Positions 1 through 34,598 of a stretch of 34,598 bases of DNA are shown one piece after another. Numbering within the stretch: position 1 is the stretch's first letter; every line of letters starts with the position of its first letter. The stretch lies in the NCBI GenBank assembly GCA_013377115.1, contig JACAAW010000021.1:1-34598 (forward strand), in the 5' to 3' direction. A program made the translations under genes and the position numbers. The notes beneath the pieces are model-generated. The model did no database searches and was not told the origin of the DNA. It was given only the letters and a program-made list of their open reading frames with translations. The stretch comes from Bacteroidota bacterium. Lineage in GTDB: Bacteria; Bacteroidota; Bacteroidia; Bacteroidales; CG2-30-32-10.

Positions 1-14
1 TTTTTAAACAATCA

Positions 15-44
15 TTGCGAATTACTTTATCATTTTTAATTTTG
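15..44 (+). promoter_or_regulatory. Promoter of yebC
   Basis: A TAATTTTG box at 37-44 matches the Bacteroidota -7 consensus TAnnTTTG. TTG at 15-17 lies 19 nt upstream, the usual spacing for the -33 element. The start codon of yebC is 21 nt downstream of the box. No experimental support; the call rests on consensus and position. Confidence 0.5.
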
Positions 45-65
45 CAATAAATAAAAACAAACAAT

Positions 66-785
66 ATGGGAAGAGCTTTTGAGTTTCGCAAAGCACGTAA
101 ATTTAAACGCTGGGGCAATATGGCCAAAGTGTTTACTAAATTAGGAAAAGAAATTACAATGGCTGCCAAAGCTGGCGGTGGTGATCCACATATAAATCCT
201 CGCTTAAGACTTTTAATTCAAAATGCAAAGTCTGAGAACATGCCGAAGGAAAATGTTGACAGAGCCATTAAAAAAGCCACTGAGAAGGATACCAAAGATT
301 ACAAAGAAATGGTTTACGAAGGAAAAGGACCTTTTGGTGTTGCAATCTTGGTTGAAACCGCAACCGATAATCCTGTTAGAACAGTTGCAAATGTTCGCAG
401 TTATTTCAACAAATACAATGGCTCTCTTGGCACCACAGGAATGCTTGATTATTTATTCGAACGAAAATGTTCTTTTAAAGTTGAAAAGAAAGAAGGCATC
501 AATTTAGAAGAATTGGAATTTGAATTAATTGATTACGGTGCAGATGATGTTTTTGAAGAAGATCAATTCATTATGATTTATGCCGAATTTACTTCATTTG
601 GACCAATTCAAAAGTATTTGGAAGAAAATGCTTTTAATATTGCAAATTTCGAATTTGAGCGCATCCCTACTGAAATGAAGGAAGTTACTCCTGAACAACA
701 AATAGAGGTTGATAAAATTCTAGAGAAATTAGAAGATGACGAGGATGTTACCAATGTTTTCCATAACATGAAAACGATGGAATAA
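66..785 (+). CDS. yebC: YebC/PmpR family transcription/translation regulator
   Basis: A 239-residue cytoplasmic protein of the YebC/TACO1 family, whose members are described as DNA-binding regulators and as factors that help ribosomes through difficult stretches such as polyproline. The N-terminus MGRAFEFRKARKFKRWGNMA is the form usual in Bacteroidota rather than the MAGHSKW form of proteobacteria. It is followed by the conserved KLGKEI, GGGDP and N-x-R segments, then the YEGKGP and NRT-like (VRTVANVR) motifs of the second domain and GSLG near residue 120. Length is normal for the family. It starts at ATG 21 nt behind a consensus promoter, stands alone, and converges on the merR-type gene. 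Which of the two molecular roles applies here cannot be told from sequence. Confidence 0.95.
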   Translation: MGRAFEFRKARKFKRWGNMAKVFTKLGKEITMAAKAGGGDPHINPRLRLLIQNAKSENMPKENVDRAIKKATEKDTKDYKEMVYEGKGPFGVAILVETATDNPVRTVANVRSYFNKYNGSLGTTGMLDYLFERKCSFKVEKKEGINLEELEFELIDYGADDVFEEDQFIMIYAEFTSFGPIQKYLEENAFNIANFEFERIPTEMKEVTPEQQIEVDKILEKLEDDEDVTNVFHNMKTME

Positions 786-816
786 AATTGGGTTTTTTAC
801 TCCAATTCCTTTTTTA
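786..816. terminator. Weak bidirectional terminator between yebC and the MerR gene
   Basis: AATTGG at 786-791 pairs with CCAATT at 802-807, and a T-run follows at 810-815. On the minus strand the stem is followed by TTTTATT. The stem is only 6 bp and overlaps the stop codon of the minus-strand gene, so this is tentative. Confidence 0.3.
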
Positions 817-1135
817 AATTCAGCAAAAAATCTTTTATCTTAACCAAAGATTTTACAATTTCAGCATTTTCAATGCTTCCTTCTTTATTGTCCTTTAATT
901 TATCTTTGGCACCTTGTAAAGTAAATCCTCTTTCTTTTACCAAGTGGTAAATTATATAGAAATTATCAACATCCTGCTGGGTAAATTGTCGATTGCCTTT
1001 TTTGCTTTTTATAGGTTTGATAATATCGAATTCCTTTTCCCAAAAACGAATTAACGAAGTGTTTACTTCAAACATTTTCGCGACTTCACCAATGGAGTAA
1101 AAAGTCTTTTTTATTTCTCTTTCTTTATAGGGCAT
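797..1135 (-). CDS. MerR family transcriptional regulator, short form
   Basis: A 112-residue DNA-binding protein. The N-terminal winged helix-turn-helix of the MerR family is clear: FYSIGEVAKMFEV, then SLIRFWEKEF (recognition helix) and GNRQFTQQDVDNFYIIYHLV with the usual E-R-G-FT-L-GA segment. The C-terminus is only a short amphipathic helix (KIKDFLLNLKKELE) that probably makes the dimer. There is no effector-binding domain and no cysteine cluster, so no ligand can be proposed. I start at ATG 1135; an in-frame TTG lies 6 nt further upstream and is less likely. No perfect promoter box was seen upstream. The gene is convergent with yebC and separated from the permease/lipoprotein unit by a repeat and that unit's terminator. 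Confidence 0.85.
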   Translation of the reverse strand: MPYKEREIKKTFYSIGEVAKMFEVNTSLIRFWEKEFDIIKPIKSKKGNRQFTQQDVDNFYIIYHLVKERGFTLQGAKDKLKDNKEGSIENAEIVKSLVKIKDFLLNLKKELE

Positions 1136-1220
1136 TCTCAATTATTTTCTGTCGGTATAAAAGTATCAAATATTTTTTGACTTTTAACAAATGCTATGCA
1201 AATAATATTTCCTTATTATT

Positions 1221-1319
1221 AGATTCCTCACTTTGCTCGGAATGACATTGCTCCCTCACTTTCTCCCAATAACAAAGTAATTTTGTCATTCCGAACCGCT
1301 TACTGGCGGTGAGGAATCT
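1221..1319. repeat. Composite inverted repeat (two oppositely oriented repeat units)
   Basis: AGATTCCTCAC (1221-1231) plus CGGAATGACA (1238-1247) reappear as the exact reverse complements TGTCATTCCG (1284-1293) and GTGAGGAATCT (1309-1319). The spacer inside each unit differs: 6 nt on the left, 15 nt on the right, where ACCGC/GCGGT (1295-1310) makes a small internal hairpin. I recognise the unit as resembling a short dispersed repeat common in Bacteroidota genomes; that is recollection, not a search result. It lies between the regulator and the terminator of the lipoprotein gene and contains no gene. Confidence 0.75.
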
Positions 1320-1335
1320 CTATAAATTATTTTCC

Positions 1336-1369
1336 AAAAAAAAACAGGAAAACTTTCGAATTCCTGTTT
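1336..1369 (-). terminator. Rho-independent terminator of the permease/lipoprotein unit
   Basis: On the minus strand AACAGGAA (1368-1361) pairs with TTCCTGTT (1350-1343) across a 10-nt loop. A run of T follows (plus-strand A-run 1336-1344). It lies 17 nt beyond the stop codon of the lipoprotein gene. Confidence 0.8.
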
Positions 1370-1385
1370 CATTTTTTTATTAAAA

Positions 1386-2585
1386 CTATTTTTTTCTGGC
1401 AAGCAATAAATTTGTTTTGGCATTGTAACCAATTTTGAAATTTAATGCTTTCGTAGTTTTTGATTTTGTATAAGCATCTTTCAAATCTTGTTCGTACATA
1501 TCATCAAACAAAGGAATAGGTCTGTTATAGCTTCCATAAAGCTGAATATCGAATTTTTTTGCATCAATATAATGGAATCCAATTCCAGAATCATCCTGTA
1601 AAAATGCTTTACTTTTTGTTAAGATGGTATTTCTGATAGTTGAGAAATATGATTTATGCATTAAATATGAAGCTGATTTCAAATAAGAAACAACATTGCT
1701 ATCTAGGTTTTGGAAGAATAATTTACAAGATTTATTATTTCCTAAACCACCGTCAGAAATTTCAGCACAGAAATAATACAATTGCTTTTTAGAACCATCT
1801 TTTGAATCAATAAAAGTAATTTCAACACCTTTATTGTATTTATCGTTTAAGCCACATTTTTTGAATTTTTCGATATAAACGATTTTTCCATCAGCACCAA
1901 TTTCCAAAGGTTTAATTTCAGCAATTTGATTTCCGGCGCGAGCAACAAATAATAATAAAATAGGAAGTGTTCCGTCAACATTAGCGTTGTTCATATCCAC
2001 TTTCATATTTTTTGTTTTGAAGAAGTTAAGATTCAAAGCATCTTCAATTGATTTATCCAAAGCTGAAAAATAAGAAGTCATATTTTCTTTGGTGAATTTT
2101 TTCATATCAGGAACACTACCAACTGGCTCTAAACCGAACAACATCATTTTTGTAACTTTAGGGAAAATCGCATAAGCATGTAAGAAATCTGGTCCGCTGA
2201 ATGGATAAAATAAAGTTTTGGTGTCTTTATGTATGTCAGCCAATTCAACTTCCGACCATTTGGTAAGTTTCTCAATAGTTTTCTTGTTGAATTTACTCCA
2301 AGCTGAATCTAATTTAGTTCCGTAATTTTTCCATTGAGTAGTTTGAGCTAATGTATTCAATTCGCTAGTAGGATCTAATGGCATACCAGCAATAAATCTG
2401 GCAATATCATTATTCGCTTTATCAACAGCAATAGTGTCTTTTTTAACAACTTTTTCAGTTTTAACAGTGTCTTTATTTTCGGTAGCTTTTTCTTTAGTAC
2501 CTTGATTTTGACATGAAGAAGCAAAGCTAATTGCAAGCATTGCAGTAGTGATAATCAATGTATTTTTCAAAATGGTGCTTTTCAT
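1386..2585 (-). CDS. Predicted lipoprotein of unknown function
   Basis: A 399-residue exported protein. Residues 1-24 form a signal peptide ending in a lipobox (FASSC, Cys25), so it is probably lipid-anchored in the envelope. Residues 26-60 are a charged, Lys/Glu/Thr-rich low-complexity linker. The remaining ~340 residues look globular and mixed in composition (motifs FYPFSGPDFLHAYAIFP near 125-145, GYNAKTNLLLARKK at the end). I do not recognise a family. The gene begins 14 nt behind the stop of the APC permease and is followed by a strong terminator, so the two are probably co-transcribed, which suggests a role connected with the permease or its substrate; that is inference from position only. 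Confidence 0.8.
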   Translation of the reverse strand: MKSTILKNTLIITTAMLAISFASSCQNQGTKEKATENKDTVKTEKVVKKDTIAVDKANNDIARFIAGMPLDPTSELNTLAQTTQWKNYGTKLDSAWSKFNKKTIEKLTKWSEVELADIHKDTKTLFYPFSGPDFLHAYAIFPKVTKMMLFGLEPVGSVPDMKKFTKENMTSYFSALDKSIEDALNLNFFKTKNMKVDMNNANVDGTLPILLLFVARAGNQIAEIKPLEIGADGKIVYIEKFKKCGLNDKYNKGVEITFIDSKDGSKKQLYYFCAEISDGGLGNNKSCKLFFQNLDSNVVSYLKSASYLMHKSYFSTIRNTILTKSKAFLQDDSGIGFHYIDAKKFDIQLYGSYNRPIPLFDDMYEQDLKDAYTKSKTTKALNFKIGYNAKTNLLLARKK

Positions 2586-2599
2586 AAAATTATTATATA

Positions 2600-3940
2600 T
2601 TAAATTAAGGATGATGTTTCGTTTTTAGAAAAATGTTTGCTGACAAAATAAATTACCAATCCAATAAGCACTGTAATTAATCCAGCTATTGATTCTTTTG
2701 GTTTATCATTAACCACAAACCATAAAATCCATAAGTTCAACAACAAGAAAATAGCTGGTGTAACTGGATAACCCCAAGTTTTAAATGGTCTTGGCAAATT
2801 GGGCTGTTTAATTCTTAAAATAAAAAGACCTAAAACTGTTAATGTCGTAAATAGCGTTAAAGTAAATCCAAGATAGGTCAATACTGCTCCAAAACTGGAA
2901 GTAAATATTAATATTAATGCGATTGAAGATTGAAGCAAGATTGCAATGAAAGGAATTCCACGTTTTGTTTTCTTTCCTAAAATTTTAAGTGCTGACATAT
3001 CTTCACCTATAGACATAGTTACTCTTGGACCAGCAAATACCATTGAACTAATTGTTGAAACCAATAATATCGAAATTATTATTGACATAATATTTCCACC
3101 TGTAACGCCAAATATTTTTGCTGCGGAAAGGGCACCAATTTCAACAATAGGTCCGCCATTTGCATCATGCATTTCATTAATAGGCACAGTATATAGGAAA
3201 ATGAAATTTAAGAAAACATATAAAAGTAAAACGATAATGGTTCCTGTTAAAATTGATTTTGGTAAGTTCTTTTGAGGATCTTTTATTTCGCTAGCAATAT
3301 AAGCCGAAGCATTCCAACCAGAATAAGCATATGAAACAAAAACTAATGAAATTGCAAATGAGGTACTCAAAATTTCATTAAAAGAACCAGCTACTGGCAA
3401 CACATTTATGGATTGATGTTCGCCCATAAAAAATCCCAATCCAATAAAAATGATAATGAGAATTACTTTTGCCGTTGTGAAAACATTTTGAAAACCACTA
3501 CCAACCATTACACTTATTGAATGAATTGCTGTTACACCAACAACGACAGAAGCTGCAACATACATTGGATTTAAACCAGGGAAAACAGTGCAAACATACA
3601 TTCCCAAAGCCATAGCAGCTAAAGCAATAGGAGCTGCAAAACCAACAATTGCAGAAACCCAACCTGAAAGAAATCCAACAGCTGGATGATAAATTTTCGA
3701 AAGATAAGTGTATTCTCCACCAGAACGAGGCATTGCTGCTCCTAATTCGCTATATGATAATGCTCCGCATAATGCCATGATACCACCAATAATCCATAGC
3801 ATTAATAATGCAAAAATGGATTTTATTCCCATTACCTGAAAACCTAGGCTAGTAAATACACCAGTCCCAACCATATTTGCAATAACTATTGCGGTGGCGG
3901 TAATGAATCCTACTTTGGCAATTGATGTTTGTTTCGACAT
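2600..3940 (-). CDS. APC-superfamily amino acid permease
   Basis: A 446-residue inner-membrane transporter with about 12 hydrophobic segments. Family marks are visible: NMVGTGVF near residues 22-29 (the G-x-G motif of the unwound first helix), ELGAAMPRSGGEYTY near 66-80, SYAYSGWNASAYIASEIKDP near 203-222 followed by QKNLPKS, and the C-terminal PNLPRPFKTWGYP, which is typical of LAT/YfnA-like members. APC proteins move amino acids or related amines by proton symport or exchange; the substrate cannot be read from the sequence. It begins at ATG 3940; the promoter is uncertain (TTACTTTG at 3974-3967 on the minus strand differs by one base from the -7 consensus). A lipoprotein gene follows 14 nt behind. 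Confidence 0.93.
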   Translation of the reverse strand: MSKQTSIAKVGFITATAIVIANMVGTGVFTSLGFQVMGIKSIFALLMLWIIGGIMALCGALSYSELGAAMPRSGGEYTYLSKIYHPAVGFLSGWVSAIVGFAAPIALAAMALGMYVCTVFPGLNPMYVAASVVVGVTAIHSISVMVGSGFQNVFTTAKVILIIIFIGLGFFMGEHQSINVLPVAGSFNEILSTSFAISLVFVSYAYSGWNASAYIASEIKDPQKNLPKSILTGTIIVLLLYVFLNFIFLYTVPINEMHDANGGPIVEIGALSAAKIFGVTGGNIMSIIISILLVSTISSMVFAGPRVTMSIGEDMSALKILGKKTKRGIPFIAILLQSSIALILIFTSSFGAVLTYLGFTLTLFTTLTVLGLFILRIKQPNLPRPFKTWGYPVTPAIFLLLNLWILWFVVNDKPKESIAGLITVLIGLVIYFVSKHFSKNETSSLI

Positions 3941-4091
3941 TAATTTTTGTGGTAAAAAAAGCGGTGCAAAGTAACAAAAAAAAAGTGCGTCAAAATAAAA
4001 AATCTTTGTTAAAGATTAAAAATTTAACAATTAATAACTTCGGAAATCAAAAACAACATACCAAAATAAAACATTTTGATTTTTCAATAAT

Positions 4092-4123
4092 AAAAAAAAC
4101 GCGAACATTAAATGCTCACGTTC
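4092..4123 (-). terminator. Terminator of the His/Met-rich membrane protein gene
   Basis: On the minus strand AACGTGAGCATT (4122-4111) pairs with AATGTTCGCGTT (4109-4098) with two G-U wobbles and a minimal loop, followed by a T-run (plus-strand A-run from 4092). It lies about 25 nt behind the stop codon. A second, AT-only hairpin (AATCTTT-gtt-AAAGATT, 4001-4017) with a T-run lies further downstream and may back it up. Confidence 0.75.
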
Positions 4124-4145
4124 TTTTTTTAAAAGGTTTTAAAAA

Positions 4146-4550
4146 TTATTTTTTGTGTTCTGGACAACCTTTAGGATCACATTTATGATCACAATTCTTA
4201 TCCATAATAACTTTTGTTTCGATTCTTACACCATTAGAATCTTTTGTCATTTCGCCATTTTCCATGCATTCTTTCATCATTTCCATCTCGCATTCTGGTC
4301 CAAAACCACCATGTTTCATTTTCATTACTCTTTCATGAGCATGTCTTTTCATCAATTTATGAACATGCTTTCCAGTGCAGAAAACACCAGTAACAAAAAC
4401 AAATAGGAAAACACAAACGAAGATGGTTCCCATATTAATTTTTTTGTTGTCTTTGTTAACAAAGCCTTTGATAATAGTTATCAGGCCATAAAATCCAAGA
4501 AGGACTGCTACTAAAACCATCAATAAAACTCCTATTGCCATAATACTCAT
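4146..4550 (-). CDS. Small membrane protein with a His/Met/Cys-rich tail
   Basis: A 134-residue protein of no family I recognise. Residues 1-28 and about 40-60 are hydrophobic and probably membrane-spanning, joined by a Lys/Asn loop. The tail (about 61-134) is full of possible metal ligands: HVHKLMKRHAHERVMKMKHGG, then MEMMKECMENGEM and the end CDHKCDPKGCPEHKK. Such density of His, Met and Cys suggests binding of copper, silver, zinc or nickel, but no recognised metal-site signature (such as CxxC with a fold) is complete, so the role is inference. It has its own promoter (4593-4621) and terminator and so appears to be a single-gene unit. The reading frame is well formed and starts at ATG. Confidence 0.75.
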   Translation of the reverse strand: MSIMAIGVLLMVLVAVLLGFYGLITIIKGFVNKDNKKINMGTIFVCVFLFVFVTGVFCTGKHVHKLMKRHAHERVMKMKHGGFGPECEMEMMKECMENGEMTKDSNGVRIETKVIMDKNCDHKCDPKGCPEHKK

Positions 4551-4592
4551 AATTTTTTGATTTTTAGGTTAGTAATTAATTTTTCATTAATG

Positions 4593-4621
4593 CAAATATA
4601 GGAAATAATTATTATTAGCAA
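4593..4621 (-). promoter_or_regulatory. Promoter of the His/Met-rich membrane protein gene
   Basis: The minus strand reads TATATTTG at 4600-4593, a perfect TAnnTTTG box. TTG at 4621-4619 is 18 nt upstream. The start codon lies 42 nt downstream of the box. Confidence 0.6.
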
Positions 4622-4648
4622 TATTTTTTAGATTTATTTTAAAACTTG

Positions 4649-5887
4649 CTAAAGTTTATAGGCAAATAGTTGTTTGTATTCATTTTCAGCTGTTTTCTTT
4701 TCGGTATAAAGAAAATATGCAACTCCGTTTCTGATTTTAATTTGGTCAATGAACACAAATTTCGAAATGGTAAAAGCGGTTCCTAACATTCCTGTTTCAG
4801 TATTTATTTCTTGAATGGTTGAAATTCCATCCTCTCTGTAAAGTGTATAAACTTTGTTTGTAATTTCATCCAAAAATATTTCTTTTCTCCATTTTTTCTT
4901 TTGGTGAAATTCAATACCTACTTCTTTAACAAAAACACCTTCTGATGTGTATTTCTCAATTTTGGAATCAACGAAATTGAAAATAAATGCGGAATCATTT
5001 ATTCTAATTAAGGGAGAATAAAGTGGTGAATAAAAACAAAGTTGCTCAAATCTTTCATCAGATTCAGTATAGCCATCCATACTCATTAGACGCGATTTGT
5101 CTTTTAATCTTCTGAGGGCCTTCTTGTCAGAAATAGTTCTGAACTCCGATTGTTTTTTTGTTTTGAAATTGTATTTAAAATACTGCAAAATTTGGTTGTT
5201 TGCGTTGAAATGCCGAAAATAATATTGGTCATAAATTGCTTGAACGCATGGCGATAATTTCGCTTCATAATCCTTACTTTCTGATGGATATAGCAATTGG
5301 ATTTTTGTGGAATCGTAATAAATTTGAAATCCATTCTCTTTTTCAATTAGATGGTTGTACCCCATACAATCTTTATAAATTTTTTCAGGTGAATTTACAT
5401 CGAGCGAGGTTACTGTATCTCCATTTAGCTTCAAAACTATTAATTCAGCTTTGTTTAGACTTCTATATTTGTAAGCTAAAAGCAAAATATTATCATTGTA
5501 AAAACTATAATCTTTTACATAAAGCGGCTTTCCTTTAATAATATTCTCCGGTTTTTTTGGAGTAATTGTTATTCCATTAAGTTCTGAAGATTGAGTTTCT
5601 AGAGAAATATTAATAATATTATTTGAATTTTCAATGGTGATTTGTTTTTCAGCATATCCAATATGAGAGAATGTAAGACATGAAGGAATTTGTTTAATAC
5701 TTATTTTGTAAAATCCATTTTGATTTGATTTTACTCCAAATTTGGAATTCTTCAAATAAATGTTTGCATTGCTAATGGCTTGTCCTGTTTTCGAATCAGT
5801 AATTTTTCCCGACAATATAAAATCAGTATTTTGTGCATTAATATTGATTGCAAACAGAAAAGTAAATATTAAACAAATTCCTTTCAT
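4649..5887 (-). CDS. Exported protein: carboxypeptidase-regulatory-like domain plus propeller-like region
   Basis: A 412-residue protein with a signal peptide (residues 1-19, ending INAQ). Residues about 22-110 are a carboxypeptidase D regulatory-like beta-sandwich of the kind found at the N-terminus of TonB-dependent receptors (GKITDSKTGQAISNANIYLK, later FSHIGYAEKQITI). The rest has repeating strand-rich stretches (for example YSFYNDNILLLAYKYRS, DSAFIFNFVDSKIEKYTSEG, NKVYTLYREDG) that look like a degenerate beta-propeller; this fold call is inference. No lipobox and no T9SS tail, so it is probably periplasmic. It starts 10 nt behind the plug-domain gene and is probably co-transcribed with it. 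Both proteins share the same kind of N-terminal domain, hinting at a joint function at the outer membrane. Confidence 0.78.
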   Translation of the reverse strand: MKGICLIFTFLFAININAQNTDFILSGKITDSKTGQAISNANIYLKNSKFGVKSNQNGFYKISIKQIPSCLTFSHIGYAEKQITIENSNNIINISLETQSSELNGITITPKKPENIIKGKPLYVKDYSFYNDNILLLAYKYRSLNKAELIVLKLNGDTVTSLDVNSPEKIYKDCMGYNHLIEKENGFQIYYDSTKIQLLYPSESKDYEAKLSPCVQAIYDQYYFRHFNANNQILQYFKYNFKTKKQSEFRTISDKKALRRLKDKSRLMSMDGYTESDERFEQLCFYSPLYSPLIRINDSAFIFNFVDSKIEKYTSEGVFVKEVGIEFHQKKKWRKEIFLDEITNKVYTLYREDGISTIQEINTETGMLGTAFTISKFVFIDQIKIRNGVAYFLYTEKKTAENEYKQLFAYKL

Positions 5888-5897
5888 AATTTCAATT

Positions 5898-6644
5898 TTA
5901 CATTGGTGAACTTTTCCTCATTTCTTTTGCTCTTTGTTCATTTAACCAATCGAAATAGCTTTTCGTTTCAATTACTACAACGCCACCAGTGAAATCCCCA
6001 TATTTCGCAGGAACACCTCCCGTATAAACAGTAACACTACCAATTGCGGTAGAAGGAATTCCCATATCCCCATTAATTTGCTTACAACCATCAACAATAT
6101 ATGCAACATCCCCAGATCTTGAACCTCTGAAATAAATTTCATCTCCATTATCACTTACTTTTATTTCAGAGGACATATTTCTAATAATTGAAGAAATATT
6201 TTTTGAATCTACCAAGTCGCTGATTTGGGCTGGTAAAATTGTTATATTTGATGGGTCTTCTGGTTTTATTAATCTATTTCCAAAAGCAGTAATTACTGGT
6301 CCATTTTTAATATCCACAGCTTTATTGCTCAAACAAATATTATCTATAGGAGTGAACTTATCTGGATTCACAATTACATTGCTTATTGTCCTAGATTGGT
6401 AACCAATAAAGCTTACAAAAACATTATAAACTCCCGGATTAAGTGGTTTAATAACAAAGTTTCCTTTACTATCAGAAGATGTTGCAACTTTTTGATCACC
6501 AACCTCCACATAAATTGTGGCTCCTGGAATTGTAAGATTGGTAGTTTTATCAACAATTTTTCCTTTTATTTCACCCATTGCTTGGGCAAAAATAATGTTT
6601 GAAATTCCAAACATTAATAAAAATGCAAGTGAGATTTTTTTCAT
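5898..6644 (-). CDS. TonB-dependent receptor plug-domain protein lacking a barrel
   Basis: A 248-residue exported protein. Residues 1-20 are a signal peptide; about 24-110 form a carboxypeptidase-regulatory-like domain (GEIKGKIVDKTTNLTIPGAT, FIGYQSRTI); about 120-232 resemble a TonB-receptor plug (SSIIRNMSSEIKVSDNGDEIYFRGSRSGDVAYIVDG, then SVTVYTGGVPAKYGDFTGGVVVIETK). Ordinary receptors continue for 500 or more residues of beta-barrel; here the protein ends 17 residues after the plug. The downstream frame is immediately taken over by a different gene, so I see no barrel remnant or frameshift. It cannot be a transporter alone. It leads a two-gene unit, with a -7 box at 6691-6684 and a direct repeat upstream. 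Confidence 0.85.
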   Translation of the reverse strand: MKKISLAFLLMFGISNIIFAQAMGEIKGKIVDKTTNLTIPGATIYVEVGDQKVATSSDSKGNFVIKPLNPGVYNVFVSFIGYQSRTISNVIVNPDKFTPIDNICLSNKAVDIKNGPVITAFGNRLIKPEDPSNITILPAQISDLVDSKNISSIIRNMSSEIKVSDNGDEIYFRGSRSGDVAYIVDGCKQINGDMGIPSTAIGSVTVYTGGVPAKYGDFTGGVVVIETKSYFDWLNEQRAKEMRKSSPM

Positions 6645-6683
6645 GGCTTTAAATTTTAGTTAGAAAATAATAATTGAATTAAT

Positions 6684-6691
6684 CAAATATA
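6684..6691 (-). promoter_or_regulatory. -7 box of the plug/propeller unit
   Basis: The minus strand reads TATATTTG, a perfect -7 element, 40 nt ahead of the start codon. At the expected -33 distance the strand reads TTTT rather than TTTG, so the upstream element is weak, which fits a promoter that needs an activator. Confidence 0.45.
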
Positions 6692-6723
6692 ATGTTTCAG
6701 ATTGCTTTTTAAAACAGCGTAAA

Positions 6724-6776
6724 AGTATTCGGTCCATTTAAAAAAGTTAAAGGTAGAAATGAGTCAGAATTCGGTC
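6724..6776. promoter_or_regulatory. Direct repeat upstream of the plug-gene promoter, possible operator
   Basis: AGTATTCGGTC (6724-6734) and AGAATTCGGTC (6766-6776) match at 10 of 11 positions. Both are followed by ATTT-like sequence and they are exactly 42 bp apart, close to four helical turns. They lie just upstream of the weak -33 region of the plug gene, where an activator would bind. No regulator is encoded next to them; the role is inferred. Confidence 0.35.
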
Positions 6777-7092
6777 ATTTTTTTGAAAGAATTTTTGTTG
6801 AAGTTTGATAAAAACCTTCATTTTTTTTCAAAATTTTTTTTAACTAATATTTCCAAAACTCAAATTTTATGATTTTAAGTTGAAAAAGACGAAATACATC
6901 TCCAAAAAATAGCTAAAAAACGCGGAATTGCATTTTATAATTTATATATCGAAAGTTGCATATGAAATAAAAATAAATGCAAAAAGGTTAAATATCTAGG
7001 TGTCTTGTATTAATATGCAAATTTCAAAATGAAACAATACAATATCAGGGTAAAAAAACACGATGAAATAAGTATAAAAATACATAAAAAAG

Positions 7093-7123
7093 TTTGGATA
7101 ATTCATTTTATTTCTTATATTTG
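7093..7123 (+). promoter_or_regulatory. Promoter of gltA-mdh
   Basis: TTTG at 7093-7096, a 19-nt spacer and TATATTTG at 7116-7123 make a full Bacteroidota housekeeping promoter. The gltA start codon is 75 nt downstream of the box, giving a leader of about 68 nt. Confidence 0.75.
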
Positions 7124-7197
7124 CTATCGAATTTATAGCATATAATAAATCTACATTTATACATAAATAATCATTAATTTTAAACCACAAACAAACT

Positions 7198-8502
7198 ATG
7201 AGTACGCTAAAAAACAAATTCGTTGAAAAAGCTGTTCCCGCAGCAGCAGATTTTAAAAAACTTCTGAAAGAATATGGAAGTACTGAAATTGGTAAAGTTA
7301 CCATCGAATCAGTTCTTGATGGGATGAAAGGTATTCCAGCATTATTGTGTTTAACTTCAAAACTTGATTCTCAAGAAGGAATTAGATTCAGAGGATATTC
7401 AATTCCTGAATTACAAGACAAATTACCAAAATTAAGCCCAACTGATGAACCATTACCAGAAGGTTTATTTTATTTAATGTTATTAGGCGATCTTCCAACC
7501 GATGCTGATGTTAAAGAAATTGGTGAAGAATGGAAAAAACGTGCAATCGTACCAAAACATGTTTATGATGTTATTGATGCCCTACCTTTAGATTCTGCTC
7601 CAATGGCTGATTTCACTGCTGCTATTTTAGCTTTAGCAACAGGTTCTGAATTCTTAAAAGCATATAGTGCTGGTGTAAACAAAAAAGATTATTGGGATTC
7701 AACATACGAAGATTGTATGAATTTAATCGCACAATTACCTGTAATTGCTGCTTACATCTATCGTAAACATTATTTTAATGGAAGTCAAATTGCTGCCGAC
7801 CCAAGTTTGGATTGGTCTGCAAATTTAGCTCATATGATGGGATACGATGATGCTGAAATTCAAAAATTATTTAGATTGTATTTAACAATTCATGCTGACC
7901 ATGAAGGTGGAAACGTTTCAGCTCACGCTACTCACCTAGTTGCATCTGCATTAAGCAATCCTTATTACGCTTATGGCGCTGGTATGCTAGGATTAGCAGG
8001 TCCATTACATGGATATGCAAATCAAGAAGTTATTGCTTGGGTTAATGATATGATTGGTGAAATTGGAACATCTACTCCATCAAAACAACAAATTCACGAT
8101 TTCTGTGAAAAAACAATTGCTGCTGGTAGAGTTATTCCTGGATACGGACATGCTGTATTGAGAAAAACTGATCCACGTTTCGAAGCACAAAGAGAATTTG
8201 CTGGAAAATATTGTCAAAATGATAGTTTTATCCAAATTATTAATGATTTATACGAAATCGTTCCTCCAATACTTGGCGGATTAGGAAAAGTAAAAAATCC
8301 ATGGCCAAATGTTGATGCATATTCTGGTTCATTATTGATGCATTATGGTATTACTCAAGCACCTTTCTACACAGTATTATTTGGTGTTTCAAGAGCATTG
8401 GGTGTATTGGCTTCAATTTTATGGGATAGAGCATTAGGAATGCAAATTGAAAGACCATCTTCATTTACAATGGAATGGTTCAAAGAAAAAGCTGGTATTT
8501 AG
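7198..8502 (+). CDS. gltA: Citrate synthase, mitochondrial (eukaryotic-like) type
   Basis: A 434-residue cytoplasmic enzyme that condenses oxaloacetate and acetyl-CoA to citrate, the entry step of the TCA cycle. It closely follows the animal mitochondrial enzyme rather than the E. coli GltA type: EGIRFRGYSIPE, EPLPEGLF, YEDCMNLIAQLP, LTIHADHEGGNVSAHATHLV, and NPWPNVDAYSG are all in place, and the length equals that of the mature mitochondrial protein. The catalytic triad is present: His271 (GPLHGYAN), His318 (GYGHAVL) and Asp373 (NVDAYSG), matching His274, His320 and Asp375 of the pig enzyme from memory of that sequence. Lacking the allosteric N-terminal domain of type II enzymes, it is probably dimeric and NADH-insensitive. 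mdh follows 28 nt behind; a consensus promoter lies upstream. Confidence 0.97.
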   Translation: MSTLKNKFVEKAVPAAADFKKLLKEYGSTEIGKVTIESVLDGMKGIPALLCLTSKLDSQEGIRFRGYSIPELQDKLPKLSPTDEPLPEGLFYLMLLGDLPTDADVKEIGEEWKKRAIVPKHVYDVIDALPLDSAPMADFTAAILALATGSEFLKAYSAGVNKKDYWDSTYEDCMNLIAQLPVIAAYIYRKHYFNGSQIAADPSLDWSANLAHMMGYDDAEIQKLFRLYLTIHADHEGGNVSAHATHLVASALSNPYYAYGAGMLGLAGPLHGYANQEVIAWVNDMIGEIGTSTPSKQQIHDFCEKTIAAGRVIPGYGHAVLRKTDPRFEAQREFAGKYCQNDSFIQIINDLYEIVPPILGGLGKVKNPWPNVDAYSGSLLMHYGITQAPFYTVLFGVSRALGVLASILWDRALGMQIERPSSFTMEWFKEKAGI

Positions 8503-8530
8503 TAGAACCTTAACTTTAATATAAAAAAAT

Positions 8531-9463
8531 ATGAAAATTACAGTAGTTGGAGCAGGTGCAGTAGGCGCAACATGTGCTGACAATATCGCTCGTAAAGAAC
8601 TTGCCTCAGAACTTGTTCTTATTGACATCAAAGAAGGAATTGCTGAAGGAAAAGCTTTAGATCTTCAACAAACAGCATCACTTTTAGAATTTGATACAAG
8701 AATCACTGGAACAACAAATGATTATGCAAAAACAGCAGGATCTGACGTTGTTGTTATCACTTCAGGTGTTCCTAGAAAACCAGGAATGACTCGCGAAGAG
8801 CTTATCGGTGTAAATGCTGGTATCGTAAAATCGGTTACCGAAAACATTTTAAAACATTCACCAAATGCTATTATTATTGTTATTGCTAATCCAATGGATA
8901 CAATGACTTATTTAGCATATAAAAATGCTGGTATTCCAAAAAATAGAATTATTGGAATGGGCGGAATGTTAGACTGTGCAAGATTTAAATCATATTTAAG
9001 TTCAGAATTAAAATGTTCGTTGAATGATTTACATGCAGTTGTTATTGGTGGTCACGGTGATACTACAATGATTCCTTTAATACGTATGGCAACATTGAAC
9101 TCAAAACCAGTTCCTGAATTAATTAGCGAAGAAAAGCAAAAACAAATCGTTGCTGATACAATGGTTGGTGGAGCTACTTTAACAAAATTCTTAGGCACTT
9201 CAGCATGGTACGCACCAGGCGCTGCTGGAGCTTTATTGGTTGAAGCAATTGTTCGCGATCAGAAAAAGGTTTTCCCATGTTGCGTTTATCTTGATGGTGA
9301 ATATGGCCAAAAAGATATTTGCATTGGAGTTCCAGTTGTTATTGGAAAAAATGGTTGGGAAAAAATCATTGATTACAATTTAACTTCTGATGAACAAACT
9401 TTATTTAACAACAGTGCTGATGCCGTTAGAAGCATGAATTCTGTTCTTGAAACTTTAGTTTAG
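8531..9463 (+). CDS. mdh: Malate dehydrogenase (LDH-like type)
   Basis: A 310-residue NAD-dependent malate/oxaloacetate oxidoreductase. Residues 1-12 carry the Rossmann glycine motif (VVGAGAVG). Asp32 in LVLIDIKEG is the usual NAD-selecting acid. The mobile loop RKPGMTR (81-87) holds the substrate-binding arginines; an Arg as the second residue before the loop end and Met-Thr rather than Gln favour malate over lactate. LDCARF (near 148) and the catalytic His175 (GGHGDT) complete the active site. Length is normal for the bacterial LDH-like MDH group. It directly follows gltA in one unit and supplies the oxaloacetate that citrate synthase uses, so the operon couples the last and first steps of the cycle. 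A strong terminator lies about 55 nt downstream. Confidence 0.97.
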   Translation: MKITVVGAGAVGATCADNIARKELASELVLIDIKEGIAEGKALDLQQTASLLEFDTRITGTTNDYAKTAGSDVVVITSGVPRKPGMTREELIGVNAGIVKSVTENILKHSPNAIIIVIANPMDTMTYLAYKNAGIPKNRIIGMGGMLDCARFKSYLSSELKCSLNDLHAVVIGGHGDTTMIPLIRMATLNSKPVPELISEEKQKQIVADTMVGGATLTKFLGTSAWYAPGAAGALLVEAIVRDQKKVFPCCVYLDGEYGQKDICIGVPVVIGKNGWEKIIDYNLTSDEQTLFNNSADAVRSMNSVLETLV

Positions 9464-9517
9464 TCAATTTGAAATTTAACTTTTCATAAAAAAAGGGTTA
9501 AAAATTAATTAGTATTT

Positions 9518-9553
9518 AAAAAAATCTCTTTCAACTCCGAAAGAGATTTTTTT
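9518..9553 (+). terminator. Terminator of gltA-mdh
   Basis: TCTCTTTC (9525-9532) pairs with GAAAGAGA (9539-9546) across a 6-nt loop. Seven A precede and seven T follow, so the stem can extend and the hairpin may work in both directions. Confidence 0.85.
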
Positions 9554-9666
9554 ATTATAGTTATTTGAAATCTTTAAAATTAATGTTTTTCTAGGAGTTC
9601 AGGGATTTTTGAAAAATCAAAAAAAATCAAATCGCTATTAAATTGCATTTTATTTATCAAAAATTA

Positions 9667-9695
9667 TTGTTTCGTGCGAGAATTTACTATATTTG
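9667..9695 (+). promoter_or_regulatory. Promoter of the cold-shock gene
   Basis: TATATTTG at 9688-9695 is a perfect -7 box; TTG at 9667-9669 lies 18 nt upstream. Transcription should begin near 9702, leaving a leader of only about 20 nt before ATG 9721. This fixes the start of the gene. Confidence 0.65.
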
Positions 9696-9720
9696 CAATG
9701 TAATTTCTAACTTAATAACT

Positions 9721-9912
9721 ATGGCAACAGGTACAGTAAAATTTTTTAATCGTAAAAAAGGTTTTGGATTCATTGTTGAAGATGAATCACAGAAGGATAT
9801 TTTTGTTCATGTATCAGGTCTTTCTGACAAGATTCAGGATAATGACAAAGTTACTTTTGAAATAACTGAAGACGAAAAAGGTAAAAAAGCAATTGACGTT
9901 AAAAGAAGTTAA
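9721..9912 (+). CDS. Cold-shock domain protein (CspA family)
   Basis: A 63-residue single OB-fold protein that binds single-stranded RNA or DNA and melts secondary structure. RNP1 is KGFGFI (residues 13-18) and RNP2 is DIFVHV (26-31); the start MATGTVKFFN and the acidic C-terminal half are typical of short Bacteroidota cold-shock proteins. The frame is open upstream to an ATG at 9643, but a perfect promoter box (9688-9695) lies inside that extension and family members start at the MATGTVK position, so ATG 9721 is the true start. The short leader lacks room for the long thermosensor leader of E. coli cspA. A terminator follows 18 nt after the stop. Confidence 0.93.
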   Translation: MATGTVKFFNRKKGFGFIVEDESQKDIFVHVSGLSDKIQDNDKVTFEITEDEKGKKAIDVKRS

Positions 9913-9930
9913 TTATTTTTCCTAAGGATA

Positions 9931-9966
9931 AAAGAGGTTGTAATATTATTACAGCCTCTTTTTTTG
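9931..9966 (+). terminator. Terminator of the cold-shock gene
   Basis: AAAGAGG (9931-9937) with TGTAA pairs with TTACA and CCTCTTT (9955-9961) around a 5-nt loop with one G-T wobble, followed by a long T-run. The tail overlaps the spacing region of the next promoter. Confidence 0.85.
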
Positions 9967-9980
9967 TTATTTGGATTTGT

Positions 9981-9988
9981 TACCTTTG
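9981..9988 (+). promoter_or_regulatory. -7 box of the ABC-F gene
   Basis: TACCTTTG is a perfect TAnnTTTG match 19 nt before the start codon. No -33 element is found at the normal distance because the preceding terminator's T-run occupies it, so expression may be modest or read through from the cold-shock gene. Confidence 0.45.
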
Positions 9989-10007
9989 CCAAAATTTTAT
10001 CAGAATT

Positions 10008-11897
10008 ATGAATGTCCTTCTTGTCGAAAATCTTTCTAAATCTTATGGAGAGAAAATACTTTTCGAAAATATTACTTTTGGAATTGATTTAGGCAGCAAA
10101 ATAGCACTTATTGCAAAAAATGGAACCGGAAAAACTTCCCTATTAAATATTATTGTTGGAAAAGATATTCCTGATGATGGTAAAGTAGTATCAAGAAAAG
10201 ACATCAATATTTCCTATTTACCACAAAATCCTTCTTTTGATGAAAATGAAATTGTGGTTGATGTTTTGCTTCACACCGAAAATCCAGTTGTTAAGGCAAT
10301 AAAATATTACGAAAAAGTTACTTTATTTCACGATCACGAAAACCAAGAGGATTCTTTAAAAAAAATACAGGAAGCCACCGAGCAAATGGATATTTTGAAT
10401 GCTTGGGATTATGAATCGAAAATAAAAGAAGTCCTTTCTAAACTCGACATCAATAATATTGACAAACCAATTGGCGTGTTATCAGGCGGACAAAAAAAGC
10501 GTCTCGCATTAGCAAAAGTCCTGATAGAAGAACCCGATTTATTGATTTTGGATGAACCTACAAACCATTTGGACATTGAAATGATTGAGTGGCTGGAAGT
10601 ATTCCTTAACAAACAGAAAATCACATTACTTTTAGTTACCCACGACAGGTATTTTCTCGATAGGGTTTGTAACGAAGTAATTGAACTTGATAACGAAAAG
10701 ATTTACCAGTATAAAGGAAATTATACTTACTTTTTGGAAAAGAAGGCCGAACGCGAATTTAATGAAGCTCGTGAAATTGAAAAAGCCCGAAATTTATTGA
10801 AAACAGAGCTAGAATGGATGCGTCGAATGCCCCAAGCTAGAACTACCAAGTCTAAGGCTCGTATTGATTCGTTTTATGTTTTAAAAGATAAAGCATCTGC
10901 AAAAAATAATAACCAAGATATTAAGTTTACCGTAAATATGAACCGGATGGGAAGTAAAATTCTCGAACTTTCTAATATTTGCAAAAAATATGATGATTTA
11001 ATTTTACTGGAGAACTTTTCATATATATTTAAAAAGGGTGAAAAAATTGGTATTATCGGCGGCAATGGGATTGGAAAAAGTACCCTATTAAATATTATCA
11101 CTGAAAATATTAGGGCCGATGCTGGAAAAATTTCGGTTGGAGAAACGATTGTTTTTGGCTATTTTAATCAGGATGGTTTATCCGTAGATGAAGATAAAAC
11201 TGTTTTAGAAATTGTAAAAGACATTGCCGAATATATTCCTGTTGGCAAAGGAAGTAGTTTATCAGCTTCGCAGTTTTTGGTTTACTTTAATTTCCCTCAT
11301 GCAATTCAACACAATCCTTTTTCAAAATTAAGTGGCGGCGAAAGAAGGAGATTGCATTTGGTAACTGTATTGATGAAGAATCCCAATTTCCTCATTTTAG
11401 ATGAACCAACGAATGATTTAGATATCCACACCCTAAATGTTCTGGAGGATTTCTTAAATGAGTTTAATGGATGTGTTTTGATTGTTTCTCACGACAGGTA
11501 TTTTATTGATAAGATTGCTGATCATGTTTTTGTTTTTGAAGGCAATGGAAGAGTAAAAGACTTTTACGGTAATTACACAGATTACAATGTTTATAAGGAA
11601 GAACAATTAAATAAACAGCGCAATATTCAAAAGGAAACAAAGAGAATTGCCGAGCCAAAGCAAAATATTGAAGTAAAAAGCAAACCAACTTATAAAGAGC
11701 AAAAGGAATTCGAAGCCCTAGAATCGGATATTGCTTCATTAGAAGACGAAAAGAAAATACTTTTAGAGAAAATGAATCTCGAACCCCACAATTTTGAAAA
11801 TATCAATAAATGGTCGTTGAGAATTGGAGAAATTATGGAATCACTTGAGGAAAAAACAAATCGATGGATAGAACTTTCAGAAAAATTTGAAGTCTAG
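10008..11897 (+). CDS. uup: ABC-F family ATPase, Uup-like
   Basis: A 629-residue soluble protein with two ATP-binding cassettes and no membrane segments. ABC-F proteins act on the ribosome (E-site) and help with stalled or difficult translation; Uup is also tied to DNA-branch tolerance. Cassette 1: Walker A AKNGTGKTS (36-44), LSGGQ (158-162), Walker B ending in Asp182-Glu183 with PTNHLD. Cassette 2: GGNGIGKST (351-359), LSGGE (441-445), Asp465-Glu466 with PTNDLD. The linker between them (about 245-300) holds the basic RRMPQARTTKSKAR segment usual in Uup. Residues about 550-629 form a Lys/Glu-rich coiled coil, the Uup-type C-terminal domain. The first glycine of Walker A in cassette 1 is Ala. 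Its stop codon overlaps that of the convergent neighbour. Confidence 0.93.
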   Translation: MNVLLVENLSKSYGEKILFENITFGIDLGSKIALIAKNGTGKTSLLNIIVGKDIPDDGKVVSRKDINISYLPQNPSFDENEIVVDVLLHTENPVVKAIKYYEKVTLFHDHENQEDSLKKIQEATEQMDILNAWDYESKIKEVLSKLDINNIDKPIGVLSGGQKKRLALAKVLIEEPDLLILDEPTNHLDIEMIEWLEVFLNKQKITLLLVTHDRYFLDRVCNEVIELDNEKIYQYKGNYTYFLEKKAEREFNEAREIEKARNLLKTELEWMRRMPQARTTKSKARIDSFYVLKDKASAKNNNQDIKFTVNMNRMGSKILELSNICKKYDDLILLENFSYIFKKGEKIGIIGGNGIGKSTLLNIITENIRADAGKISVGETIVFGYFNQDGLSVDEDKTVLEIVKDIAEYIPVGKGSSLSASQFLVYFNFPHAIQHNPFSKLSGGERRRLHLVTVLMKNPNFLILDEPTNDLDIHTLNVLEDFLNEFNGCVLIVSHDRYFIDKIADHVFVFEGNGRVKDFYGNYTDYNVYKEEQLNKQRNIQKETKRIAEPKQNIEVKSKPTYKEQKEFEALESDIASLEDEKKILLEKMNLEPHNFENINKWSLRIGEIMESLEEKTNRWIELSEKFEV

Positions 11898-12397
11898 CGA
11901 TTCATGTAATGCGGATAAAGAATCTTAAGGAATTTTCTTCCAAAATAATAAATAATCAATACGAAAATAATTAGCCACGCGAAGTTCATAATTATTTCCA
12001 TGGAATTTAATTTAACATCATCTTCATTATTGGCGAGCAGGCCCATATCAGTAAATACTTCTATCAGAATACCAATAATACAAAAGAAAAGGTTTGCCAA
12101 AAGTAAGATTAGTCCTTCGCGCCTTTTATTGTACGATTTATAGAGCATAATGCCAAAAATTCCGGTAAAGAAAATTACTGCAGAAAAAAGAAAATTGTAA
12201 ATCCACCCCGAATTACTTCCTAAAGCTTCAAATTGGGTAGTTTTTGTTAGAAATATTTCAGCTAAAGGAAAATATTTGCTAAAAGGAGCATAAAAAAACG
12301 AAACAACAGGTGCAAGAGAATTAATAATTATTATCGCGAAAAATAAACTTTGTAGCCTTCTCAATTTATGACCCAATGAGGATGATTGTTTTTTCAT
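11894..12397 (-). CDS. Four-helix integral membrane protein, possibly DUF4293-like
   Basis: A 167-residue protein with four hydrophobic segments at roughly 14-36, 66-84, 95-115 and 137-155. A basic N-terminus (GHKLRRLQSL) and the basic loop YKSYNKRREG between helices 2 and 3 suggest both face the cytoplasm. The layout (R-x-QSL start, FPLAEIF loop, four helices, a short basic tail) recalls the DUF4293 family of Bacteroidota membrane proteins, but I am not sure of the match and no function is known. The gene is monocistronic in appearance, with a perfect -7 box upstream. Its stop overlaps the stop of the ABC-F gene by four bases (CTAG), with no terminator hairpin between them. Confidence 0.7.
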   Translation of the reverse strand: MKKQSSSLGHKLRRLQSLFFAIIIINSLAPVVSFFYAPFSKYFPLAEIFLTKTTQFEALGSNSGWIYNFLFSAVIFFTGIFGIMLYKSYNKRREGLILLLANLFFCIIGILIEVFTDMGLLANNEDDVKLNSMEIIMNFAWLIIFVLIIYYFGRKFLKILYPHYMNR

Positions 12398-12429
12398 TAA
12401 CGATTAAATAGTTCTTTTTAATTATTAAG

Positions 12430-12437
12430 CAAATATA
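12430..12437 (-). promoter_or_regulatory. -7 box of the four-helix membrane protein gene
   Basis: The minus strand reads TATATTTG, a perfect -7 element, 32 nt before the start codon. No -33 element is seen at the usual spacing. It lies just downstream of the neighbouring terminator, as expected for a new unit. Confidence 0.45.
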
Positions 12438-12470
12438 TAAATTTCTTTGAAACATATTTTAGAACCAAAT

Positions 12471-12505
12471 AAAAAAACGCCAAACAATTATCTTATTTGG
12501 CGTTT
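12471..12505 (-). terminator. Terminator of the second DUF4190 gene
   Basis: On the minus strand AAACGCCAAA (12505-12496) pairs with TTTGGCGTTT (12484-12475) across an 11-nt loop, followed by a T-run. It lies 17 nt beyond the stop codon. Confidence 0.85.
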
Positions 12506-12522
12506 CTAAATCAAAAACCTAA

Positions 12523-12834
12523 TTAAAAATGACCATATTTTAATTGTGAAGAAAACATGAATAAGACTAGAAATGTAACAACAACTCCAACAATTCCAAA
12601 TATCAATCCAATTAATGATCCAGCTTTACCTTTTCCAATTTTCTTTGCTTTTCCTGAACCTATGGCTCCTAATATTATCGCGGTGATATCTAATAGAATT
12701 GCAAATAAATTAATAATAGGTATAAAACTTAATACTAAACCAGTAATTCCAATTATTAATGCAAATGTACCAACAGCATTTTTCGCAACTTTGGTTGTTA
12801 AGGGTTGATCCTGAGTTGTTTTTAATTCTTCCAT
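12523..12834 (-). CDS. DUF4190-type small membrane protein, paralogue 2
   Basis: A 103-residue protein: a polar N-terminus (about 1-18), then hydrophobic segments at roughly 22-62 and 73-95 separated by the basic glycine-rich loop GSGKAKKIGKGKAG. This matches the DUF4190 layout (LGI-x-G-x2-L, DI-A-ILG-IG, then GLI-GI). The function of the family is unknown. The core is identical to its upstream neighbour at 43 of 66 aligned positions, so the pair is a tandem duplication. Between them lies a terminator, and I find only imperfect -7 boxes before this copy, so it may depend on read-through. Its own terminator follows. Confidence 0.82.
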   Translation of the reverse strand: MEELKTTQDQPLTTKVAKNAVGTFALIIGITGLVLSFIPIINLFAILLDITAIILGAIGSGKAKKIGKGKAGSLIGLIFGIVGVVVTFLVLFMFSSQLKYGHF

Positions 12835-12886
12835 AACTTTTGCTATATTTAAAATTTGTTTTTAATAATGGTAAATAGAAATTTAT

Positions 12887-12923
12887 AAAAAAAAACACCA
12901 AACTCAAATTGAATTTGGTGTTT
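12887..12923 (-). terminator. Terminator of the first DUF4190 gene
   Basis: On the minus strand AAACACCAAA (12923-12914) pairs with TTTGGTGTTT (12902-12893), with TCAA/TTGA able to extend the stem inward, followed by a run of T. It separates the two DUF4190 paralogues. Confidence 0.85.
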
Positions 12924-12942
12924 AATACTTTAAAAGCTTTTA

Positions 12943-13260
12943 TTAATAGCGATAATGACTTGCGTCAGAAACTGCTGCAGCTAAAACAAAATACATAATT
13001 ACAAAAATAATGATACCTAATGCTCCAAGGATTAATCCTACCATAGCACCACCTTTACCTTTGCCAACTTTTTTTGCTTTTCCCATTCCAACAGCACCTA
13101 AAATGACTGCTGTAATGTCTAATAAAATTCCAAATACATTGATAATAGGAATAAAGCTTAATACGAAGCCAACGATACCTAAAATTAATGATGTTGTTGC
13201 CATTCCATTACTTCCAGATGGTGCTGGTGTAGCTTGTGTTGTTGTGTTCATTTCTTCCAT
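12943..13260 (-). CDS. DUF4190-type small membrane protein, paralogue 1
   Basis: A 105-residue protein with a polar, Thr/Pro-rich N-terminus (1-20) and hydrophobic segments at about 22-60 and 70-95, joined by the basic loop GMGKAKKVGKGKGG. The core FVLSFIPIINVFGILLDITAVILGAVG is characteristic of DUF4190. The N-terminal polar part probably stays in the cytoplasm. It is the upstream member of a tandem pair and the one with a clear promoter (13324-13355) and a strong terminator. No function is established for the family; a housekeeping envelope role would be a guess. Confidence 0.83.
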   Translation of the reverse strand: MEEMNTTTQATPAPSGSNGMATTSLILGIVGFVLSFIPIINVFGILLDITAVILGAVGMGKAKKVGKGKGGAMVGLILGALGIIIFVIMYFVLAAAVSDASHYRY

Positions 13261-13323
13261 GTTTAATCTTTTTTAGTTAATAAAATAAATTGTTATTTGA
13301 TAGTTTTCAATATCATTCCAAAA

Positions 13324-13355
13324 CAAATATATAGAGTAAAAATTTAAAAGGCAAA
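13324..13355 (-). promoter_or_regulatory. Promoter of the DUF4190 pair
   Basis: The minus strand reads TTTG (13355-13352), a 20-nt spacer and TATATTTG (13331-13324), a full-consensus promoter. The leader to ATG 13260 would be about 57 nt. Confidence 0.7.
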
Positions 13356-13494
13356 TTTATTCCAATATATTTATTAATAGTTTTAAAAAAACAATGTATA
13401 TTGCTGATTTCCAAACAATTTTCAATTAAAAATCAAAATTTCATGAATGCTCACAATAAATTAAGAAAAAATAGCGAATACTGAATTTTGCCTA

Positions 13495-14061
13495 TTACTT
13501 ATTCGCAACATCAATTCCAGCCGTGCTAAATAATACTGACTCGGCTAAACGCTTTTCAATTTCTTCGTTCCACAATTTTTGCTTGGCAGGATTTGTTCCG
13601 TGTTCTGTATCATTGTCATAATAAACCTCCTCTTTTTGCCACTCATTCACAATTTTACTCGCCATCTTTTGAATGGTTTCTGAAACGTTTTTTACTTTCC
13701 TGAAATCTTTTTCAATTAGCATTTGGCGAAATTTTCTTGCATAAATTTCACTGATATCAAAATGATTTTGCTCATGTTTTAAAATATAAGGTGAATCATC
13801 TTTCATGTAGGACTTCGATTTACTAAAAATCGCTTCAACAAAAAACATTAGTGAACCTCCACTAAGTTGGGTATGGAATATTAATGCAGTAGAAGTTGTC
13901 GCAGCGGCTTTTCCAACCGAACGCTTTGCTTGAAAATTCTCTTTTACAAGCAAAGTTTCTTTCGACCAAACAATAGTGTCTTGAGCGAGTTTATTCTTTC
14001 TTTGAGCGTTGACTGATTCAACCGCCAGAATAATTACGATAATCATGATTAAATTTTTCAT
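13495..14061 (-). CDS. DUF922-like secreted putative zinc protease
   Basis: A 188-residue exported protein with a signal peptide (1-19, ending SVNAQ). The motif HEQNHFDI (residues 96-103) fits HExxH of zinc peptidases; together with the following EIYARKFRQ helix and the later YYDNDTEHG near 146-154 it matches the DUF922 family of predicted secreted zinc-dependent proteases. Catalysis by this family is predicted, not proven as far as I know. The region before the motif contains a Gly/Thr/Ala-rich stretch (VGKAAATTSTAL) and a semi-hydrophobic segment. It appears to be a single gene; no clear promoter box was found. A 70-bp repeat element separates it from the DUF5723 gene upstream. Confidence 0.8.
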   Translation of the reverse strand: MKNLIMIIVIILAVESVNAQRKNKLAQDTIVWSKETLLVKENFQAKRSVGKAAATTSTALIFHTQLSGGSLMFFVEAIFSKSKSYMKDDSPYILKHEQNHFDISEIYARKFRQMLIEKDFRKVKNVSETIQKMASKIVNEWQKEEVYYDNDTEHGTNPAKQKLWNEEIEKRLAESVLFSTAGIDVANK

Positions 14062-14097
14062 AGCTATAGTTTTTATTGGTTAGTAATTTAATTTATT

Positions 14098-14167
14098 TTC
14101 AATTTGGGCTACACTTCGACAAGCTCAGTGACCCCATACAAGAAAAAGACAGTGGCTATAAATTGAA
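14098..14167. repeat. Short dispersed-repeat-like element with inverted ends
   Basis: TTCAATTT (14098-14105) and AAATTGAA (14160-14167) are exact inverted ends, with GGGCTACAC and GTGGCTAT just inside giving partial further pairing. The interior holds ACTTCGACAAGCTCAGTGAC (14113-14132), which I recall as a repeat core scattered in many bacterial genomes. The composition is richer in GC than the flanks. It lies between two minus-strand genes and could also serve as a terminator-like hairpin. Confidence 0.5.
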
Positions 14168-14177
14168 TATTAAAATT

Positions 14178-15542
14178 TTAGAACATCGATTTCTTAGTTT
14201 TCTTCCCGATATTATATCTTAGGGAAACGTAGCCATCAACTCCAGTAAAATCTTGCAAATTAATGAGCCAGCCCAATTTCTCAGCACCAAAAACCAAATT
14301 CCAAAGGCGTATTTCGAAGCCGATTCTAGGCAAACTCCATTCATATAAAGAAATTGGTACAGAAACCTCAAACCATCTTCTCTCATAACGTGGAGTTATT
14401 GTTAATACGCTCGGACGACGAATCTGAGCTCCAGTGAATCGCAAATTATTGATATAATTGGCACTGATAAAAATTTTATTATTTAAGTTGTAATCGAATT
14501 GCAAACTCAAAGCGGTTGGCAAATAAAAATTAAGATGATCACTTGTTTTTAATCCACCAACTTGCTCGGTCAAATTAGAAACATCATTTACAGTATTATT
14601 GTTAACATTTGGAGTGTTACTGTATGAATTAACTTCATATTTAAATCCATCACCGTATCTAATACCACCCAAATCTAATATTGCGGCACCAAATTTATAT
14701 TTGTAATTAAAATATGGATTTTCTTTATTGGTTCTCATTGAATCGCTGAGGCAATAAGTAATTCCTAAATCTATTCCCAATCCCATTCCGTTAATTAAGC
14801 CAGTTGGGATTACTCCACCAAAATCGGCATTTACATTATCAAACGAAATGCTTGTTGAATCCTTATAATAATAATCTATTGCTTTATTATTATAGTAAAA
14901 TGCAGCATTTCCTAATAATAAATTTGCAGTGATACCAGCAGCCAAATATCTATTCCCGTCATTTTTAAATGTTCTACTGTAAGTTGCACCCAGCTCTTCC
15001 CAAGATCCAATTGCAAAATGGAATTTATCAGCATGTTTATCAGTATTTAGTTCCTGGCTTACGTCTTTTCCACTATACATTCCATCATACATGGTTTTAA
15101 TAATATCATCTGGAACATCTTTGGTGTCAGCCTCAAAACGCCAGCTCAAATGAACTCCAAAAGCATTTTTACCATTCGAAAACATGATTGAAGGAAAATG
15201 CAATTGCTCTTTGGTATATAAATATTGATGCTTATTTTTGGTTTCATAGCCCTGATAAGCGCCGAAATCTGCAAAACCATTATCAAAAGGATTGATTGGA
15301 TTGTAAGTATCTTTTGGAATTAAATAATAATTGTTTTGAAAGTGCCCACCAAACGTAAAAAAATTAATATCCAGCGAAAGTTTAGAATTTGAAATACTAC
15401 TTGGATTTAGGTTTGTGCTAATCGCTCCAGCATAGTTGCTGGTATAACCCATTAGATTTTGCGCATTCGCAGTATTAATTAAACACAGACTCAAAATTAA
15501 ACAAGCGCAAATAGGCTTCCGGATTCCCTTTGGAGTTTTCAT
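14178..15542 (-). CDS. DUF5723 family outer-membrane beta-barrel protein
   Basis: A 454-residue exported protein with a signal peptide (1-27, ending NTANAQ). The mature protein starts NLMGYTSNYAGAISTNLNPSSI, the 'membrane protein with NP-S' opening usual for DUF5723/PorV-like barrels of Bacteroidota. It continues with alternating amphipathic strands (LSLDINFFTFGGHFQNNYY, FGVHLSWRF, YLAAGITANLLLG, ISANYINNLRF) and ends with strands VDGYVSLRYNIG. There is no T9SS tail. The function is unknown. Its unit lies between the ubiD terminator and the repeat at 14098. An inverted repeat covers the start codon (15540-15594) and might restrict translation. Confidence 0.83.
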   Translation of the reverse strand: MKTPKGIRKPICACLILSLCLINTANAQNLMGYTSNYAGAISTNLNPSSISNSKLSLDINFFTFGGHFQNNYYLIPKDTYNPINPFDNGFADFGAYQGYETKNKHQYLYTKEQLHFPSIMFSNGKNAFGVHLSWRFEADTKDVPDDIIKTMYDGMYSGKDVSQELNTDKHADKFHFAIGSWEELGATYSRTFKNDGNRYLAAGITANLLLGNAAFYYNNKAIDYYYKDSTSISFDNVNADFGGVIPTGLINGMGLGIDLGITYCLSDSMRTNKENPYFNYKYKFGAAILDLGGIRYGDGFKYEVNSYSNTPNVNNNTVNDVSNLTEQVGGLKTSDHLNFYLPTALSLQFDYNLNNKIFISANYINNLRFTGAQIRRPSVLTITPRYERRWFEVSVPISLYEWSLPRIGFEIRLWNLVFGAEKLGWLINLQDFTGVDGYVSLRYNIGKKTKKSMF

Positions 15543-15594
15543 GGCAATTAGTTTTAAGTGAGTTGATGATTTTCTTAAAAGTAAAAATTGCCAT
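15540..15594 (-). promoter_or_regulatory. Possible start-codon hairpin of the DUF5723 gene
   Basis: ATGGCAATT in the leader (minus strand 15594-15586) is the exact complement of AATTGCCAT (15549-15541), which includes the first two bases of the start codon. The loop would be 36 nt. It could hide the ribosome entry site; the stem is 9 bp with only three G-C pairs, so a chance match is possible. Confidence 0.3.
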
Positions 15595-15675
15595 ATTTTA
15601 AATTTTAGTATTTAACTAAAAGATAAAATATTTTCGGAAAAGGTTGCATTGGAGAATGAAATAAATTTTTAAAAA

Positions 15676-15710
15676 AAAGGTTGTTAGGGTTCTAAACCCT
15701 GACAACCTTT
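15676..15710 (-). terminator. Terminator of the ubiD-type gene
   Basis: AAAGGTTGT and AGGGTT (15676-15691) pair with AACCCT and ACAACCTTT (15695-15710), with one wobble and a 3-nt loop. It is flanked by A on one side and T on the other, so it is strong in both directions. It lies 7 nt beyond the UbiD-family stop codon. Confidence 0.9.
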
Positions 15711-15716
15711 TTTATT

Positions 15717-17609
15717 TTATTTCCTTTCCGCTACCGCATCCAAACCATAAATCTGATTTTTGTATTTTAAGGATGGAGATTTTACAAAATCACCCAAGCC
15801 CAATTTTGGCCAGAGTTCATCTACTTTTGCAATGGTGGCATCATCGGCAACAATAATATTTGGCCATTCACGGTTAAAATCATCAACCTCTTTTGTTTTG
15901 CGAGTTCCGTCAACAACGTAAACAGCCTCTTTATTTTTTGAAATAACTTTGCAGTCTATTTGAGGATCAATATTATTTGCCAAGCGCCAAACCACATCTG
16001 AGAAATCATTGACATCAATATTGTGCTCAAGGAAGAATGCAAATTTCACATTATTTAAATATGATTTTTCAAGCATTCCAGCAATCATTTCAAAAGTTTG
16101 CTCTTTCGAAGTTTTATCAATTCCGAAAATTACCACCTTAATATTTTCATCAATTAATGAGGCATTGATACTTTTTATTGCAGGAAAATCAGCAAGAATT
16201 TTTTCAACTTCAATATTTGGTTTTGCGTCATTACTGGTTTCCGCAATTTCTTCAGGTAATTTGGTTGTTGCATCAATTCCAATCTTACCACCAAACGACA
16301 TTTTTTTACTCGCATGATCCAAAACATCCAGCGGTCCACGCATCAATAAAATATCGGTGTTTACATTTACTTTTTCGGAAACGGCTTTTGTCACCGCTTT
16401 ATAATCATGCACATCAACCGTATCATCCACCACAATCATAATTTTATTGAACATCATTTGTCCTGCACCCCAAAGCGAATTCATTGCTTTAAAAGCCTGT
16501 CCGGCATATAATTTCTTAATTTTTATTATTGTGATATTGTGAAACACGCCTTCAACTGGCATTTCCATATCAACGATTTCTGGTACCATCGACATTTTAA
16601 TTGGCGTTAAGAAAATCCGTTCTGTGGCTTTCCCTATCCAGCCATCTTCCTGAGGTGGAATTCCAACAATAGTGGTTGGGTAAATGGCATTTTTTCGATG
16701 AGTAATGCAAGTAACATGAAACCTAGGATAATAATCTGGCAATGAATAATAACCAGTGTGGTCGCCAAATGGACCTTCATAAATTAATTCTTCTGCTGGA
16801 TCCACATAACCTTCAATAACAAAATCAGCATCAGCAGGAACTTCAATATCATTGGTCAAACATTTTACCAATTCCACTTTTTTCTTACGAAGGAATCCGG
16901 CCAAAATGTATTCATCAATATTTTCAGGAAGTGGCGCAGTTGCAGAATATGTATAAGCAGGATCGCCACCAAGTATCACTGAAACCGGCATTTTAATTCC
17001 CAATTCTTTATATTTCAAATAATGATGAGCCGAACCTTTATGCTTATGCCAATGCATTCCAGTCATAGTTTCGCTAAAAACCTGCATTCGGTACATTCCA
17101 ACATTTCTGATTTTTGTTTCAGGGTCGATGGTATTAACAACAGGCAAGGTGATAAATGGACCGCCATCCTTTACCCAACATTTTAATACTGGAAGTTTTG
17201 TTAAATCAGGTTTTTCCATCACCACTTCCTGACATGCGCCTCTGCCTTTTACATGTTTTGGCATCCATGAAGAAATTTCGTTTAAAGTTGGCAGCATTCT
17301 TAGTTTTTCAATCAACCCTTCTTTTGGTGAAACAATTTGCTTAAACAAAGCATCCATTTGATTGCCGATTTCATCAAGGTTGTTAATTCCCAAACTTAAG
17401 CACATCCTTTTTTCAGAACCAAACAAATTAATCAAAAGAGGAAATTCAGTTCCATTGTTTTCAAATAACAAAGCATTTCCTCCAACTTTACAAATTCGGT
17501 CAGTTATCTCTGCAATTTCCAATTCTGGTGAAACAAATTCTTTTATTCTTGTCAGTTCTCCAATGTTTTCAGCGGATTGTATAAAATGATTGAGGTTTTT
17601 AAAAGCCAT
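15717..17609 (-). CDS. ubiD: UbiD family decarboxylase (probably menaquinone biosynthesis)
   Basis: A 630-residue cytoplasmic enzyme of the prenylated-FMN-dependent UbiD group, which removes a carboxyl group from aromatic or unsaturated acids. Family marks: NVGMYRMQVF with Arg174, HWHKHKGSAHH (186-196), EGPFGDHTGYYS with Glu278 and Asp283, and THRKNAIYPTTIVGIPPQEDG. The Arg-Glu-acid triad falls where the fungal Fdc1 triad lies (173/277/282). The length of about 630 and the phylum fit the Bacteroidota menaquinone decarboxylase rather than E. coli UbiD (about 495); since most Bacteroidota make menaquinone, that role is likely but not shown. It is a single gene, divergent from tpx, with only an imperfect -7 box (TATATTTA, 17639-17632) and a strong terminator. 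No UbiX partner is in the window. Confidence 0.92.
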   Translation of the reverse strand: MAFKNLNHFIQSAENIGELTRIKEFVSPELEIAEITDRICKVGGNALLFENNGTEFPLLINLFGSEKRMCLSLGINNLDEIGNQMDALFKQIVSPKEGLIEKLRMLPTLNEISSWMPKHVKGRGACQEVVMEKPDLTKLPVLKCWVKDGGPFITLPVVNTIDPETKIRNVGMYRMQVFSETMTGMHWHKHKGSAHHYLKYKELGIKMPVSVILGGDPAYTYSATAPLPENIDEYILAGFLRKKKVELVKCLTNDIEVPADADFVIEGYVDPAEELIYEGPFGDHTGYYSLPDYYPRFHVTCITHRKNAIYPTTIVGIPPQEDGWIGKATERIFLTPIKMSMVPEIVDMEMPVEGVFHNITIIKIKKLYAGQAFKAMNSLWGAGQMMFNKIMIVVDDTVDVHDYKAVTKAVSEKVNVNTDILLMRGPLDVLDHASKKMSFGGKIGIDATTKLPEEIAETSNDAKPNIEVEKILADFPAIKSINASLIDENIKVVIFGIDKTSKEQTFEMIAGMLEKSYLNNVKFAFFLEHNIDVNDFSDVVWRLANNIDPQIDCKVISKNKEAVYVVDGTRKTKEVDDFNREWPNIIVADDATIAKVDELWPKLGLGDFVKSPSLKYKNQIYGLDAVAERK

Positions 17610-17665
17610 AAAAATTATATAGTAAAATAAGTAAATATACTTGCCATTATCATTTGTAAAATTAT

Positions 17666-17673
17666 TAATTTTG
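17666..17673 (+). promoter_or_regulatory. -7 box of tpx
   Basis: TAATTTTG is a perfect TAnnTTTG element 63 nt ahead of the start codon. The nearest TTG (17641-17643) is 22 nt upstream, slightly longer than the usual spacing. Confidence 0.5.
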
Positions 17674-17736
17674 AATCATTCTTAAACAATTAAAATGAAG
17701 TAAAATTCATTTCATCATAAACTTAATAAAAACATT

Positions 17737-18249
17737 ATGAAAAAAAACACAGGCATCATTACATTTGGAGGAAATCCATTGACAATTTTAGGAGAAATGG
17801 TAAAAAAAGGTGACAAAGCTCTTGACTTTACAGTTTTAGGAAACGATTTGAGTCCAGTTAAATTGAGTGATTTCGAAGGAAAAGTTAGAATCATTTCTTC
17901 GGTTCCTTCAGTTGACACAGGAGTTTGCGCAGCACAAACCAGAAGATTTAATGTGGAAGCAGCAAATTTGGGTGATGTAAAAATCCTTACTATTTCTTGC
18001 GATTTACCTTTTGCTTTAGGTAGATTTTGCGCTGCAGAAGGAATAGAAAAAGTAGTTACACTTTCTGACCATAAAGAAGTTGATTTCGGTTCAAAATATG
18101 GTTTTTTAATTGAAGAACTTAGATTATTGGCAAGAGGAATCGTAGTTATTGATAAAGCAGGAATTGTTCAATATGTTGAATATGTAAATGAAGTTACCAA
18201 TCATCCAGATTATGATAATGCTCTCGCAGAAGCAAAAAAATTAGTTTAA
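17737..18249 (+). CDS. tpx: Thiol peroxidase (atypical 2-Cys peroxiredoxin)
   Basis: A 170-residue thioredoxin-fold enzyme that reduces hydrogen peroxide and organic peroxides using thioredoxin. The start ITFGGNPLTILGE and KVRIISSVPSVDTGVCAAQTRRF are diagnostic of Tpx; Cys64 in TGVC is the peroxidatic cysteine and Cys98 in GRFC is the resolving one. DLPFALGRFC is the conserved segment between them. An additional Cys88 (ISCDLPF) stands next to this segment where most Tpx have another residue. The second domain carries GIVVIDKAGIVQYVEYV. The length is normal. It has its own promoter and ends in a bidirectional terminator shared with the convergent gene. No OxyR-like gene is nearby. Confidence 0.96.
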   Translation: MKKNTGIITFGGNPLTILGEMVKKGDKALDFTVLGNDLSPVKLSDFEGKVRIISSVPSVDTGVCAAQTRRFNVEAANLGDVKILTISCDLPFALGRFCAAEGIEKVVTLSDHKEVDFGSKYGFLIEELRLLARGIVVIDKAGIVQYVEYVNEVTNHPDYDNALAEAKKLV

Positions 18250-18250
18250 A

Positions 18251-18283
18251 AAAAAAGCTGTTTCAAATGAAACAGCTTTTTTT
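18251..18283. terminator. Bidirectional terminator between tpx and the convergent gene
   Basis: AGCTGTTTC (18256-18264) pairs perfectly with GAAACAGCT (18269-18277) across a 4-nt loop. A-run before and T-run after give a T-tail on both strands, so it serves both converging genes. Confidence 0.92.
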
Positions 18284-18296
18284 ATTTTTATATTTT

Positions 18297-18815
18297 TTAC
18301 TCAACTTCCACAGTTACATAACCTGCTTCAATAAATGTTTGGTCTTTGTTGAAAACAGAGAATTTATATTTTCCAGCATCTTTAAAAGTATATTTGAAAT
18401 AAGTAAATTGCCAGTTATCTTCAATTGTAATATATTTTGTATCAACAAAGTCAGCATAATCGTTACCTTTCCAAATATCAACAATCATTTCGGTGGTTTT
18501 AAATGGTTTTGAATGTTTTATTAATACATAAACAAAACCACCAGCAGAAGAAATGGTAAATACCGATGCAGGAGTTTTCGCTTCACCAGTTGTTTCGTTA
18601 ACACCTTCGCAAAAAACAACAGAGGAACCAATATAATAATCCGAAGTAACTTTATCGGAATTTGAATTATTTATTACGGTTTTTTTATTATTTACGTCAG
18701 ATGGTGGAGTTGTATTAGCAGGTGCATCCGAACCTTTACCTTGCGAAAACAAACTAAAACTGCACATTACCAAAAATATTAACACAAAGTAAAATTTAGA
18801 GGCGAATTTTTTCAT
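18297..18815 (-). CDS. Exported protein of unknown function
   Basis: A 172-residue protein with a clear signal peptide (MKKFASKFYFVLIFLVMCSF, cleavage near SLFSQ). Residues about 26-60 are an Asn/Pro/Thr/Ser-rich linker. The rest (about 65-172) is strand-rich, with FVYVLIKHSKPF, IVDIWKGNDY, WQFTYFKYTFKDAGKYKFSVFNKDQ and a final AGYVTVEVE. This looks like an immunoglobulin-like or jelly-roll sandwich that presents a surface; I do not recognise the family. The frame is open for 8 codons upstream to a TTG at 18839, but that TTG overlaps the -7 box of a full-consensus promoter (18837-18867), so transcription starts after it and ATG 18815 is the start. It shares a terminator with tpx. Confidence 0.8.
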   Translation of the reverse strand: MKKFASKFYFVLIFLVMCSFSLFSQGKGSDAPANTTPPSDVNNKKTVINNSNSDKVTSDYYIGSSVVFCEGVNETTGEAKTPASVFTISSAGGFVYVLIKHSKPFKTTEMIVDIWKGNDYADFVDTKYITIEDNWQFTYFKYTFKDAGKYKFSVFNKDQTFIEAGYVTVEVE

Positions 18816-18836
18816 ACAAATGTTTTTAAGTTTATA

Positions 18837-18867
18837 CAAAAATAATAGTTTTTATTTTTTTTACAAA
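18837..18867 (-). promoter_or_regulatory. Promoter of the exported protein at 18297
   Basis: The minus strand reads TTTG (18867-18864), a 19-nt spacer and TATTTTTG (18844-18837): a full Bacteroidota promoter. The start codon is 21 nt downstream of the box. Confidence 0.7.
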
Positions 18868-18891
18868 TTTTTATCGAATATTTTATTCAAA

Positions 18892-20508
18892 TTAAAATCT
18901 TGGACATCTTTTTATTTTCCTTCCACTAATTTTTAATTTTTTCGTCAATGACTTTTTACGCATTGAAGTATTACTAGAGCTGAATTTAAAATAATTCGAA
19001 AACTCTCTTTTCAAGTTGAATTTGGCTTTTTTTACATTTGCAATTTTTACAATCTCGGCTTTTTCTTTTTTCTCTGGAACAATTACAGTCATTACAATAA
19101 CATTTGATCCAATTACATGAGGAACAGACATTCCAAGATAAGAAGTCATAACTACTGTAACAACATCTCCATCTTTAATATTTGAAGTATTGAAAATAAC
19201 AGAATTCCCTCCTACGTTTTCACCATTTATTTTCCATTGGTAACTAGGCATCGAACCACTTTTATAAGGTGTCGCTCTAAAAGTCACATTTTTTCCTTTT
19301 TGTATTGTTGAAGATGGAGAAACCTCAATTACAACATTAGGTTGTTCTGGTGGTTCAATATTGATACTTATTGAATTCGAATTTGCTGAACTGGTTGTTG
19401 CGCAAGGAGCATTCGAAATCAAAGAAACAGTAACAACATCATTATTTTTCAATTTTGAAGATGTAAATGTTGAAGAATTGATTCCAACTTTTTCGCCATT
19501 TACCATCCATTGATAGATTGGTTTAGTTCCGCCATTATGAGCTATTGCCTGGAATGTTATCGTTGTTCCTTCTTTAATATTATTTCCTGGATGAGCTTCA
19601 ATCACAACTTCTGGTGTTACACTTGAATTTATGGTAAGATTCATTTTATTTTCTGTACCAATTATTTCGGGAGTCGTACTTATTACTCTTATTCTGTATA
19701 GCGAACCTGCGACAGAAACGCAAGGCAAAGAGCACGAAATAACTCCACTATTTAAGTTGCTTTTCAAAACTCCAATATTTACAGGTTTTGAAAAACTTCC
19801 ATTTTCATCAGAAAGCTGAGCAATATATTGATTATCGGACAAAAAGGCTCCCTTACTTTGAAAAGGAACTTCTAATGAACTGCATGCGCAAAAAGGACTT
19901 CCTTCAATTTTACCAGTTGTTATGAAATTGCTTGGGTTTTCAAACATAAAATTATCAACATGCGCCCAATCTTGTAAATTATTAACGCCAGTCATTTGAA
20001 TGGTAATATATAAAGCATCCATTGGCGCAATGAAGGTTAAAGTGCGCTTCGTCCAAACGCCCACCACTGGGGTTTCTGCGGTTGCAACAGCTGTGACAAT
20101 ACTTCTTTTATCATTAGAAACGCCCATTTGAAAAGGAAGCGGCTGATAACTGCTGCTACCTCTGTCCCAAAAAGAAATAGTATAGGTTTTTCCACTTACC
20201 AATTTCGAAGAAAGCTCCATTGAAATAGCATCTGTTCCACCTCCAGTTAATGCCACATACCATGAACCATTTTGAGGAAGACCATTATAAGTTGCGGTAT
20301 TAATAATATCCATATCCCCATAAGACCCAAATGCAAATGTATTTTCCATTTTGGAATTAAAATCAACATTTGATAAATTTATTAAATCAGTTCCTATGAT
20401 TGCTGTATTTTTTTCAAAGTTTCCATTTAAAAAGGTTTGGGACCTCACTATACTATTAGAAGTGATTGAAACAATGATTATCCCTATAATTGCGATCAAC
20501 TTTTTCAT
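18892..20508 (-). CDS. Exported multidomain adhesin-like protein with PKD-like repeats and a basic tail
   Basis: A 538-residue protein with a signal peptide (1-23, ending SIVRSQ). Residues about 24-195 look like a carbohydrate-binding jelly roll (FLNGNFEKN, SWYVALTGGG, GKTYTISFWDRGS, WAHVDNFMFEN). About 198-295 is a domain common in Bacteroidota cell-surface proteins (GSPFCACSSLEVPFQSKGAF, SLYRIRVISTTPEIIGTEN). Two PKD-like repeats follow (about 296-385 and 390-475), each with YQW-x-NG-x-VG and DVVTV. Proteins of this design normally end in a T9SS sorting domain; here the last ~65 residues are instead Lys/Arg-rich (RKKSLTKKLKISGRKIKR) with no sorting motif. Promoter not clear; the gap upstream to rlmB is about 200 nt. 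Confidence 0.8.
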   Translation of the reverse strand: MKKLIAIIGIIIVSITSNSIVRSQTFLNGNFEKNTAIIGTDLINLSNVDFNSKMENTFAFGSYGDMDIINTATYNGLPQNGSWYVALTGGGTDAISMELSSKLVSGKTYTISFWDRGSSSYQPLPFQMGVSNDKRSIVTAVATAETPVVGVWTKRTLTFIAPMDALYITIQMTGVNNLQDWAHVDNFMFENPSNFITTGKIEGSPFCACSSLEVPFQSKGAFLSDNQYIAQLSDENGSFSKPVNIGVLKSNLNSGVISCSLPCVSVAGSLYRIRVISTTPEIIGTENKMNLTINSSVTPEVVIEAHPGNNIKEGTTITFQAIAHNGGTKPIYQWMVNGEKVGINSSTFTSSKLKNNDVVTVSLISNAPCATTSSANSNSISINIEPPEQPNVVIEVSPSSTIQKGKNVTFRATPYKSGSMPSYQWKINGENVGGNSVIFNTSNIKDGDVVTVVMTSYLGMSVPHVIGSNVIVMTVIVPEKKEKAEIVKIANVKKAKFNLKREFSNYFKFSSSNTSMRKKSLTKKLKISGRKIKRCPRF

Positions 20509-20716
20509 AATTCTTTGCTTTAATTACTATTGCCATTTTCCAAATAAAAAATTGGAATTTTGAAATATGGATGCAAAAAAGTTGATGATTTCACATCCAA
20601 AATAAAAAAAATTATTTTTTTTGCAAAGTATTGACAAAGAATATGCCAACAAAATTTAGCAATTCCTTTTAAAGCAAAAGAATTGAAGGAAAGTATTTAA
20701 ATAAAGAAATTTAAAT

Positions 20717-21454
20717 TTAAACTAAGCGTTGACGAATTACTTCATACAATACAACACCAGCAGATACGGACACATTTAATGAAGCAATTTCACCATGCAT
20801 TGGAATTTTTGCCAAGCCATCAGAAATTCGAATTAAATCGGAGGAAATCCCATCTTCTTCTGAGCCTAAAATTATGGCTGTTGGAACAGAATAATCTTGG
20901 TCGTAAATGCTTTCGCTTCCTTTTTCAGTGCATGAAACAACCCTAACGCCACTGGTTTGTAAGTATTCAACTGTTGTTTTTAAATTCTCGCTACGACAAA
21001 CAGAAATTTTCATTAATGCTCCTGCCGAAGTTTTCACAGCATCGCCATTAATTTGAGCCGAACCTTTTGCAGGCACAATTATGGCGTCAACTCCAACACA
21101 TTCAGCAGTTCTGGAAATTGCACCAAAATTTCTAACGTCAGTAATTCTATCTAGAATTAAAAATAAAGGAACGCGACCTTGTTCAAAAACATCCATCAAA
21201 ATATTTTCAATAGGTTGATAAATAACACTTGAAACAAAGCAAATCACACCTTGATGATTTTTCATGGTAACTCTGTTCAATTTTTCAACAGGAACATATT
21301 GAAAAGGAACTTTTAATTCGATAAGTAAATTTCTCAATTCAAAAAAACCTTCACCTTTTAACCCTGATTGGATTAATAGTTTCTCTATTTCTCTACCTGC
21401 TTTGATTGCCTCAATTACTGGGCGAATTCCAAAAACTAAATTCTCTTTTGTCAA
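20717..21454 (-). CDS. rlmB: 23S rRNA (guanosine-2'-O-)-methyltransferase RlmB, TTG start
   Basis: A 245-residue SPOUT (trefoil-knot) methyltransferase; RlmB methylates the 2'-O of G2251 (E. coli numbering) in the peptidyl-transferase P loop using S-adenosylmethionine. The small N-terminal substrate domain (NLVFGIRPVIEAI, NHQGVICFV) is followed by motif 1 LDRITDVRNFGAISRTAE (101-118, with Asn109 and Arg115), motif 2 ILGSEEDGIS (195-204) and motif 3 IPMHGEIASLNVSVSAGVVLYE (217-238). The start is TTG: an in-frame stop lies 9 nt upstream and the next ATG would remove the conserved NLVFGIRP segment. It is the last gene of the ung-to-rlmB run, 23 nt behind the GWxTD gene. No strong terminator; only a loose hairpin near 20660-20690. 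Confidence 0.93.
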   Translation of the reverse strand: MTKENLVFGIRPVIEAIKAGREIEKLLIQSGLKGEGFFELRNLLIELKVPFQYVPVEKLNRVTMKNHQGVICFVSSVIYQPIENILMDVFEQGRVPLFLILDRITDVRNFGAISRTAECVGVDAIIVPAKGSAQINGDAVKTSAGALMKISVCRSENLKTTVEYLQTSGVRVVSCTEKGSESIYDQDYSVPTAIILGSEEDGISSDLIRISDGLAKIPMHGEIASLNVSVSAGVVLYEVIRQRLV

Positions 21455-21477
21455 TCTATTTTATTTTAAATGTGTAA

Positions 21478-22731
21478 CTATCTTCTTAAAAGGTCAATTG
21501 AATTGAACCAACTGTCTTTATACATTGGTGATTTTTCCAAGATATAATCGTTTTCCGAAAACGGATTTTCAACTTTATAAAAATTCATTGTTACCGACCT
21601 GATGTTCCTTGCTTCACCATAAATCCAAACTTCCTTGTTTTGCGAAAGATAAACTGTATTCGGAGGCCCATAAATAATGTATACAATTCCTCTGTCGGTT
21701 TTCCAACCTTCTAAATAAGAAGAAAAGAATTTGTTGGCATCTTGAACATGATTATAATATTTCTTAATCAATTCGGTAGCTCTTTCAGGATTGCCAGCGA
21801 TTTCAAGCCAAAACTTATCCAATGCTTCTTTTTTCTCTTTCATAAAAAGCATTTTATCATATTCTTGCTGGGTGGTGAGATATCGTATTGTGGCAAGCAT
21901 ATTTTCTGGAGTAATAATTTTAGGAAAATCATTGTAAAACCTAAAAAGTGTTAATCCTTCTTTGTTTGTTGAATCCGCCTGAAAATGATAAATTCCAAAT
22001 TTTTTAAGCTGCAAATAATCGGTCTCACCCTCTTTCAACTCAATTTGAAACGAACTGTCGGAAATTACAACTGTAGATTTTTCAGGGTTTATACTAAACG
22101 GCGGAGTTGCAATTGGGAAGTTTGGTTTGTAATACTTTACCCAAAGTTTCTTTTTATTTCTATCATTAAATTTGATTTTAAAACTTTGGCCTTTTTCAAT
22201 ATTTGATTGAAAAATCAATTGTTCATCTGAATCTAAGACTTGAAAATTATTTTGGTTATTTTTACTATTCTTATTAATAAAAACGTAGGATTCAATACTT
22301 TCATTTCGATTTAAATCTGTTAAAACCAATTTCAAAAAATAACTATTATTTACTTTTGCTTTAATGTTTATTGAATTGATGATACTTTTTGATTTCTTAA
22401 AATTATTCGAATCCAAATATGCAATAGTAGCGCTATCAATAACACTTTTTTCCTTCGAGCTTATTGAACTATAGAGTAAATAAGTCAATTTAAAATGAGC
22501 AGTATAGTTGTTTTCTTTGGGTAATTTTACATACAATAAATCGTCCGAATTCACTTTAAAATTCAAAATTGACAAACTATCAGAATAGTGAAAAATATTG
22601 TAGGCAGGATAAATCCTAATTTTTGCCGAATCATAAATATAGGCCATATTTTGATTGGTAAGCATGTTGTATGATGAACAGGCAGAAAATATGGTTGCAA
22701 TAAAAAAAAGATAAATTATATTTTTTCTCAT
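21478..22731 (-). CDS. GWxTD domain lipoprotein
   Basis: A 417-residue lipoprotein (signal peptide 1-17, lipobox FSAC, Cys18). The C-terminal GWxTD domain is present as GWKTDRGIVYIIYGPPNTVY (342-361) and continues to EVWIYGE; this domain is usual in Bacteroidota and some other phyla, and its role is unknown. The helical stretch before it (about 280-340: MLATIRYLTTQQEYDKM, ALDKFWLEIAGNPERATELIKKYY) is a standard part of the family. Residues about 20-275 form strand-rich domains. The start codon overlaps the rmuC stop by four bases (ATGA), so translation is probably coupled. I do not infer a function from the neighbours. Confidence 0.9.
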   Translation of the reverse strand: MRKNIIYLFFIATIFSACSSYNMLTNQNMAYIYDSAKIRIYPAYNIFHYSDSLSILNFKVNSDDLLYVKLPKENNYTAHFKLTYLLYSSISSKEKSVIDSATIAYLDSNNFKKSKSIINSINIKAKVNNSYFLKLVLTDLNRNESIESYVFINKNSKNNQNNFQVLDSDEQLIFQSNIEKGQSFKIKFNDRNKKKLWVKYYKPNFPIATPPFSINPEKSTVVISDSSFQIELKEGETDYLQLKKFGIYHFQADSTNKEGLTLFRFYNDFPKIITPENMLATIRYLTTQQEYDKMLFMKEKKEALDKFWLEIAGNPERATELIKKYYNHVQDANKFFSSYLEGWKTDRGIVYIIYGPPNTVYLSQNKEVWIYGEARNIRSVTMNFYKVENPFSENDYILEKSPMYKDSWFNSIDLLRR

Positions 22732-24104
22732 TCGTCAATTAATTCAGAGTTGTCCAAATTTTCTTCAATCAATTTTTCTGGTAAAGCTTTATTAATTTTT
22801 ACCCCAAGCTTTTTTATGTTTTCCGCTCTGGTTACTAAATTTCCTGTTCCGGTTTTAAGTTTGTTCATAGCATCATTAAATGTAGCTTTTGAAGTATCGA
22901 TATTCTTTCCAATTTTCTCAAGATCTGCAACAAAACTGGTAAATTTATCCAACATATTGCCTGCTTGTTTTGCTATTTCCATTGCATTTTTGGTTTGATT
23001 TTCCTGTTTCCAAAGAGATGAAATGGTTTTCAAGGTTGCCAAAAGAGTTGATGGACTTACGATTACAATTTTGCTTTCCCAAGCAAAATTAAATATTTCC
23101 TGATCATGCTGAATCGCAACGCTAAATGAAGATTCAATCGGAATAAACATCAATGTAAAATCAGGTGAATTGAATGCTTCAGAATCCTGGTATTTTTTTT
23201 CGCTTAATGATTTAATATGAGTTCGCATTGATAGAATGTGCTCTTTTGCAAACTGCTGTCTTTCTTCTTCCGAAACTGCATTTACAAAATTCTCATAAGC
23301 AATCAATGAAACTTTTGAGTCAATAATAATATGTTTTTTGTCAGGCAAAAACACTACAACATCAGGTTGAATTCTTTTACCCTCTTCGTTATTTGTTGAA
23401 AATTGAGTTTTGTATTCAATATCTTTGTTGAGACCGGAACGCTCTAAAATTCTATCCAATACAAATTCGCCCCAATTGCCTTGCTTTTTATTATCCCCTT
23501 TTAGAGCTTTTGTTAAGTTATTGGCTTCCTCGCTTATCTTTTTATTGAGTTCGTGAAGACTTTTCAATTCAGCTTTTAAATCAACTTTATCACGAATTTC
23601 TTTATCGTAAGCGTCTTCCACTTTTTTCTCGAAAGAAGATATTTTCTCTTTGAGCGGATTCAATATTTCACCAATATTTTTGAAATTTGTTTCAGTAAAT
23701 TCAGCAGAATTTTGTTTTAGAATTTTGTGGGCAATATTTTCAAATTCTGTGGTAAATTTCTTTTGAAGATCTTCAACTTCGGCTTTTTGGGTATTCAATT
23801 TTTCCAAAAGATTTTTGTACTCAACTTCAGCTTTGGCTATCCGTTCAGAAGCAGCATCTGCTTTTTGCTTTTCGGATTGATATTCCTTTTTTGTATTTTC
23901 TAATTCAATAATTGTATTGCTCAGCCTTTCGTTCAAAATTCCTTTTTCACGGTCAATTAAATTAATTGCGACAATTTTATCTTTATCAATATTGATAACA
24001 TCCTCGTTTAGCTTTGAAATTTTTGATTTAGAATTAAAAACGCCAATCAACCATCCAATGGCCACACCTACTATCAATCCTGTAATTAGAAAAACAAAGT
24101 CCAT
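22728..24104 (-). CDS. rmuC: DNA recombination protein RmuC homologue
   Basis: A 458-residue protein. Residues 1-23 are a single membrane anchor, about 26-195 a long Lys/Glu coiled coil, and about 205-400 the RmuC domain, a restriction-endonuclease-like fold: GNWGEFVLDRILERSGL (209-225) with Glu213, then QPDVVVFLPDKKHIIIDSKV (246-265), in which Asp248, Asp262 and Lys264 form a PD-(D/E)xK-like site. MFIPIESSFSVAIQHD and WESKIVIVSPSTLLATLKTI follow, both conserved in the family. RmuC is linked to limiting inversion at short inverted repeats; its biochemical action is not settled. The length is normal. The stop overlaps the GWxTD start codon; the Omp85 gene ends 75 nt upstream. Confidence 0.95.
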   Translation of the reverse strand: MDFVFLITGLIVGVAIGWLIGVFNSKSKISKLNEDVINIDKDKIVAINLIDREKGILNERLSNTIIELENTKKEYQSEKQKADAASERIAKAEVEYKNLLEKLNTQKAEVEDLQKKFTTEFENIAHKILKQNSAEFTETNFKNIGEILNPLKEKISSFEKKVEDAYDKEIRDKVDLKAELKSLHELNKKISEEANNLTKALKGDNKKQGNWGEFVLDRILERSGLNKDIEYKTQFSTNNEEGKRIQPDVVVFLPDKKHIIIDSKVSLIAYENFVNAVSEEERQQFAKEHILSMRTHIKSLSEKKYQDSEAFNSPDFTLMFIPIESSFSVAIQHDQEIFNFAWESKIVIVSPSTLLATLKTISSLWKQENQTKNAMEIAKQAGNMLDKFTSFVADLEKIGKNIDTSKATFNDAMNKLKTGTGNLVTRAENIKKLGVKINKALPEKLIEENLDNSELIDE

Positions 24105-24179
24105 AAAAATCTTTTTGGTAAAATTAATTATTTTTTCAAAAGAAAAGCGAGAATTTCATTTAATAATCTTGTTTTATCA

Positions 24180-25928
24180 TTAGAAAAAGCTCACAATACC
24201 AAAGCTAATTTTAGCAGATTTAAATACTATCGGATTATCGAATTGTTTACCAACAGCATAATTCAGAGAAAAAATTCCAGCTTTAGTTTCAAAACTTAAA
24301 CCTGCTCCAAATCCATAAGGTCTATCAATTATTGATTTTCCTACACTCCTATTTTCGTAATAAGCTCCATTCCAAAACAAACTTAGAAAAGAATTTTGTT
24401 CAAATAAAAATCGATATTCAACAGTGCCAATTGCGTATATTGAAGCGTGAAGAGATTCCTCATCAAATCCTCTTAAAGTTTTAAAACCACCGAATCGATA
24501 AAGTTCATTTTCGAAAAGTTGTTCATTAATCATATCTGCTCCATTAATCCCAAATTTTATTGTACTTCGTTTAAATAAAGGAACATAAGCTTCTGTTTCA
24601 ATATCAATTTTATATTGGGTTGATTTTAATTTTACATTATCATAAAGCGCAGGATTTATTCCTTCAATTTTTGTAATTGTCTTATTTCCAGCACCACCAT
24701 TAAATTTAAAAAGAACACCACTTCTGGGATTTAGTCGATAATCAAGTTTGTCAATTTTGTATTCAATGCCATAAAATTGAGTAGTTACATCAGAAAAAGC
24801 AGGTAAAACTGTTGTGTTTTCAAATGCCTTTACAGACAAAAGAATAGAAGTATTATTTTCAAAAAAGGCTTTAATATAATTGTTACCTACAAATAAATAT
24901 TGAATACCAATATTTTCATTGATAGTCATATAAGTGGTATCCTTTTTATAAAGCGAGAATTTCAAATCAACCCCAAATGGTGTATTAAACAAATAAGGAT
25001 AGGCAAAATTTAATTTCAAATCTTGACTTCCTTGTTCAGCTTTACGCCAGTTTAGGTCGATTAATTCGCAACGATTAAATGAATTCAAGAGTTTCAACCT
25101 CACGTCGCCAGTAAGCAACAACTTCCCATTTGTCTCACTACTAGGGACAATTCCCAATATTCCATCAAACTGGCTGGCTTTCTTTTTATCTGCAAATATC
25201 AATATATTGGCCTTTGAATTATTAAAGACAATATTAAATGGTTTTACAACTTTCATAAATTGTAATTCCTTAAGTCGTAGATTGATTTTTGATATTTTCA
25301 ATTCACTATATGCTTCACTTTTCTTTATCCCCAAATAACTTTTTATGAAAGCATTTGAAATCTTTGCAGTACCAATAACTTTTATTGTATCGATTTCAAT
25401 TTTTTGGTTTTTGACAACATTTAACTTTGCATAAAATTTATTATTTTTTATTAAAACTGAATCAAATTTGAATTCTGCAAATGGATAACCATTATTTTGA
25501 AGATAGGTTAATACTTTTTCAGAAATTTCAGCGAAATCATATGCAGAAATGGGATGGTCGAAATAATTTTTGTTTTTTAAATTTATTTCATTGAGTATTC
25601 CGTTTTCGACATTTCCTTTGGAAAGTTCTGCCCAAACATATTTTTCCCCATAATTTAAAAAGACAATTACTGTATCTTTTCTGTTTTCAATGCTGTCGAT
25701 TGAAGCAGCTAAATAACCATTTTTGTAAAAGAAACTAATGACAGAACCTATCTCTTTTGACCTCTGAATTGAATCGTTAAATACTTTTTTGTATTGATAC
25801 TTTTTTAAATTTAGATCTAAAGTCCCAATTGATTTAACTGACAAGAAATAATTCTTTTGAGCATAAGAATTATTCAATCCCCATAAGATGGAAATAATGA
25901 CAAAGGTTATTAGAAATGCTTTTTTCAA
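24180..25928 (-). CDS. Omp85/BamA-TamA superfamily outer membrane protein, TTG start
   Basis: A protein of 582 residues. From TTG 25928 it opens with a normal signal peptide (KKAFLITFVIISILWGL..., ending NSYAQ). The frame is also open to a TTG at 25955 that would overlap ung by 17 bp and give an odd hydrophobic-aromatic N-terminus; I prefer 25928, 10 nt behind ung. Residues about 25-235 look like POTRA domains (DTIKVIGTAKISNAFIKSYLGI is a typical POTRA opening). The remaining ~350 residues form an Omp85 barrel; the loop-6 region reads YRFGGFKTLRGFDEES, the (V/L)RGF lock motif. The final strand ends in phenylalanine (GIVSFF), as recognised by the Bam machine. The protein is shorter than BamA, closer to TamA-like members. 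The substrate is unknown. Confidence 0.87.
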   Translation of the reverse strand: MKKAFLITFVIISILWGLNNSYAQKNYFLSVKSIGTLDLNLKKYQYKKVFNDSIQRSKEIGSVISFFYKNGYLAASIDSIENRKDTVIVFLNYGEKYVWAELSKGNVENGILNEINLKNKNYFDHPISAYDFAEISEKVLTYLQNNGYPFAEFKFDSVLIKNNKFYAKLNVVKNQKIEIDTIKVIGTAKISNAFIKSYLGIKKSEAYSELKISKINLRLKELQFMKVVKPFNIVFNNSKANILIFADKKKASQFDGILGIVPSSETNGKLLLTGDVRLKLLNSFNRCELIDLNWRKAEQGSQDLKLNFAYPYLFNTPFGVDLKFSLYKKDTTYMTINENIGIQYLFVGNNYIKAFFENNTSILLSVKAFENTTVLPAFSDVTTQFYGIEYKIDKLDYRLNPRSGVLFKFNGGAGNKTITKIEGINPALYDNVKLKSTQYKIDIETEAYVPLFKRSTIKFGINGADMINEQLFENELYRFGGFKTLRGFDEESLHASIYAIGTVEYRFLFEQNSFLSLFWNGAYYENRSVGKSIIDRPYGFGAGLSFETKAGIFSLNYAVGKQFDNPIVFKSAKISFGIVSFF

Positions 25929-25938
25929 ATAAAAAATT

Positions 25939-26616
25939 TTATAAACTCCAATCAATAGGTTCGAGACCTTGTTTTATCAATAACTCATTTGTTTGAGAAA
26001 AATTCTTACAACCCAAAAAGCCCTTATATGCAGAAAAGGGAGAAGGATGAGCAGCTTTTACAATAAAATGTTTGGTTTGATCAATTAAATTTGTTTTTGC
26101 CTGAGCAAAATTTCCCCAAAGAATAAAAACTATTCCTTTCTTATTATTAGAAATGACTTTAATAACAGCATCGGTAAAATTTTCCCAGCCTTTATTCTGG
26201 TGCGAACCAGCCAAATTCTCTCTAACGGTGAGAGTGGCATTGAGCATTAAAACACCTTGTTGAGCCCACTTTTCAAGATTACCATGCTCAGGAATTTTTA
26301 TATTTAAATCCGAATTTAATTCTTTAAAAATATTTTGAAGAGAAGGGGGTTTTTTGATTCCATCAGAAACAGAAAAACATAAACCATTCGCCTGTCCAAG
26401 GCCATGATAAGGATCTTGTCCAATGATAACAGCTTTCACTTTATTGAAAGGAGTATGGTTAAATGCCGAAAAAATTTGATTTCCAGGAGGAAAAATGTTG
26501 AAACGTTTTTTTTCTTCAATTAGAAATGATTTTAAAGAACTAAAATAATCTTGTTTAAATTCTTTTTCAAGAATTTTCTTCCAACTTTCTTCTATTTTTG
26601 GGTTAATACCATCCAT
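25939..26616 (-). CDS. ung: Uracil-DNA glycosylase, family 1
   Basis: A 225-residue repair enzyme that removes uracil from DNA and opens base-excision repair. All family-1 motifs are intact: GQDPYHGLGQANGLCFS (66-82) with the water-activating Asp68, the PPSL segment (90-93), LMLNATLTVRE (123-133), ILWGNFAQ, and the DNA-intercalation motif HPSPFSAYKGF (190-200) with His190. The size matches other Ung proteins. It is the first gene of a five-gene minus-strand run (ung, Omp85, rmuC, GWxTD, rlmB) and is divergent from the small lipoprotein gene. No perfect promoter box was found; TTATTTTG on the minus strand (26646-26639) is one base away from consensus. Confidence 0.97.
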   Translation of the reverse strand: MDGINPKIEESWKKILEKEFKQDYFSSLKSFLIEEKKRFNIFPPGNQIFSAFNHTPFNKVKAVIIGQDPYHGLGQANGLCFSVSDGIKKPPSLQNIFKELNSDLNIKIPEHGNLEKWAQQGVLMLNATLTVRENLAGSHQNKGWENFTDAVIKVISNNKKGIVFILWGNFAQAKTNLIDQTKHFIVKAAHPSPFSAYKGFLGCKNFSQTNELLIKQGLEPIDWSL

Positions 26617-26696
26617 TTAAATAATTGTTTTTTATTATCAAAATAAGAGAAATAAGAGTAAATTAAAAAAAAATATAAAAAGCATCGTTTTTTGAT

Positions 26697-26704
26697 TAAA
26701 TTTG
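26697..26704 (+). promoter_or_regulatory. -7 box of the small lipoprotein gene
   Basis: TAAATTTG is a perfect TAnnTTTG element 46 nt before ATG 26751. No TTG stands at the usual upstream distance. Confidence 0.45.
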
Positions 26705-26750
26705 CAATTGAAAAGTAAAGAAAAAGTTAATTTTAATTTGTTGTAAAATT

Positions 26751-26879
26751 ATGAAAAAAGTTCTATTATTATCTCTTGTTGTTGTTTTATTTTGCTGTAT
26801 GATATCTTCATGCAAAACACATGAAAAATGCCCAGCATATAGCAAAATCACTAAAGAAAAAGTAGAAAAACCAGCTTAG
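26751..26879 (+). CDS. Small lipoprotein, 42 residues
   Basis: A very short frame with all the parts of a lipoprotein: MKK, a hydrophobic stretch (VLLLSLVVVLFCCMI) and a lipobox ISSC with Cys21, followed by a mature part of 22 residues containing HEKCPAYSKI. The mature sequence has one more cysteine (Cys27). Short lipoproteins with a C-P-A-Y motif occur in Bacteroidota, from memory. A perfect -7 box lies upstream and a likely terminator downstream, which supports that it is a real gene. The function is unknown. The next gene on the same strand starts 77 nt after it. Confidence 0.72.
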   Translation: MKKVLLLSLVVVLFCCMISSCKTHEKCPAYSKITKEKVEKPA

Positions 26880-26897
26880 TTTTTTCTAATATATTTT

Positions 26898-26930
26898 AAT
26901 CCCACCATGAAAAACTGGGGTTTTGTATTT
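26898..26930 (+). terminator. Probable terminator of the small lipoprotein gene
   Basis: AATCCCA (26898-26904) pairs with TGGGGTT (26916-26922), one G-T wobble, around an 11-nt loop, followed by TTGTATTTT. The tail is interrupted, so termination may be partial and let the next gene be read. Confidence 0.45.
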
Positions 26931-26956
26931 TAATTTCGGATTTCAAGTTTCAAATT

Positions 26957-27703
26957 ATGCGAAAACTTTCGACATTAATATTAATGCTTTTGATTGGTTT
27001 CAATGTACATTCTCAGGAATTGAAACTAAATGATGATGTTGGGGTATTACTTCGAAGGGAAAAAAGCTATTATTTAAACTTACATACAAATGGATGGGGA
27101 ATTGGTTATAGAGTTGGCAAAAATCTAACAGGCTATTTAAAAAGAATGTATGAGATTGAATTTGTCAGCATGAAACACTCTAAAGAAATTAAATCCATCA
27201 ATCCAGGAGTTCAAAATTCAAAAAGCTTTGTTTACGGCAAATTAAATTCCTTCTACGTTTTGAGGCCAGGAATTGGGTTGCAAAAAGTAATTAATGAGAA
27301 GCCATATTGGGGAGGTATTCAATTGAGATATTTTGGTTATTTAGGTGGTTCAATTGGTTTTCTAAAACCAACATATTTATATATACTAACCATTACCCCA
27401 ACTGGAGATTATTACGACGAAACTTTAGAAAAATATGATCCTGACAAGCACTTTATTGACAATATTGCAGGAAGAGCTCCTTTTTATAATGGCTTAGACG
27501 AAATAAAAATACATCCTGGAGCTTATTTTAAAGGAGGATTAAACTTCGAATACGGAACCAATCCTGAAAAATTAAAATCCTTGGAATTAGGATTTTGTTT
27601 GGATGCCTATCCAAAATCTGTTCCAATAATGGCTTTCGATGAAAACAACAACTTTTTATTAACGCTATATCTAAGCATTCACTTTGGAAAAAGATATAAT
27701 TAA
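26957..27703 (+). CDS. Exported outer-membrane-type protein of unknown function
   Basis: A 248-residue protein with a signal peptide (1-20, ending NVHSQ). The mature part is rich in aromatic and glycine residues in alternating pattern (YYLNLHTNGWGIGYRVG, FYVLRPGIGLQ, YWGGIQLRYFGYLGGSIGF), as expected for beta-strands of a small outer membrane barrel. It ends LLTLYLSIHFGKRYN, close to the pattern of a last barrel strand. I do not know a named family, though proteins with this layout are common in Bacteroidota. It follows the 42-residue lipoprotein on the same strand; the terminator between them is weak and no separate promoter is seen, so they may share transcription. Confidence 0.75.
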   Translation: MRKLSTLILMLLIGFNVHSQELKLNDDVGVLLRREKSYYLNLHTNGWGIGYRVGKNLTGYLKRMYEIEFVSMKHSKEIKSINPGVQNSKSFVYGKLNSFYVLRPGIGLQKVINEKPYWGGIQLRYFGYLGGSIGFLKPTYLYILTITPTGDYYDETLEKYDPDKHFIDNIAGRAPFYNGLDEIKIHPGAYFKGGLNFEYGTNPEKLKSLELGFCLDAYPKSVPIMAFDENNNFLLTLYLSIHFGKRYN

Positions 27704-28006
27704 AAACTGCATTTTTTTTTGTTAATATTTACTTTAACAACTATTTCACTTTTTGCTTTTTTTTATAAGAAAAAATATTTTTTTTTGCATCCATAAAACA
27801 AATCCTAAAACTTGATAAAAACAGCCTAAAACTGGTTCAACACTACCGTTAACTTTTTGGTTCTTTTTTTTACTATTGTTTTTGTTTTATTTTATAATCT
27901 TATTTAATATTGTAAAAAAATTAAAATCTATTTGCAAGAATTTAAAAAATGTGTAACTTGTGCCGTTTTTCAATAATATAATTGATATAAAACTAATATT
28001 TTCACT
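27704..28006. other. AT-rich intergenic region
   Basis: This 303-nt gap has no credible gene. The first half is full of T-tracts and A-tracts (27711-27790) that could end transcription without a clear hairpin. The second half carries the promoter of the large T9SS cargo gene (27931-27961). Confidence 0.5.
27931..27961 (+). promoter_or_regulatory. Probable promoter of the T9SS cargo genes
   Basis: TTTG at 27931-27934, a 19-nt spacer and TAACTTGT at 27954-27961. The -7 box lacks one T of TAnnTTTG but the spacing is exact. The start codon is 46 nt further on. Confidence 0.45.
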
Positions 28007-30775
28007 ATGAAGAATAACAAACTATTTCTGAGGTTAGTAGCTCTAGTTTTCGTGAGCAGTATGTTGAATTTTGCTGTTGCAAACAATTCAATTGGCAAGG
28101 ACAAAGAAAAGAAAAACAAAAAAAATAGCCTTTCAAACCAAAAAACCATTAACTCCCTTGGTTTAACTTGGAAAGAAATTGGACCAGATGATTTAGGTGG
28201 CCGAACTAGAGCATTGCTTTTCGACAAAAATACTCCAACAACTCTTTATGCTGGAGCAGTTGGCGGAGGTCTATGGAAATCAAATTTTAATGGAACTTCA
28301 TGGAACAGGGTTACCAGCATTTCTGATAATATGGTAGTTTCTTGTATTGCTCAAGGTTCAAATGGTTACATTTATGTTGGAACAGGAGAAGGACTTGCAA
28401 TGCATACTGGAAATGCAAATGGCAGTACTGGTTTTATTGGAGGTGGTATCTACCGCTCTACTGATGGAATTAATTTTACTTTGCTTACAGCAACTATTCC
28501 TGGAACTGCAAACAATATTAATTCTACCTGGGCATTTGTAAATGATATTACAGTAGATGCATCGAATAAAATATTTGCCGCAACAAACAAAGGTTTAATG
28601 ATGTCTTTAGATAATGGCGACACTTGGATAAATGTCAAAAATACCAATAACGTTTCCTTAACTTCAAATTCTACTGACGTTTCTACAGCTCCTGATGGAA
28701 CTGTCATTGCATCAGTTGGAACAAATTGTTATATATCTAGTAATGGTGCTGATGGAAGTTTTGCTAACGTTTCATCAAATGGTTTACCAAATACAGGAAT
28801 CGGTCGCGCTGAATTTGCAATTGCACCTTCAAACAGCAACTATTTATATGCATCATTATCAGATTCTGTTACTGGAAAATTAAAAGGCATTTATCGCTCA
28901 ATTGATAAAGGTGCCACATGGACTGTTATTGGTCCAGGAAATAGTACTCTGTTTCAACCATTTGGAAATTTTGGAACTAGTCCAAATTTCACAGGAAATG
29001 GCAGTTATTCAAATACACTCAAAGTATTTCCTAATAATCCAGATAAAATATTACTTGGCGGAACCAATTTATGGGTATGGCAAAATGGTGGAAATTGGCA
29101 ACAAAGAACTTCTCCTGAAACTTTAATACCAATGAATCATCATACTTATGTTTTTCATCCAACTGATCCAAATATTGTTCTTATTGGCACTGATGGTGGA
29201 ATTTATGAAAGTCTCGATGGCTGTAATGCTTCATTTATTCCATTGAATACAAAGTACAATACAATGCAATTTGTTTCTGTTGCTCCTACTAATTCTAAAA
29301 TTGTTATTGGAGGAACTCAAAATAGTGGAAATTTAATGTTAAACGGGCTTGACACAATGCCACCAGTCCAAATGCCAGGAATTACTCTTTCCTTAAATTT
29401 ACTTGATAATAATAATGCAGGAGGATACACTTGTGTTTCTAAAATAAATAAGGATGCATATTTTATTTCTGATGTTTATGGAGCTGCAAAGCGGACTCCG
29501 GATGCAAATGCATTTTCTTCATTTTTACCAGCGAAGATTACAACTGGTCTTGTGAGTAATGTTGCTAATGCAAGCTATATCGCACCTATGATTTTATGGG
29601 AAAGCATCAATGATCAAAATAGCACAGAGAATATTCAATATATAGCACCAGATACAATTTTGGCTGGAACAACAATTGAGTTAGCTAGCTCAAATTACTC
29701 TTATCCATTTCATTACACAACGCCTACCACAATATTAATGGATGACACAATACAAATTAGAGATATTGTTCAAACAAAATTATTTTTAGGAACAAAAGAT
29801 GCAGTATGGATGACAAAGAAAGCACTTGATTTTACAACCACAACTCCACAATGGTTTAAAATTGGAGCAATATCAGGTTTACCGCAATCAATGGCTTATT
29901 CTTCAGATGGAAATTATCTATTTGTTGGAACTTCAGCAGGTAATCTTTATAGAATTTCTAATTTATTACAATCAATTGATTCTTTAAACACTGATATTAC
30001 CTCGCCATTCTCTGTAATTGAAAAATCATTATTAACAGGATTAAGTGCAAGTGGCAGAGCAATTACATCCATTACAGTTGATCCAAGTGATCCAACTAAA
30101 GTACTTGTTACTTTGGGTGGTTATGGTAACACAAACTATATTTACCAAACAGTAAATGCACTTGATGAATTCCCAACTTTTGTTGCAAAACAAGGTGATT
30201 TGCCATTAATGCCTGTTTACTCATCAATTCATATTGCAAATAATGCAAATACTGTTTTATTAGGAACAGAAAAAGGCGTTTATTCTACTTCAAATATTGA
30301 TTCAGCAAACCCAACTTGGGCTTTTGAATCTTCACCTGAAATGGGAAATACTCCAGTATATATGTTAACTCAGCAGGTAAATAATTTCAATAGTGTTGTT
30401 CCAGGGACTTCAAACTGGGGATACATCTACGCTGCAACTCACGGAAGAGGAATTTTTCAATGTGATAAATATTACGTAAATCTAACTGACATCAATGAAA
30501 TTTCACCAAGTATTGTAGCAAACAACATTAATATTTTCCCAAATCCTGCATCAAATCAAACAAACATTAAATTTGAACTAAAACAAAATTCTAATGTAAT
30601 TGTAAATATTTTAGGAATTGATGGTAGAATAGTAAAGAATATTCTCAATAAAAAATTACAAAACGGTGTCAATCAAATTTCAATTGATTGCAATGACTTA
30701 TCAGTTGGAACTTATTTCGTGCAGTTAATTTCAAATGAAAATGTTTCTTGTTCAAAATTTGTTGTAATAAAATAA
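28007..30775 (+). CDS. T9SS-exported BNR/sortilin-like beta-propeller protein
   Basis: A 922-residue protein with an N-terminal signal peptide (1-26, ending NFAVA). Most of it (about 45-830) is a repeated beta-propeller with Asp-box (BNR) motifs, for example STDG, SLDNGDTW and SIDKGATW, like the sortilin/VPS10-type repeats of secreted Bacteroidota proteins; the family includes glycosidases and binding proteins, and no catalytic site can be assigned. The last ~80 residues are a type A T9SS sorting domain: INIFPNPASNQTNIKFEL, a central GIDGRIVKNI, and LSVGTYFVQLISNE with a final KFVVIK. It should thus cross the outer membrane by T9SS and stay at the surface or be released. A second T9SS cargo gene follows 57 nt behind without a terminator. 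Confidence 0.9.
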   Translation: MKNNKLFLRLVALVFVSSMLNFAVANNSIGKDKEKKNKKNSLSNQKTINSLGLTWKEIGPDDLGGRTRALLFDKNTPTTLYAGAVGGGLWKSNFNGTSWNRVTSISDNMVVSCIAQGSNGYIYVGTGEGLAMHTGNANGSTGFIGGGIYRSTDGINFTLLTATIPGTANNINSTWAFVNDITVDASNKIFAATNKGLMMSLDNGDTWINVKNTNNVSLTSNSTDVSTAPDGTVIASVGTNCYISSNGADGSFANVSSNGLPNTGIGRAEFAIAPSNSNYLYASLSDSVTGKLKGIYRSIDKGATWTVIGPGNSTLFQPFGNFGTSPNFTGNGSYSNTLKVFPNNPDKILLGGTNLWVWQNGGNWQQRTSPETLIPMNHHTYVFHPTDPNIVLIGTDGGIYESLDGCNASFIPLNTKYNTMQFVSVAPTNSKIVIGGTQNSGNLMLNGLDTMPPVQMPGITLSLNLLDNNNAGGYTCVSKINKDAYFISDVYGAAKRTPDANAFSSFLPAKITTGLVSNVANASYIAPMILWESINDQNSTENIQYIAPDTILAGTTIELASSNYSYPFHYTTPTTILMDDTIQIRDIVQTKLFLGTKDAVWMTKKALDFTTTTPQWFKIGAISGLPQSMAYSSDGNYLFVGTSAGNLYRISNLLQSIDSLNTDITSPFSVIEKSLLTGLSASGRAITSITVDPSDPTKVLVTLGGYGNTNYIYQTVNALDEFPTFVAKQGDLPLMPVYSSIHIANNANTVLLGTEKGVYSTSNIDSANPTWAFESSPEMGNTPVYMLTQQVNNFNSVVPGTSNWGYIYAATHGRGIFQCDKYYVNLTDINEISPSIVANNINIFPNPASNQTNIKFELKQNSNVIVNILGIDGRIVKNILNKKLQNGVNQISIDCNDLSVGTYFVQLISNENVSCSKFVVIK

Positions 30776-30832
30776 TTATTGGATAATAATTGATAATTTA
30801 ACTTTTAAGAATAATCATTAAATATAATTAAT

Positions 30833-32314
30833 ATGAAAAGAAGTTTGTTTACCTTGTTTTTTATAATATTTGCAATTCAGATATTTGCTAACACAACAAT
30901 TTATGCTCCTACTCTGAATTCTCCTGCAAATGGTGCTATTGATCAAATGCCCAATGCCCTTTTAGATTGGTCGGCTGTTTCAGGAGCAACCTCGTATGAA
31001 GTTCAAATAGATCAAGATTCGTTGTTCCCAGCGCCAACATCTTATATTGCAACTGTTACTGCAAAAAATGCTTCGGAATTACTCTTTAATACCAAATATT
31101 ATTGGAGAGTTCGGGCTCTTTCGACTGCTGGTAATTCTGGATGGTCAACTTTTAGAAATTTCACCACAATCGTTAAAATAACCAATTTAACCTCTCCAAA
31201 TAATGGAGCTACGAATATCACTCCACAATTCGACTTAGAATGGACAGCAATTACAGGAGTTACAAATTACGATTACCAAATTGACACTTCTAGTACTTTC
31301 AGCAGTTCCATATTGGTTTATGGATCTGTATCAGGAACCACGCCTAAATATACAACCAATAACTTGTTATATGGAACGCAGCATTATTGGAGAATTCGTG
31401 CCAGACATAGTTTTGATACAACCATTTGGACACCATCAAGAAATTTCACCACTCTAGATTCTTTAAATTTGACATCTCCTGCAAATAATGCAACAAATCA
31501 ATCTATCGTTCCAGAATTAAAATGGAGCTTGGTAAAAGGATCATCAAAATATGAAGTTCAAGTTGATTTAACAAATTCTTTTAATACTCCTTCATTAATT
31601 TCCTCAACTGTTGTAGCAGTTCCTTGGTCGGCAGCTGTTAATACACAATCCATTATTTGCGACACTTTAAACTTTGGCTTACAATATTTTTGGAGAGTCA
31701 GGTCAATAAATAATAATGATACTTCAAAATGGTCAGCTGTATGGAAACTTCAAACAATCAATGCTGTTAATATGATTTATCCTTTAAATGGTTCAACATG
31801 GATAGAAACAAATCCTAAATTTAATTGGGATGCTATTGCTGGAATTAATGGTTATACATTAACCTGGAGCACATCTCCAAGTTATGCTTCTGCTACCACA
31901 GTGAACATTGCTGCAAATACTAGTGAATATTCTGTAAATAATTTGGGAATAGGCGTGAAATATTATTGGAAAGTAGTTGCCAAGACAAATAGTGATACTT
32001 CAATTGTTAATAGCTTTTCTTTTACTACAAAATGGGGTGTTGGAATTGAAACTACAACTTTAAACCCATCAAATATTAAAGTTTATCCAAATCCATCAAA
32101 AGGAAAATTTACAGTAAAAGTAGAAACCTCAAATTCATTAAGCGTAGACTTAAGCATTTCAAATTTAGTAGGTCAAACTGTTTATACTGAAGATTTAACC
32201 ATCAATGGATTATTTACAAAAGAAATCAATTTAAGTAGCCTTCCAAAAGGAATTTACTTTCTTAAATTAGAAGATGGAAAAAGCTCAAACATTCAAAAAT
32301 TCATCATTCAATAA
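30833..32314 (+). CDS. T9SS-exported protein with four fibronectin III-like repeats
   Basis: A 493-residue protein with a signal peptide (1-19). Four similar repeats of about 90-100 residues follow (about 25-112, 115-207, 210-309, 312-400), each with L-x-SP-x-NGA or similar opening, a W-x-AV-x-G-x-Y-x-(V/L) strand and Y-WRVRA; they resemble fibronectin III modules. The final ~80 residues are a type A sorting domain (IKVYPNPSKGKFTVKVE, SNLVGQTVYTEDL, LPKGIYFLKLEDGK, KFIIQ). It is probably a surface adhesin or scaffold. It is in tandem with the propeller protein; the 57-nt gap holds only an AT hairpin, so both are probably made from one transcript. A strong terminator follows. Confidence 0.9.
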   Translation: MKRSLFTLFFIIFAIQIFANTTIYAPTLNSPANGAIDQMPNALLDWSAVSGATSYEVQIDQDSLFPAPTSYIATVTAKNASELLFNTKYYWRVRALSTAGNSGWSTFRNFTTIVKITNLTSPNNGATNITPQFDLEWTAITGVTNYDYQIDTSSTFSSSILVYGSVSGTTPKYTTNNLLYGTQHYWRIRARHSFDTTIWTPSRNFTTLDSLNLTSPANNATNQSIVPELKWSLVKGSSKYEVQVDLTNSFNTPSLISSTVVAVPWSAAVNTQSIICDTLNFGLQYFWRVRSINNNDTSKWSAVWKLQTINAVNMIYPLNGSTWIETNPKFNWDAIAGINGYTLTWSTSPSYASATTVNIAANTSEYSVNNLGIGVKYYWKVVAKTNSDTSIVNSFSFTTKWGVGIETTTLNPSNIKVYPNPSKGKFTVKVETSNSLSVDLSISNLVGQTVYTEDLTINGLFTKEINLSSLPKGIYFLKLEDGKSSNIQKFIIQ

Positions 32315-32330
32315 AATATTATGAATTAAT

Positions 32331-32365
32331 AAAAAATACGATTTCGATGAAGTCGTATTTTTTTT
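32331..32365 (+). terminator. Terminator of the T9SS cargo unit
   Basis: ATACGA with TTC (32336-32345) pairs with GAA and TCGTAT (32349-32358), one wobble, 3-nt loop, flanked by A-run and an eight-base T-run. Confidence 0.88.
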
Positions 32366-32368
32366 GCC

Positions 32369-32404
32369 AAAAAAATAGAGTTCATAAATTTTATGAACTC
32401 TATT
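32369..32404 (-). terminator. Terminator of dnaN
   Basis: AATAGAGTTCATAAA (32374-32388) and TTTATGAACTCTATT (32390-32404) are perfect inverted copies around one base. On the minus strand the stem is followed by a T-run (plus-strand A-run 32369-32375). It lies 20 nt beyond the dnaN stop. Confidence 0.88.
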
Positions 32405-32424
32405 AAATATGACTTAATTGTTAA

Positions 32425-33549
32425 TTATCCGTTCAACATAACAGGCATTACCAACATCAAAACATCTTCGCTTTTGTTTTCAGAGTTAACTGGCAACAAA
32501 ATTCCAGCTCTGTTTGGTGCAGACATTTCAAGATTAATTTCATCAGTCTCAAGGTTGGTTAACATTTCAAGAATAAATTTTGAATTGAATCCTATTTCCA
32601 TGTCATCACCTTCGTATTGGCAGCTCAATCTTTCTTTTGCTTCATTAGAGAAATCCAAATCTTCTGCTGACAAAACCAATTCGCGTCCAGTAATTTTTAA
32701 ACGAACCTGATGTGTAGATTGATTTGCAAAAATAGCAACACGTTTAATGGAACTTAGAAATGAAATTCGGTCGATCGTAAGTTTGTTAGGATTTTCAGCA
32801 GGTATCACTGCTTCGTAGTTTGGATATTTTCCTTCAATCAAACGACAAATTAAATTTACATTTTCAAACGAGAAAAAAGCATTGGTATTGTTATATTCAA
32901 TTTTAACAGGAGTGTCTTGATTTCCAAGAATATTTTTTAATTGATTCAATGGTTTTTTTGGCAAAATAAATGCGGCATCACTTTCTGATTTTGCATCGTT
33001 TCTTGTATATCTAACTAATTTGTGAGCATCAGTAGCAACAAAAGTGATACTTTTTGTTGACAATTGACAAAAAACACCTGACATAATTGGTCTAAGTTCG
33101 TCATTACCAGTTGCAAAAATAGTTTTATTGATTGCTTTGGTTAACAATAATGAATTGATTGTTAATGAAGAAGTGCTTTCTAAAGTTGGAAGTTTTGGAA
33201 ATTCATTTCCATCATGACCAGTAAGTCTGTATTTTCCTTCACCAGCAGAAATTTCAATACCGAAATTTTTATCATCGATAGTAAAAGATACAGGAATATC
33301 AGAAAAGGTTTTCAATGTATCCAATAAGATTTTTGCAGGAATGGCAACGCATCCCGATTCTTCTGCTTTTGAAATTTGGATTTTTGTAGTAATAGTTGTC
33401 TCCAAATCAGAGGCTGAAACCACTAATGAATCATCGTTTAACTCAAAAAGAAAATTGTCGAGAATCGGTAAAGTATTGTTAGAATTCAATACTCCGCTTA
33501 TAGATTGTAATTGTTTAAGCAATGTTGTGCTTGATGCAATAAATTTCAT
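32425..33549 (-). CDS. dnaN: DNA polymerase III beta subunit (sliding clamp)
   Basis: A 374-residue ring protein, dimeric in known cases, that holds replicative polymerase on DNA and binds many repair proteins. The three clamp domains are visible: about 1-118 (MKFIASSTTLLKQLQSISGVL), about 125-243 (KAINKTIFATGNDELRPIMSGV, FVATDAHKLVRY) and about 245-374 (NKLTIDRISFLSSIKRVAIFAN, MEIGFNSKFILEML). The end VLMLVMPVMLNG corresponds to the usual MPMRL-type C-terminus, extended by two residues. In this phylum dnaN is commonly found apart from dnaA and close to gliding or ABC-transport genes; here a DUF4340 gene precedes it by 38 nt. A -7 box lies in that gap, and a perfect-stem terminator follows. 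Confidence 0.97.
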   Translation of the reverse strand: MKFIASSTTLLKQLQSISGVLNSNNTLPILDNFLFELNDDSLVVSASDLETTITTKIQISKAEESGCVAIPAKILLDTLKTFSDIPVSFTIDDKNFGIEISAGEGKYRLTGHDGNEFPKLPTLESTSSLTINSLLLTKAINKTIFATGNDELRPIMSGVFCQLSTKSITFVATDAHKLVRYTRNDAKSESDAAFILPKKPLNQLKNILGNQDTPVKIEYNNTNAFFSFENVNLICRLIEGKYPNYEAVIPAENPNKLTIDRISFLSSIKRVAIFANQSTHQVRLKITGRELVLSAEDLDFSNEAKERLSCQYEGDDMEIGFNSKFILEMLTNLETDEINLEMSAPNRAGILLPVNSENKSEDVLMLVMPVMLNG

Positions 33550-33571
33550 AATTGGTTGTTTTTCGTTTTTA

Positions 33572-33579
33572 CAAAAATA
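33572..33579 (-). promoter_or_regulatory. -7 box of dnaN
   Basis: The minus strand reads TATTTTTG, a perfect TAnnTTTG element 22 nt ahead of the start codon, in the 38-nt gap behind the DUF4340 gene. No -33 element is found at the expected distance. Confidence 0.4.
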
Positions 33580-33587
33580 GAAAAAAT

Positions 33588-34598
33588 TTATTTAATGTTT
33601 TTACTTGTCAAACTATTATTTGAAAAATAATTTAATGGTCTGAGAATCTTGTCGCAAACATAGAACTGTATTAATACAAAGTCCTTATCATCATTTATTA
33701 AAGCATACAATCTATCTCTATCGAAAAAGACAGGACGATCTAACTCATCAGCTTCTCCAGGATTAGAACGTTTATGAAAAGTTTTCATTGTATGAACTTT
33801 ACCTTTACTATCGGTTAATGAAAGAATATGAAAAGGTTTGGACTTAATTATTGAATCCTTTTTGTTTTTGTTCAACTCACTAAGCAATGCTTCAAATTTA
33901 ATATCCCCAAATGAGGCCATGTATTCAATTACTTTACTTGTATCATAATTTGTCAGCGTTTTTCCATCAATCAAGGAAACTAAATTAAATGTTCTATTCT
34001 GGTTATTAACGATTGTAAAAGATTGATTTGGTTCAGAATTATTTTTCAATGTAACTGATTTTATTTCATCTAATTTCTGATCAAATATTGTTGGATCCCG
34101 CCAATCATCTTCAACAGAAGAAAATCTTGTACTCAAATAGCCTCTAAATCCAGGAATATGAGTAATAAAAGGAACCGAAGAATTTTCCATCAACATATAA
34201 GTTCCCATATTATCTTGAGTTGCACCACCAACATAGAATGTTTTAATACATTTTTCGTAAGGAAATAATTTTATCTTTCCAAACAAATTAATTCTGTATG
34301 AACTTGCATAAACCTCAACTTTTACTCCTGTTGAAGCTAAATTCTTAACTACATTATTGTGGGCGGCTTTTGGAACTGGTTGTTTCACCTCGATGTTTAA
34401 CAATGTTTTCAAGAGAACTTCTACAACTTCATTTCTTGCATGATAATTTTTATTCAAACTCCAATTACCCGGAGCGATTTTTACAACATCAACCTTTCTA
34501 CCAGTTTTATCCGTAAGAAAAACTCTGGTAATAACGCTTGAATCTTCAATCGCAAAATCTTTTAATTCCTTATTAAAGGTGCCATTATTATTGGTTAT
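33588..34598 (-). CDS. DUF4340 domain protein, 5' end outside the window
   Basis: A partial gene: the frame stays open from 34598 to its stop at 33588, so the 336 residues seen lack the start. The apparent start at 34457 is a TTG inside the domain; the residues before it (for example FNKELKDFAIEDSSVITRVF, with KVDVVKIAPGNWSLN next) continue the family pattern. Conserved parts include ARNEVVEVLLKTLLNIEVKQPVPKAAHNNVVKNLA and the FIPGFRGYLSTRF-like stretch (near 34130-34170). DUF4340 proteins have an N-terminal membrane anchor (not seen here) and an unknown role. In many Bacteroidota they lie between ABC-transporter/GldG-like genes and dnaN, so such genes are expected just beyond the window edge. 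It is probably co-transcribed with dnaN, 38 nt downstream. Confidence 0.85.
   Translation of the reverse strand: MTNNNGTFNKELKDFAIEDSSVITRVFLTDKTGRKVDVVKIAPGNWSLNKNYHARNEVVEVLLKTLLNIEVKQPVPKAAHNNVVKNLASTGVKVEVYASSYRINLFGKIKLFPYEKCIKTFYVGGATQDNMGTYMLMENSSVPFITHIPGFRGYLSTRFSSVEDDWRDPTIFDQKLDEIKSVTLKNNSEPNQSFTIVNNQNRTFNLVSLIDGKTLTNYDTSKVIEYMASFGDIKFEALLSELNKNKKDSIIKSKPFHILSLTDSKGKVHTMKTFHKRSNPGEADELDRPVFFDRDRLYALINDDKDFVLIQFYVCDKILRPLNYFSNNSLTSKNIK

Follow-up and report, generated by a model that had tools for sequence, protein, structure and literature searches.

A TonB plug domain that lacks a barrel, encoded on a 34,598-nucleotide contig of an uncultured member of the Bacteroidales (JACAAW010000021.1; the whole stretch is called the window below), belongs to a protein family of its own. 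Together with the gene of a second exported protein, whose body is predicted to fold as a beta-propeller, it forms a two-gene unit that recurs in other uncultured Bacteroidales. Plugs are regarded as parts of transporters, and the envelopes of Bacteroidota are rich in TonB-dependent receptors. In the literature searched (titles and the beginnings of abstracts, with few papers from subscription journals and with preprints outside it), no report turned up of a plug that exists as a separate protein and has a partner of this kind.

The plug-only protein and its propeller partner

The features of the locus are collected in Table 1. An earlier note, made from the letters of the window, had described the plug protein as barrel-less and exported, with a regulatory-like N-terminal domain, and this description is borne out by the open reading frame, the Pfam scan, and the structural model; the barrel-less state also recurs in relatives. 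In the Pfam scan, the protein has the plug domain that belongs to a TonB-dependent transporter and no barrel family at an E value of ≤1. The same note had the chain ending 17 residues after the plug; counted from the Pfam plug end at residue 222, the tail has 26 residues, and relatives of the plug-only kind end likewise. Residue Q21 is invariant in the family (25/25 alignment rows). Upstream of the gene, TATATTTG fits TAnnTTTG, the −7 element of Bacteroidota, and is a candidate for this element.

Table 1. Features of the plug-propeller locus, with positions in the window
Feature	Position	Strand	Basis
Direct repeats ACCTTTAACTT-N10-ACCGAATACTT, 21-bp period, LytTR-like by resemblance	6723-6754	-	Matrix score, genome pattern search
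TATATTTG, fits −7 element TAnnTTTG	6684..6691	-	Spotted by eye
Plug-only gene (P0001), 248 aa	5898..6644	-	ORF; 1 of 31 distinct plug-only proteins
Signal peptide of plug protein, residues 1-21, lipobox cysteine absent	6582..6644	-	Read from sequence
NTE/CarboxypepD_reg domain, residues 26-101 of plug protein	6342..6569	-	PF13620 (E 2.1e-15), PF13715; fold match 9hfj
TonB plug domain, residues 131-222	5979..6254	-	PF07715, 32.2 bits (cut-off 23.9); fold match 6z9a_B
Family signature ETKSYF, residues 226-231, at the place where receptors continue towards the barrel	5952..5969	-	Alignment
Predicted C-terminal helix, residues 230-245 of plug protein	5910..5957	-	AlphaFold2 model, pLDDT about 71-75
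NTE-propeller partner gene (P0002), 412 aa	4649..5887	-	ORF; homologues adjoin plug-only genes
NTE/CarbopepD_reg_2 domain, residues 25-107 of partner	5567..5815	-	PF13715 (E 2.5e-16)
Predicted beta-propeller body, residues 110-412 of partner	4652..5560	-	Model pLDDT 85.6; propeller matches Z 12.7-14.1

Next, an AlphaFold2 model of the plug protein (15-row alignment; mean pLDDT, 74.1) was compared with known structures. Residues 128 to 230 of the model superpose on the plug of SusC BT1763 (6z9a_B; Z, 10.6; rmsd, 2.5; 101 residues), with a similar match to a second structure of the same protein (6zlt_B; Z, 9.9; rmsd, 3.1; 111 residues), and the N-terminal part superposes on the NTE of SusC BT3090 (9hfj; Z, 11.3). 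The initial Foldseek list held mostly matches to the N-terminal domain, the plug match emerging from the VIA comparison. The protein thus predicted shares the order of NTE and then plug, as well as the plug fold, with the Oar/SusC-type receptors (PMC6434023 and PMC7782687). Unlike those receptors of NTE, plug, and barrel, the plug-only family has no barrel, a C-terminal signature of its own, a rarer Ton-box pattern, and a propeller partner; the SusC barrel that marks a SusCD system is absent from the plug protein of the window.

The partner gene begins 10 nt after the plug gene, both lying on the minus strand, and its product has a signal peptide without a lipobox cysteine, as read from the sequence. 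Because both proteins read in this way, they are probably soluble and periplasmic. No Pfam family reached its own cut-off in the body of the partner. The AlphaFold2 model (15-row alignment; mean pLDDT as in Table 1) superposes on beta-propellers, with Z scores over the range given there and rmsd values of 3.4 to 4.5 among the matches listed, the top Z score covering 246 residues (VIA), and the predicted fold of the body is accordingly that of a beta-propeller. The earlier note's second exported protein, with the same kind of N-terminal domain, a strand-rich body, and a tight spacing, was therefore correctly read. The N-terminal part of one partner homologue (residues 5 to 110, locus L092) weakly matches the NCBIfam model of BamP, a protein of Flavobacterium johnsoniae (PMC12611786). 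This identity was rejected, as model NF053692 scores 22.7 bits against a cut-off of 230 and leaves the propeller body uncovered; the pair of the window does not match that model at an E value of ≤1.

The plug-only proteins form a family apart from full-length receptors

A search with a single protein found no relatives. With a profile built from three plug-only sequences, 295 genomes of the order were searched (E ≤ 1e-22; best 9 first-look candidates scored per genome), and the matches fell into two sets. The first consists of 24 matches with E values of ≤3.2e-50, in 23 genomes, whose open frames of 228 to 313 residues are plug-only; the second, at 8.1e-44 and weaker, consists mostly of frames of about 1200 to 1280 residues, which are full-length receptors, and of some shorter ones. 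The shortest frame of the second set has 283 residues and runs off the end of its contig (G265), and another has 373 residues (G289). In a search of 395 genomes of the phylum (E ≤ 1e-35; best 7 first-look candidates scored per genome), at least two further plug-only frames are among the matches listed (G341, 244 aa; G337, 281 aa). Absences in these profile searches are soft, because the best first-look candidates of each genome alone were scored (9, 7, or 6); with that reservation, the closest type of full-length receptor is absent, at an E value of 1e-22, from the genome of the window, which is 94% complete.

Altogether, 31 distinct plug-only genes were compared: the 25 rows of alignment A3, two from the phylum search, and four from loci that a propeller profile had picked up (L165 nearly duplicates L093). 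A maximum-likelihood tree was built from these and from 55 receptor N termini, the receptors not being a systematic sample; in it, all 31 plug-only rows lie on one side of a 100/100 branch and all 55 receptors on the other. One plug-only row, L160, has a very long branch. E226 combined with Y or F at position 230 occurs in 30/31 plug-only rows and in 0/55 receptors; taken singly, E226 is found in 30/31 and Y230 in 25/31 plug-only rows, and in 0% of the 54 receptor rows that have a residue at that position. F172 (26/31 versus 0%) and Y207 (31/31 versus 9%) separate the two groups as well, and the plug-core residues G174, D185, A213, G216, and D217 are each present in 31/31 plug-only rows. In the one close pair compared (L164 and L165), dN/dS is 0.087 for the plug gene, 0.036 for the sigma gene, 0.097 for the anti-sigma gene, 0.063 for the propeller gene, and 0.062 for a neighbouring gene.

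Since homologous plugs occur in full-length receptors, the plug gene might be taken for a decaying fragment of a receptor gene. We consider this barely credible, given a single supported family with a common C-terminal signature, the dN/dS of the plug in that one pair, and the conserved pairing and common promoter-like motif described below. For the copy in the window, truncation was ruled out by the same signature and dN/dS value and by the 100/100 branch, on one side of which the 31 plug-only rows sit. The relatives' plug genes, accordingly, do not run on into a barrel, the outcome that the earlier note had named as fatal to its view, and form a separate branch of 31 rows against 55.

The earlier note had also considered that a free plug might deliver to TonB, for which there is little support in the sequences: at the place of the Ton box, the pattern D/E-hydrophobic-hydrophobic occurs in 11/31 plug-only rows and 42/55 receptors. 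A stricter pattern is found in 4/31 plug-only rows and 31/55 receptors, yet in just 5/17 of the closest receptors, and because of this last figure the patterns are a rough test. An argument from the Ton box was set aside as too weak.

The gene pair is conserved and occurs in several gene orders

To describe the pairing, neighbourhoods were compared across genomes of which many are incomplete and which are not mutually independent. A propeller gene lies downstream on the same strand in 27/31 plug-only cases. As seen, the 31 cases comprise 13 operons of plug, sigma, anti-sigma, and propeller genes, 14 plug-propeller pairs, two plug-sigma-anti-sigma loci, and two plug genes standing alone. The window has the two-gene form, without sigma genes beside the pair. 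Among the particular cases, one four-gene operon carries an inserted VWA/YfbK gene (L100), and the propeller of one pair is cut by the contig end (L101, genome G191). Of the two plug-sigma-anti-sigma loci, L085 has its propeller on a separate contig (L046) and L159 has no adjacent propeller; the lone plug genes are a second copy in L097 and the gene of L160.

The propeller was also searched for in the 295 genomes (best 6 first-look candidates scored), a strong propeller being defined by an E value of ≤5.4e-112, a cut chosen after the list had been seen. With this post hoc cut, 23 genomes have a plug-only gene, 25 have a strong propeller, and 22 have both (Fisher p, 6e-29, with relatedness ignored); the 23rd plug genome is G191, where the propeller gene cut by the contig end stands next door. 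Strong propellers without a plug gene in the neighbourhood fetched occur in G102, G183, and G139 (L177 to L179). At a looser E value of ≤1e-25, a propeller homologue is found in 48/295 genomes, 25 of these having no plug-only hit. Fifteen loci were obtained by the propeller-profile search, all from metagenome-assembled genomes (Bacteroidales, Bacteroidetes, or Bacteroidia), and 10/15 coincide with contigs already included and were counted once. A plug gene lies upstream in 14 of them, with sigma and anti-sigma genes between in 11 of these, and the 15th (L175) starts at the very edge of its contig.

The gene-order states require four changes on the plug tree and three on the propeller tree. A mirror-tree comparison of plug and propeller gave an r of 0.433 (8/5000 permutations as high), weak evidence because it is uncorrected for the species tree. 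The earlier note had held that a lack of conservation of the pair would count against a single system; with the propeller following in 27/31 cases, that lack was not found. Its proposal that the two proteins form one system is partly supported, in that the gene unit is conserved; the proteins themselves may act together. The sigma and anti-sigma genes of relatives, the promoter-like motif, and the repeats described below go beyond what that note had seen.

In the ORF lists of the neighbourhoods, read by eye, no barrel gene was seen to recur beside the pair. This bears on the possibility that the free plug is a mobile gate, inserted in trans into a plugless outer-membrane barrel or competing with the plug of a receptor, while the propeller loads or retrieves it. 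The plug-core residues present throughout the family, the superposition of the model on the SusC plug, and the similar repeats before the closest full-length receptor in two genomes (G155 and G111, see below) are all in keeping with such a gate. However, no recurring barrel neighbour was seen in those lists, and the stretch that leads into the barrel in receptors is replaced by the family-specific ETKSYF and a predicted helix; a mobile gate seems unlikely to us.

Sigma switch and promoter-like motif

An ECF sigma gene and a membrane anti-sigma/TPR gene stand beside the plug gene in 15/31 cases (the 13 four-gene operons and the two plug-sigma-anti-sigma loci). The one sigma protein scanned scores as an ECF sigma factor (TIGR02937, 76.6 bits; cut-off, 42.9), and the product of the next gene contains TPR repeats in the two members scanned. 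On reading, this putative anti-sigma factor has one membrane span and an anti-sigma-like N terminus, which Pfam families did not confirm. The arrangement resembles FecA-FecR-FecI (PMC11637429) in that an ECF sigma factor and a membrane anti-sigma factor accompany a receptor-derived protein in those 15 cases. It differs in that the plug protein has no barrel and, in the three scanned by Pfam (window, L083, and L159), no STN domain; in that the two anti-sigma proteins scanned have TPR repeats and no FecR family; and in that sigma genes are missing beside the pair of the window.

Upstream regions were scanned for motifs at 14/15 sigma loci (12 four-gene operons, L085, and L159; L165 was left out). 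Gapped words were common to 6/14 of them, against two to four in ten shuffles. The promoter-like motif TTATGGAA-N12-14-GGCATCT, derived, like the repeat box below, from the same upstream regions on which it was counted, is present with at most 2 mismatches of 15 in 10/14 loci and with at most 4 in 14/14, the weaker sites of 3 to 4 mismatches being those of L093, L100, L169, and L171. Among 720 shuffled upstream regions, none reached ≤2 mismatches; the best had 3 (33 times), and 204 passed at 4. The motif also precedes separated parts of the operon, namely, the lone plug gene of L160 (0 mismatches), a lone sigma gene (L183; 1 mismatch), and the separate propeller of L046 (3 mismatches, weak). 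The remaining upstream regions without sigma genes have 3 to 6 mismatches, like the shuffles.

To look beyond these loci, the exact short pattern TTATGGAA-N12-14-GGCA was sought in 16 genomes, giving 93 hits against 24 for the reversed control; 8/93 are sites before plug or sigma genes. Among the 50/93 hits examined (30 loci and 20 stretches), four are upstream of genes for plug-only proteins (L196, L215, L222, and L204, where the site falls within an over-long ORF call), 42 lie inside ORFs, and four lie between ORFs (L202, L221, L228, and L233), with an ORF within 250 bp downstream for L228 only. No further sigma target was found among these 50, and the visible target of the motif is its own operon. 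Because 50/93 hits were examined, most of them inside ORFs, a wider sigma regulon is neither seen nor excluded.

The switch also occurs apart from the plug. In L183, a sigma/anti-sigma pair stands without a plug gene, and the genome of the window has a related pair on contig C35, a candidate for a lost partner of the plug-propeller pair; its upstream region lacks the motif, and its sigma factor falls, without support, among the operon sigmas in the tree. Among the two-gene genomes of the 295 searched (best 6 candidates scored per genome), an anti-sigma match with an E value of ≤1e-25 occurs only in the genome of the window, at a place away from the pair. A conserved anti-sigma segment near YxxDLKxxDY was considered as a plug-binding site and dropped, because it is partly recognisable in L184, where a VWA protein replaces the plug, and it seems to follow clade rather than plug. 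In L192, the place after FecI-like and FecR genes, where a signalling receptor would stand, is taken by a propeller homologue; an STN domain apparent there by eye was not confirmed by Pfam.

These observations raise the possibility of cell-surface signalling without a barrel, in which the sole task of plug and propeller would be to inform the anti-sigma factor of TonB energisation or of a periplasmic ligand. The model for this is FecA, which acts as input for FecR. The sigma and anti-sigma genes in 15/31 cases, the promoter-like motif common to the sigma loci, and the propeller homologue after FecI/FecR all point in this direction. However, 14/31 cases are two-gene pairs without adjacent sigma genes, of their genomes among the 295 only that of the window has an anti-sigma match in the search just described, no STN domain was found in the plug proteins scanned, and the Ton-box-like pattern is infrequent (11/31). 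A purely signalling role is possible but on the unlikely side.

Direct repeats upstream of the form without sigma genes

In the window, the upstream repeats (Table 1) are the top-scoring site for a matrix made from 20 other sites, with a score of 21.3 against maxima of 0.7 to 15.6 in 10 shuffles. The second-best site, at 27824 (+), scores 12.1, which one shuffle exceeded, and lies 152 bp before a gene for a 922-residue type IX cargo protein. Boxes like ACCGTTAACTT (≤2 mismatches) were counted in 400 bp upstream: 14 were found in 10/16 upstream regions without an adjacent sigma gene and 0 in the 14 sigma loci, the shuffles giving a mean of 1.5 and a maximum of 6; the other 6/16 regions without sigma have no such box. 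Box pairs 21 bp apart occur in L084, L086, and L094, and the second box of the window has 3 mismatches. By resemblance, we regard the repeats as candidate LytTR sites. Published LytTR repeats are mostly 12 bp apart, and Bacteroides examples are 11-bp repeats 11 bp apart (PMC6193735); the window likewise has direct repeats of 11 bp with a gap of 10 bp, ahead of a gene.

A strict pattern for the pair gave 22 hits in 7/15 genomes and 0 for the reversed control; three are the source plug loci (G155, G003, and G143), one place accounts for two overlapping hits, and ORFs of 67 to 186 residues contain three. The genes that follow such pairs include the closest full-length receptor (G155 and G111), a TonB gene (PF03544, G003), a C25 peptidase (G001, a relative without a plug-only hit), a C10 peptidase and a Por_Secre_tail protein (both G210), a GWxTD protein (the genome of the window), a VWA/CarboxypepD_reg protein (G003), and several further genes without a telling annotation. 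A looser pattern, fitted to the site of the window, has three hits in the 4-Mb genome of the window, before the plug gene, a type IX sorting-tail protein gene, and the GWxTD gene, and 0 for the reversed control; it has one hit in G163, inside an ORF, and 0 in five four-gene genomes and in G002, G248, G254, G162, G001, and G004. At 14 loci of the closest receptor (≤3 mismatches), single boxes are scattered and a near pair occurs in L115 only, so that G155 and G111 show coregulation with that receptor, which is not a general feature. In L105, L109, and L115, genes for LytTR response regulators lie in the neighbourhood of the closest full-length receptor.

In G003, the TonB gene and the plug pair carry the same upstream repeats (L251 and L245). 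This would suit a free plug that acts as a decoy, occupying TonB and so tuning the energy supply of the receptors, but the weakness of the Ton-box-like pattern (11/31) argues against it, and we think a decoy very improbable.

Proposed role of the pair

Our preferred reading, held tentatively and somewhat short of probable, is that plug and propeller are a periplasmic accessory pair of the outer-membrane transport or secretion machinery, placed, in the likely older form, under feedback by a sigma switch of their own. We prefer it for three reasons: the only target observed for the sigma motif is the operon that carries it; similar repeats, in other lineages, precede both the pair and genes for cargo, TonB, or receptors; and in L192 FecI-like and FecR genes have a propeller homologue behind them. 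Under this reading, the plug of a receptor would have become, without its barrel, a protein family of its own, and the NTE-propeller protein would work with it, possibly by binding. In the four-gene form, which is probably the older, the genes of the pair stand on either side of those for the ECF sigma factor and for the membrane anti-sigma factor, with its putative periplasmic TPR domain, and the sigma factor would drive the operon from its own promoter. Free plug or propeller would keep the anti-sigma factor closed; once the pair is occupied by periplasmic clients, which may be receptors or TonB-linked or type IX cargo proteins, release of the sigma factor would lead to the synthesis of more of the pair. 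The kind of step that we envisage has a counterpart in Pseudomonas, where the signalling domain of a receptor is reported to protect the anti-sigma factor from proteolysis when the signal is absent (PMC11637429). In the lineage of the window, the switch would be gone from the operon, and a LytTR-like regulator, binding the repeats, may set the supply of the pair together with that of type IX cargo.

A more far-reaching and doubtful idea is that the plug mimics that of an outer-membrane receptor and, with the propeller, reports the traffic of receptors or cargo in the periplasm to the ECF sigma factor, control of the same pair having passed, in other lineages, to a two-component regulator that governs the secretion programme. 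If true, such a traffic-reporting circuit would be, for Bacteroidota, a sensor of envelope quality of a new kind, and would put the plug fold to a new use.

Overall, these results indicate that the lone plug represents a conserved family of proteins, usually accompanied by the same partner and, in roughly every second case, by a sigma switch and a promoter-like motif of its own. Given a cultured host, tests could build on the promoter-like motif, the upstream repeats, and the signature residues. If the pair senses or serves receptors or secreted cargo, it would offer a way into the question of how Bacteroidota monitor and provision their outer membrane.

Plug, propeller and sigma factor genes in other settings

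The loci of the closest full-length receptor (L105-L119) encode a receptor of approximately 1,230 residues followed by an exported protein of approximately 1,300 residues, an arrangement found mostly once per genome among the genomes having any. In L106, the exported protein has a weak match to a PorZ/PorU tail and is itself followed by a PorV-family protein. A LytTR response regulator lies near the receptor in L105, L109, and L115.

Plug-only genes are duplicated in L097, where a propeller gene follows only the first. Two propeller homologues stand in tandem in L180, without an adjoining plug-only gene, and the four-gene operon is present elsewhere in that genome. Another homologue, with an additional N-terminal stretch, lies immediately downstream of FecI-like and FecR genes in L192, the position expected for a signalling receptor.

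A VWA/YfbK protein occupies the plug position upstream of a sigma/anti-sigma pair in L184 and is inserted within the plug operon in L100; both carry the shared N-terminal domain. In the window's own genome (L158, contig C35), a related sigma/anti-sigma-TPR pair lacks the promoter-like motif; within its anti-sigma protein, the residues EDEVVVTSS resemble a Ton box.

Coordinates of the features described
Locus	Feature	Position	Strand
L106	Receptor, exported protein, PorV-family protein	5488-14532
L097	First plug-only gene	6138-6827
L097	Second plug-only gene	9649-10323
L184	VWA/YfbK protein, sigma/anti-sigma pair	5222-9146
L100	VWA/YfbK insertion	4192-6123
L158	Sigma/anti-sigma-TPR pair	5154-7035
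L192	Propeller homologue after FecI-like and FecR genes	5786-9103
L180	Tandem propeller homologues	5638-8196
Window	Weaker LytTR-like repeat pair	27824-27855	+
Window	922-residue protein, type IX sorting tail	28007-30775	+
Window	Second protein, type IX sorting tail	30833-32314

Repeat pairs and type IX cargo

In genome G003, a 27-bp repeat pair is identical letter for letter at four places (L245, L251, L256, and L264), including upstream of TonB and upstream of the plug pair. The window's weaker repeat pair, LytTR-like by resemblance, scored 12.1 with the site matrix, a value exceeded in 1 of 10 shuffles. The first of two proteins with type IX sorting tails lies 152 bp downstream of it.
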